Origin: Saprospiraceae bacterium | Lineage (GTDB): Bacteria; Bacteroidota; Bacteroidia; Chitinophagales; Saprospiraceae | Length of the DNA: 64,000 bases | NCBI GenBank assembly: GCA_030729925.1 | Contig: JANQWK010000086.1 | Location: 1-64,000 of the forward strand | Direction: 5' to 3' | Shown here: piece by piece, positions 1 to 64,000 of the stretch | How positions within the stretch are numbered: the stretch's first letter is position 1 | Layout of the letters: each line of letters starts with the position of its first letter | Position numbers and translations under genes: made by a program | The notes under the pieces: model-generated | Databases searched by the model: none | Told to the model about the DNA's origin: nothing | What the model saw: only the letters and a program-made list of their open reading frames with translations

Positions 1-57
1 GCCTTGCACCTGATTACCCTTATTAATACCCCAACAACTGAAAAAGTAACCTCCCTT
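1..57 (+). repeat. Dispersed intergenic repeat, copy A
   Basis: This stretch matches the reverse complement of 37202-37267. Both copies run CTTGCACCTGATT, then ACCC(T/C)TATTAAT, then a variable C-rich spacer, then AAAAGTAACC(C)TCC. Over the first 26 bases there is one substitution and one single-base gap. In copy B the CTTGCACCTGATT arm is half of a 40-bp imperfect palindrome; here the other half would lie left of the window. It sits in the non-coding stretch beyond the porV terminator. Confidence 0.6.
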
Positions 58-110
58 TTCCGCTATTTCAAAGTTCGGGAGGAGAATTAGGGATTGGAAG
101 TATTTGGCAT

Positions 111-148
111 AAAAAAAGCCGGATGACATTTGTCATCCGGCTTTTTTT
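111..148 (-). terminator. Bidirectional rho-independent terminator after porV
   Basis: A perfect 10-bp stem (GCCGGATGAC, a 4-nt loop, GTCATCCGGC) is flanked by seven A on the left and seven T on the right, so it can terminate in both directions. It lies 15 bases beyond the porV stop codon and probably ends the minus-strand porU-porV transcript. Confidence 0.85.
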
Positions 149-162
149 ATTGCTGTGCTTTT

Positions 163-1368
163 TTAGGGCTGGAAAGCCCCGAAATCAAACAACAAGGAGA
201 ATCGAAGGGTATTGTCGAGGGGATTGCGCTGGCTGGTCGTTGGAATCAGATAAGAAAAATTAAGTCCAAAGATATTGTACTTCAAACCAAGACCCACGGT
301 AAAGAATTTTCTGTTTCCTTTCTGCACATGTTCATTAAAATAACCTGCCCTTACGGCAAACTGGTTGTCGTACCAGTACTCAATACCGGCAGAATACATC
401 AATTCCTTCATCTCCTCTGAAAATCCTTCTGGAGCATCGCTAAAAGAAGAAAAAATACCGGCAATGCTCGATTGCTGTTTGAAATCGGGTATCCCGTCTG
501 CCGGACTTTCATCACAGCCCACACCCTGGCAGGGAGTAGGTACCAACAATTTGTTGACATCCAGAGAAAAGGTAATGGAATTGTAAGCATCCAGGTTCAA
601 CTTGAGCGAGGAACCTAAACCCATGTTGGCGGGAAGAAAATCCCTTTCCAGCGAATTGGTATAGGTAATTTTAGAGCCTAAATTGGAAAGCGCCAGACCG
701 AGCGTCAGTTCCGATTCCTTGGCTCCCAAATTGAGTTCGGAGTTGTAAGTGAACGAAAAATCTGCCGCACCGGCCAACCCGGGTTCTATGGTTTCACCAC
801 CCACTTGCTGACCTGCTGCGAGGTTGGAGTAGATAAACTTACCGGTTACAGCCGCGGAAAATTTATCGGATAATTTCCGGGAATAGGCCACAGCGACTTC
901 AAATTCATTGGGACGTCCGGTGTTGAGCGGTTCCCCGTTGGCATCTGTAAATTGGATGCTACCCAATGAAAAATAACGCAAACTGAAGCCCAGCGACTGG
1001 AGGTCGTCCAGTTTGAGGGCACTGGTCAGATAAGCCAGATAAACGTCGTTCAGTCCCAGCGCTCTGAGCCAGGGGGTATAGGTAGCAGATACTGCAAAAT
1101 CTTCTTCAATAAAAACGAGTTTCGAAGCATTGAAGTGCATCGCGTTGGGATCGGCTGAAATGGCAATTCCCACATCTCCCATAGCAGCAGAGCGCGCATC
1201 GGCCACAATGCGAAGAAAAGGAACAGCAGTACCGACGGTGTTGGTACAGGGCGTGCCATCCAGGTTGTAAAACCGACCGTTTTCCTCAAAACATTGAGCA
1301 TAGGATGTTTGGAGCGCTACCCCTATCAAGGCGATAATGAGGAAGGTGTGTAGTCTTGGCTTCATCAT
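163..1368 (-). CDS. porV: Type IX secretion outer-membrane protein PorV (LptO)
   Basis: PorV is an outer-membrane beta-barrel of the FadL-like fold. In the T9SS it shuttles cargo from the translocon to the PorU sortase complex at the cell surface. The 401-residue protein has an N-terminal signal peptide ending near AQCF, then the family-typical segment FLRIVADARSAAMGDVGIA, a run of amphipathic strands, and a C-terminal strand ending in Phe-rich LLFDFGAFQP. Length fits the family. ATG codons at 1368 and 1365 are adjacent and either could be the start. It lies 84 bases after porU on the same strand, matching the porU-porV order of other Bacteroidota. Confidence 0.92.
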   Translation of the reverse strand: MMKPRLHTFLIIALIGVALQTSYAQCFEENGRFYNLDGTPCTNTVGTAVPFLRIVADARSAAMGDVGIAISADPNAMHFNASKLVFIEEDFAVSATYTPWLRALGLNDVYLAYLTSALKLDDLQSLGFSLRYFSLGSIQFTDANGEPLNTGRPNEFEVAVAYSRKLSDKFSAAVTGKFIYSNLAAGQQVGGETIEPGLAGAADFSFTYNSELNLGAKESELTLGLALSNLGSKITYTNSLERDFLPANMGLGSSLKLNLDAYNSITFSLDVNKLLVPTPCQGVGCDESPADGIPDFKQQSSIAGIFSSFSDAPEGFSEEMKELMYSAGIEYWYDNQFAVRAGYFNEHVQKGNRKFFTVGLGLKYNIFGLNFSYLIPTTSQRNPLDNTLRFSLLFDFGAFQP

Positions 1369-1395
1369 GAGCTTACTTGTAGTTTAATGATTTGT

Positions 1396-1403
1396 CAAAT
1401 ATA
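1396..1403 (-). promoter_or_regulatory. Candidate -7 box for porV
   Basis: Read on the minus strand this is TATATTTG, an exact match to the Bacteroidota -7 consensus TAnnTTTG, about 28 bases before the porV start. No clear -33 TTTG is seen at the usual distance. porV may have its own promoter as well as being read from porU. Confidence 0.35.
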
Positions 1404-1452
1404 AGGTCAAATTTCAGGTCGTTTTGGTTTATAATACGAAAAATCCCTCACC

Positions 1453-4400
1453 TTATTTTAGGATGACGAGTTTTTCAAAGTCACTTTCACCCCTGACCGG
1501 GGGCAGGCCGGGAACTTGGGTCTCCACCAGTACTTTGTAAAGATAGACCCCTCTGGCGAGTTTGTCGCCGTAATCGTCGGTTCCATCCCAGGAAATGCAA
1601 TCGTCCAACCGCAAAGCGCCGTCTGAATACCGCTGCTCCCTAAGGGTCTTGACCTGTCTGCCGGATATGGTAAAAATGCGGATGACAATGTCGAGCGATT
1701 GTTGGGCGTAGTTGTGGTCAAATTGAAAGCAGGTCTGGTCGGTAAAGGGGTTGGGGTAGTTGAGCACATGCTCAAGCCTGATGCCTTCTCCGTCGAAGAC
1801 TACAAATTCAGTGGCCGCTTCCGATGCGTTGTTGGCCACATCCCATGCTTTGACCTGGATATGGTGCCTGCCCGGCTCGAGCTTGGTAAGCGGGTAAGCA
1901 ACCCTGCCGGTAGTGAAATTGTCCTGATCGGCCGAGTAATAGTCGTTGAGGACAATAGATTGCTGGGTGTTGTTGTCGAGGATGGCCTCCAAATCATGTC
2001 CAATGCTGTTGCCGACGACGTTGATGCCGTTTGCATCGCTCAACAGGACGAGCAGGGTTGGGTCCGGATCGGTGATCCCTCCAAAAACAAAGTCCTCGGT
2101 GTTCATATACACCCGGATTTCCGGCCCTTGGTTGTCCGACAGCGCATTGGGGTCGGTTCCCCCTATCACGACCTGGTCAAAGGCTCCGTGAGCATCTTCG
2201 AGGCGGCCAGGATTGGCGGCGTAATAACTGATCTTTCCAAATCCGGGTTCGAAGTTGATGTCTTTGGGCACCACAAACGTGAAGGAAAATACGCCCCGGG
2301 TTATGGTGGCTTTCCCCTTGAAAATAACGTTGCGTTGTACGTCAAAACTTTTCACCGGACTGTCCCGATCCTGTCCGAGGGTGGACAGCCGGGTTTTTTT
2401 GTCAAACAGGGTAGGATAAACCGTTCCATTGAAGTCTTCGAGGATTTCTCCGGACAATCCGGTAATGTTGCCCTGTATCGTGATCCGCTGCAGGGCTTTT
2501 AGGGTATCGGGTTCGCCCGGACGTACGCTGGCCGCGTTGATGGCGGTCGTGTTGACGGAAGCTCCGGGTATGGCCAGGCGCTGTGAGGGATCCCCGATGA
2601 GGGTAAATTTCCTGGAATTGCTCAGAATGCCACCTCCGGTAAAACTATTTTTAGCGAGCTGCATGACCAGTCCGATAGGCCGTGCTGCTCCGCCATCCCG
2701 TTCAAACAGGCGCAGCAATACCTGTTCGGTAAGGAGTTTGTTTTGGGACGACAATACCGCACGGGTAGTCGTCATCAGGGCAAAAGCGCCTCCGTTGGGG
2801 TTGAGAAAAACCTCTTCTCCGGCAGTGGTAAAACCAGCATCATCATAGCCCGTAAAAGAGCAGGTAGCGGTAACAAAGAGCGGCATGCGATCGGTATTGC
2901 GCCAGGACCGGATATCGGTAATGTTCAGAATACGCTCCTGCGCCAGTCCCTGAGAACCGCCATGTCCAAGGTAGGTCATCACGAGATTCCCCCTGAATAT
3001 GGCCTGATTAATGGCCGCATTGACCTCAGGATAGCGCTCTCCTCCGGGGGTAGAAACCTGGGTAAAGGCATCGAGGTAGATTTTTTCGAGGTTAAATACG
3101 GGGAAGAGACTTTCGAGGGTTCCTGCAATTTCATCCGCCTGCAGCATGTGCCGCTGGCCGTCTTCGTCGTCGCCGATAAAGGAGAGTTGGTTGCGCCAGT
3201 TGGAAAAAGCATCGGGGGCCTTGTCGTAGCGGATAATTTTTTCTACGGCAAAGCGTGCTTGTTCTGTTGTATTGACCGGAAGTCGGCCAACGGCAATATC
3301 CAGCCTTCCGCTCAGGGGGTCATTCGGATCGCCAAGCGAAGCGGGTTCGAGAATGGCAAAAAAGTCGTCGGAGGGGAAAGCAAAAATCGGATTAAAGGAT
3401 TCGGTTTGATACACAGGGATAAAGTCCCCGCCCAGTTCATAGATGTTTCTGGGATCGAAGGAGCCATCGCCCAGCAGCAGCAGGTACCTAAAGTTGGGGG
3501 CGCGCTCGTAGCACATCCGGGCGAGGTTGCGTATGGCCGCCGGATCGGCTGCTCCCGAAGCAAATTCATTATAGATTTCCGGCAGAGCGGCGATGTCAAC
3601 CCTGAGCTGGTCAAATTCGCTCCGGTGTTGTTGTAGCAGTCTGGCTTCATTGGCAAAATCCGGGTGATACACGATCAGCATGTCCGGATCCTTAATGCCG
3701 TGCAGGTTTTGGTTGTTGATCCTGCCTATTGCTTCCGCACTCAGGAGGTTTTGGGTAGGATCGAATACCACGAAAGTGCGCAGCAGGTCACTGGCTGCGC
3801 CAAAAACAAGGTCGCTGCCCTGTCGGGAAAACGACTGATTTTGAGGGTTGAGCGGGGACGTGACATCCCAGACCAGCATGTTTGTGGTGGTCTGGGATAC
3901 CACATAGCGCGTAATCGGAAAGGTAAGGGAGCGCGTGTCGCGAAAAGAGAGTTGGGTGCCGCTCATCACAAGCAGGCGCCTGGTGTTCGCTTCAATATAA
4001 TCCAGCCAGGCCTCGCTGCCGTCTCCGCTGCCCGCGGGAAAAGGATATTCCAACACGCAGTCTATGTCGGCACGCGAATTGGAGGTACTGAGCTCCAGTA
4101 CTCCCGTTTTGGCATAGTCCACTTCGTTATCGCCAACCCCGGTAAGTCGGCTCACCCTGGCAGCCGATTGGCTCTGAAAAGAATTCCCGTTGACCCTCAG
4201 GGTAAAAGTCGAACGCGTGAGGGAGCGGATGGCCATTTCTGCGCGGATGCGAAGCAGTCCCCCCGGTTCGGGATTAGGGAAATTAAACAGGTCGTTGTAA
4301 GTATAGGAACGCGCATTTCTGAAATGATCACCATACCACTTTTTGCCGGATCCCTGGGATTTGTCCCAGGCATGCATCAGATTGATCTTATCTTCTTCAA

Positions 4401-5370
4401 AGCGCGCGAAATCGTCAAAAGCATTGCTGGTATAGGACGCTCCGTCCAGGGATGCAGCTTCGGAGAGGCGTTTGCCGTTTTCGGTATCAATTTTCAAAAA
4501 ATAATAAGCTCGGGTATCGTACAGGTGTTTTTGCATTCGGAACGACTGCTCGGTCGGGTCATAGGCCCATTGATCGGGCCCTTGTCCATAGAAAAGGATG
4601 TAATCCTGGGGGTCAAACCGCCCATCCGCTGCACCTACGATCTGAATGGCATTTTCCTGCAGATCGTCCGGTACAGGACTCAGGAGCGATTCCGGGAGCA
4701 TACCGCCTCCGTTGCCGTACAGTCGAATTCTGGCTGGATTTACCTGGTCTATCGGGATTTTTAGCTGATCCTTTAGGAAACTGTAGGTAAGCTTGTAGAT
4801 GCCTGTTTGCCGAATGGCCAGTTTGTAGAGGTCTCCCGAAGCCAGTACAGACGTTTCTGTGGAAAAAGTCCCCCTCGAGTTTGTAGTCAGCAGCGGGGTT
4901 GTGTCTAATCGAAGTCGGAACGACTTGAGCCGCAGGTAGCCTGTCCCTCTTTTGACGACAGGCACAAAAAACACTTTAGCGACCCACTGGTTACTTGCTT
5001 TTTCGATTTGTACTCGAAAAGAGATTTGTTCCCCGATCAGACTGTCTGAGGGCAGGCGCGACAACCCATAGGGTTCGAACACAGGATCGAGCAAAACGGG
5101 ATTGACCTTGCGCGGGGCATTGAAAAAAAACTCCCGGGTAAAAAAGGGAATGCCGGGAACCTCTTCGCCGAACAAAGCACCGGAGAAGCCCAACACCGGA
5201 ACAGATTCGCCCGCAATCCAAAAATATTCAGGGCGTTCCTGCCAGGCGATCTGAATGGGATCCGTTTCCATGTTTTGAGCCCCGAGGGTAAAGCCGCTGG
5301 CAAAAAAGCAGAGCGAACAAACAAAAGCCACAGCCTTGTGTTGAGAAAAAGCAAACAGCCGTTCGTTCAT
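1453..5370 (-). CDS. porU: Type IX secretion sortase PorU (C25 gingipain-like peptidase)
   Basis: PorU removes the C-terminal sorting domain of T9SS cargo and attaches cargo to the cell surface. The 1305-residue protein starts with a signal peptide, has N-terminal beta domains, and then a C25 (gingipain-like) caspase-fold domain. The catalytic dyad is visible as His803 in TYLGHGGSQG and Cys837 in VTATCSF. The C-terminus carries a FlgD-like Ig domain (LNYPNPFTDQTCFQF, later DDYGDKLARGVYLYKVLV) and ends in KLVILK. Length is within the range of Bacteroidota PorU. It is followed by porV. A PorP/SprF gene and gldJ lie divergently upstream; in flavobacteria gldJ-porU-porV are neighbours, so the cluster is conserved but rearranged here. 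Confidence 0.93.
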   Translation of the reverse strand: MNERLFAFSQHKAVAFVCSLCFFASGFTLGAQNMETDPIQIAWQERPEYFWIAGESVPVLGFSGALFGEEVPGIPFFTREFFFNAPRKVNPVLLDPVFEPYGLSRLPSDSLIGEQISFRVQIEKASNQWVAKVFFVPVVKRGTGYLRLKSFRLRLDTTPLLTTNSRGTFSTETSVLASGDLYKLAIRQTGIYKLTYSFLKDQLKIPIDQVNPARIRLYGNGGGMLPESLLSPVPDDLQENAIQIVGAADGRFDPQDYILFYGQGPDQWAYDPTEQSFRMQKHLYDTRAYYFLKIDTENGKRLSEAASLDGASYTSNAFDDFARFEEDKINLMHAWDKSQGSGKKWYGDHFRNARSYTYNDLFNFPNPEPGGLLRIRAEMAIRSLTRSTFTLRVNGNSFQSQSAARVSRLTGVGDNEVDYAKTGVLELSTSNSRADIDCVLEYPFPAGSGDGSEAWLDYIEANTRRLLVMSGTQLSFRDTRSLTFPITRYVVSQTTTNMLVWDVTSPLNPQNQSFSRQGSDLVFGAASDLLRTFVVFDPTQNLLSAEAIGRINNQNLHGIKDPDMLIVYHPDFANEARLLQQHRSEFDQLRVDIAALPEIYNEFASGAADPAAIRNLARMCYERAPNFRYLLLLGDGSFDPRNIYELGGDFIPVYQTESFNPIFAFPSDDFFAILEPASLGDPNDPLSGRLDIAVGRLPVNTTEQARFAVEKIIRYDKAPDAFSNWRNQLSFIGDDEDGQRHMLQADEIAGTLESLFPVFNLEKIYLDAFTQVSTPGGERYPEVNAAINQAIFRGNLVMTYLGHGGSQGLAQERILNITDIRSWRNTDRMPLFVTATCSFTGYDDAGFTTAGEEVFLNPNGGAFALMTTTRAVLSSQNKLLTEQVLLRLFERDGGAARPIGLVMQLAKNSFTGGGILSNSRKFTLIGDPSQRLAIPGASVNTTAINAASVRPGEPDTLKALQRITIQGNITGLSGEILEDFNGTVYPTLFDKKTRLSTLGQDRDSPVKSFDVQRNVIFKGKATITRGVFSFTFVVPKDINFEPGFGKISYYAANPGRLEDAHGAFDQVVIGGTDPNALSDNQGPEIRVYMNTEDFVFGGITDPDPTLLVLLSDANGINVVGNSIGHDLEAILDNNTQQSIVLNDYYSADQDNFTTGRVAYPLTKLEPGRHHIQVKAWDVANNASEAATEFVVFDGEGIRLEHVLNYPNPFTDQTCFQFDHNYAQQSLDIVIRIFTISGRQVKTLREQRYSDGALRLDDCISWDGTDDYGDKLARGVYLYKVLVETQVPGLPPVRGESDFEKLVILK

Positions 5371-5545
5371 AATGAATTACTTTTAATTGGCGTTAATGAA
5401 AACGTGACAGCGCAGTAGGTATTGCCGCAGCTAAGCTGAACTTCCGCTCCCGCTGTACAAAAAAATATTTTTCCCCGGCAAAGCTTGAAAAAAAATGATA
5501 TTTTATTTGCAAGTTTAGGTTTCTACACCAAAAAAGTGTCTGTTT

Positions 5546-6571
5546 ATGCAAAAACTGCCTGGCATTGCCTTCTTTCTGCTGATCATTTCAAGCAGTCTCC
5601 TGGCTCAGGATCCTGTGTTTAGTCAGTTTTTTGCAGCCCCAGTGTACCTGAACCCCGCCTTTACAGGAGTAACCATTACCCCGAAAATCAGCTTGATGTA
5701 CCGCGACCAGTGGCAGGGCCTGGACGATGCTTACCAAACTTTTGGGGCGTCTTACGACCAATCGGTAGAAAACTACAACAGCGGAATAGGCATTATGGCG
5801 ATGATGGACCGGGAGGGCGGCGGTATCTATCAGACAGCCAGATTCAGCGGATTGTATGGATATAAACTGAATTTTGACAATGACTGGACCATAAAGTTCG
5901 GGATAGAGGCCGGGTTTTTTCAAAAAACGATTGATTGGAACCGACTGGTATTTACAGATCAGCTCAATCCTGTCAGCGGTGTGGTGGATCCTGCCGGCAA
6001 TCCGGGGTTGAGCGAAGAAATTCAACCCGAAGACCTCCAGCAGTCGGGGCTGGATATTTCTGCAGGATTGCTGGTATATAACGACAAGTTTTATGCCGGC
6101 TTATCGGCAAGGCACCTCAACTCCCCGAATCAGTCTTTTTTGTCGGTCAACGACAACCTCAACATCGGACTCCCCTTTTTGATCAGTTTTCAGGCAGGTA
6201 GTGAAATTACTTTGGACGGACGCAATAATGGATCATCACGCGCGTTTATATCCCCGAATTTGCTGGTTATTTCCCAAGGGCCTTTTGGTCAGGTAAATGC
6301 CGGGGCTTATGTCGGACTAGGGCAGTTTTTTGGAGGTGCCTGGTACCGGATGGGTTTCGAAAATCCGGATGCGGCGATTTTTTTGGCCGGCTTCCGGGAA
6401 GGGATACTGCGATTGGGCTACAGCTTCGACTTCACCCTCAGCAGGCTGGCTTTGTGGAATCCGGGTGGTACCCATGAGATCAGCATAGCGATCAGCTTTG
6501 ACGACAGTGGCCGGCAAAAGGGCAAGCGCAAGGCCGCCAGGTTGAATAATTGCTTTCAAATGTTCAAATGA
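5546..6571 (+). CDS. PorP/SprF family type IX secretion membrane protein
   Basis: The 341-residue protein has a clear signal peptide (MQKLPGIAFFLLIISSSLLAQ). The PorP/SprF signature follows: DPVFSQFFAAPVYLNPAFTG, then a Y-R-D-Q-W motif (LMYRDQWQGL) and repeated Gly/aromatic beta strands typical of this outer-membrane barrel. Family members anchor or assist T9SS cargo and the gliding machinery. Bacteroidota usually encode many paralogues, so I do not assign porP or sprF strictly. The gene is divergent from porU across 175 bp and sits 104 bp before gldJ. The C-terminal tail (RKAARLNNCFQMFK) is basic and not barrel-like. Confidence 0.85.
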   Translation: MQKLPGIAFFLLIISSSLLAQDPVFSQFFAAPVYLNPAFTGVTITPKISLMYRDQWQGLDDAYQTFGASYDQSVENYNSGIGIMAMMDREGGGIYQTARFSGLYGYKLNFDNDWTIKFGIEAGFFQKTIDWNRLVFTDQLNPVSGVVDPAGNPGLSEEIQPEDLQQSGLDISAGLLVYNDKFYAGLSARHLNSPNQSFLSVNDNLNIGLPFLISFQAGSEITLDGRNNGSSRAFISPNLLVISQGPFGQVNAGAYVGLGQFFGGAWYRMGFENPDAAIFLAGFREGILRLGYSFDFTLSRLALWNPGGTHEISIAISFDDSGRQKGKRKAARLNNCFQMFK

Positions 6572-6629
6572 AATTTGTTTTCATCACAATAATTAAAAAC
6601 CCCTCAAAGTTACCTTTCGGAATATTTGC

Positions 6630-6637
6630 TAATTTTG
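6630..6637 (+). promoter_or_regulatory. Candidate -7 box for gldJ
   Basis: TAATTTTG matches TAnnTTTG and lies 38 bases before the gldJ start. There is no convincing TTTG at the -33 distance. Confidence 0.35.
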
Positions 6638-6675
6638 GGGCCTGTTTTGATCAACCAAACCTTAATTAAGGAGTA

Positions 6676-8175
6676 ATGAAAAAAATGTTGAAGTTTAGTG
6701 CTTTCTTTTTGGCGCTGGTGCTGGTAATGAGTTCTTGCAAGAGCAAGGAGCGTTCTTCTACTACCGGCTGGGCCTACAACGACACCAAGTGGGGTGGTTT
6801 CGAAAAACTTGACTATGAGGGACAGGAAACCGGTCCGAATCTGGTTCTTGTGGAAGGAGGTACTTTCAATATGGGGGTTGTAGAAGAAGATGTGACTTTC
6901 GAGTGGAACAATATCCCCAGAAGGGTTACGGTTTCTTCGTTTTATATGGATGAGACCGAAGTGTCTAATATTGACTATCGCGAATACCTTTATTGGACGT
7001 CAAGGGTTTTTGGCAGTTCTTATCCCGAAGTATTGGGGGATGCACTACCGGATACTTTGGTTTGGCGCGAGGAACTTTCTTATAACGAACCTTTGGTAGA
7101 GACGTATTTCCGCCACCCTTCTTATGACGATTACCCCGTGGTAGGGGTAAATTGGGAGCAAGCCAATCGCTATGCCGAATGGCGTACAGACCGGGTCAAT
7201 GAAATGATCCTGATCGAGCGCGGCATCCTGAACCAAAATTTGGAGCAAAAGGACAATGATAATTTTAATACCGAGTCTTACCTGGTAGGACAGTACGAAG
7301 GGAATGTGCGCAAAAACCTAAAGGATATCCAAACCGGTGGCGAGCGCCAGGTGAGGTTTGAGGATGGTATCCTGTTGCCCGATTACCGCCTGCCTACAGA
7401 AGCCGAGTGGGAATATGCAGCCCTGTCTTTGAAAGGAAACATGGCAAGTACTCAGGATGAAAGGATTACCGACAGGAGAGTGTATCCCTGGAATGGCACT
7501 TCTGTGCGGTATCAACGCAGAGATAAAAACCAGGGTCAGATTATGGCCAACTTTAAGCGAGGAGGCGGGGACTACATGGGTATGGCAGGAAAGCTGAACG
7601 ATAATGCTTGTCCTACCGCTCCGGTAAGGTCTTACATGCCCAACGATTTTGGCTTGTACAACATGGCAGGTAATGTGAGCGAATGGACATTGGATCTGTA
7701 TCGCCCACTGACCAGCGTTACTTTGAGAGATGTGGAAAATAACGACATGAACCCCTATCGGGGAAATAAATTCGAGGAGCGTGTGACAGATCAATTTGGG
7801 AATCTGGTAGAGAAGGATAGCTTGGGTCGAGTGCGTTACCGCTATATTGACGATGAGGCCGCGCAGCAGCGCGAAAACTACAAGCGAGGTCAGGTGTACA
7901 ACTACATGGACGGCGATGAGGCTTCCGGAGTGGTATATGATTACAGCAAAACGACCTTGGTGAGCGATAAGTCAAGAGTTATTAAAGGAGGATCCTGGGC
8001 AGACCGCGCTTATTGGCTTTCTCCGGGTACTCGCCGGTACAAAGAGGAAGATCAGGCAGACCGAACTATCGGTTTCCGTTGCGCCATGATCCGCACAGGT
8101 GCTCCAACGGGCAATGATGCAGAGAGCGGATTCCAATTCAAGACTCGCGAAAGACGCACACAGCGACGATATTGA
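6676..8175 (+). CDS. gldJ: Gliding motility / T9SS lipoprotein GldJ
   Basis: GldJ is an outer-membrane lipoprotein with a formylglycine-generating-enzyme-like (FGE-sulfatase, SUMF1) fold; it is required for gliding and stabilises the T9SS motor component GldK in flavobacteria. The 499-residue protein has a lipobox VMSSC with Cys21. FGE-like signatures follow: LVEGGTFNMG, DETEVSNIDYREYL, DYRLPTEAEWEYAA, MAGNVSEWTLDLY, and VIKGGSWADRAYWLSPGTRR. It is followed by a terminator and then murF; the gldJ-murF adjacency is conserved in Bacteroidota. GldK is a close paralogue, but length, context next to porU/porV and the murF neighbour favour GldJ. Confidence 0.88.
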   Translation: MKKMLKFSAFFLALVLVMSSCKSKERSSTTGWAYNDTKWGGFEKLDYEGQETGPNLVLVEGGTFNMGVVEEDVTFEWNNIPRRVTVSSFYMDETEVSNIDYREYLYWTSRVFGSSYPEVLGDALPDTLVWREELSYNEPLVETYFRHPSYDDYPVVGVNWEQANRYAEWRTDRVNEMILIERGILNQNLEQKDNDNFNTESYLVGQYEGNVRKNLKDIQTGGERQVRFEDGILLPDYRLPTEAEWEYAALSLKGNMASTQDERITDRRVYPWNGTSVRYQRRDKNQGQIMANFKRGGGDYMGMAGKLNDNACPTAPVRSYMPNDFGLYNMAGNVSEWTLDLYRPLTSVTLRDVENNDMNPYRGNKFEERVTDQFGNLVEKDSLGRVRYRYIDDEAAQQRENYKRGQVYNYMDGDEASGVVYDYSKTTLVSDKSRVIKGGSWADRAYWLSPGTRRYKEEDQADRTIGFRCAMIRTGAPTGNDAESGFQFKTRERRTQRRY

Positions 8176-8202
8176 TAAGCCGTCGGTTCAAACTACCGGA
8201 AA

Positions 8203-8238
8203 AGCTTCCACATCCATCCGGGTGTGGAGGCTTTTTTT
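8203..8238 (+). terminator. Rho-independent terminator after gldJ
   Basis: Stem AGCTTCCACA / TGTGGAGGCT (ten pairs, one G-T), a 10-nt loop, then seven T. It separates gldJ from murF, whose start lies 22 bases beyond, so murF must have another promoter or depend on read-through. Confidence 0.75.
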
Positions 8239-8260
8239 ATAGAGACTACAACCTACCTCC

Positions 8261-9571
8261 ATGGATGTCCAAATACTGTACGAACTTTTTATAGATGCGG
8301 GTCGGCGGGTGAGCACAGACAGCCGACAGGTGCCCGAGGGCGGATTGTTTTTTGCCCTGAAAGGGGAAAGCTTCGATGGCAATCGCTTTGCAGCCGCTGC
8401 TTTGAAAGCAGGAGCCGCCCATGCCATCGTGGACGACCCCGCTTTGCAGTCGGCATCCGGTTGCGTTTGGGTACCTGATGTCCTGACAGCCCTTCAGGAA
8501 CTGGCCCATTACCATCGCAAGCACTTTACTTTCCCCGTAGTCGCCATTACAGGCAGCAACGGCAAAACGACCACCAAAGAACTGGTGTACCGGGTGCTTG
8601 CAAGCCATTATTCTTGTGGAGTGACCCAGGGCAACCTCAACAACCACATCGGCGTACCGCTTACCTTGCTGGGACTTCATGAGGGTATGGACATAGCCGT
8701 TGTGGAAATGGGAGCCAACCACCAGGGCGAAATTGCCAGCCTGTGTGCGATTGCCGCACCTACCCATGGTCTGATCACTAATATCGGAAAAGCCCACCTG
8801 GAAGGATTTGGGGGACTCGAGGGCGTGATCAAAGGGAAAGGAGAACTGTTTGACTTTCTGGTTCCTTCCGGTGTGGTATTTGTCAATGGCGACGAGGCCT
8901 ACCTTGCCACTATGGCAGACCGACTTCCCCGAAAAGTCTTTTATGGGTCTTGCACGACCCAACCGATTTCCCTTTATCAAGTACAACTCCTGGAAGCGCA
9001 ACCCTTCCTCCGTGTAGCTTTTGCAGACGAGAACGGAGCATGCTGGCAGGTGGGTACCCAATTGGTCGGCAGGTATAATTTCGCCAACCTCATGACTGCA
9101 ATCAGTGTAGGACAATACTTCAAGGTGCCCGAAAGCAAAATTGCACAAGCAATAGCAGGATATGTTCCCGCCAACAACCGCTCTCAAATCCTGGACGCAG
9201 GCAGCAACCGCTATGTGTTGGATGCCTATAACGCCAACCCCAGCAGTATGCGGCAGGCCATAGAGAGCTTTTCCCAAATGGCTTGCCCCAAAAAAACCAA
9301 GGTCGCGGTGCTGGGCGATATGCTGGAACTCGGTGCGTACAGCGCAGCCGAACACGAGGCCATCGCAGATGCCGCCCTCGCCTGTGGTTTTGATCGCCTG
9401 ATTCTGGTGGGAAAAGCTTTTGAGCCAGTCGCACAAACGCGTGGGATACTGCATTTTGCCGAAACAAGTCTGCTCAGCACGTGGCTGAAAGCAAACCCCT
9501 TTCAGGATGCCTGCATTCTTTTGAAAGCTTCCAGAGGTATCGGACTGGAAAAAATATTGCATTTACCCTAA
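8261..9571 (+). CDS. murF: UDP-N-acetylmuramoyl-tripeptide--D-alanyl-D-alanine ligase MurF
   Basis: MurF adds D-Ala-D-Ala to the UDP-MurNAc-tripeptide in the cytoplasm, the last soluble step of peptidoglycan precursor synthesis. The 436-residue length is normal. Visible features are the N-terminal Mur ligase motif STDSRQVPEGGLFFAL (18-33), the ATP-binding loop GSNGKTTT (98-105), NLNNHIGVPLTLL shortly after, and the C-terminal motif YNANPSSMRQAI with AVLGDMLELG. There is no signal peptide, as expected. It stands between gldJ and an OmpA-like gene. Confidence 0.95.
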   Translation: MDVQILYELFIDAGRRVSTDSRQVPEGGLFFALKGESFDGNRFAAAALKAGAAHAIVDDPALQSASGCVWVPDVLTALQELAHYHRKHFTFPVVAITGSNGKTTTKELVYRVLASHYSCGVTQGNLNNHIGVPLTLLGLHEGMDIAVVEMGANHQGEIASLCAIAAPTHGLITNIGKAHLEGFGGLEGVIKGKGELFDFLVPSGVVFVNGDEAYLATMADRLPRKVFYGSCTTQPISLYQVQLLEAQPFLRVAFADENGACWQVGTQLVGRYNFANLMTAISVGQYFKVPESKIAQAIAGYVPANNRSQILDAGSNRYVLDAYNANPSSMRQAIESFSQMACPKKTKVAVLGDMLELGAYSAAEHEAIADAALACGFDRLILVGKAFEPVAQTRGILHFAETSLLSTWLKANPFQDACILLKASRGIGLEKILHLP

Positions 9572-9607
9572 CAAGGAAATATTTTCCTTTATTAACAGGT
9601 GTATTAA

Positions 9608-9639
9608 TTTGATGGAACTGAAAATAAAAGGTAAATTTA
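9608..9639 (+). promoter_or_regulatory. Candidate promoter of the OmpA-like gene
   Basis: TTTG (9608-9611), a 20-base spacer, then TAAATTTA (9632-9639), one base off the -7 consensus TAnnTTTG. The spacing fits the Bacteroidota housekeeping sigma factor. The coding start is 70 bases downstream. Confidence 0.4.
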
Positions 9640-9709
9640 TGCCAAATATTGCATTCAGCTTTTCGTTGAAGCTAAAAAGAACCCAGAAACTTTCCAAAAC
9701 CCCTGAATT

Positions 9710-11146
9710 ATGAGGAAACACTTATTGCACACCCTGATCTGTCTGCTGGCATTGCAGCAGGGGCTTCTGGCTCAGGCAGGAAATTCAACGACACCCGAAT
9801 TTGGTTTGGCGACACCGCGGAACATGTGGGAAATTGGCCTGCATGGCGGTTATTTCTTCGTTGCGGGGGATGTTCCGCAGGATCCAGGGTGGGGAACAGG
9901 CATTCATATTCGCAAAGCGACGGATTATTTCTTTTCGATCCGGATGGATTTGTTTTATGGAGAATTGACCGGGAGCGATAATAACAGGGAGTTTACGAGT
10001 ACCATGTATGCTTCTAATTTCCTGGGAGTGTTTAACCTGAACAGTATGCGGTACGATAAGTCTGTGCGGAACGCACACTTGTACGGTTTACTGGGAGGAG
10101 GGGTGAACAGCTTTGAGGCGAATTATATAGACGGCCGCGCCAGCGGTACCGTGCCGAGGGAAATTGCTCCACAGGGTACTTTCGGAGCAGGTATAGCTTT
10201 TCGAATGGGCAAGCGGGTCAACATAGGTTTGGAGCATCAGGCCTCTTTGTTGTTGGGAGGAAGATCCGACCTGGTGGATGGGATTAATACGGGCGGGGGT
10301 ACAAAATCCGTTTTCAGGGATGTACTCAATTATTCTCGCCTGGGGATCAATATCAATATTGGCAATTCAACCAAGTTTTCAGAGCCATTGTACTGGATTA
10401 GTCCCTTGGATATGGTACTGAAAGACCTCAACGATATCAAGAGCAAGCAGGATATGGCTTTGGCCGATTCGGACAACGATGGGGTGATTGACGCTATAGA
10501 TGCGGAGCCGAACACACCTCCGGATGTACCCGTAGATACCAAGGGGCGTACCTTGGATTCCGATAAAGACGGGGTGCCGGATTATAAAGATATTGAACCC
10601 TATAATCCGCCAAGAGCGGGAGAGATCGTAGATACCGACGGGGTAATCGTCAACCCGATTGATAAAGTAGAAGGGGTGTCTGAGGAAAGGGTCAAAGAGT
10701 TGATTGATATCGCTTTGCAGGAAAACAAACTCACAGAGTCCGCCAGCAGTGTGGCAGAGTGGTTCCTGCCTATGATCCATTTTCCGACGGGAGACTATGC
10801 GATCCGGTATTCTGATTATGGAACGTTGTCCGGAATTGCACAAATGTTGAAGAACAATCCCCAATTGAAACTGGTGGCAGTTGGTTTTACCGACCAGACG
10901 GGCGATGAGGGGCGAAATAAAAATCTTTCTTACGATCGGGCGTTGAGTGTGATCGAGCACTTGGTCAACAACCATGGCATTGGGAGGGGAAGATTGATCC
11001 TACAGTTTCGGGGACAGGATGGGGCCTTGGTTCCTTCCGTCTCGAACTACATGAACCGAAGGGTAGAGTTTCGGGTGGCCAAACCGGATGACAATGAAAT
11101 GGATCCTCCGGAAGGATATTTTTCCCGAAAAAAAGACGGGTATTAA
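9710..11146 (+). CDS. OmpA-family outer-membrane protein with calcium-binding repeats
   Basis: This 478-residue protein has a signal peptide ending in LLAQA and an N-terminal beta-barrel-like region (about 25-235). Then come two thrombospondin type 3-like Asp-rich repeats (about 250-303, DSDNDGVIDAID and DSDKDGVPDYKD) and a C-terminal OmpA-like peptidoglycan-binding domain (about 345-478). In the OmpA domain, VGFTDQTGDEGRNKNLSYDRA and NRRVEFRV are recognisable, although the usual G-H-x-D is replaced by G-F-T-D. It probably ties the outer membrane to peptidoglycan. A strong terminator follows. Exact role unknown. Confidence 0.85.
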   Translation: MRKHLLHTLICLLALQQGLLAQAGNSTTPEFGLATPRNMWEIGLHGGYFFVAGDVPQDPGWGTGIHIRKATDYFFSIRMDLFYGELTGSDNNREFTSTMYASNFLGVFNLNSMRYDKSVRNAHLYGLLGGGVNSFEANYIDGRASGTVPREIAPQGTFGAGIAFRMGKRVNIGLEHQASLLLGGRSDLVDGINTGGGTKSVFRDVLNYSRLGININIGNSTKFSEPLYWISPLDMVLKDLNDIKSKQDMALADSDNDGVIDAIDAEPNTPPDVPVDTKGRTLDSDKDGVPDYKDIEPYNPPRAGEIVDTDGVIVNPIDKVEGVSEERVKELIDIALQENKLTESASSVAEWFLPMIHFPTGDYAIRYSDYGTLSGIAQMLKNNPQLKLVAVGFTDQTGDEGRNKNLSYDRALSVIEHLVNNHGIGRGRLILQFRGQDGALVPSVSNYMNRRVEFRVAKPDDNEMDPPEGYFSRKKDGY

Positions 11147-11155
11147 CAGACTCCC

Positions 11156-11195
11156 AAATCCCGTCGGAAAGTTCTTTCCGACGGGATTTGTTTTT
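11156..11195 (+). terminator. Strong rho-independent terminator after the OmpA-like gene
   Basis: A perfect 15-bp inverted repeat (AAATCCCGTCGGAAA, loop GTTC, TTTCCGACGGGATTT) is followed by G and five T. The left arm begins with A's, so weak termination in the other direction is possible. Confidence 0.9.
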
Positions 11196-11279
11196 CCGGC
11201 TTGTGGTAATTTACCCTTGTTTTTAAACCAGCCTTTGCTTTACTTTGTTATCAATAGATTTTTAACTGAACTAATCAGT

Positions 11280-11903
11280 ATGCACGCAAGCAAAAAGGAT
11301 AGTGCACAGGCTCCGCTGCAACTGCAAGCCCAGGCAGTTATCCCCACCCTTTGGGGCAATTTTAACATGATCGCTTTCTCTGCCGACGCCGATGACTGGA
11401 TGCCTCATCTTGCGCTGGTTCATGAAAAGACCGATGTGAACGCACCTGTGGTGCTGCGCCTCCATTCAGAGTGCATCACCGGAGATCTTTTCGGTTCCAA
11501 GCGATGCGATTGCGGAGAGCAATTGTTAAAAGCGCTGGAGGTCATCGCTGAAAATGGGGGTATTATTTTGTACCTGCGGCAGGAAGGAAGAGGTATTGGT
11601 ATCATCAATAAGCTGAAGGCTTATAACCTGCAGGACAGGGGCATGAATACCATTGATGCCAATTTACACCTGGGTTTGGAGGTAGATGCACGGGACTATG
11701 CTATCGCAGTAGAGATTTTGGACATCCTGGGGATCCGTCAGATTCGACTGCTAACCAACAACCCGGAAAAGATTGTCGCGTTCGAGCATTCTGATATTTT
11801 GGTAACCGAACGGGTACCCCTCATTATTGCCCCACATGAAGAAAATCTGGATTATCTCCGGACGAAGCAGGAGGCGATGGGGCACCTGCTTAAGATGCTT
11901 TAA
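11280..11903 (+). CDS. ribA: GTP cyclohydrolase II
   Basis: Converts GTP to 2,5-diamino-6-ribosylamino-pyrimidinone phosphate, formate and pyrophosphate, the first step of riboflavin synthesis. The open frame extends upstream to 11088, but that part overlaps the OmpA-like gene and the terminator, so I choose the ATG at 11280 (207 residues). The zinc ligands Cys65, Cys76 and Cys78 have the spacing known for the E. coli enzyme, in SECITGDLFGSKRCDCG. LRQEGRGIGIINKL and the C-terminal LLTNNPEKI are family-typical. It is a stand-alone RibA, not fused to RibB. I saw no FMN riboswitch upstream. The quinone oxidoreductase gene follows within 10 bases. Confidence 0.92.
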   Translation: MHASKKDSAQAPLQLQAQAVIPTLWGNFNMIAFSADADDWMPHLALVHEKTDVNAPVVLRLHSECITGDLFGSKRCDCGEQLLKALEVIAENGGIILYLRQEGRGIGIINKLKAYNLQDRGMNTIDANLHLGLEVDARDYAIAVEILDILGIRQIRLLTNNPEKIVAFEHSDILVTERVPLIIAPHEENLDYLRTKQEAMGHLLKML

Positions 11904-11912
11904 TTGTTGTAT

Positions 11913-12890
11913 ATGAAGGCTGTACATTTTTCTACAGGTGGTCCTTTGGGATTGGTGGATTGGGAAGATCCCGTTCCAGGTATCGGTGAGGTGCTGGTCA
12001 AGGTGCGTGCTACTGCATTGAACCGGGCTGATTTGTTGCAGGTAAAGGGTTTGTATCCACCTCCTCCGGGAGAAAGCGAGTTGCTGGGTCTGGAAATTTC
12101 CGGGGAAGTTGTTGCTACCGGCCCGGGTGCCCATCGCTGGAAAAAGGGCGACAGGGTGTGTGCGTTGTTGGCAGGTGGCGGCTATGCAGAGCTGGTTGCG
12201 GTGCATGAGGACATGCTGATGCCGATTCCGGACAACCTGTCTTTCGAACAGGCTGCTGCCATCCCCGAGGTTTTTTTAACGGCTTATCAGGTACTGGTGT
12301 ACCTGGCTAAGGTGCAAAAAGGCCAAAGGGTGCTTATCCATGCCGGAGCGAGTGGCGTAGGAACGGCAGCGATACAAATGGTGCGTAAGATCGGGGCTCA
12401 GTGTATGGTGACTGCTTCTGCGGGCAAGCACGAACGCTGTTTGCGGTTGGGAGCTGATCGGGCGGTGGATTACAACAAGGAAGATTTTGAAGAAGAGGTG
12501 TTGGAGTGGACCTCGGGAGAAGGGGTTGAGGTGATTGTTGATGTTATCGGAGGCAGTTACCTGCCTAAAAACCTGAGATGCCTGCACACAGATGGCAGAC
12601 TTATCCAACTGGCTTTTATGGGAGGGGCGCTGGTGGATGGAATAGACCTGGGTTTGATCCTGCGCAAACGACTCCACCTGATGGGTTCGACCCTCAGAGC
12701 CAGAACACTCGGGTATAAAGTCCAACTGACTAATGATTTCATGCGAGACTACTGGGATTTATTTGCTGCCGGTGAATTGGTTCCGGTTATTGATAGCGTA
12801 TATAATTGGCGGGAAGCAGAAGCAGCACACGAGTATATGGCGAGCAATAAGAACCAGGGGAAAATTATCCTGGTGATAGACGGGGTCTAA
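11913..12890 (+). CDS. NAD(P)H:quinone oxidoreductase, zinc-free MDR family
   Basis: A 325-residue medium-chain dehydrogenase/reductase of the quinone-oxidoreductase (PIG3-like) subgroup. The N-terminal GroES-like domain shows LNRADLLQVKGLYPPPPG and GLEISGEVV. The Rossmann part has VLIHAGASGVGTAAIQM, which binds NADPH. The C-terminus is HEYMASNKNQGKIILVI. Zinc ligands are absent. Upstream TTG codons are in frame at 11904 and 11907, but the ATG at 11913 gives the conserved MKAV start. It probably shares a transcript with ribA. Its stop overlaps the convergent acetyltransferase stop by 4 bases. The physiological substrate cannot be read from sequence. Confidence 0.9.
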   Translation: MKAVHFSTGGPLGLVDWEDPVPGIGEVLVKVRATALNRADLLQVKGLYPPPPGESELLGLEISGEVVATGPGAHRWKKGDRVCALLAGGGYAELVAVHEDMLMPIPDNLSFEQAAAIPEVFLTAYQVLVYLAKVQKGQRVLIHAGASGVGTAAIQMVRKIGAQCMVTASAGKHERCLRLGADRAVDYNKEDFEEEVLEWTSGEGVEVIVDVIGGSYLPKNLRCLHTDGRLIQLAFMGGALVDGIDLGLILRKRLHLMGSTLRARTLGYKVQLTNDFMRDYWDLFAAGELVPVIDSVYNWREAEAAHEYMASNKNQGKIILVIDGV

Positions 12891-13372
12891 TTGCGAAGCT
12901 CGTACTTTTGTTCTATGGTATGCTTGCCAAATTGTTCAGAAGGCACTTCTTCTGTCAATACAAAGCCAAATTTGCGGTATAGGTGGGCTGCTGCAGGAAG
13001 TTCGTTGGTGGTCCAAAGATAGGCTCCCTGGTAGCCGCAGCGGTGCATGAAGTCTATAAACAACTGCATGAGCCGATTGCCCAGTCCATATCCCCGGTAG
13101 TCGGGTTCGATCAGAAAATACCGCAATTGCGCCAGATCACCTCTGTTCATCAATGCAATTGACCCTACTATGGTGTCGTTATGTCGGGCTATCCAAAAGC
13201 GATCTTTATCCGGAGAAAAATTTTTCAGCGAATCCAGCATGCTTTCCATGGTATAGATTTCCAATCCTTGAAGGTAGCCGTTTTCTAAGGCATAGCGTTT
13301 GCCGTGCAGGTAGATCAGATAGCCGATGTCGCCTGGTCGGATCTGATGGTCTATGACAAGTTCAGGGTTCAT
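12887..13372 (-). CDS. GNAT family N-acetyltransferase
   Basis: A 161-residue acetyltransferase of the GNAT fold, like the GNAT half of MarR-GNAT fusion proteins. The acetyl-CoA loop is IEPDYRGYGLGNRLMQLFI; the preceding strand is GSIALMNRGDLAQLRYF. LYRKFGF near the C-terminus is typical. I start at the ATG at 13372 (MNPELV); an in-frame ATG at 13405 would extend further into the upstream phosphatase gene. With the 13372 start it overlaps that gene by 11 bases, suggesting translational coupling. Substrate unknown. Confidence 0.85.
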   Translation of the reverse strand: MNPELVIDHQIRPGDIGYLIYLHGKRYALENGYLQGLEIYTMESMLDSLKNFSPDKDRFWIARHNDTIVGSIALMNRGDLAQLRYFLIEPDYRGYGLGNRLMQLFIDFMHRCGYQGAYLWTTNELPAAAHLYRKFGFVLTEEVPSEQFGKHTIEQKYELRN

Positions 13373-14465
13373 GTTTTTTGGATTTGTTGTTTTTCTTGAA
13401 AACATTGAATTGCGCTATGTCGAGCAGACCAACAGCTGCAGCGTGTACTGCCGCCTGCTTGTAGGTTTTTACCAGGGTGATATAGTCCAATTCGGAGGCG
13501 GCAATGAGTTCCTGTACGCGCTTGGTTCTCAACTTACTGTTAACATCGCGGATGTAAATAGCCCTGATCCTGTCGGGGAAATCCTTGGCAAGTTGGATGT
13601 AGATATCTGCGTCTTTCTCTCCACTGTCGCCAATCAACACAAAAGGCATATCGGGGTAGGCTTTCAGGATTTTTTTGATTTTCCGGTATTTGAAGCCTTT
13701 GAAAGCGATGGGAATTCGCCGGAAAGGAATGCCAAAGTCTCTTAAAAATAACGGCCCTTTAGGCATTTGGTTGATTTCGAGAAATTCGGTCAGGATTTCG
13801 TAGAGGTTCCAAGGGCTTTTGGAGACATAAAATACGGGATTTTGGGCAGGGTTTGTCGGATTACCCCCCGTCTCCAGGGCTTTCAAAAAGGCTGCAGCCT
13901 GTCGTATGGGTTTGCGTTTGCTGGCATTTTTCATGAAGGTGAGGTAGATCATCTTCAGGCGGAGAAAAGACGTGATCTGGGTTTGTATAATCGTGTCGTC
14001 AATATCTGTGATGATACCCATTTGCCCTCGGGAAGGTACCAGGAGTTCACCGGTAGTGTCGGAGATACCAGAGAGGGCTGCTGAAGTGTCGAGAGAGACC
14101 TTGTAAGGTAGCCAGTGTTGATCGGTACTTGCCAAGGGCGGATCCATTTTGGTGTAGAGTCGGAAGTAGCCTTTTCGGGTACTCACTGCATGAAAAATCC
14201 GCCCTTGCAGTTCTATTTTTAGTTTGACCTTGGCTACTTTTTTACTGAAAAAAAAGCGGTGAAGATTATCGGCCAGGGTTTTCCATCGGGAATCATGCTC
14301 TCCGGAGAGGATAGGTCTTTCGCGTAGAATCCGGCCAATAATAAACACCCTGTCCAGGCTACCGAAGCCCCGATAGGCTTTAATGGTAACTGGTCTTGTC
14401 TTCAGCATGCCTATGCTGCGCAGTAAGTTGCCTGTATGTTGAAAAAATCGCATTTCCTGCTGCAT
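13362..14465 (-). CDS. App1-type phosphatase (DUF2183), putative phosphatidate phosphatase
   Basis: A HAD-like phosphatase with the DUF2183 domain found in yeast App1, a phosphatidate phosphatase. The catalytic D-x-D-x-T motif is in GIITDIDDTIIQTQ, followed by YVSKSPWNLYEIL (motif II region) and VLIGDSGEKDADIY (motif IV). The chosen start gives 367 residues (MQQEMRFFQ); an ATG at 14513 would add a short hydrophobic stretch that could be a weak signal or merely translated leader. Third gene of a minus-strand set: cysteine-rich protein, propeller lipoprotein, this, acetyltransferase. The lipid substrate is by analogy only. Confidence 0.8.
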   Translation of the reverse strand: MQQEMRFFQHTGNLLRSIGMLKTRPVTIKAYRGFGSLDRVFIIGRILRERPILSGEHDSRWKTLADNLHRFFFSKKVAKVKLKIELQGRIFHAVSTRKGYFRLYTKMDPPLASTDQHWLPYKVSLDTSAALSGISDTTGELLVPSRGQMGIITDIDDTIIQTQITSFLRLKMIYLTFMKNASKRKPIRQAAAFLKALETGGNPTNPAQNPVFYVSKSPWNLYEILTEFLEINQMPKGPLFLRDFGIPFRRIPIAFKGFKYRKIKKILKAYPDMPFVLIGDSGEKDADIYIQLAKDFPDRIRAIYIRDVNSKLRTKRVQELIAASELDYITLVKTYKQAAVHAAAVGLLDIAQFNVFKKNNKSKKHEP

Positions 14466-14535
14466 GGATTGGTTTACTTTCCCGCAAGTGAAAATAAATA
14501 ATCCAGCAAACATCAGCAGTAAATTTTTTCAGCTT

Positions 14536-15759
14536 TTACTGTGTTTGTACAGGATCGTTAAAGGTGTACAGGGCAATAATGGGATTATCTTGGCTGGCGG
14601 ATCTGGTTTTCCAGGCTTCCAGCCAGTTGTTAATGAGTTGGTATTTGGGATTAGTTTGGCTTTCACTTTCGGGAGGACTGTCCATGTGCAGCTCGGGATT
14701 GCCAGGTGTCCAGGGTTGATCTACATAGACCTGCCCGATGAATTGTTCCCGGGTGTGGCCGATGATTTTGGCAAAAGGGCATAAGGATGGGCTGGAGCTG
14801 ATCTGCTTGAAGCTGAGGGTCTGACCCGTTCGGAGATCCTGGAGGTTGTAGTGAAGGCTGCCTTGATTGGCGTAGGTAAACCAGGCCTGGTTTTTAGTCA
14901 TTTTTATGGATTCAATGCCCTGGGTCTGCCCGCTGGCCGATAGTTGTTCAATCATAGCGATATAATCGGCACCTTCCTCGAGAAAAGAGGGATCGGCCAG
15001 ACGGGGGAGTTGAAGCTTGCCGAATGGAACCAATTGCCCCGCTTCGTTTTCTCGATAAATATTGGGGTCGAAGTTTTTGAAAAACAATACCCCCAGTTCA
15101 GGATGCAAGCTCATGGTGACGTTTTCAACAGCATAGCTACTGTAAGCAGTATGGTCGCCACTGAAAAATCGATTTTCTAAGGTGCCGTCCAATGCAAATT
15201 TGTGCACGAGGAAGTCGTCTTTTTTGTTTAATGCCGGTGGGGTAAAGGTGTAGAGCTTGTCGCCAAAGAGGTGTACCCGGATAGGGGTTAGCTGGTGCCG
15301 CTCAAAACTGGTACCCAGGGAAAGGAATTTTCCTTCGAGGTTAAACAGGAGCATTTGGTTGATAGAGGGATCCAGGCAGTGAATGATGGCGTTGAGGGTA
15401 TCGAGGTAAAAATCGTTGAGCGAGCGATACTGGCCAGGGTTTTCTCCCGGTTCGGCAATGAGGTTTCTGAATTTGCCGTCTGTGCCAAAGCGGAGGAGCT
15501 TGTAAGTGGTGTTGTCCCAGATGATGAGGTTGTCTTTCCAAACCATGATCTTTTTGATTTCTCCAATGAGGGAAGCGCGGCTGGTCTCCAAGGGAATATA
15601 GGTGGCTGATTCCACCAGATCACACCAGATGAGGTTGTCTTGTGGGTACCCGGCGGAGATCGTAAATCCATCGGTGGAGGGATCCTGTGGAGGAGCCGCA
15701 TTTTGGCAACTCCACAGGGTAAGGGACAGCAGTAAGAGGGTGTGGGATACTTGCTTCAT
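14536..15759 (-). CDS. 6-bladed beta-propeller lipoprotein
   Basis: A 407-residue exported protein with the lipobox LTLWSC (Cys18). The 6-bladed beta-propeller family signature follows: YIPLETSRASLIGEI, then IIWDNTTYKLLRFGTDGKF and ENPGQYRSLNDFYLD. Bacteroidota have many such lipoproteins, often beside small secreted peptides of the NVEALA class; their function is not established. It lies 11 bases after a small cysteine-rich secreted protein and 22 bases before the phosphatase frame, so the genes are likely co-transcribed. It may be a surface binding or sensing protein; that is inference. Confidence 0.8.
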   Translation of the reverse strand: MKQVSHTLLLLSLTLWSCQNAAPPQDPSTDGFTISAGYPQDNLIWCDLVESATYIPLETSRASLIGEIKKIMVWKDNLIIWDNTTYKLLRFGTDGKFRNLIAEPGENPGQYRSLNDFYLDTLNAIIHCLDPSINQMLLFNLEGKFLSLGTSFERHQLTPIRVHLFGDKLYTFTPPALNKKDDFLVHKFALDGTLENRFFSGDHTAYSSYAVENVTMSLHPELGVLFFKNFDPNIYRENEAGQLVPFGKLQLPRLADPSFLEEGADYIAMIEQLSASGQTQGIESIKMTKNQAWFTYANQGSLHYNLQDLRTGQTLSFKQISSSPSLCPFAKIIGHTREQFIGQVYVDQPWTPGNPELHMDSPPESESQTNPKYQLINNWLEAWKTRSASQDNPIIALYTFNDPVQTQ

Positions 15760-15770
15760 ATTGCATTAGT

Positions 15771-16190
15771 TTAGTTGGGTTTGATGCCTAAGTCTATCTG
15801 GTCATTACCCCGGTCTTTTTGGCCTGGGTTGGCACCACCGGATCCTGATAGTCCGCCGCCGCATGGGCATGCGGGCATGCGGTAGTAGCAGCAATTATTG
15901 GGATCATTGGTGTAATAGCATTCGGTTCCAATCGCAGTTCTGGTTTCATAGACGACCATCGTGGCGGAAAAGCCTGTCCAGACCGAGAAGTTTTCGAGCC
16001 AGCTGATGTTGCCGTTGCCGTTGATATCGCGGCTTTCTTTTTTACAGATACATTCCACAGTGACGGTATGAGGCAGTGCACTGCAGGTTCCGTTTCTGCT
16101 GATGCACTGTTTACAGGCCCAGGTTTGGGCAAATAGTCCGGATCCCATGAAGGACAGTAGGAAAGCGAGGAGGAGGTGTTGTTTTTTCAT
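15771..16190 (-). CDS. Small cysteine-rich secreted protein
   Basis: The open frame begins at 16253, but the ATG at 16190 gives a clean signal peptide (MKKQHLLLAFLLSFMGSGLFAQ) and a 139-residue product. The mature part is cysteine-rich. An N-terminal cluster has W-A-C-K-Q-C-I and T-V-E-C-I-C, and a later group has C-Y-Y, N-C-C-Y-Y and A-C-P-C-G-G. The tail is Gly/Asn/Asp-rich (GGGLSGSGGANPGQKDRGND). I do not recognise a family. It lacks the NVEAL motif of NVEALA peptides, but its size, export signal, CxxC cluster and position before a 6-bladed propeller lipoprotein recall that pairing. Disulphides or metal binding are plausible. Confidence 0.75.
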   Translation of the reverse strand: MKKQHLLLAFLLSFMGSGLFAQTWACKQCISRNGTCSALPHTVTVECICKKESRDINGNGNISWLENFSVWTGFSATMVVYETRTAIGTECYYTNDPNNCCYYRMPACPCGGGLSGSGGANPGQKDRGNDQIDLGIKPN

Positions 16191-16282
16191 TGGATGTAAT
16201 TTTAGTGGTGCGTTTGTGTGATACAAATTTACCCCAGAATTCGTACACCGCACAGGACAGGATCTGACAGTTATGGACAGTT

Positions 16283-19216
16283 TTAGCCACGTATGCTCAA
16301 CAGGAGAAAATCAAACTGGTGTACCTGCCCTCCGGGAGCCAGAGATGGGTTCCAGAGGTAGCTGTATCGCACACCGAGATTGACGTCCAGCAGGCGCAGC
16401 AGGCGGATATCAAAGGTGAGTTCCGCACCGGAGGAATATAAGTCTCTCGAGCCGGTAAAGGGAAAGTCGAATTCCATACGAGCCATATCGGCAAACAGAT
16501 TGGCTTTTATTCTTTTGAGGAAGACCAAGGGGCCGAGGGCGAGGTCGGGATAGGCTACCGGAAAGGCGTAGTTGAAACCCAGCCGACTCACCCGGTCACT
16601 GGTGTAACTGTTGTATCCCCTCGGGAAAAAGAAAATATTGCTGAACCGATAGTTGTCGAGCATCCGGCTTTCCTGATACAGCCCCTGGATGCGTATGCCG
16701 TGGTTGCGAAACGGAGCAGGGAGGTAGAGGTCGGCACTGGCATACAGGGTAGATCCGCTGGCGCCATCCCTGCTGATGGTTCGGCGGTAATTGCCCAACA
16801 ACGCGATTCCCCACTTTGGATAGAGCTGCTGTGGAGCGAGTCGTTGGAAGGAGGAGAACTGCAGTTGCAAGGCAATGGCCTGAAGGTTTCCATCGTCGAG
16901 CGGAGGGGCTTCAAGGGCTGAAAACAAGCGGCGCCCGGTAGCGTTCAGACTATCGAGGGCGATCGTATCTCTGCTGTTTCCGGTCTGGAAGAAACCATCG
17001 CCGGTTGCTATGCTGATATGGTGCCATTCGGCTTTTGCGTGTACCCGGGTTGCCACGCTGCCCCGCGAAAGATTGAGTGGTAGTCCCAGACCAACTGAAA
17101 GGTCGCGCTCTGTCCAGTTTTCGTTGTAGCGGGTATAGATCAGTTGGTTTTCCGGAAGTTGGGAGAAGTTGAAGAAGGGAGCACTGCGCTCGGCTGTTCT
17201 GAAGTTCAAACTGATTTCCGGGTATTGTTCGGCGTAGGTAAGCCCTGCTTCCCAGGAAAAACGGTTTTCGTTGAAGTTGTAATAGGTTCCGAGTTCCGCC
17301 GATAGGGTGCTGAAGGTGTTGTCCGACAATAAGCGCAGCCCGCCAACGGGGGGTGCGATGAGCGGCAACAGGCTATGGGGCTGTATGAGGCCAGAAAAGC
17401 GGTTGAATTTTTTAGTCGGAAAAACTTGGGAAGGTACAGCCGACAATAGGTCTCCTCCCTCTTGGGCTGCGATACCGACAAAGGTTTTGATGTAGTAATC
17501 CGATGATTCAGGCCGATAGACCGTCCATTGTTCGGGAGAGAAGGGGACAGTTTTGATGCGATAGCCTGCTGCTGAGAATTCACTGTAGGCCAGTTTTTGC
17601 CCATCGGGCGAACAAGCAGGCTGAAAGGTTCCTATGGGGGAGTCGGTCACTTGCAAAAGATCACCGCCCCCGACAGGAACGGCAAAGATGTTTTGGATGC
17701 CCGTGTAGGCAGCCGAAAAGAGAATGTATTTGCCGACAGGTACCGGGTGGAATAGTTGATGGTTGAGAAAAGGGGTAAGCGCGGTACTTTGACCACTTTC
17801 CGGATCTATCCGTAGCAGGGCAATGTGGTTATCTTTTCGCGCCACGGCGATCAGTTCCCGGCTGTCGGGTAGCCACTGGGGGTAGGCAAAAAAATACCCT
17901 TCAGGGTTGGGGACAGTCTGTAGGACTTGTCCATCGCCGACAGAGAGCACCACGAGGCGATTGCTACCGGCTGGGGTCACTTCTGCTGCGACCAGAGACG
18001 TTCCGTCCGGGTGAAGGGCAGGGGAAAAATACTTACTTTTGGTCGTGAGCCGTTTTTTGGCTCCGGTACTGCGATCGTACAAACGGATGACGGAGTAATT
18101 TTTATTGCCCCACCTGGGGTCGAAGGCCAGTTCCGCCCAGACAAGGAGGGTACCTGCAGCAGAAAGGGTGCTTTGGGGGTGTTCGATTTGTACTCCGGGC
18201 AAGGTCAGTCGGCTGGTTTTGCCCCTGGCATCGGTTTCCATTAGGGAAAGCAATTGATCGAAGGCCTCCCGGTAAAAGAGCAGACTTCCATCAGCCGTAA
18301 ACACGGGGTTGGTCTCGTGTACCACGTTACGGGGATAGGTAATTACCGGCTCGGATCCCGGTAAACGGGTCTGCTCGGAGAGGTGGTTGAGGGTCTGCTG
18401 ATATAGTTTGGACGTTGAAAGCCCGGTTTGGCGTTTGAGACTTTTACTGAAAGGGAAAAACAAACCCTTATAAGCCCCCGCATCGGCAATGACCGACTTC
18501 CAGATATCGGTGCCGAAGGTATCGCGGGCGTAACTGGTCATCAGATAGCCCAATTTGTACCAATCCGGTACAAAATCTCTGAAAGACCCTGCTCCTGCCT
18601 TTTCATAGGAATAGCGTTGCCGGGACTGTAAAATGGCGCGGTATTCCATGTCGAAGAGCGGGCTACGACCCCTTCCGGAAGGCGTGAGGGCAGTTTCCAT
18701 GGCAACGGCATCACCTTCCAGGAACCAGCGGGGTAGGGCAAGTGAGACCATTCCTCCCCAGGCCCAGGATCCCAGGGTTTGTTTGACGAATTTACTGACC
18801 CCCCGGGTGGCATTGTTAAATTGCTGCACGTGGCGGTACTCGTGGATCGTCAGATGATCCAACCAGGTGGTACTCACATTGCTTTGGGGAGGAGTGAGGT
18901 AAAATTCAGACCGAAAAGGCCCCACAGTAACAAAACCATTTGGGATGACGGTCTGGTTGTGCAGGACAATGCTGATTTTTTCGCGGACAGCGCCAATAGA
19001 ACCGGGTTGACGATCCCACAAATGATGAACCAAATTGGCTACCCGCTGAGCCGAACTGTCCATAGACGCTGGAAAAATGATCTGCAACCGGTCGGTATGC
19101 AGCTGCCGCCAACGAAGGCCGGGAGGATTTAAGCCAAGGGCATTGGCAGGAACCTGCGCTTTTCCGCAGACAAAAATAAGCAGCAAGAGGAAGAAGAAAA
19201 ACAGTTTAGCTTTCAT
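16283..19216 (-). CDS. Exported metallopeptidase-like / PD40 propeller / outer-membrane barrel protein
   Basis: A 977-residue protein with a signal peptide ending near FVCGKA. Residues about 40-280 resemble a gluzincin peptidase: HEYRH (125-129) matches HExxH, and RWFLEGDAVAME supplies a possible third zinc ligand at Glu167. Residues about 290-600 carry WD40-like PD40 repeats (for example FTADGSLLFYREAF, HPDGTSLVAAEV, SPDGQKLAYSEF). The last third (about 640-977) alternates aromatic and glycine-rich strands and ends FLLLSIRG, like an outer-membrane barrel. The domain order suggests a surface- or periplasm-facing peptidase tethered by its own barrel. Activity unproven. It lies 92 bases upstream of the cysteine-rich gene on the same strand. 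Confidence 0.75.
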   Translation of the reverse strand: MKAKLFFFFLLLLIFVCGKAQVPANALGLNPPGLRWRQLHTDRLQIIFPASMDSSAQRVANLVHHLWDRQPGSIGAVREKISIVLHNQTVIPNGFVTVGPFRSEFYLTPPQSNVSTTWLDHLTIHEYRHVQQFNNATRGVSKFVKQTLGSWAWGGMVSLALPRWFLEGDAVAMETALTPSGRGRSPLFDMEYRAILQSRQRYSYEKAGAGSFRDFVPDWYKLGYLMTSYARDTFGTDIWKSVIADAGAYKGLFFPFSKSLKRQTGLSTSKLYQQTLNHLSEQTRLPGSEPVITYPRNVVHETNPVFTADGSLLFYREAFDQLLSLMETDARGKTSRLTLPGVQIEHPQSTLSAAGTLLVWAELAFDPRWGNKNYSVIRLYDRSTGAKKRLTTKSKYFSPALHPDGTSLVAAEVTPAGSNRLVVLSVGDGQVLQTVPNPEGYFFAYPQWLPDSRELIAVARKDNHIALLRIDPESGQSTALTPFLNHQLFHPVPVGKYILFSAAYTGIQNIFAVPVGGGDLLQVTDSPIGTFQPACSPDGQKLAYSEFSAAGYRIKTVPFSPEQWTVYRPESSDYYIKTFVGIAAQEGGDLLSAVPSQVFPTKKFNRFSGLIQPHSLLPLIAPPVGGLRLLSDNTFSTLSAELGTYYNFNENRFSWEAGLTYAEQYPEISLNFRTAERSAPFFNFSQLPENQLIYTRYNENWTERDLSVGLGLPLNLSRGSVATRVHAKAEWHHISIATGDGFFQTGNSRDTIALDSLNATGRRLFSALEAPPLDDGNLQAIALQLQFSSFQRLAPQQLYPKWGIALLGNYRRTISRDGASGSTLYASADLYLPAPFRNHGIRIQGLYQESRMLDNYRFSNIFFFPRGYNSYTSDRVSRLGFNYAFPVAYPDLALGPLVFLKRIKANLFADMARMEFDFPFTGSRDLYSSGAELTFDIRLLRLLDVNLGVRYSYLWNPSLAPGGQVHQFDFLLLSIRG

Positions 19217-19246
19217 AGGCAGTCGTTGCGTTGCCTGTGAGAAGGA

Positions 19247-20200
19247 TCAATCGAAAAGCGACTCCACAAAAATCTTTTTATTAAATACCTGCAATTGATG
19301 GATACCCTCACCCATGCCAATAAATTTGATCGGAACCTTAAACTGATCGGAAATGCCAATGGCTACACCACCCTTGGCTGTGCCGTCGAGTTTGGTCAAA
19401 GCCAGTGCAGACACATCCGTGGCGTCTGTAAAATGTTTGGCCTGCTCAAACGCATTTTGCCCGGTAGTCGCATCCAGCACGAGCAGCACCTCGTGGGGTG
19501 CTCCCTCCAGCTTCTTCCCAACCGAACGCTTGATTTTTGACAACTCCTGCATCAGGTGAGACTTGGTATGCAACCTTCCGGCCGTATCAATAATCGCTAC
19601 ATCACATTGATGCTCTAAGGCATATTGAACCGTTTCGTAGGCCACTGCTGCAGGATCCGTGTTCATCCCTTTACTGTAAAAATCGCAGCCCACCCGTTCT
19701 GACCAGATCTTGAGCTGATCCACAGCTGCCGCCCGGAAAGTATCTCCGGCGCCCAACACCACTTTCTTGCCCTGCTGTTTCAACTGCCAGGCCAATTTGC
19801 CAATGGTCGTCGTCTTACCTACCCCGTTTACCCCCACCACCAAGATAACATAAGGCTTTTGCCCCTGATCCGGAAGAAAATCCTCCACGTCGGTGGTATT
19901 GTTCTCCGCCAGCAGTTGCACAATCTCGTCGCGAAGAATCGCCTGAAGCTCCGAAACCTGCAAATACTTGTCGCGCGCAATGCGCGCCTCTATGCGCTCG
20001 ATAATTTTGACCGTCGTCTCCAGACCCACATCCGAAGAAATCAGCACCGACTCCAACTCGTCCAGCACCTCCTCGTCCACCTTCGACTTCCCTGCAATTG
20101 CCTTGCTGATTTTTCCAAAAAGGGAGGTCTTCGTCTTTTCCATCCCCTTGTCGAGATCCTCTTTCTTCTCCCGGCTGAACAATTTGGAAAAAAAACTCAT
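19247..20200 (-). CDS. ftsY: Signal recognition particle receptor FtsY
   Basis: FtsY is the SRP receptor GTPase at the inner membrane; it docks ribosomes carrying membrane proteins at SecYEG. The 317-residue protein has a short N-terminal region (MSFFSKLFSREKKE), the helical N domain, then the G domain with GVNGVGKTTT (123-132), DTAGR (205-209), TKLDGTAKGG and the closing IKFIGMGEGI. The long acidic A domain of E. coli is absent, as is common in Bacteroidota. It follows rpmB-rpmG-DUF4295 on the same strand, but a terminator stands between. Confidence 0.96.
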   Translation of the reverse strand: MSFFSKLFSREKKEDLDKGMEKTKTSLFGKISKAIAGKSKVDEEVLDELESVLISSDVGLETTVKIIERIEARIARDKYLQVSELQAILRDEIVQLLAENNTTDVEDFLPDQGQKPYVILVVGVNGVGKTTTIGKLAWQLKQQGKKVVLGAGDTFRAAAVDQLKIWSERVGCDFYSKGMNTDPAAVAYETVQYALEHQCDVAIIDTAGRLHTKSHLMQELSKIKRSVGKKLEGAPHEVLLVLDATTGQNAFEQAKHFTDATDVSALALTKLDGTAKGGVAIGISDQFKVPIKFIGMGEGIHQLQVFNKKIFVESLFD

Positions 20201-20221
20201 CTGATTCGGATTGTATGGGTT

Positions 20222-20261
20222 AAAAAAACGAGAGGCTTTCTATGTGTCACAGAAAGCCTCT
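20222..20261 (-). terminator. Rho-independent terminator after rpmB-rpmG-DUF4295
   Basis: A perfect 11-bp stem (AGAGGCTTTCT / AGAAAGCCTCT) with a 9-nt loop. On the minus strand it is followed by CG and seven T. It ends the ribosomal-protein transcript 21 bases before the ftsY start, so ftsY may rely on read-through. Confidence 0.85.
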
Positions 20262-20286
20262 AATTTGCACAATGCAAAACTACCGA

Positions 20287-20466
20287 TTATTTATTGGCAG
20301 CAAAAAACTCCTGAACCTTATCCTTGTGAATAATCACCTCTTTGTAAGAATAAGAACCAGTTTTTGGATCTTTAATGCTTTGCACAACTTTCACGTGGTC
20401 ACGACCGCTACCCGCATTGGCAGCCCTTTGCGCAACTCTCGCGTTTTTGGACACTTTCTTTGCCAT
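20287..20466 (-). CDS. DUF4295 small basic protein
   Basis: A 59-residue basic protein. It begins MAKKVSKNARVAQRAANAG and ends KVQEFFAANK. Proteins of the DUF4295 family of this size are found in Bacteroidota between rpmG and ftsY, as here. A role on the ribosome is suspected from gene order only. It starts 28 bases after rpmG ends, and its own stop is followed by a terminator. Confidence 0.9.
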   Translation of the reverse strand: MAKKVSKNARVAQRAANAGSGRDHVKVVQSIKDPKTGSYSYKEVIIHKDKVQEFFAANK

Positions 20467-20493
20467 GGTGTGTTACTTTTTTAGCGTTAGCAA

Positions 20494-20682
20494 TTACTTG
20501 ATCTCTCTGTGAACCGTTTTACGCTTCAAAACAGCGTTGAACTTCAACAACTCCAAGCGATCAGGCGTATTTTTTCGGTTTTTTTCTGTAACATACCGGG
20601 AAGTGCCTGGCATACCCGTTTTCTTATGTTCTGTACACTCCAGAATGATCTGGATCCTGTTACCTTTCGATTTTTTTGCCAT
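20494..20682 (-). CDS. rpmG: Large ribosomal subunit protein bL33
   Basis: A 62-residue ribosomal protein recognised by [19 protein letters not shown] and by the C-terminal [17 protein letters not shown]. It is the zinc-free (C-minus) form: only one cysteine remains. It starts 2 bases after rpmB ends and belongs to the rpmB-rpmG-DUF4295 operon. Confidence 0.96.
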
Positions 20683-20684
20683 GA

Positions 20685-20957
20685 TTACAAGAAGTTATTA
20701 GTAGGTTCACCTAATTCAAAACCAAAATCCACCCCTTTGCGTTCCAAAGATTTCAAATAATCATAAATTCCAGCCTTGTTGATCGTTCTCAAGGCATGGG
20801 TAGAAATCTTGAGCGTCACCCACTGCTCTGTCTCCGGAATATAAAAACGCTTTTTCTGCAAATTAGGCAGAAAACGTCTTTTAGTTTTGTGGTTTGAATG
20901 CGAAACATGATTGCCCGTAATTGGGCGCTTACCCGTCAATTGACAAACCTTTGACAT
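20685..20957 (-). CDS. rpmB: Large ribosomal subunit protein bL28
   Basis: A 90-residue ribosomal protein with the family-typical start [20 protein letters not shown], the following [10 protein letters not shown] and [14 protein letters not shown]. First protein gene of the operon; tRNA-Arg lies 37 bases upstream on the same strand and may share its promoter. Confidence 0.97.
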
Positions 20958-20994
20958 GAATGAATGCTTTTGTGTATGTGTATTAAAATCTGAG

Positions 20995-21068
20995 TGACTC
21001 CGTCAGGATTCGAACCTGAAACCTCCTGATCCGTAGTCAGGTGCTCTATCCAATTGAGCTACGGAGCC
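20995..21068 (-). tRNA. tRNA-Arg (ACG)
   Basis: On the minus strand a complete cloverleaf folds. The acceptor stem is GGCTCCG / CGGAGTC with one G-T pair, the D arm is GCTC..GAGC, and the anticodon stem CCTGA/TCAGG encloses the loop CTACGGA with anticodon ACG. The T arm contains GTTCGAATC. The discriminator is A, and CCA is not encoded. It reads CGU codons after A34 deamination to inosine. Confidence 0.95.
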
Positions 21069-21097
21069 ATAATAGATCCATTTATCTATTGCGGATG

Positions 21098-21105
21098 CAA
21101 AGATA
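21098..21105 (-). promoter_or_regulatory. Candidate -7 box for tRNA-Arg and the rpmB operon
   Basis: On the minus strand this reads TATCTTTG, an exact TAnnTTTG match 29 bases upstream of the tRNA 5' end. No perfect -33 TTTG is seen. It could drive tRNA-Arg together with rpmB-rpmG-DUF4295. Confidence 0.4.
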
Positions 21106-21158
21106 GAGCTTTGTCGGTTAAAAAAAAAGATTTCTTGAAAATTAGTTTTGGGTTTGGT

Positions 21159-21166
21159 TATTTTTG
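21159..21166 (+). promoter_or_regulatory. Candidate -7 box for the GH3 gene
   Basis: TATTTTTG matches TAnnTTTG, with a TTG 21 bases upstream, and lies 25 bases before the ATG. A second match, TAGTTTTG at 21143-21150, is an alternative. Confidence 0.35.
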
Positions 21167-21191
21167 GTGAAACATCAAAAATTATAGGGTT

Positions 21192-22307
21192 ATGAAAAGA
21201 AGGTTTTTTGGTTGGATGTGGGTTGTTGGTTGGGTATTGGTATCGGGTGGCGTTGTGGCGCAGGAGGAGTACACGTTGGAGGAAAAGATCGGGCAGTTAT
21301 TGCTATTGGGTTTTAGGGGCTTGGAGTTGAGTGCCGACAGTGAGGTGTTGGAGCATATCCGTTTGGGGAAAGTAGGGGGGATTATTTTGTTTGATTATGA
21401 TGTGATTAACAAGGAGTTTGTGCGCAACATTTCGTCGGCTGAGCAGGTGCGCAGTTTGAATGGGGTGTTACAGGATGCGGCTCGGATTCCGTTGTTTGTG
21501 TCGGTGGACCAGGAAGGGGGTCGGGTGTTGCGATTAAAGCCGCGGAATGGTTTTCCGGCCATTCCTTCGCAGCGGTATTTGGGGGAATTGGACAATGTGG
21601 ATTCGACGCGTTACTATGCGGCGTTGAACGCAAAAAATATGGGGGATTTGGGATTTAACCTGAACTTCGCGCCGGTGGTGGATTTGAATTTGGTCACGGA
21701 GAGCGGGGTCATTGGTTATTTGGAGCGAAGTTTTTCTGCTGATCCTGAGGTGGTTGCCCGACACGCGGGCATTGTGGCGGAGGAGAGCTATCGGCAGGGG
21801 GTGATTCCGGTGTTGAAGCATTTTCCGGGGCACGGGAGTGCTCGGGATGACAGCCATTATGGGATTACAGATGTGACGGATACCTGGTCTGTGGAAGAAT
21901 TAAAACCTTACCGCTTGTTGTTTGATGCGGGATATAAGGGTGGTGTGATGACGGCTCATGTGTTTAATAAGAACATTGACCCTGCATATCCGGCAACTTT
22001 GTCGGCGGCTGCTATGCGTTTGTTACGGGAGGATCTGGGGTATTCGGGGGTAGTTTTTTCGGATGATATGCACATGAAGGCGGTATCGGAGCAGTATGGG
22101 CTGGAGGAAGCTATTTTGCTGAGTCTTGCTGCGGGGGTAGATGTGTTTTGCTTTGGCAACAATCTCCTGTACGATGCAGCTATTCCGGATAAGTTTCGAA
22201 AAATTGTGTTGGATGGGATTGCTGCTGGGAGGGTTTCGAGGGATCGGATTGAAGTGGCTTTTGCGCGCATTATGGCGCTGAAAAAGGCTTACGGGATTAT
22301 AAAATAG
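21192..22307 (+). CDS. Exported glycoside hydrolase family 3, NagZ-like
   Basis: A 371-residue single-domain GH3 enzyme resembling beta-N-acetylhexosaminidases of the NagZ type. The NagZ acid/base loop is present as KHFPGHGSARDDSHYGI, and the nucleophile region is FSDDMHM (Asp291-Asp292). SVDQEGGRVLRL matches the substrate-binding strand. Unlike cytoplasmic NagZ, it begins with a signal peptide (to VVAQ), so it acts in the periplasm or outside. Likely substrates are muropeptides or other GlcNAc glycosides. The subtilase starts 8 bases after its stop, suggesting one transcript. Confidence 0.88.
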   Translation: MKRRFFGWMWVVGWVLVSGGVVAQEEYTLEEKIGQLLLLGFRGLELSADSEVLEHIRLGKVGGIILFDYDVINKEFVRNISSAEQVRSLNGVLQDAARIPLFVSVDQEGGRVLRLKPRNGFPAIPSQRYLGELDNVDSTRYYAALNAKNMGDLGFNLNFAPVVDLNLVTESGVIGYLERSFSADPEVVARHAGIVAEESYRQGVIPVLKHFPGHGSARDDSHYGITDVTDTWSVEELKPYRLLFDAGYKGGVMTAHVFNKNIDPAYPATLSAAAMRLLREDLGYSGVVFSDDMHMKAVSEQYGLEEAILLSLAAGVDVFCFGNNLLYDAAIPDKFRKIVLDGIAAGRVSRDRIEVAFARIMALKKAYGIIK

Positions 22308-22315
22308 AGCAATTG

Positions 22316-23908
22316 ATGAGGGTTTATGGGATAGCATTGTTTTTGTTGTTGTGCACGCTTGGTTTTCGAGCCGATGCGCCGCATCTGCCCCAGCGCTTGC
22401 TGGTACAGCTGGCGGAAGGGGTTGATCTTGCTGATTGTTTTCCGCTTTTCCTGCGGGACGAGCTGGTGTATGTGAAGACCTTGAGTAAGCGCTTGAACGT
22501 GCATTTGTTTGAACATGCGGGTGGGCGTCCTGTGGAGGCGCTGGCGGCTACAGCCGGTGTGAAGGGGGTGTTTCGGGACGAGGAACTGGAGTTCAGGGTC
22601 AAACCAGATGATCCTGGCTACAGTCGGCAGTGGGGCTTGGAGCGGATGGGTTTGCCGGAGGTGTGGGAGACCACCACGGGGGGCATTACGGCTGGGGGAG
22701 ACACGCTGGTGCTGGCGATTGTGGACAGTGGCTTTGATACGGATCATGAGGATATGGCTGCTCAGGTATGGATCAATCGGGGCGAGGTTCCTGGCAATGG
22801 CAAAGACGACGATAACAACGGTTATGTGGACGACTATCGAGGTTGGAGTTTTGATACGGATAGCCCTGTGCATTTGCCCGATAACCATGGTCAGTCGGTG
22901 GCCGGCATTGCCGGGGCAAGCGGAGATAATGGTTTGGGGGTATGCGGGGTCAACTGGAATATCCGTTTGATGGTGCTTTCTGTAGGTACGATAGCAGATG
23001 TGATCAGTGCTTACGATTATATTTCTGTGCAGCGGGACTTGTACAACCGCACAGGGGGCAGTGAGGGGGCGTTTGTGGTAGCGACCAATGCCTCGTTTGG
23101 GGTCAATCGCAATGCATTTTGCAGTGAATTTCCGGTATGGAACGAGATGATGGATGCCATGGGGGCTGTAGGGGTGCTTACCGCGGCGGGAACGTCCAAC
23201 CGGAACGTGGACATAGATGTGGTGGGGGATACGCCAAGTGGTTGTCCGAGCGACTATGTGATCAGTACCTTGAATATTACGGCCAGTGGCCAAAAGGGGC
23301 CTACTTCTTCCTTCGGAAAAACGGGGGTGGACTTAGGGTCTCCGGGGGATGGATCTTACACCACCAAGCCCTTTGATCAATATGGCACTTTCGGCCAGAA
23401 CTCTGCCGCTGCTCCTCACCTGACGGGCGCGATAGGGTTGTTGTATGCGTTGCCCTGTACGGGGTGGTCGGCTCGGGCACTTACCCATCCGGCTGAAACG
23501 GCGTTGGAAGTGAAGGATTGGATTTTGCGCGGGGTAACTCCCAATGCGAACCTGTCGGCCATTACAGTTACAGGTGGGGAATTGGATGTATCGGGGAGTC
23601 TTCGCTTGGCGATGGAGGCTTGCAGCACTACAACGAGTGGGGAAGTGGAGGAATTTGCAAAAATCGAGTTTTTCCCCAATCCGACCAAGGAAATGCTGCA
23701 TATTCGGTTTTTCGCGCAGCGGCTTACCCCCTTGGACCTATCGCTCTTCGACAGTGAGGGGCGTTTGGTGAGGTCATTGCAGTTGGACGAGCACGGCGCG
23801 GGGGAAATTTTGCGCTTGAGTACGGAGGGAATGCAGCCGGGACTGTATGTGTTGGTTTTGCGGGAGGCGGGGCGAAGCCGGGCGGAAAAGGTCATTATTT
23901 TGCCGTAA
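22316..23908 (+). CDS. Subtilisin-family (S8) protease with T9SS sorting domain
   Basis: A 530-residue secreted serine protease. The catalytic residues sit in LAIVDSGFDTDHEDMA (Asp), NHGQSVAGIAGA (His) and FGQNSAAAPHLTGA (Ser), where the usual G-T-S-M-A-x-P is changed to Q-N-S-A-A-A-P. There is a signal peptide and a short N-terminal prodomain-like region before the peptidase start YSRQWGL. The C-terminal 75 residues form a T9SS type A sorting domain (IEFFPNPTKEMLHIRF, GLYVLVLREA, KVIILP). I prefer the ATG at 22316 over the in-frame TTG at 22313. It is a likely client of the PorU/PorV system encoded in this window. Confidence 0.9.
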   Translation: MRVYGIALFLLLCTLGFRADAPHLPQRLLVQLAEGVDLADCFPLFLRDELVYVKTLSKRLNVHLFEHAGGRPVEALAATAGVKGVFRDEELEFRVKPDDPGYSRQWGLERMGLPEVWETTTGGITAGGDTLVLAIVDSGFDTDHEDMAAQVWINRGEVPGNGKDDDNNGYVDDYRGWSFDTDSPVHLPDNHGQSVAGIAGASGDNGLGVCGVNWNIRLMVLSVGTIADVISAYDYISVQRDLYNRTGGSEGAFVVATNASFGVNRNAFCSEFPVWNEMMDAMGAVGVLTAAGTSNRNVDIDVVGDTPSGCPSDYVISTLNITASGQKGPTSSFGKTGVDLGSPGDGSYTTKPFDQYGTFGQNSAAAPHLTGAIGLLYALPCTGWSARALTHPAETALEVKDWILRGVTPNANLSAITVTGGELDVSGSLRLAMEACSTTTSGEVEEFAKIEFFPNPTKEMLHIRFFAQRLTPLDLSLFDSEGRLVRSLQLDEHGAGEILRLSTEGMQPGLYVLVLREAGRSRAEKVIILP

Positions 23909-24704
23909 GGGCAAGGACTTGGTGCAAGTGTCGGAAATACGCAAAACTATGGAGGAGGTGGTTGCCGTACCAGGAAAATAGTTCGCCGTCAGCAATCAGG
24001 ATGCGGCTGGAGGGGAGCAGGGTCTGAAAAGCTGGAATATGTTTTTCCCGGAAGGGATAAGGCTCGGAAGAGAGCAGCACCACATCGGGTTGGGACGTGC
24101 TCAATTGTTCGGGGCTGATCTGCGGATAGCGTTGCAGGTGTCCAAAAACATTCACGAATCCCGCTTCTTGGAGTAGTGTATCAATAAAAGTAGTGCCTGC
24201 AGCCACCATGAGGGGATCCTGCCAGATCAGGTAGGCCGCGCGGAGGGGGGAGTGAGCTGGGCGCTGCTGCCAGACCTTGCGTTCTTTTGCAATAGCCTGC
24301 ACAAGCTCCTCGCTGAGGGTTTCGGTCTGGGTCATTTGACCCACGGAGCGGATCATATCCGTGGCTGCCTCGAGGGTAGCGATATCGCTCACCCAAACCG
24401 GATAATTGGCGGCCAGGGCTTCGATTTGTTGCTGGTCGTTTTCTTCTTTGTTGGCCAAGATCAGATCGGGCTGCAAGGCTTGGATAGCCGAGAGGCGCAA
24501 ATTCTTGGTGCCGCCGACGACTGAACAGGACAACACCTTGTCGCGGGGGTGGATGCAGAACTTTGTTCTGCCCACGATCCGATCGCCTAATCCCAGGTAA
24601 AAAAGGAGTGAAGTCTGGGAGGGAACCACGGATACGATCCTTTGGGGCGACTCTTGGAGCAGCACCTTGCGGCCGAGCTGATCTTCGAAAAAAGCCGGGA
24701 ACAT
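23895..24704 (-). CDS. Periplasmic-binding-protein-like metal/cobalamin receptor (BtuF-like)
   Basis: A 269-residue protein with the helical-backbone metal receptor fold of BtuF/FecB-type substrate-binding proteins. Typical stretches are PQRIVSVVPSQTSLLFYLGLGDRIVG, LQPDLILANKEEN and PDVVLLSSEPYPFREKH. It starts directly with the mature-like sequence MFPAFFEDQLGRKV and shows no signal peptide or lipobox. No permease or ATPase gene is adjacent. It may be a cytoplasmic binding protein or a domain with an uncertain start. It converges on the subtilase with a 14-base overlap. Confidence 0.8.
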   Translation of the reverse strand: MFPAFFEDQLGRKVLLQESPQRIVSVVPSQTSLLFYLGLGDRIVGRTKFCIHPRDKVLSCSVVGGTKNLRLSAIQALQPDLILANKEENDQQQIEALAANYPVWVSDIATLEAATDMIRSVGQMTQTETLSEELVQAIAKERKVWQQRPAHSPLRAAYLIWQDPLMVAAGTTFIDTLLQEAGFVNVFGHLQRYPQISPEQLSTSQPDVVLLSSEPYPFREKHIPAFQTLLPSSRILIADGELFSWYGNHLLHSFAYFRHLHQVLALTAK

Positions 24705-24715
24705 TGCTGTTGGAA

Positions 24716-25042
24716 TCAGGTCAGGTCCACTACCGTTGCAGCGGCTGCCTGTTTCGTTGCGGAGCGTTCGGCTTCCATGGCTTCTTCGGAATCAAACATC
24801 TGACTGGTGCCAATCACCTGTTTGTTTTTGGCCAAAAGGTTATAAAACCATTTGCCGTTGGCGGATTGTTTGATCTCGTAGTTGTCATCCTCTCCGGCAT
24901 TATTTTTCACCGAAGTAGTTCCGTTTTTGCAGGAGTCCTTGCTGGCATAGCCTTGGCTGGACAATACGACGTTTCCGTCATCGGTTTTGAGGCGGAAATA
25001 AAACTTCTCGCCGCTTTGGCTTTTAAAAATTTCAAATATCAT
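24716..25042 (-). CDS. DUF1508 (YegP-like) protein
   Basis: A 108-residue protein made of two tandem DUF1508 repeats: residues about 1-50 (FEIFKSQSGEKFYFRLKTDD, GYASKDSCKNG) and about 55-100 (YEIKQSANGKWFYNLLAKN, QMFDSEEAMEA). E. coli YegP has the same two-repeat layout; its function is not known. The binding-protein gene begins 11 bases downstream on the same strand. Confidence 0.88.
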   Translation of the reverse strand: MIFEIFKSQSGEKFYFRLKTDDGNVVLSSQGYASKDSCKNGTTSVKNNAGEDDNYEIKQSANGKWFYNLLAKNKQVIGTSQMFDSEEAMEAERSATKQAAAATVVDLT

Positions 25043-25155
25043 ATTGGTGAACTTTGGTTAAGTATTGCACTAAAGTTAGAATTATTATTTTACAAAGTCC
25101 ACGATAATCCTGACCTTTAAACCGTTTTTAAGGTCAATAAAAATCCAAAGTAACC

Positions 25156-25893
25156 ATGAAGAGGATCTTGATTGTTGTTTTTTGGGTGCTTACCCTGGTT
25201 CCGTTGCAGGCACAGGATGGTACGCGCACCTTATTTGGCGGAGGGTTGCAATTTGGGATCCCCATGGATGCTTTCCGAGAAAACCTCACCAATACGGGGG
25301 TAGGAGGTGGATTCTCGTTGCTTTTTCGCTGGGGGCAGCTGCCTGTTTATTTGGGTATGGATGTCGGGATCATGAAATACGACGGGGAGGCCATTTTGCA
25401 GCGGATCAACATCGCCGGCTTTTTCAAGGATTATGAGCTGCGCACCAACAACAACATTCTGACTGCCCACCTTGCGCTTCGCTTGCAACCCGAAAGTACC
25501 TGGCCGGTTCAGCCCTACCTGGAGGGTATGTTTGGGACTAAGGGCTTGTTCACGGTCACCAATTTGGTGGACATTACCATCAATGGTACGGAAATAGTGG
25601 ACAGCAATACGGACGAGTCCGATTTCGCTTTTAGTTATGGCATATCCGGGGGCTTCGGTTTTTATGTGTTTGGCAACGATGGGATCGGTATAGACCTGAA
25701 GTGCACCTACTTACCCGGTGGCAATGCCAGTTATCTCGTCAGGCGAAATGACCTCACCGTGGGGATGATCAGCGACCCTCTGGATGCCTTCGAAAAAAAG
25801 AACTCACCAACCACATTGCTTGTGCCTCAGATCGGTATAACCATCAAATTATCGCGACTCAACGACGAAGAAGCACCGGAATATGACTATTAG
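25156..25893 (+). CDS. Outer-membrane beta-barrel protein
   Basis: A 245-residue protein with a signal peptide (MKRILIVVFWVLTLVPLQAQ) and a pattern of alternating strands (FGGGLQFGIPMDAFRENL, GGGFSLLFRWGQLPVYLG, YGISGGFGFYVFG) that suggests an eight-stranded barrel of the opacity-protein type. It ends in VPQIGITIKLSRL plus a short acidic tail. Divergent from the DUF1508 gene across 113 bp. No specific function can be assigned. Confidence 0.75.
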   Translation: MKRILIVVFWVLTLVPLQAQDGTRTLFGGGLQFGIPMDAFRENLTNTGVGGGFSLLFRWGQLPVYLGMDVGIMKYDGEAILQRINIAGFFKDYELRTNNNILTAHLALRLQPESTWPVQPYLEGMFGTKGLFTVTNLVDITINGTEIVDSNTDESDFAFSYGISGGFGFYVFGNDGIGIDLKCTYLPGGNASYLVRRNDLTVGMISDPLDAFEKKNSPTTLLVPQIGITIKLSRLNDEEAPEYDY

Positions 25894-25988
25894 TCCGGGG
25901 TCTTGTTTAAGATATTGTAGAAAGTTTTAATGTAATTCTCGTATATTGCGGCTTGTAATTGTGCTATGAAACACTAAACACCTAGCAG

Positions 25989-27164
25989 ATGCTAAAACAG
26001 CTCATGCAAGCTGCCATTTCGCTGAATGGGGGAGTGCGCTCTACCCGTTACCTGTCTCCCGTACAGCAGGGGTATCATTTCCATTGGTCTCAGCTTTGGT
26101 CTTTATTTGGTAAAACCCATACGCATTGGGAAGACGCTGCGCGTGATTTCAGGGGTATGATGGCTTACCAGCAACCGGGGGGGCTAGTTCCCAATTTTGT
26201 GGTGTCGAAGGGAAGCGGTTTGTCAGCTGACCTGCTTGCACCGCCACTTCCGGCTATTTTGTTGTACCATTTGTATGAGTTTGCGCCGGACAAGCGTCAG
26301 GCACTGGCTTTGGTGCAGGCACTTTATCCCTCTGTATTGGCTTTTCACCAGCATATTTATACCTATCGGGATCCGCTGGAGGAGGGTTTGCCTTTCATCT
26401 GGCATCCGGCAGAGTCGGGCTTTTTGGCGCACGAACTGCTGGATGGCTCAACCGATGCGGCAAGCTGGAATAGCTTGTTGGAGGCCGGTGGACAGTTGGA
26501 CGTGGCGAGCGGAGAAATGTTCAGACACCACCAATTTTTGGTACAGGATCCGATGTTTTTGTCCTTGCTCACCTGGGCCAATGAGTGTCTGATCAAGCTT
26601 GGCGGACTGATCCGCAAAGACATTGAGGAGGTATTGTACTGGCACGAGCTGACTACTTACAGCATCAACCAAAAGTTATGGCAAGCGGAAACTAAACAAT
26701 ATATCGCTTACAACTTGTCGGCCGAGCAAAGGATCGAATTGGACTCTATACGGGCCTTTATGCCGTTGGTAGGTGAAATTCCGACCCAGGAGCAGGCGGA
26801 ATTGCTGCTGCGCCGCATGGAAAGTACAGACATGGGCGGACAGCTGCAGGACAACTACCTGTTTCCTTCCAGGGGAATGGGGATCCGAGGATCGGATGTG
26901 CTGCTGGAGGGCAAGTCCCTCGTTCAGCTTGATTTCAACTGGATGATTATTAAGGGGTTATTACGGTATGATTTCGATGAGATGGCGGCTAAGATGGAGC
27001 GGGACAGTCTGGATCTGGTGTGGCACACGGGGTTTTGGGATGGATACGACCCGCTGCGCTACGAATCCGGCCCCAGGGGCTGGGGGTACCAGTACAGTCC
27101 AAAGACGGCATCTTTGCTGATTGACCTGCTCATCCGAAAAAAAGGTTGGGCTATTTTTCAATAG
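25989..27164 (+). CDS. GH63-like (alpha/alpha)6-barrel glycosidase
   Basis: A 391-residue protein without a signal peptide. Its C-terminal half resembles GH63 and mannosylglycerate-hydrolase-like enzymes: a conserved QLDFNWMIIKGLLRY helix, then HTGFWDGYDPLRYESGPRGWGYQYSPKTASLLIDLL. The middle shows PFIWHPAESG and an aromatic-rich groove. GH63 enzymes cleave alpha-glucosides, alpha-mannosides or glucosylglycerate, so the substrate is open. It lies 69 bases before an exported GH109-like enzyme; whether they act together is unclear because the predicted compartments differ. Confidence 0.6.
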   Translation: MLKQLMQAAISLNGGVRSTRYLSPVQQGYHFHWSQLWSLFGKTHTHWEDAARDFRGMMAYQQPGGLVPNFVVSKGSGLSADLLAPPLPAILLYHLYEFAPDKRQALALVQALYPSVLAFHQHIYTYRDPLEEGLPFIWHPAESGFLAHELLDGSTDAASWNSLLEAGGQLDVASGEMFRHHQFLVQDPMFLSLLTWANECLIKLGGLIRKDIEEVLYWHELTTYSINQKLWQAETKQYIAYNLSAEQRIELDSIRAFMPLVGEIPTQEQAELLLRRMESTDMGGQLQDNYLFPSRGMGIRGSDVLLEGKSLVQLDFNWMIIKGLLRYDFDEMAAKMERDSLDLVWHTGFWDGYDPLRYESGPRGWGYQYSPKTASLLIDLLIRKKGWAIFQ

Positions 27165-27233
27165 TTTATTTAATGGATTGCTTTTCTTTTTTTATTTTAC
27201 CTCGAACTGTTGTAAACAAATAAAATCCTGTTC

Positions 27234-28613
27234 ATGGACAAGATGAAAAGAAGAGCTTTCATTCAGACCTCAGCTGCAGCCGGGGTAGGGCTTTCCGGTC
27301 TGAGTATGGCGGCTGAGTCGTCGCCTGCAGTTTTGCCGAAGGCGGCCAAATCACAAATCAATATCGGACTTATAGGCATGGGGATGCGTGGACAATCGCA
27401 TTTGAGTTTGTTGCTCAACCGCAGCGATTGTCGGGTAACGGCGATCTGTGATATAGACCAGTACATGCTGGATCAGACGAAAAAAATGGTGGAGAAGAAG
27501 GGCGCGCCGATGCCAAAGGTATATGGATTGGAGGAGCGGGCTTATTTGGAGATGTTGGAGGACAGTGACCTGGATGCAGTGATCATTTCTACGCCCTGGC
27601 GCTGGCATTCGGAGATGGCGATCGCAGCGATGAATGCGGGTAAGTATGTCGGGGTAGAGGTGAGTGGCGGTTTTTCGCTGGATGAGTGCTGGCAATTGGT
27701 CAATACGCACGAGGCTACCGGAACGCACTTGTTTTTCCTGGAGAACGTCTGTTACCGGCGCGATGTGATGGCGGTGTTGCAGATGGTGCGCGAGGGGCTT
27801 TTTGGCGAACTGATCCACCTGGAGGGGGGCTATCAGCACGATTTGAGGGGGGTGAAATTTAATGACGGTGCTACGCCTTATGACAGTGGAGTGGAATTTG
27901 GCGAGAAGGGTTTTAGCGAAGCGAAATGGCGTACGATACACTCCATTCACCGCAACGGAGACTTATACCCCACGCATGGCATAGGGCCTGTGGCCAATTA
28001 TATTGGCATCAACCGGGGCAATCGGTTTTTGTACCTGAGTTCGATGGCGTCTAAGAGTCGGGGCTTGCACGAGTACATCGTCAACCATGAGAAGGGAGGA
28101 AAGGATCACCCCAATGCCGCTGTTGAATTCAAGTTGGGAGATGTGGTGACCACGACCATCAAGACTTCCAACGGGGAATCTATCATACTCAGCCACGATA
28201 CCAATCTCCCACGTCCGTATTCGCTGGGCTTCCGGGTTCAGGGGACAAAGGGAATCTGGATGGATGTCAATAAGTCTATCTATTTTGAAGGGGTTAGCCC
28301 GGCGCACCGATGGGAGGAAGCCCAGCCCTGGCTGGAAAAATACGACCATCCGCTTTGGAAGCGGCTCGAGTCTTCGGCTACCGGAGCGGGTCACGGCGGC
28401 ATGGACTTTTTCCTGATCAATGCTTTTGTGCAATGTGCCAAGGAAAACATTGCGCCCCCGCTGGATGTCTATGACGCGGCCAGTTGGTTGGCGATTACGC
28501 CCTTGTCCGAGCAGTCTATTGCCAATGGCAGTACTTCTGTGGCTTTTCCCGACTTTACCCGGGGTCGTTGGATGTGGCGGAAGGACAATTTTGCCTTGAA
28601 CGACAGCTGGTAA
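27234..28613 (+). CDS. Exported Gfo/Idh/MocA oxidoreductase, GH109-like
   Basis: A 459-residue protein with a Tat-type signal (MKRRAFIQTSAAAGVG), a Rossmann nucleotide-binding motif GLIGMGMRGQSHL (about 44-56) and the Gfo/Idh/MocA C-terminal domain. THGIGPVANYIGINRGNRF and ENVCYRRDVMAVLQMVREG are typical of GH109, an NAD-dependent family with alpha-N-acetylgalactosaminidases. The usual E-K-P is replaced by EVSGG, as in GH109. ATG codons at 27234 and 27243 are both possible. Cofactor would be loaded in the cytoplasm before Tat export. It could instead be a glycoside 3-dehydrogenase. Confidence 0.8.
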   Translation: MDKMKRRAFIQTSAAAGVGLSGLSMAAESSPAVLPKAAKSQINIGLIGMGMRGQSHLSLLLNRSDCRVTAICDIDQYMLDQTKKMVEKKGAPMPKVYGLEERAYLEMLEDSDLDAVIISTPWRWHSEMAIAAMNAGKYVGVEVSGGFSLDECWQLVNTHEATGTHLFFLENVCYRRDVMAVLQMVREGLFGELIHLEGGYQHDLRGVKFNDGATPYDSGVEFGEKGFSEAKWRTIHSIHRNGDLYPTHGIGPVANYIGINRGNRFLYLSSMASKSRGLHEYIVNHEKGGKDHPNAAVEFKLGDVVTTTIKTSNGESIILSHDTNLPRPYSLGFRVQGTKGIWMDVNKSIYFEGVSPAHRWEEAQPWLEKYDHPLWKRLESSATGAGHGGMDFFLINAFVQCAKENIAPPLDVYDAASWLAITPLSEQSIANGSTSVAFPDFTRGRWMWRKDNFALNDSW

Positions 28614-28670
28614 GCGGAGGCTGGTTGTTAAGTTTGCAACATATTGTACTTCGTAAAAAACCACTTTGCT

Positions 28671-29321
28671 ATGAAATACCTTCCTTTTGCGGTACTGCTG
28701 ATCTTGTTTTCTTGTGGTTCTTCCGGAGGGGATTCGTCTCCGGCAACCACAGCCCCGGCGGTTGCGCCCGAAACAACGGTTCGATTCCTTTGGAGGGAGC
28801 CTCGTTTTGACGAAGTATTTCAGGATACCGTTAGTGTATTGGTTCTGGATGAGGAATACTGCAAAACCATTCCTGATGCCGAGCGAGCTGCGCTGGGGTA
28901 TGTGGCCACTTTTATTGGCAATGAATGTGAATGGGATGGGGACTATACGGATGATCGAAGCAACCTGAAGTGCAAAATATTGACCGCCTTGGATTTGGGG
29001 TATCAGTGTTCGGAGCAGCACCTGGGTTTTTTGCGGAAGTGGTTCAGTACAGACAATAAAGTGCTTATTGCATTGACCCCGGAAAACTGTCCGACTACGC
29101 CGGATGGGGCTTCGGTGGCGGAAACCTTTGACGAAATTACCCTTACGACTAAAGATAACTATATCATTGTCAGTTATAAGGTATCCGGTTACGACATGCG
29201 TGCCGCTGAAATTTGGACCCGGGACGCCACCATGTATTTTCAGCACTACGAAGGGGGCATTCAGTTGGTGGATGGCAAAAAATCGGAGCCGGTGCACAAG
29301 CCGATGTATGAGGAACAATAA
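28671..29321 (+). CDS. Lipoprotein of unknown function
   Basis: The open frame starts at 28644; the ATG at 28671 gives the lipoprotein signal MKYLPFAVLLILFSCGSS (Cys15) and 216 residues. A Ser/Thr/Ala/Pro linker (about 18-35) precedes a compact domain with four cysteines (about 60-150), ending in EPVHKPMYEEQ. I do not recognise a family. First of three consecutive lipoprotein genes on the plus strand. Confidence 0.75.
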   Translation: MKYLPFAVLLILFSCGSSGGDSSPATTAPAVAPETTVRFLWREPRFDEVFQDTVSVLVLDEEYCKTIPDAERAALGYVATFIGNECEWDGDYTDDRSNLKCKILTALDLGYQCSEQHLGFLRKWFSTDNKVLIALTPENCPTTPDGASVAETFDEITLTTKDNYIIVSYKVSGYDMRAAEIWTRDATMYFQHYEGGIQLVDGKKSEPVHKPMYEEQ

Positions 29322-29351
29322 GCGTATTTGATCATAAACCCAATTCAGATC

Positions 29352-29972
29352 ATGAAAACAACCATAGCTTTCGCAGTAGCAGTAAGTTTGATGTTGATGT
29401 CCGGCTGCGCCAAAATTTATGTCAGCCCGGATGCCAAGTCGCGCACCAGTACCCACCAAATCATTGCCATTATCCCGCCGAAGGTGTCTATCGCTGCGCG
29501 AAAAAAAGTAGATGCGGAAGCGATTAAGGAGCAGCAGCGCACGGAATCGCGCAACTTTCAGCAGGAAATGTACAGCTGGATGCTACGTCGCAAGATGCAG
29601 AACAGGATTTTTGTGGAAATTCAGGATATTGAAACGACCAATGCGCGGCTGGCTAAGGCAGATTACCCCAACAATCCGATGTCTCCGGCTGAGTTGAGTA
29701 CCTTGCTGGAGGTAGATGGGGTGATCACGTCTAATTTTGCGTTGTCTAAGCCCATCTCAGATGGAGCTGCCATAGCCATCGGCCTCATTGGAGGGGTATG
29801 GGGGGCGACCAACAACACCACGGTGTCGCTGGAAATTCATGACCGGGAAACGCAAAAATTGCTTTGGAACTACAACCACGAGATGTCGGGTAGCGTAGGC
29901 AGCACTCCGGCTCAGTTGGTGGACAACCTCATGCGGCAGGCGAGTAAGCAGATGCCTTATGTGGTAAACTGA
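29352..29972 (+). CDS. Lipoprotein of unknown function
   Basis: The ATG at 29352 gives a lipoprotein signal with lipobox LMSGC (Cys19) and 206 residues; the frame itself opens at 29328. The mature part begins AKIYVSPDAKSRTSTHQIIAI and has a central Lys/Arg/Gln-rich helix, then LLEVDGVITSNFALSKPIS and a glycine-rich turn GLIGGVWGATNN. The end is VDNLMRQASKQMPY. The shape (dose of small residues, then LEIHDRETQKLLWNY) recalls Bacteroidota outer-membrane lipoproteins of the GNA1162/DUF799 style, but I cannot place it. It starts 30 bases after the previous lipoprotein gene. Confidence 0.72.
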   Translation: MKTTIAFAVAVSLMLMSGCAKIYVSPDAKSRTSTHQIIAIIPPKVSIAARKKVDAEAIKEQQRTESRNFQQEMYSWMLRRKMQNRIFVEIQDIETTNARLAKADYPNNPMSPAELSTLLEVDGVITSNFALSKPISDGAAIAIGLIGGVWGATNNTTVSLEIHDRETQKLLWNYNHEMSGSVGSTPAQLVDNLMRQASKQMPYVVN

Positions 29973-30033
29973 CCGGAATTGGCAGGAATTAAAATGCAGG
30001 GCTTCTTTCTGCGTTATTACCATAAAAGCCATC

Positions 30034-31269
30034 ATGAAAAGGTATTTGTGGGTTCTTGTACTATTGTGGCCGGCGCTGCAAGGCTGTTCTCTTTTCGAGG
30101 GAAAAGAGGGATCAGCGAATCGGGTGTATGAAAATATTGCCATTGTTTCGGATATATCTTGGGAGCGGCTGGAGGCTGGTGTGCGAGATACGGCGATCAT
30201 TCGGGGGATATTGGAGCATCTGGCAGAGGCGCATCTCGGGGCTTCGACTGTCCGGTTTTCCCGACTCAATTACAACCTTACGGATTGTGTGTCGCCGGTG
30301 ATGGATCTGGGCGCACTGTCCTCCGAGGAGGAGGTATTGGGAGGGATCCGTAGTTTTGCCGAAGGCGTGGCCTGCCAATATGGGATTAGGGATGAGGTAG
30401 ATTTGGATGTCGCTTCCCTGGTGGCGGGTATTGCGACCCAGGGGGATTTTTTGAAGGAAGCTTATACGGAAGGAGATGCCGTGCAGGTCAGCAATCGGCT
30501 GATGGTGTTTGCGGAGGGGTACCTGGATTTTGCGAGTCATCAGTTGGGGGAGGACTTTCGGCTGGGGCCGGACGAATTGGAGGACATCCGGCAAAGGTGT
30601 TTGGCGAGCAAACGAGCAGTGTATGATGTCTTGCGCGATTGTCCGGAGTTGCGGATCAGACCGATCTGGCATCCCAATCACGAGCAGATCCATTTGTACC
30701 TGTTGGAAACGGGGGATCGCGGTGGATTAAGACCTGAGGGGGACTTGAGCGACAATGCCATCCTGGAGGTGCTTTGGGAGCTTTGGGCATGGGAAAGTGG
30801 ATTTAAAGATGTTACGTGGAAGTCTTTTTCCCGACAGGGGGACTTATCGGCCAGCTATATCAGCAATTTGTTTGACGCGTCACCTGTTTTGGGCGCACCT
30901 GACATGACTCCTTACGGGGAGGAGGGGGTCTGTCCCGATCCGGTGGATCGCGTTGAGGAACCTGTTCCTGCTCCCGAGAAGGTACTTGCTCCCCGTCCGC
31001 GCCGTGCACCGGTAGTGTATGAAGCCGTTGCCGAGTCGCGTATCCGGGATTATGAAGTGGCCAGGGTATCGAGCCTGGTGCGGGAGGCGGAACTGCTTGC
31101 GTTGCCTGATCCTGCTGCGGTTGTGAAAAAACTGCCGGCGGGAACCCGGCTGGAGATCAAAGGTTACGGAGGTCGGTACTACCGCGTAGTGGTGGATGGT
31201 ACAGTGGGGTATGTGCGCGAAGGGGATGTCTATACGTATCGCAACAAAAAAAATGTGTCCATCAAATAA
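30034..31269 (+). CDS. Lipoprotein with C-terminal SH3-like domain
   Basis: A 411-residue lipoprotein (lipobox LQGC, Cys18). The first ~280 residues are a novel, mainly helical region beginning NIAIVSDISWERLE. A Pro/Arg-rich linker (about 310-330, PAPEKVLAPRPRRAP) leads to a C-terminal bacterial SH3-like domain (about 350-405) with LPAGTRLEIKGYGGRYYRVVVDGTVGYVREGDVY. Such domains bind peptidoglycan or proteins. The protein may link the outer membrane to the cell wall. The hydroxyacid oxidase gene starts 6 bases after its stop. Confidence 0.75.
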   Translation: MKRYLWVLVLLWPALQGCSLFEGKEGSANRVYENIAIVSDISWERLEAGVRDTAIIRGILEHLAEAHLGASTVRFSRLNYNLTDCVSPVMDLGALSSEEEVLGGIRSFAEGVACQYGIRDEVDLDVASLVAGIATQGDFLKEAYTEGDAVQVSNRLMVFAEGYLDFASHQLGEDFRLGPDELEDIRQRCLASKRAVYDVLRDCPELRIRPIWHPNHEQIHLYLLETGDRGGLRPEGDLSDNAILEVLWELWAWESGFKDVTWKSFSRQGDLSASYISNLFDASPVLGAPDMTPYGEEGVCPDPVDRVEEPVPAPEKVLAPRPRRAPVVYEAVAESRIRDYEVARVSSLVREAELLALPDPAAVVKKLPAGTRLEIKGYGGRYYRVVVDGTVGYVREGDVYTYRNKKNVSIK

Positions 31270-31275
31270 ATCTGA

Positions 31276-32427
31276 ATGTCGCAGCTCAACATAGACCCCA
31301 GGTATCCCGATATCCCTTACTTGCGTGCGCGTGCCCGTCGCCGTGTGCCTGGTTTTGCTTTTGATTACCTCGAAGGGGGGTGTAATGCCGAGGTAAACCT
31401 CCGGCGCAACACGGCGGATATTCGGGAAGTACAGCTCAGGCCGTATTATTTGAACGGCCATGGGGCAGTTTCGACCGAGACCGAGCTATTTGGAAAGACT
31501 TACAGCGCGCCGTTTGGGATTGCTCCGATGGGGCTGCAGGGCATGATGTGGCCTCGCGCATCGGAAATTTTGGCGCAAGCCGCATACGAGCATAATATTC
31601 CCTATGTATTGAGTACGGTGGGTACGGCGAGCATAGAGACCATTGCCGAAATTACCCGGGGGCAGGCTTGGTTTCAGTTGTACCACCCGGCGGACAATCG
31701 GCTTCGGGACGATCTATTGGATCGTTGTGCGGCTGCTGAATATCCGGTGCTGGTATTGTTGTCGGATGTGCCGGGTTTTGGTTACCGCCCCAAAGAGATG
31801 CGCAATGGGTTGGCTATTCCGCCCCGGATGACCCTGCGCAACGTGTTGCAGATGATGGGCAAGCCTGCCTGGGCTTTTGGAACGCTCAGGGCCGGCAAAC
31901 CGCGTTTCAGGACCTTGGAGCCGTATATTCCGGGAGGGATGAACCTCAAGCATTTGGGTTTGTTTATGAACCAGACCTTCAATGGGCGCCTCGACGAGAC
32001 CAAAATCAGGGCCATTCGGGATCGTTGGAAAGGCAAATTGGTGTTGAAGGGAGTAGCATCAGTGGAAGACACCGAAAAGGCGATTGCCTGGGGTTTGGAT
32101 GGAATCATTGTATCGAACCACGGGGGGCGGCAACTCGATGCCGGGGAATCCAGCATCCGCTCGCTGGAGGCCATCGTGCGCATGTACGGTGGAAAAATTA
32201 AAATCATGATGGACAGTGGCATTCGGACGGGGCCGGACATTGTCAACACCCTGGCTACCGGAGCAGAATTTACCTTTTTGGGGCGCTCCTTTATGTACGG
32301 AGTAGCTGCAATGGGTCGAGCAGGGGGGCATCAGACTGTTGCCATTCTGAAGCGGCAAGTCCAACAAGTGATGGAACAATTGTGTTGCGAGCGGGTAAGT
32401 GACCTGCCGCGGCATTGGATTCGTTAA
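31276..32427 (+). CDS. FMN-dependent alpha-hydroxyacid oxidase / L-lactate dehydrogenase family
   Basis: A 383-residue TIM-barrel flavoprotein of the LldD / glycolate oxidase family, which oxidises 2-hydroxyacids such as L-lactate. Conserved pieces are FDYLEGGCNAEVNLRRN near the N-terminus, FGIAPMGLQGMMWP, GQAWFQLYHPAD, VLKGVASVEDTEKA and the catalytic loop IIVSNHGGRQLDAG, followed by MMDSGIRTGPDIV and LGRSFMYGVAAMG that bind FMN phosphate. No signal peptide. The TDxP motif is LSDVPG here. Substrate uncertain. Confidence 0.88.
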   Translation: MSQLNIDPRYPDIPYLRARARRRVPGFAFDYLEGGCNAEVNLRRNTADIREVQLRPYYLNGHGAVSTETELFGKTYSAPFGIAPMGLQGMMWPRASEILAQAAYEHNIPYVLSTVGTASIETIAEITRGQAWFQLYHPADNRLRDDLLDRCAAAEYPVLVLLSDVPGFGYRPKEMRNGLAIPPRMTLRNVLQMMGKPAWAFGTLRAGKPRFRTLEPYIPGGMNLKHLGLFMNQTFNGRLDETKIRAIRDRWKGKLVLKGVASVEDTEKAIAWGLDGIIVSNHGGRQLDAGESSIRSLEAIVRMYGGKIKIMMDSGIRTGPDIVNTLATGAEFTFLGRSFMYGVAAMGRAGGHQTVAILKRQVQQVMEQLCCERVSDLPRHWIR

Positions 32428-32430
32428 AGC

Positions 32431-33117
32431 TCATCTATTTAGTTCGGCATCCAGTACGGTTTTGATCTGTTCCCTCCAAAGGTCGTATCCGGCTCGGTTG
32501 AGGTGGAGCATATCCTTTACAAACAATTCGGGGCGGGGTTGCCCCTGCGCATCCAGGTAAGCTGGTACAGTATTGATAAAGAACAGGTTGTCGTTTTTTT
32601 CGCAATAATCTTTGATGAGTTGGTTGGCTTCGGCGATCTGTGGGTAATGCGCCCATCGGCTGGGTGTAGGCGTAATGGCGATTTGGAAAATGGGGGTATT
32701 GGGATGGATATTGCGCACCTGTCGGACAAAATACCGGAAAACTTTCAGCACTTCCTGAGGGGCAATATCCCGTTGGGGATCACCGGCGATATCGTTGGCA
32801 ACAAAGCAGACGATGGCCTGCACTTTGTGGGGAGCGACCAACCTATCGGTAAAATGAATCATATCCGTAAGTCGTGCTCCTCCGTAGCCCCGTTGGATGG
32901 GGACGAAGGGAGCCATATCTGCTGCGATGGTATTCCAGAGTCGGATGCTTGAGCTGCCCACAAACAAGATGGCATCATCGGGATAACTTTCCTGTCGGTC
33001 CAGCGCTTCCAGTGCCTGAATCTCGGACTCCCATTCTGCCTTGCTGGCGATATATTGGTTGGGCAGGCTGGAACAGGAAGCGAAGGTCAGGAGGGCGAGA
33101 AGGGCAAAAAATCTCAT
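32431..33117 (-). CDS. SGNH/GDSL hydrolase lipoprotein
   Basis: A 228-residue exported esterase-like protein with lipobox TFASC (Cys15). The SGNH blocks are visible: catalytic Ser in ILFVGSSSIRLW (block I), Gly in RGYGGARLTDMI (block II), Asn in CFVANDIAGD (block III, with N-D), and Asp/His in FVKDMLHLNRAGYDLW (block V). This set resembles GDSL acylhydrolases acting on acetylated sugars or lipids. It converges on the oxidase gene with only 3 bases between stops. Confidence 0.85.
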   Translation of the reverse strand: MRFFALLALLTFASCSSLPNQYIASKAEWESEIQALEALDRQESYPDDAILFVGSSSIRLWNTIAADMAPFVPIQRGYGGARLTDMIHFTDRLVAPHKVQAIVCFVANDIAGDPQRDIAPQEVLKVFRYFVRQVRNIHPNTPIFQIAITPTPSRWAHYPQIAEANQLIKDYCEKNDNLFFINTVPAYLDAQGQPRPELFVKDMLHLNRAGYDLWREQIKTVLDAELNR

Positions 33118-33423
33118 AGAAAATCAATTTAAAAGTTTCCGAGCAAGGTAGAAAAAAAATGGGGAAAGGAAGTTGCCTGAACTGGTAAAGCGGGGATGTA
33201 AAATTAATTTTTTGTTAATTCAAGGTAAATATAATGCTTTCTGAATAAAGGTATATCTTGTTTCTTGGCTTTCAGGCACGCTGTAACAAGCACCATCCGC
33301 GAAAATGAAGACGCTCTGAAAATCAGGGTTTAAGGGATTGTTAAATCTTTAGTGCTGCAGTTTTGAGGGCGGTTAGGGAATGAGCGGAATTCATTTTATT
33401 TTGGCGATCACAATGACTTTGAC
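33118..33423. other. Intergenic region without a recognised gene
   Basis: This 306-bp region separates the SGNH hydrolase (minus) from the ATP-grasp gene (plus), so it should hold two divergent promoters. It is AT-rich around 33200-33250. I found no exact TAnnTTTG box, no terminator-like hairpin, no tRNA and no credible short ORF. Confidence 0.5.
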
Positions 33424-34344
33424 ATGTTGAAATTGGCATATCTATACACCCATTCCGAGCTTACGCCTTGGAAGGAAAACGTGAACGAAGAGACCCTCGC
33501 GTTTTTGGTGGAACACACTCCGGAGTCTATCCAGTCGGAGGTGGTACATTTCGACGGATTCACCCCGGAGGTTCTGGCGCGTCTGCGGACTTTCGATTTG
33601 GTGTTCAATTTGTCGTATGGATATGAAACGGCTGGTCAGGTAGAAGTGGCGGCGTGGTTGGAGCAGCATGGTATTCGGCATACGGCTTCCCGAAAGGAGG
33701 CCATGGCCTTGGCGCAGGACAAGGGGCGCCTGCCTGAGATATGCCGCGTACTGGGATTGCGCACACCTGCCATTTATTACGCCCTTTCGGATTTGAACCC
33801 CGATATTGTGTATATCGCGAAGCCTCGGATGGGGAGTTGTCACCGAAACATTTCGATAGATACGGGTTTGAACTTGGGGTTAGCGCTTTCGGGGGAAGAA
33901 GATTTGATCATCCAGCCTTACATTTCCGGGCGAGAGTTTTCGGTAGCGGTTATTCCCGATAGCTTGGGTAGTGAGAACATCGCCTTGCCTCCGATCGAGA
34001 TTGAGCCGGAAAACAAGGGGGCTATCTATATTGCCGGGCAGTTGATGGGTAAGACCTCTCGCAATTTTTGTCCGGAGCTGGATGACACGCAAAGGACAGA
34101 TTTGATGGCGCAAGCGCTTGCTTTGCACAAGTATATCGGACTTAGCGGGATGTCGCGCACGGACTTTCGCATGGATGAGCGGGGCAGGATATATGCCCTT
34201 GATGTCAATGCCATGCCGAACATGGATCCGAAGCGATCCTTGTTACCTGCGCTGTGCCAGTACCACGGGGTGGAGATCGGAGAATTGATTCGCCGGGTGG
34301 TACTGGGGCAGGTTCCTGTTGCGGTTAGCGTTGCGTTGGATTAG
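33424..34344 (+). CDS. ATP-grasp ligase related to D-Ala-D-Ala ligase
   Basis: A 306-residue cytoplasmic protein with the D-alanine--D-alanine ligase fold. Recognisable parts are LVFNLSYGYETAGQVEVAAWLE (N-domain), YIAKPRMGSCHRNIS (ATP-binding loop), IQPYISGREFSVAVIP, and the metal-binding C-terminal block MSRTDFRMDERGRIYALDVNAMPNM, where Asp and Asn ligands are kept. The family's H-G-x-x-G-E-D motif near the N-terminus is altered to NLSYGYETAG. A true ddl is usually elsewhere, so this may join other amino acids. It stands alone between divergent and convergent neighbours. Confidence 0.78.
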   Translation: MLKLAYLYTHSELTPWKENVNEETLAFLVEHTPESIQSEVVHFDGFTPEVLARLRTFDLVFNLSYGYETAGQVEVAAWLEQHGIRHTASRKEAMALAQDKGRLPEICRVLGLRTPAIYYALSDLNPDIVYIAKPRMGSCHRNISIDTGLNLGLALSGEEDLIIQPYISGREFSVAVIPDSLGSENIALPPIEIEPENKGAIYIAGQLMGKTSRNFCPELDDTQRTDLMAQALALHKYIGLSGMSRTDFRMDERGRIYALDVNAMPNMDPKRSLLPALCQYHGVEIGELIRRVVLGQVPVAVSVALD

Positions 34345-34373
34345 GCTCCGCCAAAGGCCAACCGTTGTTTTGA

Positions 34374-35714
34374 TCAAAACTTCCGGTAAGTTCCTGACAA
34401 ATAAGCATTGGCTTCCGTTTCTCTGAATTTAGCGGTTTTGCTGTCCCAGTGCAGGGTTTTTCCCGGGAACCGTCCGGCTACCACGCCCAGCAGGATCGCT
34501 TCTGACAATCGGGCTGAATAAGAGAATGGGGCGCTGCAGCTCGCTTTACCCAGACAGGCATCCACAAACTCGTGGTAATGTTTGGGCGACTCGCCCGCGT
34601 AGTCGCGCACCGGTTCACCGAGTTGGTTATCGGGATCAAAAGTGGGGATATCGTAATCCTGGTATTGGCCGTTCACGATAAGTCGGGGAAGTTCCATAAA
34701 ATGGGGCAGTAGGAGTCGCCTGCCGTCTTTGCCAATAAACATGGCACCCTGATCGGGGAGTTTGTCGCCATTGGGCAGCTCCAGTTCCGGGCTTTTGTCG
34801 GGACCTGCTTCGCCATCGTACCAAACCCAGGTAAGCGTTTTGGTCGTAAATGGGGTTCCGGGGAAGGTATAAGTGACAACATTGCGTTCGGGGAAACCGA
34901 AATCATTGGGTTTCCGGCACTCATTTTTGACTGTTTTGGGGACATCCAGGTTGAGGGCATTGTAGGGGGTATCGAAGATATGAACGCCCATATCGCCCAG
35001 GGTAGCACAGCCGTAATCATTGAGTTTGCGCCAGTTCATCGGATGATAGACCTCCTGTTTGTAGGGCCTCTCTTTGGAAGTTCCCAGCCAGAGGTTCCAG
35101 TCGAGGGTACTCGGCACGGGATCTTCGCCACTGGGTGCGGCACCGTCATAGCCCCAATTTTTGTTGGACCAGGCGATTACCTTGCTGACTTTCCCGATGA
35201 CAGCTCCTTGGATCAGGAAGGTAGCCAATTTGTAATCGTAAAAAGAATGAACTTGTATGCCCATTTGGGTCACCAGATTTTTTTGCGCAGCGAGTTCCTT
35301 CATCGCGCGCACCTCTGACACGTAGTGCGCCAGTGGTTTTTGGCAATACACGGCCTTATCGTATTCCATGGCGAGCAGGGAAGCGGGAGCATGGGTATGG
35401 TCGGGGGTAGAAACCACCACGGCATCGAAGCTGTCGCCGTGTTGGGTAATCATATCGCGATAATCCTTGAAGCGCAGGGCATTCGGGAAGAGGTTGCCGG
35501 CTTGCGCCAAAAAAGTAGCATCCACATCGCAGAGGGCGGCGATCTCCACTTGGGGGTGAGCGGCCATGGTTTTGAGGTCTTCCAATCCCATATTGCCCAC
35601 GCCGATGTGGGCGATTCGCAATTTTTGGTTGGCTTTAGCGGCCATTAGCCCCTGTGGAAGCAAGGAAGAAGAAAGTGCGATGGCGGAATTTCTGATAAAT
35701 ATCCTTCTTTTCAT
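34374..35714 (-). CDS. Exported Gfo/Idh/MocA family oxidoreductase
   Basis: A 446-residue protein with a Tat-like signal (MKRRIFIRNSAIALSSS, twin Arg), a Rossmann motif HIGVGNMGLEDLKTM (about 36-50), and the family's active-site region VYCQKPLAHYVSE, where the E-K-P Lys is kept as QKP. The C-terminal domain has GDMGVHIFDTPYNAL. It is the third gene of a minus-strand operon after two DUF1080 proteins. Gfo/Idh/MocA enzymes next to DUF1080 proteins oxidise the 3-hydroxyl of glycosides in Bacteroides thetaiotaomicron; the same role is inferred here. Confidence 0.85.
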   Translation of the reverse strand: MKRRIFIRNSAIALSSSLLPQGLMAAKANQKLRIAHIGVGNMGLEDLKTMAAHPQVEIAALCDVDATFLAQAGNLFPNALRFKDYRDMITQHGDSFDAVVVSTPDHTHAPASLLAMEYDKAVYCQKPLAHYVSEVRAMKELAAQKNLVTQMGIQVHSFYDYKLATFLIQGAVIGKVSKVIAWSNKNWGYDGAAPSGEDPVPSTLDWNLWLGTSKERPYKQEVYHPMNWRKLNDYGCATLGDMGVHIFDTPYNALNLDVPKTVKNECRKPNDFGFPERNVVTYTFPGTPFTTKTLTWVWYDGEAGPDKSPELELPNGDKLPDQGAMFIGKDGRRLLLPHFMELPRLIVNGQYQDYDIPTFDPDNQLGEPVRDYAGESPKHYHEFVDACLGKASCSAPFSYSARLSEAILLGVVAGRFPGKTLHWDSKTAKFRETEANAYLSGTYRKF

Positions 35715-35735
35715 GAGTATAGTATTGAAAACAGT

Positions 35736-36512
35736 CTATAGAGGTCTGATTTTGATATTTCGGAACGACAATCCGCTGCCATGATCCTGGAATCCGATGA
35801 AGCCGCTTTTGAATTTGCCGTAATCGGGTGCCAGTTGCCACTTGCCGCTGTTCTTTTTGGCGTGCCAGTCGTCGCTCCAGGGCACAAACGACACCAGCAG
35901 GGCATCGTTGAGGTAGTACTCGGCCTTTTCCGGAGTAAACACGATCCGGGTCGTATTCCATTGTCCGGCGGGGTTGAGTTTCTTGACGGTAGTATCTGGG
36001 GGGTACATGGCATAATCTGCTCCGGTACTTTGCAGGAGCTGGAGCTGTTCGGGATTTTCGGTAAAGCCCAGACTGCGGTTGTACTCGGTGATATCGTGAA
36101 ATTTGGTGTAATTTTCATCATCAATCAACTGGTATTCCGGTGCCACTTCCGGGATGCCGTCATAGCCTTCCACCACGTGGTAAAAAATACCGCTGTTGCC
36201 TCCGGGTGGGATGTTCCACTCCACAACCAACTCAAAATTATCGAACTCTCGGGCTCCGTAGATGATATCCTTGCTGCCTTTGTAGTCGTAATCCTGCTCT
36301 AAGACGATTTCGGTAGAAAAAGTCAGCACACTGTCCACGATCGTCCAGCCGGGCGGAAGCACCTCGGCATTATAGCCGCGCCAGCCTTCCATAGAACTGC
36401 CATCGAAGAGGGTAATCCAATCACTTTCCGCTTCAGGCGGCTGTGGGGCACAGGCGGAAAAAACGGTAAGCAGTGCCAGCACACCGGGCACGTACAACTT
36501 ATTAACGTTCAT
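35736..36512 (-). CDS. DUF1080 lipoprotein, putative 3-keto-glycoside lyase/hydrolase
   Basis: A 258-residue lipoprotein (lipobox VFSAC, Cys20 when started at the ATG 36512; the frame opens at 36554). The DUF1080 beta-sandwich is shown by WITLFDGSSMEGWRGYN, FELVVEWNIPPGGNSGIFYHV and IGFQDHGSGLSFRNIKIRPL. DUF1080 proteins include enzymes that split 3-keto-glycosides. It follows the other DUF1080 gene by 11 bases and precedes the Gfo/Idh/MocA gene by 21, so the three are very probably one operon. Confidence 0.85.
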   Translation of the reverse strand: MNVNKLYVPGVLALLTVFSACAPQPPEAESDWITLFDGSSMEGWRGYNAEVLPPGWTIVDSVLTFSTEIVLEQDYDYKGSKDIIYGAREFDNFELVVEWNIPPGGNSGIFYHVVEGYDGIPEVAPEYQLIDDENYTKFHDITEYNRSLGFTENPEQLQLLQSTGADYAMYPPDTTVKKLNPAGQWNTTRIVFTPEKAEYYLNDALLVSFVPWSDDWHAKKNSGKWQLAPDYGKFKSGFIGFQDHGSGLSFRNIKIRPL

Positions 36513-36523
36513 AAAAGCTGCTG

Positions 36524-37114
36524 TTAAAGGGGTTTCAGTTGAATATTTTTCCAATACACCTTGATGCCGCCGCCATCGTGGATCTGCAGGGCAATAGCGC
36601 CTTTACCCGCCCCAATACCGTCATCCACGAGGCTGATCATCTTATGTCCGTTGAGCCAGGTGCTGACCTTTGCGTCCACTACCCGGATCTTTAGGGTGTT
36701 CCATTCGCCCATGCGAAGGTGCTTTTCTTTGCTGCTTTTGGGCTGTATGAGCCAGCCGCGGCCATACGATTCATAGATCCCGCCGGTGTGCAATCCGGGG
36801 GGTGCTACCTCGACCTGCCAACCACTGATTTTGGTGCCTTCCACCGTTGAACGAAAGAAGACCCCGCTGTTGCCATCGGCTTCCTGGCGGAACTCCAGGG
36901 TGAGTTCAAAGTTGTCATAGAAGTCAAGGGTACTCAGATAACCATAGGCTTTGTCCGGGCCGCTTTCACAAACCAAAGCCCCGTTTTCGACATACCATTT
37001 TTCGGTGCCGTGGATTTGCCATCCGCTCAGGTCTTTGCCGTTAAACAAGCTGATCTGCGCATATATCGCCGGCGTTAGCAAGGAGAGCACGACAAATAGA
37101 AGGTGATTTTTCAT
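36524..37114 (-). CDS. DUF1080 periplasmic protein, putative 3-keto-glycoside lyase/hydrolase
   Basis: A 196-residue protein with a signal peptide ending IYAQ (not a lipoprotein). DUF1080 features are SLFNGKDLSGWQIHG, FELTLEFRQEADGNSGVFFRS and GAIALQIHDGGGIKVYWKNIQLKPL. It is a compact, shorter paralogue of its downstream neighbour, and first gene of the operon. The start at 37114 is preferred over 37126 because it gives the clean signal MKNHLLFVVLSLL. The two paralogues may differ in substrate or location (soluble versus lipid-anchored). Confidence 0.85.
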   Translation of the reverse strand: MKNHLLFVVLSLLTPAIYAQISLFNGKDLSGWQIHGTEKWYVENGALVCESGPDKAYGYLSTLDFYDNFELTLEFRQEADGNSGVFFRSTVEGTKISGWQVEVAPPGLHTGGIYESYGRGWLIQPKSSKEKHLRMGEWNTLKIRVVDAKVSTWLNGHKMISLVDDGIGAGKGAIALQIHDGGGIKVYWKNIQLKPL

Positions 37115-37201
37115 AGCTACATTCAATAGGTTGAAACGACAATTTAATCATTTTTGCCGGGGCATCAAATGTTTTGCCCTTACCCAAAAAAAATTTCAAC
37201 A

Positions 37202-37294
37202 TAACCTGGGATGGAGGGTTACTTTTGGCGGGGGTGAAGGGATTAATAGGGGTAAATCAGGTGCAAGCCACCTTAAGGTGCCTTGCACCTGATT
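37202..37294 (-). repeat. Dispersed intergenic repeat, copy B, with 40-bp imperfect palindrome
   Basis: On the minus strand 37267-37202 matches copy A at the left edge of the window. At its end a palindrome spans 37255-37294. Its outer 13-bp arms are AATCAGGTGCAAG and CTTGCACCTGATT, there is one mismatched pair (C/C), and the inner 12 bp CACCTTAAGGTG are a perfect palindrome. As RNA this would be a long hairpin, but no T tract follows directly. It lies between the divergent DUF1080 operon and the VOC gene. Confidence 0.65.
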
Positions 37295-37331
37295 AATAAA
37301 TATTTGAAAACCAATACTTTAAATTTATTTT

Positions 37332-37730
37332 ATGCATCAACGCCTACATCAAATTGCGCTGGTCGTAAGGGACTACGACGAAGCGATTGCTTTTTACACG
37401 GAAAAACTGGCATTTCGGTTGGTTGAGGATACCCGGCTGACGCCGGAAAAACGTTGGGTGGTGGTACAGCCGCCGGGGGAGGACAGTTGTTGTTTGTTGC
37501 TGGCTAAGGCGGCAAATGGCGAGCAATTGACCCGGGTGGGCAATCAGACGGGGGGTCGGGTTTTTTTGTTTTTGCATACGGATGATTTGCAGCGGGACCA
37601 TGCGCGTTTGCTGCGAGAAGAGATAGTGATTGTGCGTGGCCCGGTGGAAGAGCCTTTCGGGAAGGTACTCGTTTTTGAAGATTTGTACGGAAATCTATGG
37701 GATCTGATTGAGCCGATAAAACCTGCATAG
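37332..37730 (+). CDS. VOC (glyoxalase/bleomycin-resistance fold) family protein
   Basis: A 132-residue VOC-fold protein. MHQRLHQIALVVRDYDEAIAFY is the typical opening, with His6 as a likely metal ligand. LRWVV-like strands and FLHTDDLQRDHARL form the second half, and the end VFEDLYGNLWDLIEP carries the usual second-half Glu. Members include glyoxalases and dioxygenases; the substrate is unknown. It sits beside the repeat palindrome and 72 bases before the pectin locus begins. Confidence 0.88.
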   Translation: MHQRLHQIALVVRDYDEAIAFYTEKLAFRLVEDTRLTPEKRWVVVQPPGEDSCCLLLAKAANGEQLTRVGNQTGGRVFLFLHTDDLQRDHARLLREEIVIVRGPVEEPFGKVLVFEDLYGNLWDLIEPIKPA

Positions 37731-37802
37731 CAATTGTGAAAAAATGCGCAGGGGGGGTGGATTTTTTCCGGTAAACTTGCCTTTCAACTAACCGGATTGC
37801 TT

Positions 37803-39020
37803 ATGAAACGTTATTCCCTCCCCCTTGCTGCAGGTTTGGTGTTTTTTGCCGCCTGCGGCAGTCCTGAAGAAAAAATGGCCATCAGATTGTCTAATCCCTC
37901 CGAAGGGGCAGTGACAGATGCGGCAGTTGTGCTGGATCCCGCCCAGCTTCCCCCGGCGGACTGGTCGAAAACGGCTTTTTTTGCCGCAGGGGCGGCCTTG
38001 CCTTTTCAGGCGAATGACGTGGATGGCGACGGACAGGTGGATGAAATCGTGTTGCTGACCAGCCTGGAAGCAGGAGGGACTCAGCTGGTGGAGCTGCAGG
38101 AGGTGGACGAGCTTCCCGCGTTTCCAAAACGCACCCAGGCAGAGTTGTCGCACAAGGTGGGAGGTACCTGGGAGGAGCGTGTTTACCAGGGTGGGGAGTT
38201 CCAAAACGTGGATGCGCTGCGGGTTCCGGCAGAACACACCGACCATTCCTTCTATATCCGCTACGAGGGGCCCGGCTGGGAGTCCGACAAGGTGGGATAC
38301 CGCTTTTACCTCGATTGGCGCAATGCGACCGATATTTTCGGCAAAACGGTTCCGGATATGGTGCTGCAGGATGTCGGCCAGGATGGTTTCGATTCCTACC
38401 ACGAAATGGCCAATTGGGGCATGGATGTGCTCAAGGTAGGACAGTCCCTGGGCGTGGGAAGTTTTGGGACCTGGGAAAACGGCAAGGCGGAGCGAGTGGC
38501 GCTGACCGATTCTATTTTTTGCGCGGTAGCGGCAAACGGTCCTGTGCATTCGATGATTCGAACCGAGTATTTGGGCTGGCAAGCCGGGGGCAAAAAACAG
38601 GATCTTCGGTCCGAATTGTCTATTGTGGCAGGGAGTCGCCTTACCCAACATACCCTCAACTGGGAACAACCTCTGGATAGTTTGTGCACGGGGATCGTGA
38701 AACTCGACAATTCGGAACTGCTGACAAATACCTCCGGCACCTGGGGATACCTGGCCACTTGGGGGCAACAGAGTCTGAACAACGATATGCTGGGCATGGC
38801 GGTGTTGTTTCGCTCGGCCGATGCACTGGCTCTGACCGCCGATGAACATAGCCATGTGGTCGTCCTCCAAGCTGAGCCCGACAACCAATTGACGTACTAC
38901 TTCCTGGGAGCTTGGGAAAAAGAACCCGGCGGTATTACCACCCGCGAAGCCTTCATAGCGTATTTGGATGAGGTGCTGGCACAACTCAACCAACCCCTGC
39001 TTGTACAATATAACCCCTAA
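37803..39020 (+). CDS. DUF4861 family lipoprotein in the pectin locus
   Basis: A 405-residue lipoprotein (lipobox FFAAC, Cys18). It begins with a small beta domain (RLSNPSEGAVTDAAVVL), has a VDGDGQVDEIVLL Asp-rich loop and then a large beta-sandwich-like domain (SDKVGYRFYLDWRNATDIFGK, YHEMANWGMDVLKVGQSLGVG). Proteins of the DUF4861 family are recurrent neighbours of uronate catabolic genes in Bacteroidota, but I know of no firm activity. The ATG at 37803 is used; the in-frame TTG at 37797 is an unlikely start. KduI follows 11 bases later. A carbohydrate-active enzyme acting on uronate oligomers is a fair guess. Confidence 0.75.
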   Translation: MKRYSLPLAAGLVFFAACGSPEEKMAIRLSNPSEGAVTDAAVVLDPAQLPPADWSKTAFFAAGAALPFQANDVDGDGQVDEIVLLTSLEAGGTQLVELQEVDELPAFPKRTQAELSHKVGGTWEERVYQGGEFQNVDALRVPAEHTDHSFYIRYEGPGWESDKVGYRFYLDWRNATDIFGKTVPDMVLQDVGQDGFDSYHEMANWGMDVLKVGQSLGVGSFGTWENGKAERVALTDSIFCAVAANGPVHSMIRTEYLGWQAGGKKQDLRSELSIVAGSRLTQHTLNWEQPLDSLCTGIVKLDNSELLTNTSGTWGYLATWGQQSLNNDMLGMAVLFRSADALALTADEHSHVVVLQAEPDNQLTYYFLGAWEKEPGGITTREAFIAYLDEVLAQLNQPLLVQYNP

Positions 39021-39031
39021 ATACCAACCAG

Positions 39032-39862
39032 ATGGAAATCAAGTATGCAGCACACCCCGAGGATGTGAAGTCCTACGGCACCAATCGCCTTCGCTCGGCT
39101 TTCCTGAGTACCAACTTGCTGGTAGAGGACGAAATACGACTGGTTTACACCCACTATGACCGCTTCGTGTACGGCGGGATCAAGCCTGTCGGCAAAACCC
39201 TTACGCTGGGCACCTACGACGAACTCAAATCGGATTTTTTCCTGCAAAGGCGCGAAATGGGGGTCATTAACGTAGGTGGATCCGGTGTGATCCGGGTTGA
39301 CGGGCAGGCGCATGTGATGGACAAATACGATGTACTTTATGTCGGAAGAGGCGCACAGGAGCTGGTCTTTGAAAGTCAATTGCCCGGGCAGCCGGCACTT
39401 TTCTACCTCAACTCCTGTCCGGCTCATCAGACCTTTCCCACGGTAAAAAACAGCAGGGCGCAGGCCAACAAGGTGGAACTGGGCGATCAGCTCACCATCA
39501 ATAAGCGCACCCTGTATCAGTACATTCACGAAAACGGAATTGCGAGCGCCCAATTGGTGATGGGGTACACCGAGCTTGCACCCGGAAATGCCTGGAATAC
39601 CTTCCCGCCGCATACCCACGACCGCCGCATGGAAGTGTATTTTTATTTCGACCTTCCGGAAGATCAAATTGTGGTTCATTTTATGGGGCAACCCGACGAG
39701 TCCCGGCATCTTGCGGTGCACAACCATCAGGCTGTGCTGTCGCCTCCCTGGTCTATCCATTCGGGGGCGGGAACCAGTGCTTATTGTTTTGTGTGGGGCA
39801 TGGCCGGAGAAAACAAAGCATTTACGGATATGGACGGGATTTCCCTGCTGGAATTTAGATAA
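39032..39862 (+). CDS. kduI: 5-dehydro-4-deoxy-D-glucuronate isomerase KduI
   Basis: KduI isomerises 5-keto-4-deoxyuronate, the product of unsaturated uronate ring opening, to 3-deoxy-D-glycero-2,5-hexodiulosonate in the cytoplasm. The 276-residue cupin has zinc ligands His194, His196, Glu201 (in PPHTHDRRMEVYFYF) and His243 (SPPWSIHSG), with the same spacing as the E. coli enzyme. No signal peptide. It is followed by kduD after 11 bases, the next enzyme in the path. Confidence 0.95.
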   Translation: MEIKYAAHPEDVKSYGTNRLRSAFLSTNLLVEDEIRLVYTHYDRFVYGGIKPVGKTLTLGTYDELKSDFFLQRREMGVINVGGSGVIRVDGQAHVMDKYDVLYVGRGAQELVFESQLPGQPALFYLNSCPAHQTFPTVKNSRAQANKVELGDQLTINKRTLYQYIHENGIASAQLVMGYTELAPGNAWNTFPPHTHDRRMEVYFYFDLPEDQIVVHFMGQPDESRHLAVHNHQAVLSPPWSIHSGAGTSAYCFVWGMAGENKAFTDMDGISLLEFR

Positions 39863-39873
39863 AACAAAGGAAT

Positions 39874-40641
39874 ATGGTATTGGATAGCTTTAGACTAGAC
39901 GGCAAACTGGCGCTGGTGACGGGCTGCAAGCGAGGTATCGGATATGCGATGGCTGTGGCACTGGCAGAAGCCGGGGCGGATATCATCGGGGTGTCGGCTT
40001 CCCTGGAGCCGGAGGGGTCGGCTATTGCAAAAGCAGTAACGGGTAGTGGTAGAAAGTTTTATGCGTATTCCTGTGATTTTAGCGACCGGGGGGAACTCTA
40101 TACTTTCTTGGGAAACATCCGCGCTTCCCATCCCGTCCCGGATATTTTGGTCAACAATGCGGGGACTATCCTGCGTGCTCCGGCAGCGGAACACCCGGAC
40201 GACTATTGGGATAAAGTTCTTGCGATCAACCTGGACGCTCAGTTTATTTTGAGTCGTGAAATTGGTCGGTCCATGATAGCCAGAGGCAGTGGAAAGATCA
40301 TTTTTACAGCTTCTTTACTGACTTTTCAGGGGGGGATCACGGTGCCAGGCTATGCGGCATCCAAGGGAGCTATCGGGCAACTGACCATGGCGCTGTCCAA
40401 CGAATGGGCCGCCCACGGGGTGCAGGTCAATGCGATTGCTCCAGGGTATATCGCCACGGACAATACGGAAGCCCTGCGCCAGGATCCTCAACGCAGCGCG
40501 GCTATTTTAGGGCGTATCCCGGCAGGCCGATGGGGCAGTCCGGAAGATTTTAAAGGGCCGATTGTCTTTCTGGCTTCTTCCGCTTCGGACTATATGAGCG
40601 GAACCATCCTGACGGTGGACGGGGGCTGGATGGGCAGGTAA
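39874..40641 (+). CDS. kduD: 2-dehydro-3-deoxy-D-gluconate 5-dehydrogenase KduD
   Basis: KduD reduces 3-deoxy-D-glycero-2,5-hexodiulosonate to 2-keto-3-deoxygluconate. The 255-residue short-chain dehydrogenase has the NAD loop GCKRGIG near residues 15-21, NNAG in the middle, and the catalytic Tyr160-x-x-x-Lys164 (YAASK). The start MVLDSFRLDGKLALVTG and IPAGRWGSPEDFKGPIVFLA match the family. Tightly coupled to kduI; a GH43 gene follows 17 bases later. Confidence 0.94.
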   Translation: MVLDSFRLDGKLALVTGCKRGIGYAMAVALAEAGADIIGVSASLEPEGSAIAKAVTGSGRKFYAYSCDFSDRGELYTFLGNIRASHPVPDILVNNAGTILRAPAAEHPDDYWDKVLAINLDAQFILSREIGRSMIARGSGKIIFTASLLTFQGGITVPGYAASKGAIGQLTMALSNEWAAHGVQVNAIAPGYIATDNTEALRQDPQRSAAILGRIPAGRWGSPEDFKGPIVFLASSASDYMSGTILTVDGGWMGR

Positions 40642-40658
40642 GTATAAAAAACAACTTC

Positions 40659-42272
40659 ATGAAAAACGAAACATCCAACTGGCTGGTGACAGCCCTGTTC
40701 TTGCTTTGCCATCACGGTTTGACAGGGCAGGTGTGGCGCGCTGATAACGGCGATGGTACTTATTCCAATCCCATTTTGTATGCCGACTATTCCGATCCGG
40801 ATGTGATCCGAGTGGGGGACGACTATTACATGACCGCTTCGAGCTTCAATTGCACCCCCGGATTGCCGATTCTGCATTCCAAAGACCTCGTTAACTGGTC
40901 GCTGATCAATTACGCCTTGCCCAGGCAGTATCCCGAGGAGGTTTTTGACCAACCCCAGCATTTCAAGGGCGTATGGGCACCCTGCATCCGCTACCGCGAT
41001 GGGATATACTACATTTATTACGGAGATCCCGATTTTGGGATTTATCAGTTGAAGGCGGAAGATCCGGCGGGGGAGTGGTCGGAACCGGTGTTGGTCAAAC
41101 CGGGCAAGGGACTGATAGATTCCTCCCCCCTTTGGGATGACGACGGACAAGCCTACCTGGTACACGCCTGGGCTGCCAGCCGCGTACAGGTCAATTCTCT
41201 GCTCACGGTGCACCGGATGAATTCGGAAGGTACGCGGGTTCTGGATCGCGGCAAACACGTATTCGACGGACACGATGCCCATCCGACGGTAGAGGGTCCC
41301 AAGTTTTATAAGCGCAAGGGCTATTACTATATTTTTGCCCCGGCAGGCGGGGTCGCCACGGGTTGGCAACTGGTACTGCGTTCGCGCAACATCTATGGGC
41401 CGTATGAGGAAAAAGTGGTACTTGCCCAGGGAAATACCGCCATTAACGGCCCTCATCAGGGAGCATGGGTGGATACTCCGGAGGGTACCTCTTGGTTTAT
41501 CCATTTTCAGGATGTAGAGGCTTATGGCAGGATTGTACACCTTCAGCCTGTGCAATGGGTGGATGATTGGCCGGTAATCGGTGCAGATCCGGATGGGGAT
41601 GGCATGGGTGAGCCGGTACTGCGGCATGTAAAACCCCATGCGGATACCAAACACTTATCTGTGAGTCCACCCGAAAGCGATGAATTTTCCGGTGGGGAAC
41701 TCGGTTTGCAGTGGCAATGGCACGCCAATCCGCAGTTGGTATGGTCGGCGCTCCTTCCGGGAAAAGACCACCTTCGCTTGTTTGCCCTACCGCGCTCAGC
41801 CCAATTTATCAACCACTGGGAAACACCCAACCTGCTGCTGCAGAAATTCCCTGCCCCCGATTTTACCGCTACCGCAAAAATCACCCTCGAGGCTACTGAT
41901 GCAGACCAAAGTGGCGGACTGCTGGTCATGGGAAGAAGTTACAGTGCCCTGCAACTGACAAAAGTTTCCGATGGCTACGTACTCCAACAGGTCATTTGTG
42001 AACAGGCGGATAAAGGAAAGCCGGAGGTTGTGGTAGCCTCGCGCCCGCTTCGCGAAAAAAACCTTTATCTCCGGGTACAGGTCAGAGGGCCTGAAGCGCG
42101 GTGTACGTTTAGTTTCAGTACGGACGGACAAACTTTTGAACCCATCGGGGACCCTTTCACGGCTGTTCCGGGCGGGTGGATCGGTGCAAAAGTGGGTTTG
42201 TTTGCCGGAAAAGGATCGGGTTCGGCCCGCGGAGGATATCTGGATGTGGACTGGTTTAGGATCACCCCTTAA
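40659..42272 (+). CDS. Glycoside hydrolase family 43 with C-terminal sandwich domain
   Basis: A 537-residue exported enzyme. After a signal peptide, the five-bladed GH43 propeller (about 28-330) starts NPILYADYSDPDVIRVGDDYYMTAS (the base Asp lies in the D-P-D region), continues with SSPLWDDDGQAYLVH (transition-state Asp region), and has the acid Glu in PTVEGPKFYKRKGYYYIF. A C-terminal beta-sandwich domain (about 345-535) with LQWQWHANP and LFAGKGSGSARGGYLDVDWF is typical of GH43 beta-xylosidase/arabinofuranosidase types. In a pectin locus it probably removes arabinose or xylose side chains (inference). Confidence 0.9.
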   Translation: MKNETSNWLVTALFLLCHHGLTGQVWRADNGDGTYSNPILYADYSDPDVIRVGDDYYMTASSFNCTPGLPILHSKDLVNWSLINYALPRQYPEEVFDQPQHFKGVWAPCIRYRDGIYYIYYGDPDFGIYQLKAEDPAGEWSEPVLVKPGKGLIDSSPLWDDDGQAYLVHAWAASRVQVNSLLTVHRMNSEGTRVLDRGKHVFDGHDAHPTVEGPKFYKRKGYYYIFAPAGGVATGWQLVLRSRNIYGPYEEKVVLAQGNTAINGPHQGAWVDTPEGTSWFIHFQDVEAYGRIVHLQPVQWVDDWPVIGADPDGDGMGEPVLRHVKPHADTKHLSVSPPESDEFSGGELGLQWQWHANPQLVWSALLPGKDHLRLFALPRSAQFINHWETPNLLLQKFPAPDFTATAKITLEATDADQSGGLLVMGRSYSALQLTKVSDGYVLQQVICEQADKGKPEVVVASRPLREKNLYLRVQVRGPEARCTFSFSTDGQTFEPIGDPFTAVPGGWIGAKVGLFAGKGSGSARGGYLDVDWFRITP

Positions 42273-42281
42273 AATTTGCTT

Positions 42282-43235
42282 ATGCGACTGTTTTTTGTTT
42301 GGATGATCATGAGTGCGTTTGCGGTAGCCGGCGAGGCTACCCAGTCAGATTGGGATTATGTCGTAGCAGCTGACGGGAGCGGAGACTTCGCCCGGATCCA
42401 GGAAGCCATTGATGCGGTACCTCACCTGCGGGCCAATCGGACGGTCATTTTTATCAAAAAAGGAACCTACAAAGAAAAACTATTGCTGCCTTCCACCAAG
42501 ACGAATGTCACGTTTATCGGGGAGGATGTGCATACCACTATTTTGACCTGGGATGATTACGCCAGCAAGCCGAACCGCTTTGGCGAAAACATCGGCACCT
42601 CCGGATCTGCTTCCTTTTTTGTCAACGGCGACGGGTTTGAAGCCTACAACCTGACTTTCGAAAACAGCAGCGGCCCTGTTGGACAGGCAGTTGCTGTGCG
42701 GATAGATGGCGACAAAGTGAAATTTGAAAATTGCCGCTTTCTCGGTTTTCAGGATACCCTGTATTTGCACGGCGACCGCAGCCGGCAGTATTACAAGAAC
42801 TGCTACATCGAGGGTACGGTGGATTTTATTTTTGGATCCGCTACCGCCCTGTTCGAAAACTGTGAGATCCGCTGCAAAAAAGGGGGCTACATCACGGCAG
42901 CTTCCACTCCCCCGGGAAAGGATTACGGTTTGGTGTTTCTGAGTTGCAGGATCACCGCAGATGCTCCCGACGCGCGTTTTTACCTGGGAAGACCCTGGCG
43001 TAATTACGCCAAAACGGTTTTTGTTCAATGCTACCTGGATGCCCATATCCGCACGGAGGGCTGGCACAACTGGAACAAGCCGGAGGCAGAACAAAGTGTG
43101 GTTTATGCAGAATATTTGTCCTATGGTCCGGGCGCGGCTACAGAAGGCCGAGCGTCCTGGTCGCAACAGCTAAGTCCGGAAGCAGCCGAAAATTATACCA
43201 AAGAAAGAATCCTGGGCGACTGGAATCCAAAGTAA
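42282..43235 (+). CDS. Pectin methylesterase, CE8
   Basis: Removes methyl groups from homogalacturonan, opening it to pectate lyases. The 317-residue protein has a signal peptide (MRLFFVWMIMSAFAVAG) and the right-handed beta-helix. The catalytic aspartates are Asp158 in GFQDTL and Asp181 in DFIFG; QAVAVRIDGD precedes and FYLGRPWRNYAKTVF holds the substrate Arg. The ATG at 42282 is used rather than the TTG at 42276. It begins 9 bases after the GH43 stop and precedes a CE12 gene. Confidence 0.94.
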   Translation: MRLFFVWMIMSAFAVAGEATQSDWDYVVAADGSGDFARIQEAIDAVPHLRANRTVIFIKKGTYKEKLLLPSTKTNVTFIGEDVHTTILTWDDYASKPNRFGENIGTSGSASFFVNGDGFEAYNLTFENSSGPVGQAVAVRIDGDKVKFENCRFLGFQDTLYLHGDRSRQYYKNCYIEGTVDFIFGSATALFENCEIRCKKGGYITAASTPPGKDYGLVFLSCRITADAPDARFYLGRPWRNYAKTVFVQCYLDAHIRTEGWHNWNKPEAEQSVVYAEYLSYGPGAATEGRASWSQQLSPEAAENYTKERILGDWNPK

Positions 43236-43261
43236 ACTACTCCAAAAAAAAACGATCAACC

Positions 43262-44011
43262 ATGAAAAAGACCTTTCTCCTCCTGATGCCGTTGCTCCTC
43301 CTGAGCATGAAAGCCGATAAAAAAACCATTACTGTTTTTCTGGCGGGCGATTCTACCATGGCTTTCAAGCCCAAAACCGAACACCCCGAGCGAGGCTGGG
43401 GAATGATGTTGGAGCCCTTGTTCAACGACAAAGTGCGTTTCGACAATCGCGCTAAGAACGGGCGGAGCACCAAAACCTTTCTAGCTGAGGGGATATGGGA
43501 CGGCATCATGGCGGATGTCGCGAAAGGCGATTATGTGGTCATCCAATTTGGTCACAACGACAGCAGTAAGGAAAAAGGCGAACGCTATACGACTCCGGAG
43601 CAGTACCGCAAAAACCTGGAGTTCATGGTCACAACCACCCGCGCCAAAAAAGCCCACCCCATCCTCTGTACCCCGGTTGTGCGCCGTCGCTTCGACCAGG
43701 ACGGGAAGTTTTATGATTCCCACGGCGAATATCCGGATTTGGTCAGACAAGTAGCGGCAGCCATGAAAGTCCCCCTGATAGACATGCACCGCAGCAGCGA
43801 GAAGGTCATTGTGGCACATGGAGAAGAAGACTCCAAAAAGATATTCCTGCACATCGCTCCCGGAGCCTATCCCGTTTTGCCGGAAGGCATGACCGATAAC
43901 ACCCACTTTTCGGCCTATGGAGCAGGATTGATGGCAGAGTTGTTCGCCGAAGGACTGGAAAATCAGGCTGTACGACTGGCAAAACACTTGAAAAAGGCCG
44001 CCGTGAAATAA
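43262..44011 (+). CDS. Rhamnogalacturonan acetylesterase, CE12 (SGNH)
   Basis: Removes acetyl groups from rhamnogalacturonan. The open frame extends to 43028 inside the CE8 gene, but the ATG at 43262 gives a signal peptide (MKKTFLLLMPLLLLSMKA) and 249 residues. SGNH blocks are visible: Ser31 in LAGDSTMAF, Gly in NRAKNGRSTKTF, Asn in IQFGHNDSSKEKG, and Asp212/His215 in DNTHFSAYGA. The set matches CE12 in pectin loci. A 147-bp gap with a promoter candidate follows. Confidence 0.92.
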   Translation: MKKTFLLLMPLLLLSMKADKKTITVFLAGDSTMAFKPKTEHPERGWGMMLEPLFNDKVRFDNRAKNGRSTKTFLAEGIWDGIMADVAKGDYVVIQFGHNDSSKEKGERYTTPEQYRKNLEFMVTTTRAKKAHPILCTPVVRRRFDQDGKFYDSHGEYPDLVRQVAAAMKVPLIDMHRSSEKVIVAHGEEDSKKIFLHIAPGAYPVLPEGMTDNTHFSAYGAGLMAELFAEGLENQAVRLAKHLKKAAVK

Positions 44012-44112
44012 AATTTTTTGCTGTAAGCACCGGTATTGCAAGAATTTTTATTCCGGAAAAAAATAGCGCAGCATTTGTTAATTCTGGAATAGTCCTACAA
44101 GATAAGCGCCTC

Positions 44113-44120
44113 TAAATTTG
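44113..44120 (+). promoter_or_regulatory. Candidate -7 box for the pectate lyase gene
   Basis: TAAATTTG is an exact TAnnTTTG match 38 bases before the PL1 start. No TTTG at the expected -33 distance. The 147-bp gap before PL1 suggests a transcript break inside the locus. Confidence 0.4.
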
Positions 44121-44158
44121 AAACGAGACATTACCCCAATCAACCTTGAATCCATAAT

Positions 44159-45718
44159 ATGAAAAATGCAATTATCTTTTTTTGCTGGTTGTTGTATCCG
44201 TTCCTGCTGGGTGCGCAGGAGTCCGGGCCTGTAGGCTGGGCTTCCCTGAATGGGGGGACAAGCGGAGGGGCAGGAGGGGATACGGTGCGGATAGACAGTC
44301 GGTCGGACTTACTCTTCTACACCGCAGCCACGGCGCCTTATGTGCTGCTGATTGAGGATACCATCCGGTTGAACCTCTACGAACGGGTGCCGGTTCGAGG
44401 CAACAAGACCCTCGTAGGCACAGGCACGGGCGCTACGGTGCTCAATGGGGGTATAGAAATCAAAGGCAATAACGTGATCGTGCGCAACCTGCGTATTACC
44501 GGTTCGTATGATGGCGACTGGGACGGAAAGACCCATTCTACCGATGCCATAACTGTATATGGTAAAAATGTGTGGATTGACCACTGCGATCTGTCTGCTT
44601 CTTCGGATGGCTTACTCGATATCCGATCAGACGGGAGTACTCCCGCAGATTATGTGACCATTTCCTGGACTCGGCTGAGCAACCACAACAAGGTCATGCT
44701 CTTTGGTTCTGGCGATGACGAGGTCGTCTTGCGCAACCATCTTCGGGTGACCCTCCACCATTGCTGGTTCGACGGGTATCCGGAGCGCGGCATCCACCAG
44801 CGCATGCCCCGGGTGAGGTTTGGCGACGTACACCTGCTCAATAACTTTTTTGACGACATTGCCTCTTATTGCGTTGCAGCCCGATTTGAATCGGATTTGG
44901 TGGTCGAGAACAACTACTTCCGCAACAGTAAGCATCCGCACAACATAGAGGACAAGGGATTGGGGCTGGAAGACCCGGATCTGGTTGCGGTGGGCAATAT
45001 CTATGACAATTGCAGCGGTTCCAGGGTCTCTGGCGGAACGGCCTTTCGTCCGGGCGATTTTTATACCTATACGGCAGAGGATCCCCAACACCTGCCTGCC
45101 CGTATCATGAACGGCGCGGGTTTGCTGAATGATCCCAACAACCTTGCCCCGATGGCGGCGGTGGACGAACTGGTGCTGCCCGCAGCGAGCAATAGCAGTC
45201 ATACCCTGGATGTTTTGTCCAACGATACCGATCCTGACGGGGGGGAGTTGCGCCTTGCGGCGCTCATTCGAGCGCCCAGGGGGAATGCGCGTATTTTGGA
45301 CAATAAGTTGCGCTATACCAGTCCCTTTGATATCGGCAAGCCCGATACTTTGGTCTATCAGTTGGTAGATCTACAGGGGGGTATAGATACGGGTTTGGTG
45401 GTACTCCACTTTGGCACCCTCACGGCATGGCAGGAAGCCCCTCCGGGATTTGACCTGTTGGTCTATCCCAATCCGGGTCGAGAAAACATATCCGTTGAAT
45501 ACCACCATCCGGGCGGAAATCGGGGCATTTCAGGAATGCGACTGGAGGTCATTGACCTGCAGGGGCGCAGGCAAGCGGTCAGTGCCGATATCAGGCAAGC
45601 GGGCAGCGGGCGGTCTGTATTTCGCCTGAACACGGGATCGTTGCGCTCCGGGCACTATGTGGTTCGCATCACGGACGGAAGCTATCTGCTCACCCAAACC
45701 ATAACCATCGTCAAGTAA
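44159..45718 (+). CDS. Pectate lyase family 1 with Ig-like and T9SS sorting domains
   Basis: A 519-residue secreted enzyme. The signal peptide ends in LLGAQ. The PL1 beta-helix (about 25-330) shows STDAITVYGKNVWIDHCDLSASSDGLLDI (calcium region), a Trp/Ser strand and GYPERGIHQRMPRVRFGDVHLLNNFF with the catalytic Arg neighbourhood. A Big/cadherin-like Ig domain (about 340-425) has HTLDVLSNDTDPDGGELRL. The C-terminus is a T9SS type A domain (FDLLVYPNPGRENISVEY, GHYVVRITDGSYLLTQTITIVK). It should be exported to the surface by T9SS and depolymerise de-esterified homogalacturonan. Confidence 0.92.
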   Translation: MKNAIIFFCWLLYPFLLGAQESGPVGWASLNGGTSGGAGGDTVRIDSRSDLLFYTAATAPYVLLIEDTIRLNLYERVPVRGNKTLVGTGTGATVLNGGIEIKGNNVIVRNLRITGSYDGDWDGKTHSTDAITVYGKNVWIDHCDLSASSDGLLDIRSDGSTPADYVTISWTRLSNHNKVMLFGSGDDEVVLRNHLRVTLHHCWFDGYPERGIHQRMPRVRFGDVHLLNNFFDDIASYCVAARFESDLVVENNYFRNSKHPHNIEDKGLGLEDPDLVAVGNIYDNCSGSRVSGGTAFRPGDFYTYTAEDPQHLPARIMNGAGLLNDPNNLAPMAAVDELVLPAASNSSHTLDVLSNDTDPDGGELRLAALIRAPRGNARILDNKLRYTSPFDIGKPDTLVYQLVDLQGGIDTGLVVLHFGTLTAWQEAPPGFDLLVYPNPGRENISVEYHHPGGNRGISGMRLEVIDLQGRRQAVSADIRQAGSGRSVFRLNTGSLRSGHYVVRITDGSYLLTQTITIVK

Positions 45719-45735
45719 ACTGAAAAAAAAATAAC

Positions 45736-47028
45736 ATGAATTATAAATGTTTTAGGTCTGTATCAACAAACAACACCCTCAAAGGAAGCCTGTGGGTCGT
45801 ATTGCTGGCCAGCGCGTTGTTGGTTTCCTGCGGCAACACAGGTTTGGAAGACCCCAAAGCCAAGTCGGCCGACCCACTTCCCGAGCCGGTATCCATTTCT
45901 ACGAGTTTGCCTTGGTCGGAGCGCATGGCGCAATCCATCATGGCCAGAAACAAAGAAGCCTGGATGACCGACTTTCGCGAAAAACCCCGCTGGACCTACA
46001 CCAACGGATTGGTCTTGCTTGCCATTTTGAAAGTAGGGGAGCAGTCGGGCAAAGCGGTGTATTACGATTATACCAAGTCTTATGCAGACACCATGATCAA
46101 CGCCAATGGCGAGATCCGGGATTACGACATGGAAGACTTCAATATTGACCATATCAATCCGGGCAAACTGTTGTTTCCCCTCTATAAAAAAACGGGAGAT
46201 CAGCGCTATCGGATTGCCCTGACCACCTTGCGCAGACAGCTCGACTGGCAGCCCCGAACCTCTGAGGGGGGCTTCTGGCACAAACTCATCTATCCCTGGC
46301 AGATGTGGCTGGACGGACTTTATATGGGATCTCCTTTTTACGCCGAATACGCCAAAACTTTTGGTGAGCCGGAAGTCTTTGACGACGTTGCCCTGCAGTT
46401 TCAGCTCATGGAAAAAAATGCGCTTGACCCTGCCACGGGTTTGCTCCACCACGGCTGGGACGAAAGCAAAATACAACAATGGGCGGATCCCGTCACCGGA
46501 AAATCGCCCAGTATTTGGGGGAGAGCCATGGGTTGGTATGCCATGGCCCTGGTGGATGTCATCGAATACTTCCCCGAAAACCATCCGGCGAGGGAAGACC
46601 TGTTGAAAAAACTCAGGAGTACCCTCGATGCTGCCCTGAAATACCAGGATCCTGCGTCCGGGCTTTGGTACCAGGTACTGGATCAGGGTGGTAGAGCGGG
46701 GAACTTCCTGGAAGCAACCGTCTCGTCCATGTTTGTATATACCATGGTCAAAGGCTACAACCAGGGTTACCTGCCGGAATCCTACTTGGAGCAAGCTCGA
46801 AAATCCTACCGAGGACTCATTGATAACCTCGTAGAGGTCGAGGAAAACGGCGAAGTACACATCCACAAATGCTGTGCTGTTGCCGGCCTTGGCGGAAAAC
46901 CCTATCGCACAGGAACCTATGACTACTATATCAACGAGGAAGTGCGCAGCAACGATCCCAAAGCCACAGGTCCTTTCCTACTCGCCAGCCTGGAATTTGA
47001 AAAATTAGAAAAACTCACCCAACAATAA
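45736..47028 (+). CDS. Unsaturated rhamnogalacturonyl/galacturonyl hydrolase, GH105
   Basis: Cleaves the unsaturated uronic acid that pectin lyases leave at the non-reducing end, yielding the ketouronate used by KduI. The 430-residue lipoprotein has Cys33 in LLVSC after a long basic N-terminus. The GH105 (alpha/alpha)6 barrel shows YDMEDFNIDHINPGKLLFPLY with the catalytic Asp, WQMWLDGLYMGSPFYAEYA, WGRAMGWYAMALVD and CCAVAGLGGKPYRTGTYDYYI near the end. It starts 17 bases after the PL1 stop. Confidence 0.93.
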   Translation: MNYKCFRSVSTNNTLKGSLWVVLLASALLVSCGNTGLEDPKAKSADPLPEPVSISTSLPWSERMAQSIMARNKEAWMTDFREKPRWTYTNGLVLLAILKVGEQSGKAVYYDYTKSYADTMINANGEIRDYDMEDFNIDHINPGKLLFPLYKKTGDQRYRIALTTLRRQLDWQPRTSEGGFWHKLIYPWQMWLDGLYMGSPFYAEYAKTFGEPEVFDDVALQFQLMEKNALDPATGLLHHGWDESKIQQWADPVTGKSPSIWGRAMGWYAMALVDVIEYFPENHPAREDLLKKLRSTLDAALKYQDPASGLWYQVLDQGGRAGNFLEATVSSMFVYTMVKGYNQGYLPESYLEQARKSYRGLIDNLVEVEENGEVHIHKCCAVAGLGGKPYRTGTYDYYINEEVRSNDPKATGPFLLASLEFEKLEKLTQQ

Positions 47029-47087
47029 TTATTAGCGACACAAAAAATGAAAGCCTATGCACCCTATTTGACAACAGCAAAAAGATG

Positions 47088-47153
47088 CTACCCTTTTGTG
47101 AATTCTTGCAGGGTAGGAAGAATGCAGCTTACCAGGCAGGTAGAATAGTTTTG
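47088..47153 (+). promoter_or_regulatory. SusC upstream region: inverted repeat and candidate -7 box
   Basis: In the 170-bp gap before susC an inverted repeat CTACCC - 17 bases - GGGTAG (47088-47116) precedes an exact -7 box TAGTTTTG (47146-47153), which lies 45 bases before the ATG. The repeat could be an operator for the hybrid two-component regulator or a weak hairpin; no -33 TTTG is obvious. Confidence 0.3.
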
Positions 47154-47198
47154 CAATAATATTTTGATTAATCCACGATCTAACGAAATTTTTTGCTC

Positions 47199-50100
47199 AT
47201 GAAATTTACTTTTTTAAAAGAAACCATCGGGCTTTTGCTTTCCCTGTTTTTGCTGGGCGGTGCTTCCCTGCATGCGCAGCAGACCATCAGCGGGAAAGTG
47301 ACGGCAAGCGACAAGGAACCCCTGATCGGGGTGAATGTCCAGATTAAAAATACCGGAACCGGAACGACCACCGATGTGGATGGCAGCTATAGCATCGAAG
47401 CCGGTGCATCGGACGTACTGGTGTTTTCGTACATAGGTTTTGCAGCGCAGGAGATTGCGGTTGGCGACCAGCGCGTGATTGATGTGGTACTGGAACCGGA
47501 TGCCAATATCCTGGACGAGGTAGTGGTTCTGGGTTATGGTTCGGTCAAAAAATCAGACCTGACGGGCTCAGTAGCTACGGTTACGGGTTCTCAGATCGCC
47601 AAAATCCCCATCACGAGTGCTGCCCAGGCGATTACCGGCCGACTTCCGGGTGTCAATGTCCTGACCACAGACGGTTCTCCGGATGCCGAGGTGGTGATCA
47701 GGGTGCGGGGTGGCGGATCCATTACGCAAGACAACTCTCCCCTGTACGTAGTGGACGGCTTTATCGTCAACAGCATTCGCGACATCCCCCCCACGGATAT
47801 CGAAAGCATCAACGTGCTGAAAGACGCAGCCGCTACGGCAATTTATGGCGCACAGGCTTCCAATGGGGTAATTGTGATTACTACTAAAAATCCCGTAGCC
47901 GGGAAAATAGCGGTCTCGTACAATGGTTTTGTACAAACCAAACAACTGCCGGGCGACCGGAAGTTTGAGGTGCTGTCACCCTACGAGTTTGTGATGGCCA
48001 ATTACGAAGTTGCCAAGTTGCGCTCGGATGCCGATGTGCGGAATTTTGAGCGGTTTTTTGGCAAATACGATGACTTGGAACTGTACAAAAATAAAAGACC
48101 TACCGATTGGCAGGACGAGTTGTTTGGCGAACCCCAATTGTCCCAGTACCACAATGTGAGCATCAGCGGAGGTACAGAGACGACCAAGCTGAGCTTGAGC
48201 TTTACCAACAATACCGATGAAGGATTGCTCTTAGGTTCTGGATTTACCCGAAATGTGATCAACTTTAAGTTGAACCAAAAGCTGTCCAAAAAATTGACCT
48301 TCGAGGCAAGTGCGCGACTCAACAATACCGTGGTGGATGGTGCAGGTACTTCCGGTAATGCCCAGATCAACATCAAAGACGCGGTGCAGACGCGCCCGGT
48401 TAATGGTATTGCAGATGAACTGGAAATTGACCTCAACTCGATTGACCCCAACGACGATTTTCAGGCCTTCCTGAGAAGCCTGGTGAATCCTACTGAATTG
48501 GTCAAACAAGACTGGCGAAAACGAACGACCAACGATTACATCCTGAACGGTGCCCTGAATTGGAACATCCGGTCCAACTTGGATTTCAAATCTACGTTTA
48601 CCAGCGCTAAAACCTTCGACGGCAACTTGCGTTTCTATGGTCCCCTGACGAGTGAGTCTTTCAACAATGGAGGTAATTTGCCCCTGGGCGAAAAAACCAA
48701 CCGGGAGTTGTTTACTTATCGCTGGTTGAATACCCTTTCTTACCAGGTGGAAAATTTAGGCAATCACAGCCTGGACCTGCTTGCAGGACATGAAATTTAT
48801 TCTGCCGGCGGGACGGTCAATTTTATCCGCTCGGAAGATTTCCGCTTGTCCATCACACCGGAGGAGTTGTTTGCCAACATGACTTTTGGTCGAACCGACC
48901 GCCTCGAGACGTCCGAGCTGACGAACTCCAACCGATTGTCTTTCTTCGGTAGGGCCAACTACCAGTTTAAAGACAAATACCTCTTCACCGCCACCCTGCG
49001 TTCCGATGCTTCCTCCAAATTCGGGGCAGACAATCGCCTGGGCATCTTCCCGGCTTTTGCCGTAGGCTGGAAAATTTCAGAGGAGGGCTTCCTGGCAGAT
49101 AGCGACTTCATCAGCGAATTGAAATTGCGCGCAAGCTATGGTCAGACCGGTAACGACCGCATTGACCCCACGGCTACCCAGTTCCTTTTCGTTGGGTCAA
49201 CCCTGAGAGGTCCCGGTTTTGGGAATGTGGACAATCCTTACTACACCCCAACCGGGAGTACTTTGTACAACCCCAACATCAAATGGGAGACGACAACCAA
49301 CCGAAACCTGGGTCTGGATTTCTCCCTGAACAATGGCCGAATCAACGGTACCCTGGATGTGTATAGAAATACCACCGAAGATCTTTTGCTGCAATCCGCT
49401 ATTCCTTCCAACACGGGTTTCAGAACCCAATGGAACAATATCGGTACGACCTCCAACCAGGGGATCGAGCTGGGATTGTCGGCCTTCCTGATTGACAAAC
49501 GCGATGTGAGCCTGACCTTCAATTTCAATATCGGTAAAAACAAGGCGAGTGTGGATGAACTCGACGGAACCACCGATCGCTTTTTCCAGTCTAACTGGGC
49601 GAGTACCGACCTCAAGGATCAGGATGACTTCTACGTGCGCGTGGGCGGCACCCTGGGGGATATTTACGGATACGTGACGGATGGGTACTACAGCACCAGC
49701 GACTTCGCATCTTATGATCCGGTAAGCGGCAATTATACCCTGAATGACGGGGTGGCCAATTCTGGCGCAACGGTTGGAAATACGAGAATTCGCCCAGGCT
49801 ACCTCAAACTCAAAGACCTGAACGGCGATGGCGTGATCAATAGCCTTGACCGAACCGTGATCGGGAATACCCTGCCCAAACACCAGGGTGGTTTCGGACT
49901 GGATTTCCGCTACAAAAACTTCGATGTGTCGGCTTTCTTCAACTGGACCTACGGCAACGATGTGTACAACACCGGAAAAATCCAGTACAACCAGTTCCGC
50001 CGGGTCAATTATGGCAACATGTTGAATACCATGAGTCTGGATAACCGATTCTCTTACATTGACATCGAGGGATCTTTTACCGGTACTCCGGGTGAAGTAG

Positions 50101-50462
50101 TCACCGACCTGGCCACGTTGGCGCAAATGAACGCCGGAAAAAACATCTGGTCGCATACCAGTTTTGGCGTAGCCCAAGCTACTATCCACTCATGGGCAGT
50201 AGAAGATGGCTCGCACCTCCGTCTGAACAACGTCAATCTGGGTTATACCCTTCCGGCGCAATTAACCTCAAGACTGGGGATCTCTCAGTTGAGAATCTAT
50301 GCTACCGGTAACAACCTGAAACTGTGGACCAATTATAGCGGGTACGACCCCGAAGTGAGTACTTCCAGAAGTTCAGCGTTTTCTGCCCTGACTCCGGGTG
50401 TGGATTACTCCGCCTTCCCAAGAAGCCGCTCCTACACCTTTGGCGTAAATGTTACCTTTTAA
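47199..50462 (+). CDS. SusC/RagA-type TonB-linked outer-membrane transporter
   Basis: Imports oligosaccharides across the outer membrane with its SusD lid, using TonB energy. The 1087-residue protein has a signal peptide to LHAQ, a carboxypeptidase-regulatory-like domain (about 30-105; ISGKVTASDKEPLIGVNVQI), a TonB box region VVVLGYGSVKKSDLTGSV, the plug (about 120-230; VIRVRGGGSITQDNSPLYVVDGF) and a 22-strand barrel ending RSYTFGVNVTF. The ATG at 47199 is preferred to the TTG at 47193. SusD follows after 27 bases. The locus content points to pectic oligomers as cargo. Confidence 0.96.
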   Translation: MKFTFLKETIGLLLSLFLLGGASLHAQQTISGKVTASDKEPLIGVNVQIKNTGTGTTTDVDGSYSIEAGASDVLVFSYIGFAAQEIAVGDQRVIDVVLEPDANILDEVVVLGYGSVKKSDLTGSVATVTGSQIAKIPITSAAQAITGRLPGVNVLTTDGSPDAEVVIRVRGGGSITQDNSPLYVVDGFIVNSIRDIPPTDIESINVLKDAAATAIYGAQASNGVIVITTKNPVAGKIAVSYNGFVQTKQLPGDRKFEVLSPYEFVMANYEVAKLRSDADVRNFERFFGKYDDLELYKNKRPTDWQDELFGEPQLSQYHNVSISGGTETTKLSLSFTNNTDEGLLLGSGFTRNVINFKLNQKLSKKLTFEASARLNNTVVDGAGTSGNAQINIKDAVQTRPVNGIADELEIDLNSIDPNDDFQAFLRSLVNPTELVKQDWRKRTTNDYILNGALNWNIRSNLDFKSTFTSAKTFDGNLRFYGPLTSESFNNGGNLPLGEKTNRELFTYRWLNTLSYQVENLGNHSLDLLAGHEIYSAGGTVNFIRSEDFRLSITPEELFANMTFGRTDRLETSELTNSNRLSFFGRANYQFKDKYLFTATLRSDASSKFGADNRLGIFPAFAVGWKISEEGFLADSDFISELKLRASYGQTGNDRIDPTATQFLFVGSTLRGPGFGNVDNPYYTPTGSTLYNPNIKWETTTNRNLGLDFSLNNGRINGTLDVYRNTTEDLLLQSAIPSNTGFRTQWNNIGTTSNQGIELGLSAFLIDKRDVSLTFNFNIGKNKASVDELDGTTDRFFQSNWASTDLKDQDDFYVRVGGTLGDIYGYVTDGYYSTSDFASYDPVSGNYTLNDGVANSGATVGNTRIRPGYLKLKDLNGDGVINSLDRTVIGNTLPKHQGGFGLDFRYKNFDVSAFFNWTYGNDVYNTGKIQYNQFRRVNYGNMLNTMSLDNRFSYIDIEGSFTGTPGEVVTDLATLAQMNAGKNIWSHTSFGVAQATIHSWAVEDGSHLRLNNVNLGYTLPAQLTSRLGISQLRIYATGNNLKLWTNYSGYDPEVSTSRSSAFSALTPGVDYSAFPRSRSYTFGVNVTF

Positions 50463-50489
50463 TTGAACCCAACCAAAACTTGAAGCATC

Positions 50490-52307
50490 ATGAAAAGTAA
50501 AATTTTTGCCATAGCACTTATCCTGACAAGTCTGACGGCTTGTTCGGATTTTCTCGAACCGGATTCAATTTCTACTTTCGATACCAATTATGTGTTTTCT
50601 AATGTGGACGATGCCCGCCGAGGGGTGAATGCCATTTACGTGCAGTTTGGGGTGGATGGATTCCGCTCGCGGTTGTCCAATAACATGACCGGCAATACCG
50701 ATATCGAGCGACAAAGCGGATGGACCAGCTCCGGCGATCGCTACCAAATCTGGGATCTCAACGCACTGGCCAGCAATGGCGACCTGCGACAGTTTTGGAA
50801 TGCAGCCTACACCGCTATCCGGGATGCCAATATTGCGATTGATGGAATCAGCAACAGCGCAGCACTGAATTCTACCGATGTGCTGACCTCCAGAAAAATG
50901 TACCACATGCTGGGCGAGGCTTATACCCTGCGCGCGTTTTGGTACAGCATGCTGACCTACTACTTTGGCGATGTGCCCAACGTTCGAGAGGCGCCCAAGG
51001 CAGGGAATGATTTCTTTTTGCCGAAGGAAGACCGCAATGTTATCCTGACTCAGGCAATTCAGGACATGATAGATATCGAAGCACAGATGATGTGGGCAGA
51101 TGAGACCCAATACGGCATAGAAATGGTCAGCCGGGAATATACCCTGGCGATGATCGCCCGCATTGCTTTGCAGCGCGGAGGGTATTACCTGACACCCGAA
51201 CTGAACATGGAGCGGGAGTCGGATTACCAGGACTACTACAAAATTGCCCGAGATCATACCGAAAAATTGATGACCCTCAAGGATCGCCCGCTGCCGGAAG
51301 ATTTCCGACAGGTGTTCCTGAACCAGAGCAAGTTCATTTCTCCGGTTAACCAGGATGTGCTGTTCGAGGTTCCCTTCGCAATTGGCAACGGCGATGTGGG
51401 TTGGAATATCGGGGTAACGGTACAGGGCGGAGCGACCGCCAGCCACGATTATGGCTCGGGTAATAATTATATGTCCATTCCGCCTTCGTATTATTTGTCT
51501 TTCGATAAGGCAGATATTCGCCGAGACATTACTTGTGCCTTGTATCAGGTCAATACCAGTTTTGAAGAAGAATTTGTCAACAATTCGACGAATATTGCCC
51601 AAGGCAAATGGAGCCGTTATTTCCTGGAAAAAGGGCCGGGTGCTTCTTCGGCTAAAGGTACGGGCATTAACTGGCCCATGATGCGCTACGCCGATGTGCT
51701 GTTGATGTTTGCCGAAGCCGAAAACGAACTCAACGGACCTACTGCGGCTGCCCAAGAGGCCATGAAGCGGGTGCGCCGAAGAGCATTTGATGCGGCTCAG
51801 TGGAGCGAAAAAGTGGATGCGTATGTGGCCCAGGCTGCCGCAGGAAAAGAAAGTTTCTTCGAGGCGATTGTGGACGAAAGAGGTTGGGAGTTTGGCGGCG
51901 AGATGATCCGCAAGTACGAATTGATTCGCTGGAACCTGTATTCCGAGAAAATGGCCGAAACGGTAGAGACGCTCAAGGCGATGGCCGATGCGGCCTTTAC
52001 AGGCACGGGGTCGTATTCCGATTTGCCCGACTACATGTACTGGAAACGGGACGAAAGCGGTCGTTTTACCCTGCTCAACCCGGATTTCAAGGTGGCGGCA
52101 CCGCCCGATGATTCCTGGACGCGGGTGTCTTTTTTGTTGAGCCTGCGCAGTGAGACGACAACCTACCAGGAGTGGATCCTGAAAGACTGGCGCAATTATA
52201 TTTCCGAAGGGCCTAAACCGGGCGTGGTGCGGTATATTTTCCCCATCCCCCAGGAAGCTATTACCAACAGCCAGGGTACCCTGCAAAATGATGGCTACCA
52301 GTTTTAA
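50490..52307 (+). CDS. SusD/RagB-type surface glycan-binding lipoprotein
   Basis: Surface lipoprotein that captures glycan and closes the SusC channel. The 605-residue protein has lipobox LTAC (Cys18), TPR-like helices and typical stretches such as LGEAYTLRAFWYSMLTYYFGDVPNV, INWPMMRYADVLLMFAEAENELNG, and the closing FPIPQEAITNSQGTLQNDGYQF. Length is normal to slightly long. It pairs with the preceding SusC and is followed by a surface lipoprotein. Confidence 0.95.
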   Translation: MKSKIFAIALILTSLTACSDFLEPDSISTFDTNYVFSNVDDARRGVNAIYVQFGVDGFRSRLSNNMTGNTDIERQSGWTSSGDRYQIWDLNALASNGDLRQFWNAAYTAIRDANIAIDGISNSAALNSTDVLTSRKMYHMLGEAYTLRAFWYSMLTYYFGDVPNVREAPKAGNDFFLPKEDRNVILTQAIQDMIDIEAQMMWADETQYGIEMVSREYTLAMIARIALQRGGYYLTPELNMERESDYQDYYKIARDHTEKLMTLKDRPLPEDFRQVFLNQSKFISPVNQDVLFEVPFAIGNGDVGWNIGVTVQGGATASHDYGSGNNYMSIPPSYYLSFDKADIRRDITCALYQVNTSFEEEFVNNSTNIAQGKWSRYFLEKGPGASSAKGTGINWPMMRYADVLLMFAEAENELNGPTAAAQEAMKRVRRRAFDAAQWSEKVDAYVAQAAAGKESFFEAIVDERGWEFGGEMIRKYELIRWNLYSEKMAETVETLKAMADAAFTGTGSYSDLPDYMYWKRDESGRFTLLNPDFKVAAPPDDSWTRVSFLLSLRSETTTYQEWILKDWRNYISEGPKPGVVRYIFPIPQEAITNSQGTLQNDGYQF

Positions 52308-52345
52308 GGGAGCGCTTTTTTTATTCAACAGAAATCAAAAGAATT

Positions 52346-54007
52346 ATGTCAAGCATCAATAAATATCTATACAAAAGCCTGTTTCTGCTGATTCCGGCAC
52401 TCCTCGTGCTCTCGTCCTGCGAAGAGGAGGAGGTGTACGAGCAGACCCGCTTGTTCAGACCCGTACTGAACGAACAACTTCGGGCAGAATTGAATACGAT
52501 TATCGTAAATATGGGCAAAATGAAGGAGGTGAGCTCTTATACCCTCGAGGTGAGCCGGGATACCTTCCAAACCATAGACTACCTGATCGAGACGACCGAA
52601 AATTACGTGGAGATCAATGCCACACTACTGAATGGCGAGGAATTGCTCTGGAATACCTTGTACCAGGTGCGCGCTACCGCTCATGCGAATGACCCCATCT
52701 ACGATAGCAAGCCCTCCGATCTGGGCAATGTGCGTACAGAACGTTTTCCTTCTATCCTGAATGTACCTACCAGTGCAGATGTGATTGACAGAGCTGCCCG
52801 GGTGACCTGGCAGCCGGTAGGGGCACAAATTACCGCAATCAAGGTGTTTGCGATTACAGATGCCCGCCTTTCCAACCCTTTGAGAGCGCGTGAAGTGAGC
52901 GCCGAGGAACACGCAGCCGGCTTGGCAATCGTGAGCGGACTGGAACCGCTTACGAGCTATCAACTGGCGATCTATAGCGGCGCGACCTTGAGAGGCTGGG
53001 AAACCTACACTACCAAAGAGGGAAGTATTGATCTCAACGATCCATTGGTGATTAACCTGACCGAAAGCGAGGATCCCGATGCGGTGATCAATGCCGTGGC
53101 AACGGCAAGTGAAGGACAGATTATCGTGGTGAAAAAAGGAGTGGTGTATAACCTGCCTAGTGTGCCCCTGGATAAGTCTATCACGATCAGAGGTTCGCAG
53201 GGCTTTGGCTCGGAAAAGGCAGTGCTCTACACCACAGGCAACTGGAACATCGCCGGAGGAGCGACAGTAGATCACGTGCGCTTTATTGACCTGGAATTGC
53301 GCGGGGCAGATATCGGTGGCGATTATGTGTTCAATCCCAGCAATTCCGATCCTACTTATATCAACGAACTGACTTTCGACGATTGTATCCTCAATAATTT
53401 CAGAGGGATCATTCGGATCCGCTCTAAAGTGTTTTTGAACAATTATACGATCAACAATTCGATCGTATATCGCCTAGGCGGCTACGGGATCATTACGACC
53501 GATACCGATGGCGATGGCAATGCAGCGGTCAACAATATCTATCTGACCAACAGCACGTTCAGCAAGATCAATTCTTTCATGACCTCGCGCCAGAATGCCC
53601 AGTCTATTGTGATTGACGGATGTACGATGAGCGAGCTGGCTTCTCCCGATGGAATTGTATTCCGCTGGAGAGGCACGGACGGCGAGCGCAGCAATGTGCT
53701 CAACGGAATCAGCATCACGAATACCATCTGGGGACCGGCATGGGATGATGCACAGTCCGGTAAACTGAGCGTGCGCGGTATTTACGATGGACTGGAAGCT
53801 ACCAGCTTCAATATTGTGAATACTTACGCGACCAGCGATTTTAGTTTTACACCCGGCTCTGAGATCCCCGGATTTCCTGCTTTGAACTACAGCGGTACGC
53901 CCACAGACCTCTGGGTGGATCCGGCCAACCTGGATTTCAATTTCAAAGATTCCGGTTTTGCCGGCAAATTTGATACCGGCGATCCGCGCTGGCGCGCAAA
54001 ATTGTAA
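52346..54007 (+). CDS. DUF4957/DUF5123-type beta-helix surface lipoprotein
   Basis: A 553-residue lipoprotein (lipobox LSSC, Cys25). Two fibronectin type III-like sandwiches (about 35-235) are followed by a parallel beta-helix (about 250-550) with repeated short strands ending in Asn/Asp (FDDCILNNFRGIIRI, IVIDGCTMSELASPDGIVF). The end is a DUF5123-like TDLWVDPANLDFNFKD...DPRWR. Such proteins sit in the SusE position of homogalacturonan loci and likely bind pectin at the surface. No clear lyase active site is seen, so binding is more likely than catalysis. Confidence 0.82.
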   Translation: MSSINKYLYKSLFLLIPALLVLSSCEEEEVYEQTRLFRPVLNEQLRAELNTIIVNMGKMKEVSSYTLEVSRDTFQTIDYLIETTENYVEINATLLNGEELLWNTLYQVRATAHANDPIYDSKPSDLGNVRTERFPSILNVPTSADVIDRAARVTWQPVGAQITAIKVFAITDARLSNPLRAREVSAEEHAAGLAIVSGLEPLTSYQLAIYSGATLRGWETYTTKEGSIDLNDPLVINLTESEDPDAVINAVATASEGQIIVVKKGVVYNLPSVPLDKSITIRGSQGFGSEKAVLYTTGNWNIAGGATVDHVRFIDLELRGADIGGDYVFNPSNSDPTYINELTFDDCILNNFRGIIRIRSKVFLNNYTINNSIVYRLGGYGIITTDTDGDGNAAVNNIYLTNSTFSKINSFMTSRQNAQSIVIDGCTMSELASPDGIVFRWRGTDGERSNVLNGISITNTIWGPAWDDAQSGKLSVRGIYDGLEATSFNIVNTYATSDFSFTPGSEIPGFPALNYSGTPTDLWVDPANLDFNFKDSGFAGKFDTGDPRWRAKL

Positions 54008-54082
54008 AGTAGCGGCTTTTTGTATAAAACATGGGGTATGGTTGGCATTTCAGCCATACCCCCTTTTAATTTCCCAATGACC

Positions 54083-55540
54083 ATGAAAGTTTTTGCACTT
54101 ACTCCAATCGTTTTCCTGCTGAGCTTTTGTACGGCCAGCTACCAGGCGATAATGCCTTCTGTAGGTACGCCACAGCACTTGATTCCAATGGAGGAACCGG
54201 CACTTGCCTTTCCCGGCGCGGAGGGTTTTGGCCGATATACGAGTGGAGGAAGGGGAGGACGGGTATTGTTTGTGACCAATCTGAACGACGATGGGCCGGG
54301 CAGTTTGCGGGAAGCAATAAAAGCCAAGGGGCCTCGGTATATCTTGTTTCGGGTATCGGGCACGATCCGGCTGAAGTCGAGGTTGCCCATCAACAACGGA
54401 GATGTGACCATCGCAGGACAGACTGCTCCGGGCGATGGCATTACGATTGCAGATTATCCGGTAGCGATCAGCGCCGATAATGTGGTTATCCGTTTTTTGC
54501 GCTTTCGGATGGGCGATGCAGCCGCACAAGAGGCAGATGCGCTTGGCGGACGCTTTCAAAAGAATATTATGATTGACCACTGCTCGGTGAGCTGGTCCAC
54601 CGACGAGGGATTGTCGCTCTACAATAATGAAAATACTACCGTACAGTGGACCTTCATCACGGAAAGTCTGCGCAATTCGGTTCACGATAAAGGCGCCCAC
54701 GGCTATGGGGGGATATGGGGAGGCCGATTCGCTTCTTTCCACCACAACCTGCTGGCCCACCACGATAGCCGCAACCCCCGATTAGGGGAGGAGGCCGGTT
54801 CTGCTTTTGCCCTGAGCGATCTGGTTGACTTGAGAAACAATGTGATCTACAACTGGGGCGGAAATACCTGCTATGGCGGGGAGGCGATGAATGTGAATAT
54901 CGTCAATTGCTATTACAAACCCGGTCCGGCTTCTAAAAATAAGGAGCGGATCGTGGCGATTGACAAGAATACCAAGGAAGGGACGGCTATTTTCGGGACA
55001 TGGGGGAAATATTTCGTGAGCGGGAATGTTGTTGAGGGGAGTGAGCGGGCTACTGCCGACAACTGGACCTACGGGGTGTTCAACCAGTTTAGCAGCAAGT
55101 ACGGCACCTTGTCCGAAGCAGAAAAGGCAGCCATCCGACAGTCAGCTCCGCATCCGGTGCAGGGCAATGTGACTACCCATACCGCAGAGGCGGCCTATGA
55201 AAAGGTATTGGCCCTGGGCGGTGCTTCGCTGGTACGGGATGCGATTGACGAACGGATTGTGTCTGAGGTGCGCAATGGCAGCTTTACGCACCCAGGGTCC
55301 AATGGCAGCGGCAAGGGGATTATTGATAGCCAGGCAGATGTAGGGGCCTGGCCCGAACTGGAATCGCTTCCGGCACCTAAAGATAGTTCGGGCGATGGCA
55401 TGCCGGACGACTGGAAACGCGCCAAACAGCTCGACCCGGACAAGTTTGAGGCCAATGGAAGAAACCTGAGTACCGTGTATGACAATATAGAGGTTTATAT
55501 CAATTTCCTGGTGAGCGCTATTGTTGCCCAACAATCCTAA
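54083..55540 (+). CDS. Pectate lyase family 1, second copy
   Basis: A 485-residue enzyme; the frame opens at 54020 but the ATG at 54083 gives a signal sequence (MKVFALTPIVFLLSFC). The PL1 beta-helix starts FPGAEGFGRYTSGGRGGRVLFV, continues with IMIDHCSVSWSTDEGLSLYNN (calcium/active region) and HHDSRNPRLGEEAGSAFALSDLVDLRNNVIYNW. The tail DSSGDGMPDDWKRAKQLDPDKF is the Asp-rich motif often found at the end of bacterial pectate lyases. Unlike the first PL1 it lacks a T9SS domain. Cys16 might be lipidated, but the lipobox LSFC is poor. PL10 fusion follows after 5 bases. Confidence 0.92.
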   Translation: MKVFALTPIVFLLSFCTASYQAIMPSVGTPQHLIPMEEPALAFPGAEGFGRYTSGGRGGRVLFVTNLNDDGPGSLREAIKAKGPRYILFRVSGTIRLKSRLPINNGDVTIAGQTAPGDGITIADYPVAISADNVVIRFLRFRMGDAAAQEADALGGRFQKNIMIDHCSVSWSTDEGLSLYNNENTTVQWTFITESLRNSVHDKGAHGYGGIWGGRFASFHHNLLAHHDSRNPRLGEEAGSAFALSDLVDLRNNVIYNWGGNTCYGGEAMNVNIVNCYYKPGPASKNKERIVAIDKNTKEGTAIFGTWGKYFVSGNVVEGSERATADNWTYGVFNQFSSKYGTLSEAEKAAIRQSAPHPVQGNVTTHTAEAAYEKVLALGGASLVRDAIDERIVSEVRNGSFTHPGSNGSGKGIIDSQADVGAWPELESLPAPKDSSGDGMPDDWKRAKQLDPDKFEANGRNLSTVYDNIEVYINFLVSAIVAQQS

Positions 55541-55545
55541 AGCTT

Positions 55546-57477
55546 ATGATAAGGACGCTTTTACTGAGTTGTTTTGCGGTGCTGCACCTGTCGGCACAGG
55601 AGACTATCCCTCGCGATACTTCCTACACCATCCACAGCAATTTTGTCAAACAAGCCAAATATTTTCCATTTGTGACACCCATCGAGGAACAGTGGTTCCC
55701 GGAAGTGGCGGAATTCCGTTCACAGGTGTACAAACAAATAAACGGGCGCAAATTGACCCTGGATGTGTTTGCGCCTACACCATCAACCGGTAGTTTGTCA
55801 CCCGGTCTGCTCCTGATCCACGGAGGGGGCTGGAGTTCGGGATCCAAAGCCCACATGGTTCCCCTGGCACAGGAACTGGCGGCGCGGGGTTATGTAGCAG
55901 TAGCAGTGGAGTACCGCCTCAGCCCGGAAGCAGTTTTCCCGGCAGGGGTGGAAGACTTGAGGGAGTCGGTGCGCTGGATGCGGGCACACGCCGCTGAATA
56001 TGGAATGGATCCGAACAAAATTGCCGTGTTGGGCTGTTCGGCGGGGGCACAATTGGCCTCTTTGCTGGGTACCCTTAACGGGAAAACCAATTTTGAAGGG
56101 CCCACAGCTTTTCCGGGGCTGTCGGCCGATGTACAGGCGGTATTGAATATTGATGGTATCGTGTCTTTTGTGCACGCAGAAGCAAGTGCCGAGGGCAAAG
56201 CCAGCGCGACCTGGCTGGGCGGTACCCGGGAGGAAGCCTGGGAGACCTGGAAAGCAGCTTCTCCCATGGAATATACGGATGCAGCTACGCCTCCTTTTTT
56301 GTTTGTCAACAGCTCCCACCCCCGCTTTCACGCAGGCAGGGATGATTTCATACGACAACTCAATCAGTTCGGAACCTACAGCCGGGTACACACCATTGAG
56401 GGATCCCCCCATGGCTTCTGGTTGTTGCACCCCTGGTTTGCCGTTACCCTGCGGCAGGTGCAAGATTTCATGGAGACCATCTTTGGTCCGGCAGGTCTGG
56501 ATCCGGTAGCCGGGCGCATGCTGCTCTGGCAAACCCCGGAGGGCGGCTGGCCAAAGTCGTATTTTACCCCCGATAGGAAAGAAATCAAAATAGACTATCA
56601 ACAACCCCTCAGCAGGGAACTGCTGGCCGAACTCGAGGCCGGTACTATCCGGAAAATTCCAACTTACGATAATTATGCTACCAGCAAAGAGATTCGTTAT
56701 CTGGTGCGCGCCTTCGGCAAAACCGGTAATCGGACGTATCTTCTGGCCGCAGAAAGGGGGATTCAGTACATCCTCGACGGACAGTATCCGGACAGTGGCG
56801 GTTGGCCTCAGTTTTTTCCCCTGCGGGAAGGGTATTACAGTCATATTACCTACAATGACAATGCTATGGTCAATAACCTGAACATCCTGTTCGATATCGT
56901 CCATGGAAAAAACGGGTTTGACGCGGTTCGACCGGAACTGGTCGCTCCTGCCAAAGCGGCACTCGAAAAGGGCATTGACTGCATCCTGAATACGCAGATC
57001 CGGAAAGACGGGGAGCTGATGGTCTGGTGCGCCCAGCACGACCGCTTCACCCTGGAACCTGCCCAGGCACGGTCTTTCGAACTTGCCTCCTACAGCGGAA
57101 TGGAATCAGCGGGCATTGTTCGCTTTCTGATGCGCTTGCCCGATCCTTCGGAAAAAATCCAGATCGCCATCCGACAAGCCCTCCGGTGGTTTGAATCCAC
57201 CAAAATAATGGGCTATTCCTATCAACTGATCACCACTCCTGATGGTGCTCGCGATCGCTTTCTGTTACCTGATCCTGGAGCGGTGTCCTGGGGCAGGTTT
57301 TACGACCTGGAGACCAATCTCCCCTTTGTTTGTGGTCGCAATGGGGTCAAAAAAGCCACTGTTGGCGAGATCGAGCGCGAACGCCGAATTGGCTACGGTT
57401 GGTACGGCGATTGGGCAAAAGATCTCGTTTCACCCCGTGCTAAGCTCTCCACATACTCGGAAGGAGAGAGGCCGTAG
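55546..57477 (+). CDS. Alpha/beta-hydrolase esterase fused to PL10 pectate lyase
   Basis: A 643-residue secreted two-domain enzyme with a signal peptide (MIRTLLLSCFAVLHLSAQ). The N-terminal half (about 60-305) is an alpha/beta hydrolase: oxyanion HGGGW (92-96), nucleophile Ser165 in GCSAG, and His289 in GSPHGFWLL. The C-terminal half (about 315-640) is PL10: WQTPEGGWPKSYF, then GGWPQFFPLREGYYSHITYN (Trp420) and NDNAMVNNLNILFD. It could deacetylate or demethylate pectin and then cleave it. It shares 85 bases at its 3' end with the convergent regulator. CE8-PL10 fusions are better known; the hydrolase here is of a different fold. Confidence 0.9.
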   Translation: MIRTLLLSCFAVLHLSAQETIPRDTSYTIHSNFVKQAKYFPFVTPIEEQWFPEVAEFRSQVYKQINGRKLTLDVFAPTPSTGSLSPGLLLIHGGGWSSGSKAHMVPLAQELAARGYVAVAVEYRLSPEAVFPAGVEDLRESVRWMRAHAAEYGMDPNKIAVLGCSAGAQLASLLGTLNGKTNFEGPTAFPGLSADVQAVLNIDGIVSFVHAEASAEGKASATWLGGTREEAWETWKAASPMEYTDAATPPFLFVNSSHPRFHAGRDDFIRQLNQFGTYSRVHTIEGSPHGFWLLHPWFAVTLRQVQDFMETIFGPAGLDPVAGRMLLWQTPEGGWPKSYFTPDRKEIKIDYQQPLSRELLAELEAGTIRKIPTYDNYATSKEIRYLVRAFGKTGNRTYLLAAERGIQYILDGQYPDSGGWPQFFPLREGYYSHITYNDNAMVNNLNILFDIVHGKNGFDAVRPELVAPAKAALEKGIDCILNTQIRKDGELMVWCAQHDRFTLEPAQARSFELASYSGMESAGIVRFLMRLPDPSEKIQIAIRQALRWFESTKIMGYSYQLITTPDGARDRFLLPDPGAVSWGRFYDLETNLPFVCGRNGVKKATVGEIERERRIGYGWYGDWAKDLVSPRAKLSTYSEGERP

Positions 57478-60400
57478 ATTTTCTTGAAGGCTCGGCTAAA
57501 CGAATTGGGGAGATCGTAGCCCACCATGTAAGCCACTTCGGAGATGTTGGCTTTGTTTTGTTGCAGGAGGTCTTTGGCCCGTTTAAGCCGGTAGGTTTTG
57601 AGCAGCTCCACGGGTTTTTTGCCGGTGAGTTGCTTTACCTTGCGGATAAAGTGCATGTGACTGAGGTTGACCATTTCGCACATCTTATTGACGTTGAACT
57701 CGGCATCCATGATGTGTTCCTCCATGATTTCCACGATGCGGTGGAGGAGTTCTTCGTCCGGGGAGGTCAGTTTGACCGCTTTGGGGGTCAGGGCAAACTC
57801 GCGGTTAAATTTATCCCATAGCTGGCGCCGCTGGCTGAGCAGGTTTTCGATGCGGATTTCGAGCAATTCAGGATTAAAAGGCTTGACGATATAATCATCG
57901 GCTCCCGTCTCGTAGCCATCCATCAGGTGTTCTTCGAGACCTTTTGCGGTGAGTAGCACCACGGGTATATGGCTCGTGTTGAGATCAGATTTCAGCTGGT
58001 TGCAAAACTCCAGTCCGTCCATTTCGGGCATCATCACATCGCTGAGGATGAGGTCAACCGGATGATTTCTGGCAATTTGCAGTCCTTCCCGTCCGTTGAT
58101 TGCTTTCAGGATGCGGTATTTGCTGCCCAGGAGATTTCCCAGAAAATCGAGCATATCGGGATTGTCTTCGACCAATAACAGTCGGGGAGTTTGCTCGTTA
58201 TCGGTGGCTGCTGTGCCATGTTGTTTCCTGTTTTGAGGGACACTCAACTGCCGGACATCCCATCCCGAAAGATGGGCGGGAGCGGGCAAATCGGCAGGTC
58301 GCTCTACGGATTCCAGCAGGGCGGGGAGGGTTACCTGGAAAGTAGTACCCTTGCCTTCTTCGCTCCAGACATCAATCTGACCCTGGTGGAGGTTGACCAG
58401 GTCTTTGATGTAGGACAATCCGATCCCCGAACTATGGTCCTGCTGCCCCGAGCTGTAATACCGCTCAAAAATCCGTTCCAGTTTCCTCGGCGCAATGCCC
58501 TGTCCGGTATCTGCCACGCTAAGCACAAACGCCTTGCCTTCTATTCGGGTGGCATTGTCCTCCCGGAGGCTAATGGCAATTTTACCCCCTTCCGGTGTAT
58601 GTTTGAAGGCGTTGGACAGAAGATTGGCTACAATTTTTTCGACCTTGTCGGCATCAAAAACAGCGAGCGCGTTATGACACTGGTTGTCAAAGCTCAGGTG
58701 AATGTGCTTTTCCCGTGCAAGCTCCTGGAACAGTTGCATGATTTCTTCCAGGAACTGAGCCAGGTTGCCTTTTGAAGGATCCAGTTCGAGCGTGTTCTCT
58801 TCAATTCTGCGCATTTCCAGCAGTTGGTTGATCAGGATGAGCAGCCTGGAAGCATTGCGTTCGATGATATCGAGCAGGGGAGTCTGGCTACCCGGACCGG
58901 AGCGGCGCAACTGCGACACCGGCCCGAGGATCAGCGTCAGGGGCGTGCGCAGCTCGTGGGAGATGTTGGTAAAGAAATTAATTTTGGAACGGGAGAGCGC
59001 TTCCACCTGTGCCACCATTTCTTCCAGTTGGTCGCGCTGGTGCTGGATTTCCAGATTCTGGCATTCCAGATTCTGGTTGCTCTGTTCGAGTGCTTTTTTC
59101 TGAAGGAGAATCTGTTGTTGCTGGGTCAGGACTTGTGAATTTTTTTCCTGCAGCTGGGCATTGATCCTATTCAGAGAAACGTTGAGTCGCTCCAGTTTTT
59201 GTTTTTTGGTGATGATCCGGTATTCAAATATGCCGATGGTTAGCAAAAAGACCAGCATGAGGCCGATAAACCACGATTGCTGCCATACGGGCGGGTGGAC
59301 CAAAAAGCGAATCACCACCGGAGTGGGATCCACATTGAAGTCCATGTCGCGGGCTCGCACTTCCAGGGTGTATTGTCCGCTGCGCAGATCCATAAAAGAA
59401 TGATGGGTAGCCGAAGTGTAAGGCGACCATTCACCGCCGTTGAGGCGATACGAAAAAAGGAGTCTTTCGTCCGGGGTGTCGCCAAAGTAATCTTCGCCCG
59501 ACCAACTGACCAACATATTGCCTTGCGCAGAAACCTCCTCACTGAACAAATCCACAGAAGTTTCGGGGTGGTTGTTGTCGGGCAGGTAGCGGTAGGTCAC
59601 AAAACCATCGCTCATCTCCGTGCTGATTTTGTTGTAGGTAAAAGCCCTGCGCTTCCATTCCCGGGACGACTTATTGATCCAGATGGCGCCGTCCTGGCTG
59701 CGGGCGAGATGGCCCCCCTCGTGGCTCATGGTCATTTCCGGCGGAAAGACCTGATTGACCCAACCCTGCCCGTCGAAATGCGAAATGTCATTTTCAGTGG
59801 CCGCCCATATCGAACCGGGGCCGTCGGCATACAGACTGATAATGGTGTTGCTGGAAAGGCCGGATTCGGTATCAAATTTTTGCCAGGTTTTTCCATCGTA
59901 AATGAAAATGCCATAAAACCGTGAACCTGCAACCAACATACCGGGAGTACTGCTTACGATATTGATGTATTGCCTAAGGTCGTGCTGCTCGGGTCGGCCC
60001 CATTGTTGTCCATCGTAATAAAACAGGTTCCCCCCGCCGATCCAAATCCGCCCATCGGGCGATTGCGCAACGCCATAGGCATTGGACTGGGTAAGCCCGT
60101 TTTGGTTGTACCGGTGATAGACCCACTCCTGGTTGGCCGTCCCCGGATGCTTTAGTTGGAGCACGCCGCCAAATTGACCCTTCTCTCTAAAAAAGTCCAC
60201 GCTTCCTCCAAACCAGATCGAACCATCCGACGCTTCAAAAACCGCCCGATAATCTATGCCCCAGGACAAGTTGGGGTGCGTCTCCGTAACCCAGTGATCG
60301 CCATCAAGGTAAGCCGTAGCGGCTACGCCGTTGTGCGAACCTGCTGCCCAAACCGTCCCCTTGCTGCTCACCAAAACCTTCACGGGGGCATTCATCAGCC

Positions 60401-61616
60401 CATCTTCAGCGTCATACGCGAGCCAGGTATCTTCCGTTTGGCGAATGACGCGGCCATGTACATCCAGAAAATACCGCACCCCGGAGCGGGTATCGCATTG
60501 GAAATTCAGGTTGCGGTAACTTTCCCAACGACTGGAGGAGTAGTCGAGCCGAAAAATCTTGGAGCGGTAGCCGCCTATCCAGATATGCCTGAGCCGACTT
60601 TCGGTGAGGAGCAGTCGGCTCGCCGGAATTTTAAACTCGGGCGACTTGTACTGTTCCCACTGCTCGTTTTTCCAGGTCAGCAGTTTGCCCAGCATCCCGA
60701 TCCAAATGGTGCCGTCCGTAGTCTGGATAATGTCTGTCGTATATTCATCGCCGCCAAACCTGTCGCTCAGCTCAATGTAATCCCAGCGCCCCTGGTTGTA
60801 GCGGTGCAGACCAACATGGGTGGAAGTGTTGATCATCCAGATGCTGCCATCCTGGGCCCGAAGAAACTTCTGGGTTTCCCCAAAGCCGGGAGAAGTTTTT
60901 CCGGGCTCGATCACGGTGTAGTTGTCTAGTTCCCGGTCGGAAAGATCTGCCAGGTCGAAGGCAATCACCCTGCTGATATTGCTGAGGGTAATGCTCATCC
61001 ACACCTGTGAGGGAGACACTTCTATCATATCAGAAATGTCGAGAAAATTTTCCTCCCCCAGAATGCTTTTGGGCAGCACCAGCCAGGAAGCCTGGGGCAA
61101 GTGACTTGCGAGCGCTTCCTTATTGTGAGCAGAGGTAATGACCCGGAGCGCGCCATCGGCCTGGATTTCAAACATCCCGATATGGGAGCTGAGCATCAGG
61201 CTTCCATTGGAAAGTTCCCGAATCTGCCGGTAGCCAATGTGAAGACCGGCTGTCGAGAAAACTTTTTCCCAGCGGGATCCTTTATAGACATACAATCCCG
61301 CTGCAGTACCCGCATAGATATTGCCATTTTTTGCGGCATACACCTGTTCTACCGGACTCGCCGGCAAACCGTCTTTCTCTTGGTGCCATTTCCAGGCGTA
61401 ACCGTCATATTCCACAACCCCATCGTTGACCCCAAACCAAACCACCCCGTTTTGATCTTCCACAATACTGCTGACTCCCTTTCCTTCCAGTTCGGGAAAA
61501 TGTCGCCACCGCCAGCTTTCGGTCAGGGGATTGATGATTTCCGGCTGAAAGGCTTGGGCAGCGGAAAGCAGACCGCAGGAGAACAACAGGTGAAGTAAAA
61601 CAATGGCGTAGCGCAT
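57393..61616 (-). CDS. Hybrid two-component system regulator (HTCS)
   Basis: Single-chain sensor and transcription activator, likely of the pectin genes. The 1407-residue protein has a signal peptide, a periplasmic two-component-regulator propeller (about 30-690), a Y_Y_Y domain (about 700-770), a membrane helix from about 782 to 802 and a long Gln-rich coiled coil (about 805-875). The kinase part has HELRTP with His887 and ATPase motifs NLLSNAFKHTPEGG and DTGQGIAP. A receiver follows (VEDNPDM..., Asp1193), and an AraC-type HTH at about 1290-1395. It is divergent from GH28 and convergent with the PL10 fusion. Confidence 0.96.
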   Translation of the reverse strand: MRYAIVLLHLLFSCGLLSAAQAFQPEIINPLTESWRWRHFPELEGKGVSSIVEDQNGVVWFGVNDGVVEYDGYAWKWHQEKDGLPASPVEQVYAAKNGNIYAGTAAGLYVYKGSRWEKVFSTAGLHIGYRQIRELSNGSLMLSSHIGMFEIQADGALRVITSAHNKEALASHLPQASWLVLPKSILGEENFLDISDMIEVSPSQVWMSITLSNISRVIAFDLADLSDRELDNYTVIEPGKTSPGFGETQKFLRAQDGSIWMINTSTHVGLHRYNQGRWDYIELSDRFGGDEYTTDIIQTTDGTIWIGMLGKLLTWKNEQWEQYKSPEFKIPASRLLLTESRLRHIWIGGYRSKIFRLDYSSSRWESYRNLNFQCDTRSGVRYFLDVHGRVIRQTEDTWLAYDAEDGLMNAPVKVLVSSKGTVWAAGSHNGVAATAYLDGDHWVTETHPNLSWGIDYRAVFEASDGSIWFGGSVDFFREKGQFGGVLQLKHPGTANQEWVYHRYNQNGLTQSNAYGVAQSPDGRIWIGGGNLFYYDGQQWGRPEQHDLRQYINIVSSTPGMLVAGSRFYGIFIYDGKTWQKFDTESGLSSNTIISLYADGPGSIWAATENDISHFDGQGWVNQVFPPEMTMSHEGGHLARSQDGAIWINKSSREWKRRAFTYNKISTEMSDGFVTYRYLPDNNHPETSVDLFSEEVSAQGNMLVSWSGEDYFGDTPDERLLFSYRLNGGEWSPYTSATHHSFMDLRSGQYTLEVRARDMDFNVDPTPVVIRFLVHPPVWQQSWFIGLMLVFLLTIGIFEYRIITKKQKLERLNVSLNRINAQLQEKNSQVLTQQQQILLQKKALEQSNQNLECQNLEIQHQRDQLEEMVAQVEALSRSKINFFTNISHELRTPLTLILGPVSQLRRSGPGSQTPLLDIIERNASRLLILINQLLEMRRIEENTLELDPSKGNLAQFLEEIMQLFQELAREKHIHLSFDNQCHNALAVFDADKVEKIVANLLSNAFKHTPEGGKIAISLREDNATRIEGKAFVLSVADTGQGIAPRKLERIFERYYSSGQQDHSSGIGLSYIKDLVNLHQGQIDVWSEEGKGTTFQVTLPALLESVERPADLPAPAHLSGWDVRQLSVPQNRKQHGTAATDNEQTPRLLLVEDNPDMLDFLGNLLGSKYRILKAINGREGLQIARNHPVDLILSDVMMPEMDGLEFCNQLKSDLNTSHIPVVLLTAKGLEEHLMDGYETGADDYIVKPFNPELLEIRIENLLSQRRQLWDKFNREFALTPKAVKLTSPDEELLHRIVEIMEEHIMDAEFNVNKMCEMVNLSHMHFIRKVKQLTGKKPVELLKTYRLKRAKDLLQQNKANISEVAYMVGYDLPNSFSRAFKKIYGLSPSEYVESLARGETRSFAQSPYQP

Positions 61617-61657
61617 GACAATATCTCTGTTTGTTTAGGGCAAGTATCCGTAAATTA

Positions 61658-61665
61658 CAAAAATA
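61658..61665 (-). promoter_or_regulatory. Candidate promoter of the HTCS gene
   Basis: On the minus strand TATTTTTG matches the -7 consensus TAnnTTTG, 41 bases upstream of the ATG, with TTTG 22 bases further upstream (61688-61691) as a possible -33 element. In the other direction, TAATTTTG at 61727-61734 is a weak candidate for the divergent GH28 gene. Confidence 0.4.
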
Positions 61666-61890
61666 GTTTTTTACAATCGGGGCTTAACAAAAATTAGTTG
61701 CCCCGAAGGCCTTATTTGAAGTTCAATAATTTTGTTTTATTCCCGAAAGACCCGCCCAAAAAAAAGGGGGAATGTGAATTTTGGTGGGCAAGTTGTTAAT
61801 TTTTGCGCTATTCCCTTCCTTTTACTTGCTGAACTTGGATCTTCGAATTGGAGTCCCTATCTGGTGTTTTCTGACTGAAAAAATAGGTAT

Positions 61891-63309
61891 ATGAAAAAAT
61901 ATGTTTCCTTTTTGGCTACCGCTTGCTTGCTGTTGCCCCTTATGCAATGGTCTTGTGCGTCCCCTCCACCCGCACCCGATCCCTGGGATAAGGTAGCGGC
62001 TATTCTCGAAAATATTCAGGCACCGGTATTTCCGGATCGCGATTTTTCTATCTTGGATTTTGGGGCTGCGCCGGATGGTAGCGATGCGCTGCCGGCTATC
62101 CAAGCGGCCATTGCAGCTTGTCATGCCGCAGGCGGCGGCCGAGTGGTGGTTCCTGCGGGCAGCTTTGCCGTCAATGGGTCAATTCACCTGAAAAGCAACG
62201 TCAACCTCCATGTGTCCGAAGGAGCAGTGCTGCTGTTTGGCACCGACCCCAAAATGTATCTACCCCTGGTGCTTACCCGCTGGGAGGGGATGGAGTGCAT
62301 GAATTATGCTCCCCTGATCTATGCTTACGAACAGGAAAATATTGCCATCACGGGTAAAGGGGTTCTGGACGGACAGGCCAGCAATGAACATTGGTGGCCC
62401 TGGAGCGGCAAGGATACCTACGGATGGGAGAAGGGTAGTCCAAGTCAGCGCGACAGCGCCAACCGGCCCGAACTTTCCCGCATGAACACAGCAGAGGTTC
62501 CGGTGGCCGAACGGATTTTTGGAGAAGGGCACTACCTGCGACCCAATTTCATACAGCCCTACCGCTGCAAAAATATCCTGATCGAAGCGGTAACCGTCAA
62601 AAATAGTCCGATGTGGGTGATCCACCCCGTATTGAGCGATAATATTACGATTCAAGGCGTACGGGTGATCAGTCATGGCCCCAACAGCGATGGCTGCGAT
62701 CCGGAAGCCTGCAGCAATGTGCTGATTCAAGACTGCTATTTCGATACCGGAGATGATTGCATCGCGCTCAAGTCAGGCCGCAACCAGGATGGCCGGAATA
62801 TCGGCCGTGCTATCGAAAATGTGGTGATCCGGAATTGTGAAATGAAAGATGGCCACGGCGGTGTTGTCATCGGTAGCGAGGTCTCCGGCGGCGCCAGAAA
62901 TATTTTCGCAGAAAATTGTACCATGGATAGCCCCAACCTGGAACGCGCTATCCGCATCAAAACCAATAAATCCCGCGGAGGGGTCATCGAGGATTTGTAT
63001 TTCCGCAATATTGAGGTCGGTGTGGTAAAAGAAGCTGTGGTGCGCATCAATATGTTGTACGCACACGATGGAGAACCCGATATCCACCTTCCCGTGATCC
63101 GAAATGTGTATATCGAAAACGTGCGATCCAAATCCAGTGAATATGGGTTAATGCTGGATGGGTACGATGAAAACCATAAAATTTCTGATATTTTTATTGA
63201 AAATTGTACCTTCGATGGTGTGGAGAAAGGCAATCGCGTCCAGGCAGTGGAGCGGTTGAATCTAAAGGGCGTGTACGCCAACGGAAAAGTCCTGAATGTT
63301 GAAGAATAA
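61891..63309 (+). CDS. Exported polygalacturonase-type glycoside hydrolase, GH28
   Basis: Hydrolyses galacturonan or rhamnogalacturonan. The 472-residue lipoprotein has lipobox MQWSC (Cys22), then the entry motif FGAAPDGSDALPAIQAAI. The GH28 catalytic set is complete: Asp267 in NSDG, Asp288-Asp289 in GDDCIALKSG, His322 in GHGGVVIGSE and RIKT. The beta-helix continues through IENVRSKSSEYGL. uxaC begins at its stop codon, so both are on one transcript. Confidence 0.94.
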   Translation: MKKYVSFLATACLLLPLMQWSCASPPPAPDPWDKVAAILENIQAPVFPDRDFSILDFGAAPDGSDALPAIQAAIAACHAAGGGRVVVPAGSFAVNGSIHLKSNVNLHVSEGAVLLFGTDPKMYLPLVLTRWEGMECMNYAPLIYAYEQENIAITGKGVLDGQASNEHWWPWSGKDTYGWEKGSPSQRDSANRPELSRMNTAEVPVAERIFGEGHYLRPNFIQPYRCKNILIEAVTVKNSPMWVIHPVLSDNITIQGVRVISHGPNSDGCDPEACSNVLIQDCYFDTGDDCIALKSGRNQDGRNIGRAIENVVIRNCEMKDGHGGVVIGSEVSGGARNIFAENCTMDSPNLERAIRIKTNKSRGGVIEDLYFRNIEVGVVKEAVVRINMLYAHDGEPDIHLPVIRNVYIENVRSKSSEYGLMLDGYDENHKISDIFIENCTFDGVEKGNRVQAVERLNLKGVYANGKVLNVEE

Positions 63310-63329
63310 TGACGAATAAAGACAGTGCT

Positions 63330-64000
63330 ATGATCAAACCTTTTCTGGATGATGATTTTCTCCTGGAGAACGAGACGGCAAGGATCCTGTATCACGATTA
63401 TGCGAGGCAACAGCCGATCATTGACTACCACTGCCACTTGCCCCCGGATGAGATAGCGGGCGACAGGCGCTTTGAGAACCTGACCCGCATCTGGCTGAAC
63501 GGGGATCATTACAAGTGGCGTGCGATGCGTACCCTGGGTGTTGCAGAGCGTTACGTGACAGGCGATGCTTCGGATGAGGAGAAGTTTGCTAAATGGGCAT
63601 ATACGGTTCCCTTCACAGCGCGCAATCCGCTTTTTCATTGGACACACCTGGAGCTACAGCGGTATTTCGATATCCGGGAGATCCTAAACCCGGATACGGC
63701 TGCTGCTATTTATGCGGAGGCTTCTGCCCGCTTGAATACGCCCGAATACGGGGTGAGGGGCTTGCTGCAACGGATGAATGTGGCTGTGGTGTGTACGACG
63801 GATGATCCCTGCGATTCGCTGGAGTTTCACCAGGCTATTCAGGCAGATCCCTTTGCGACAAAGATCCTGCCGGCCTTCCGACCCGATAAGGCTATCCTGA
63901 TTGCCCAGGAGGGTTTTCCGGCGTATATCGCACGACTGGGAGCGGTGGCCGACAGGGAGATTGTTTCGCTGGAGTCGCTCCTGGAGGCCTTGTATGTCCG
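63330..64000 (+). CDS. uxaC: Glucuronate/galacturonate isomerase UxaC (partial)
   Basis: UxaC isomerises D-galacturonate to D-tagaturonate (and glucuronate to fructuronate). The reading frame runs off the right edge, giving 223 residues. It matches the family closely: FLLENETARILYHDYA, IIDYHCHLPPDEIA with the metal-binding His pair, LNGDHYKWRAMRTLGVAERY and TTDDPCDSLEFH. I choose the ATG at 63330 (MIKPFLDDDF) by comparison with the E. coli start. An in-frame ATG at 63309 overlaps the GH28 stop codon by one base and could be used for coupling. No signal peptide. Confidence 0.93.
   Translation, partial: MIKPFLDDDFLLENETARILYHDYARQQPIIDYHCHLPPDEIAGDRRFENLTRIWLNGDHYKWRAMRTLGVAERYVTGDASDEEKFAKWAYTVPFTARNPLFHWTHLELQRYFDIREILNPDTAAAIYAEASARLNTPEYGVRGLLQRMNVAVVCTTDDPCDSLEFHQAIQADPFATKILPAFRPDKAILIAQEGFPAYIARLGAVADREIVSLESLLEALYV

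Follow-up and report, generated by a model that had tools for sequence, protein, structure and literature searches.

DUF1080 is one family of non-hydrolytic glycoside cleavage, a chemistry that Nasseri and Kastner reportedly described in 2024 as broad among gut and soil bacteria. The BT2157-type eliminase/hydratase of this family is characterised by activity on 3-keto-glycosides and 2-hydroxy-3-keto-glycal and by a calcium site. BT2157 of B. thetaiotaomicron, a 3-keto-glycoside eliminase/hydratase, is represented by the structures 3OSD, 8RR2, 9FBE and 8TDA, with His275 changed to Asn in 9FBE, and the published account of the His to Asn mutant describes retained elimination and deficient hydration (PMC13273386). 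BT2158 is described as a periplasmic glycoside 3-dehydrogenase (PMC11300592). Deletions of BT2157 and BT2158 are reported to leave growth on raffinose-family sugars unimpaired (PMC11501099), and no lactose phenotype was seen for ten DUF1080 genes of Pedobacter (PMC9007349). In Agrobacterium, elimination is attributed to a TIM-barrel enzyme and hydration, on preliminary evidence, to a second protein that is a putative sugar phosphate isomerase (PMC10628242).

The window, a 64,000-nucleotide stretch of Saprospiraceae DNA analysed as a whole, contains three genes (Table 1) that a sequence-only reading had described as two DUF1080 genes and one Gfo/Idh/MocA gene separated by 11 and 21 bases. The ORF coordinates agree, placing all three on the minus strand with 11 bases between D1 and D2 and 21 bases between D2 and GF. 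Pfam likewise assigns PF06439 to both D1 (6.2e-39, 134.4 bits) and D2 (5.9e-41, 141 bits), each above the gathering score of 26.8 bits, and PF01408 (60.3 bits against a cut-off of 24) together with PF19051 to GF. Export signals had been claimed for all three products, with one lipid-anchored and one soluble DUF1080 protein. The leaders, judged by eye, are consistent with this in that D1 appears to carry a Sec-type leader (MKNHLLFVVLSLLTPAIYA-Q), D2 a lipobox (...LLTVFSA-C) and GF a twin-arginine-like leader (MKRRIFIRNSA...). Such leaders are common among relatives; by regular expression, 10 of 77 D1 proteins and 14 of 21 D2 proteins that are not fused have a lipobox. A consensus scan of positions 33900-37900 returned no terminator-like site on the minus strand and no promoter-like site either, the promoter consensus saying little for the phylum of the host. 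The order D1-D2-GF was found again in 12 of 80 named D1 loci, a recurrence that argues against a chance array. The 80 loci, the best-scoring among at least 584, are mutually related, so that counts among them do not represent independent events. In two of the 12 (L089 and L115) D2 and GF are separated by 2.4 or 1.2 kb.

Table 1. Genes and conserved codons of the three-gene array (positions within the window)
Feature	Position	Strand	Remarks
D1, exported small DUF1080, A-type (Q-x-E / Q-x-H)	36524..37114	-	196 aa, ATG start
D1 Q100-V-E102 motif codons (E-x-Q in BT2157 branch)	36809..36817	-	alignment rows
D1 His179 codon, BT2157 His275 equivalent	36578..36580	-	alignments
D2, lipoprotein-type DUF1080, B-type, BT2157-like	35736..36512	-	258 aa, ATG start
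D2 E126-Y-Q128-L-I-D131 motif codons	36120..36137	-	alignment rows
D2 His244 codon (Q-D-H-G), BT2157 His275 equivalent	35781..35783	-	alignment
GF, exported Gfo/Idh/MocA dehydrogenase, nearest BT2158 family	34374..35714	-	446 aa, ATG start
GF Lys126 codon (K-P motif)	35337..35339	-	7/7 aligned rows (window included) and 8TDF
GF His245 codon (G-D-M-x-x-H-I)	34980..34982	-	7/7 aligned rows (window included) and 8TDF

D2 is BT2157-like in sequence, in residues and in predicted fold. AF2 models were made of D1 and D2 singly, and that of D2 (pLDDT 88.7) matches 3U1X with a Z score of 29.4 and the BT2157 entries with a Z score of about 27. The PDB titles of solved D2 relatives read eliminase/hydratase or hydratase, the latter in 8TDA and 8V31. 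D2 has the complete BT2157-type residue set (E-x-Q-x-x-D, K and Q-D-H) in E126, Q128, D131, K224, D243 and H244, and 25/25 D2 rows keep it. The E, Q and D of the motif are likewise present in BT2157, and the position of His244 is matched by the alignment with 9FBE. Loss of active-site residues from both DUF1080 proteins, the outcome named beforehand as speaking against the proposal, is thus not what is found.

The nearest solved sequences to GF are 8TDF and 8TDH; the match to 8TDF has an E value of 8.6e-41 over residues 29-440, with the next family at 3.1e-10. Its best NCBIfam match is the BT_2158_fam glycoside 3-dehydrogenase (NF058561), to which it aligns almost from end to end, and both the Lys motif and the His motif are retained. 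The score of 292.8 bits is far under the 750-bit cut-off, which places GF outside the curated equivalog and counts against the pathway discussed below. Close homologues of GF (E up to 1e-150), 16/16 of which have a K/R-K/R-x-F leader by regular expression, are confined to genomes with D1. They occur in 7 of 41 genomes, all within the 10 carrying D1, and in a second set in 4 of 197, all within the 6 carrying D1; at 1e-60 the count is 8 of 40 genomes. This confinement speaks for the pathway, and the wide separation of D1 and GF in several genomes speaks against it.

D1 shares the fold of BT2157 and retains only one of its key residues, H179. It has Q-x-E in place of E-x-Q, and both the K and the D preceding the His are missing. 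MAFFT placed a gap opposite the Q-x-E of D1, and the equivalence with E-x-Q was taken from the profile alignment to 4JQT; the equivalence of strands between D1, D2 and BT2157 likewise rests on alignment and secondary structure rather than on three-dimensional superposition. The D1 model (pLDDT 91.4) finds its best solved match in the N-terminal half of 4JQT, with a Z score of 25.4. D1 possesses an invariant set of its own, composed of Q100, E102, Y114, R119, D164 and H179. In the residue alignment, which holds 78 true D1 rows and 25 D2 rows, Q100 and E102 are present in 78/78 of the former. The polar set is also retained in the N-terminal halves of tandem proteins despite low identity, with equivalents of Q100 in 10/10 and of E102 in 9/10. 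The alignment from which this invariant set was read comprises 96 D1 rows, of which 82 are distinct and 14 are duplicates. Mean column identity is 70% for D1 (34 rows) and 54% for D2 (25 rows), a comparison biased by the choice of loci for their likeness to D1.

A tree of the sampled DUF1080 domains separates them into two branches with a support of 100/100 after the omission of four long rows, namely two long-branch E-x-Q rows on the D1 side and two long C-terminal halves, and its output retains a long-branch warning even then. In the D1 branch Q-x-E substitutes for E-x-Q-x-x-D and the hydration His of BT2157 is kept. In the fuller set a pattern search found no B motif in 2/10 tandem C-terminal halves, one match possibly being spurious, and one tandem N-terminal half lacked the Q-x-E pattern. 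D1 and D2 are therefore not the ordinary paralogues they had been taken for, and the depth of the split rules out a recent duplication. Judged by sequence, D1 is a separate, strongly conserved DUF1080 branch that is often paired with the known one and is widespread, with at least 584 confirmed relatives. The titles and abstracts searched, a scope that stops short of Nasseri 2024 and Kastner 2024, contain no description of the two branches.

In 24 of the 80 best-matching named loci, genes of the two branches stand next to each other or are joined into one, which like the distribution of close GF homologues favours a joint pathway. Fusions are known in both orders. D1=D2 is seen in two relatives, one of them cut by a contig end, and D2=D1 in three Gemmatimonadetes contigs and one genome of the same class as the window; ten tandem proteins of relatives, with an A-type followed by a B-type domain, measure 431-508 aa. 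Among the best 80 loci, a same-strand homologue of D2 or GF is absent in 52, and a profile search of the fetched stretches reduces those without a DUF1080, Gfo or TIM-barrel partner to 35. Seven of the 17 loci gained carry an opposite-strand DUF1080 gene just downstream. The partner lies within 3 kb in 42 of the 45 loci that have one, a count from which L052 was excluded because its match was D1 itself. Around the 35 partnerless genes are found penicillin amidase, peptidase, amidase and receptor-like genes, and the absence of an evident sugar link in these surroundings weighs against the pathway.

Judging from the encoded proteins, the array quite probably serves a 3-keto-glycoside pathway, and looks like a route that breaks sugar bonds by oxidation, elimination and re-hydration and not by ordinary hydrolysis. 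The sequence-only reading had proposed such a pathway for all three proteins; homology largely bears this out, through GF and D2, and D1 is without most of the BT2157 residues. From protein families, conserved residues, gene order and recurrent pairing and fusion we infer the activities, location and substrate and which step falls to D1 and which to D2. In a compact and presumably periplasmic pathway, GF would oxidise the C3 hydroxyl of the sugar with bound NAD, D2 would eliminate the aglycone to give a 2-hydroxy-3-keto-glycal, and D1, as the second ancient branch, would add water to this intermediate; the final reduction of the 3-keto sugar would probably fall to GF or to another, related Gfo enzyme. 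To this full assignment, in which D1 is the hydratase of a shared intermediate, we give a probability of roughly 40%. It is suggested by the retention in D1 of the very His whose change to Asn leaves elimination in place and makes hydration deficient, and the greater likeness among D1 rows fits a fixed small substrate, just as the 35 partnerless loci fit an enzyme whose substrate is a shared intermediate. Against it, the lack of the E, D and K and of the D preceding the His may point to another activity of D1, and a second hydratase is not required if, as the PDB titles have it, BT2157 alone is both eliminase and hydratase. The unimpaired growth of the BT2157 and BT2158 deletion strains and the absent lactose phenotype in Pedobacter also speak against it.

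The same pathway could also run with the roles exchanged, such that D1 takes the place of a TIM-barrel lyase and eliminates, for example from an anomer that D2 refuses, and D2 hydrates. A separate eliminase would be expected from the hydratase titles of 8TDA and 8V31, and the Agrobacterium account divides elimination, by a TIM barrel, from hydration (PMC10628242). A scan of 30 proteins from the window, a part of its full set, showed no PF01261 TIM barrel, and a tblastn search with three TIM barrels over the entire window gave no hit at 1e-4; TIM-barrel genes were also absent from what was fetched around the 12 loci with the D1-D2-GF order. The invariant set peculiar to D1 would also suit a distinct activity of this kind. 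However, a binder of diverse aglycones should vary more than D1 does, the His that D1 keeps is the hydration residue, and D1 coexists with TIM barrels in L080, where genes for a transporter, for a pair of TIM barrels and for a further DUF1080 protein precede D1. We consider the exchange of roles unlikely.

Less probable still is a non-enzymatic D1, a CBM-like jelly roll that would assist D2 structurally or by binding carbohydrate. Its model is close to the CBM66 structure 4AZZ (Z 19.9, rmsd 2.1 over 154 residues, rank 6), and fusion in either order is typical of CBMs flanking a catalytic domain, but solved DUF1080 enzymes have this same jelly-roll fold, and D1 is for the most part exported as a protein of its own, with fusions in 3 of the 80 best named loci, and its polar set is conserved in the tandem N-terminal halves. 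That the DUF1080 proteins are polysaccharide hydrolases and GF an unrelated sugar dehydrogenase appears very unlikely. This idea draws on THTE_1561 of Thermogutta, a 23.7-kDa DUF1080 protein reported as an endo-xanthanase with hydrolytic activity on xanthan and beta-glucans (PMC10881899); yet the residues and closest structures of D2 match 3-keto enzymes, and the pairing with a BT2158-like dehydrogenase recurs.

The location next to a pectin locus, to which significance had been attached, looks like an accident of position, as the pectin genes are on the opposite strand and the linkage is not conserved. At a threshold of E 1e-10 and half the query, no homologues of DUF4861, KduI, GH43, pectinesterase, PL1 or GH88 were found in the fetched stretches of the best 80 D1 loci, where the only relatives of window genes are SDR (KduD-like, 2) and SusC (7). 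One pectinesterase (L032) and one KduD-like SDR (L031) do occur in stretches of relatives. Involvement of the operon in pectin use was rejected on synteny. A GH109-like gene at 27234-28613 was likewise rejected as a fourth member, since in the window it is oriented oppositely and separated from the operon by about 5.8 kb, and stays a lead. Its homologues adjoin the fused D1=D2 gene in two relatives (L026 and L027), and another, with 63% identity, lies near D1 in L035.

Pfam names the whole of PF06439 after one activity, the 3-keto-disaccharide hydrolase domain, and if the family is made up of two branches that cooperate and differ in their active sites this name misleads for one of them. There is close to an even chance, falling just short of it, that the two ancient branches form an elimination/hydration pair in which D1 would be an unassigned enzyme type with an active site of its own (Q-x-E, Y, R, D, H), D1 and D2 together providing an all-DUF1080 route for steps performed elsewhere by TIM-barrel metalloenzymes. 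Compared with BT2157, to which D2 is 28-34% identical by structure alignment, the present locus differs in that D2 is accompanied by a second, divergent DUF1080 protein. The Agrobacterium operon (AtOGE, AtHYD) follows the same four-step logic of oxidation, elimination, hydration and reduction as proposed here, but AtOGE is an Mn enzyme with a TIM-barrel fold, and a flavoenzyme is described as carrying out the oxidation (PMC10628242). In the Caulobacter lactose route of LacABC and DUF1080, the proposed role of the DUF1080 protein is a periplasmic step that follows 3-oxidation (PMC9007349), and the dehydrogenase is of another type than that of the window operon. The genome of the window has a GMC-type cluster elsewhere (L036). 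BT3469 (4JQT), for which the parts of the literature searched gave no function, carries a D1-type domain together with a D2-type domain on one polypeptide, with 31-32% identity to D1 and D2. The gut organism B. thetaiotaomicron thus already has both branches in one solved protein.

D1, a 196-aa exported DUF1080 protein, D2, a 258-aa lipoprotein-type DUF1080 protein, and GF, a 446-aa Gfo/Idh/MocA enzyme, are encoded with gaps of 11 bases (D1/D2) and 21 bases (D2/GF), and their coordinates and Pfam matches bear out the arrangement proposed in the sequence-only reading. The export signals claimed for all three agree with the leaders as judged by eye, which are Sec-like in D1, a lipobox in D2 and twin-arginine-like in GF. 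This leader pattern is common among relatives: a lipobox occurs in 10/77 D1 and 14/21 D2 (fusions excluded), and a K/R-K/R-x-F leader in 16/16 close GF.

Features of the operon and its surroundings in the window
Feature	Position	Strand	Annotation
D1	37114..36524	minus	PF06439, above curated cut-off (Pfam)
D2	36512..35736	minus	PF06439, above curated cut-off (Pfam)
GF	35714..34374	minus	Gfo/Idh/MocA, above curated cut-off (Pfam)
ATP-grasp gene	33424-34344	plus	D-Ala-D-Ala ligase-like, far under NCBIfam cut-offs; converges on the operon
Pectin utilisation locus	37797-54007	plus	DUF4861 (BT3233-family similarity), KduI, KduD, GH43, pectinesterase, GDSL, PL1, GH88, SusC, SusD, DUF4957/DUF5123
GH109-like Gfo enzyme	27234-28613	plus	PF21252, 8.1e-88
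MGH1-like glycoside hydrolase	25989-27164	plus	adjoins the GH109-like gene; weak match to glucosylglycerate hydrolase (45.7 bits against a cut-off of 550)

The closest solved sequences to GF are 8TDF (8.6e-41) and 8TDH (2.4e-40), the third match reaching only 3.1e-10. Lys126 (C-Q-K-P-L) and His245 (G-D-M-G-V-H-I) are both kept in 8TDF and in all seven aligned rows, namely the window's GF and six orthologues at 63-66% identity. The top NCBIfam model is the BT_2158_fam glycoside 3-dehydrogenase (4.2e-87), but this best match scores 292.8 bits against an equivalog cut-off of 750, which counts against the reading. GF probably works like this enzyme and may fall outside the curated family. BT2158 of B. 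thetaiotaomicron is termed a periplasmic glycoside 3-dehydrogenase in PMC11300592.

D2 resembles BT2157, the calcium-binding 3-keto-glycoside eliminase/hydratase of B. thetaiotaomicron. Its top solved match is 3U1X (6.3e-39), with BT2157 entries at ~1e-25, and its AF2 model (pLDDT 88.7) matches these at Z 29.4 and Z ~27, respectively. Solved relatives are titled '3-keto-glycoside eliminase/hydratase' (8RR2, 9FBE) or '3-Keto-2-hydroxy-glucal-hydratase' (8TDA, 8V31). E126, Q128, D131, K224, D243 and H244 are conserved in 25/25 D2 rows and in BT2157. For elimination, a hydration-deficient H275N mutant of the lyase from B. thetaiotaomicron is reported to have been used (PMC13273386). Compared with the BT2157 fragment, 9FBE has Asn in place of the His of Q-D-H-G, and this site is taken as residue 275 since BT2157 is given as 290 aa long (PMC11003636) and its PDB chains are numbered 59..289. 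The equivalents of His275 are His244 in D2 and His179 in D1.

D1 belongs, by its sequence, to a different DUF1080 branch. Q100 and E102 take the place of E-x-Q in 78/78 true D1 rows, which also lack the D, the K and the D-before-His seen in D2 but retain His179. Loss of active-site residues in both DUF1080 proteins, named in the sequence-only reading as telling against it, is not seen: of these residues D1 keeps only the histidine, D2 the whole BT2157 set. A maximum-likelihood tree of 80 domains separates two sides at 99/98 support. D1 groups with the D1 halves of fusions, the N-terminal halves of ten tandem proteins and two long-branch rows bearing E-x-Q, while D2 groups with BT2157, 3U1X, the C-halves and further single DUF1080. 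A reduced tree omitting these two rows and two long C-halves gives the split at 100/100 (30 vs 46 rows), and every one of 200 bootstrap trees contains it; as the sample is mostly Bacteroidota, this is not a whole-family tree. Q100, E102 (9/10), Y114, R119, N139, D164, Q177 and H179 are kept across the D1 branch including the tandem N-halves.

Among relatives, D1 and D2 are fused in both orders, which argues for their joint function. A D1=D2 fusion of 445 aa, with GF and then a GH109-like gene behind it, is encoded in G018, another runs off the end of its contig in G011, and a further D2=D1 fusion occurs in G138, while D2 and D1 adjoin in G128, where a GF-like gene precedes the pair, and in G157. 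Other genomes hold D2-GF with D1 elsewhere (G007), D1-GF with D2 absent (G002), D1 then a GF-like gene (G174), a D2-like (48%) gene adjoining D1 with GF on another contig (G024), or D1 and GF on separate contigs (G017, and also G015, in which this copy of GF is interrupted by an internal stop). In a sample of 40 relatives' genomes, 41 counting the window's, close GF occurs in 7/41 (window's included), all within the 10 carrying D1. Class-wide, D1 occurs in 6/197 and close GF in 4/197; all four also have D1, on a different contig from GF in the three besides the window's (two of the same genus). The random-nesting probabilities of ~5e-6 (41 genomes) and ~2.5e-7 (197) ignore kinship and are too strong. 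Further DUF1080 matches were present in 14/14 other D1-bearing genomes examined, 7 to 18 each, counting D1 and both tandem-protein halves; the window's genome has three.

A named-genome scan with ten D1 orthologues confirmed at least 584 relatives, of which the best 80 (64-72% identity) were taken; all locus counts that follow refer to these. They span Flavobacteriaceae, Chitinophagaceae and Saprospiraceae, among others, and include one Cytophagales, three Gemmatimonadetes, one Rhodothermia and one Thermoanaerobaculia record. The window's order with close GF recurs in 12/80 (two with an intervening stretch between D2 and GF), beside D1-GF (4/80), GF-like (26-33%)-D2-D1 (5/80), GF-like followed by fused D2=D1 (3/80, every one Gemmatimonadetes), D2-D1 (3/80) and D1-GF-like-D2 (1/80). 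In total, D1 lies beside D2 or is fused to it in 24/80. Same-strand D2 and GF are both absent from 52/80, over an interval from 2.6 kb upstream to 4.5 kb downstream that is fully covered in 42/52. A profile search of the whole stretches found another DUF1080, Gfo enzyme or TIM barrel in 17 of these 52 (L052 excluded, its match being D1 itself). A convergent 315-333-aa DUF1080 frame lies on the opposite strand directly 3' of D1 in L048 (Pfam-checked), L051, L068, L070, L081, L102 and L104; L096 has D1 then a Gfo enzyme, L099 TIM barrel, DUF1080 and Gfo enzymes, and L080 (1278-5850, one strand) an MFS/nucleoside symporter, two TIM barrels, a DUF1080-profile frame and D1 last. At least one such partner is present in 45/80, within 3 kb in 42. 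Neighbours of partnerless D1, where examined, are genes without an evident sugar link.

The operon does lie next to a pectin locus, as had been noted; the linkage is not conserved in the stretches around the best 80 named D1 loci, where two SDR and seven SusC relatives are the only homologues of the window's pectin genes. Homologues (34-36%) of the window's GH109-like enzyme stand immediately next to the fused D1=D2 of L026 and L027; in L035 one at 63% lies near D1. An HGSNAT-like membrane acetyltransferase is (near-)immediately upstream of D1-D2-GF in L041 (PF07786), L055, L089 and L090. One triplet (L111:12819-15041) has convergent GMC oxidoreductase and gluconate-dehydrogenase subunit 3 neighbours, placing flavin- and NAD-type oxidation genes at one locus, and in L034:628-3086 a GMC oxidoreductase is directly downstream of D1 on the same strand. 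The third DUF1080 of the window's genome, with BT2157-type residues, lies in L036 (G000:C44:71001-91000) with a GMC oxidoreductase, gluconate 2-dehydrogenase subunit 3, three xylose-isomerase-like TIM barrels, a nucleoside/MFS symporter and a Gfo enzyme; this is another 3-oxidation-type cluster, which the L080 run resembles.

The families, residues, gene order and pairing of D1, D2 and GF are what the analysis shows. In the proposed pathway GF would oxidise the sugar at C3, D2 would eliminate, D1 would hydrate and a Gfo enzyme would carry out the final reduction. Hydration is assigned to D1 because it retains the histidine, often occurs without partners and has rows more alike than those of D2 (70% vs 54%, biased as loci were picked by D1). 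D1 may instead be the eliminase, as suggested by the TIM-barrel gene, the separate lyase/hydratase of other 3-keto loci, being missing from the stretches of all 12 triplet loci among the best 80. The null reading is that D1 is a binding module; its AF2 model (pLDDT 91.4) best matches the N-half of 4JQT (Z 25.4, rmsd 1.8, 178 residues). Other DUF1080 follow at Z 18.7-20.7, and CBM66 falls within that range at Z 19.9.

Several results count against the pathway with D1 as hydratase. BT2157/BT2158 deletions left growth on raffinose-family sugars unimpaired (PMC11501099), Pedobacter DUF1080 genes gave no lactose phenotype (PMC9007349) and a DUF1080 hydrolase is reported (PMC10881899). The 35 of the best 80 D1 with no DUF1080, Gfo or TIM-barrel partner in view also count against it.

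Besides BT2157, B. thetaiotaomicron employs a distinct TIM-barrel protein. Its tandem DUF1080 protein BT3469 (4JQT) carries G-Y-Q-F-E-I in the N-terminal and C-E-F-Q-I-L-D in the C-terminal half of the profile alignment, and on these motifs is composed of one D1-type and one D2-type domain.
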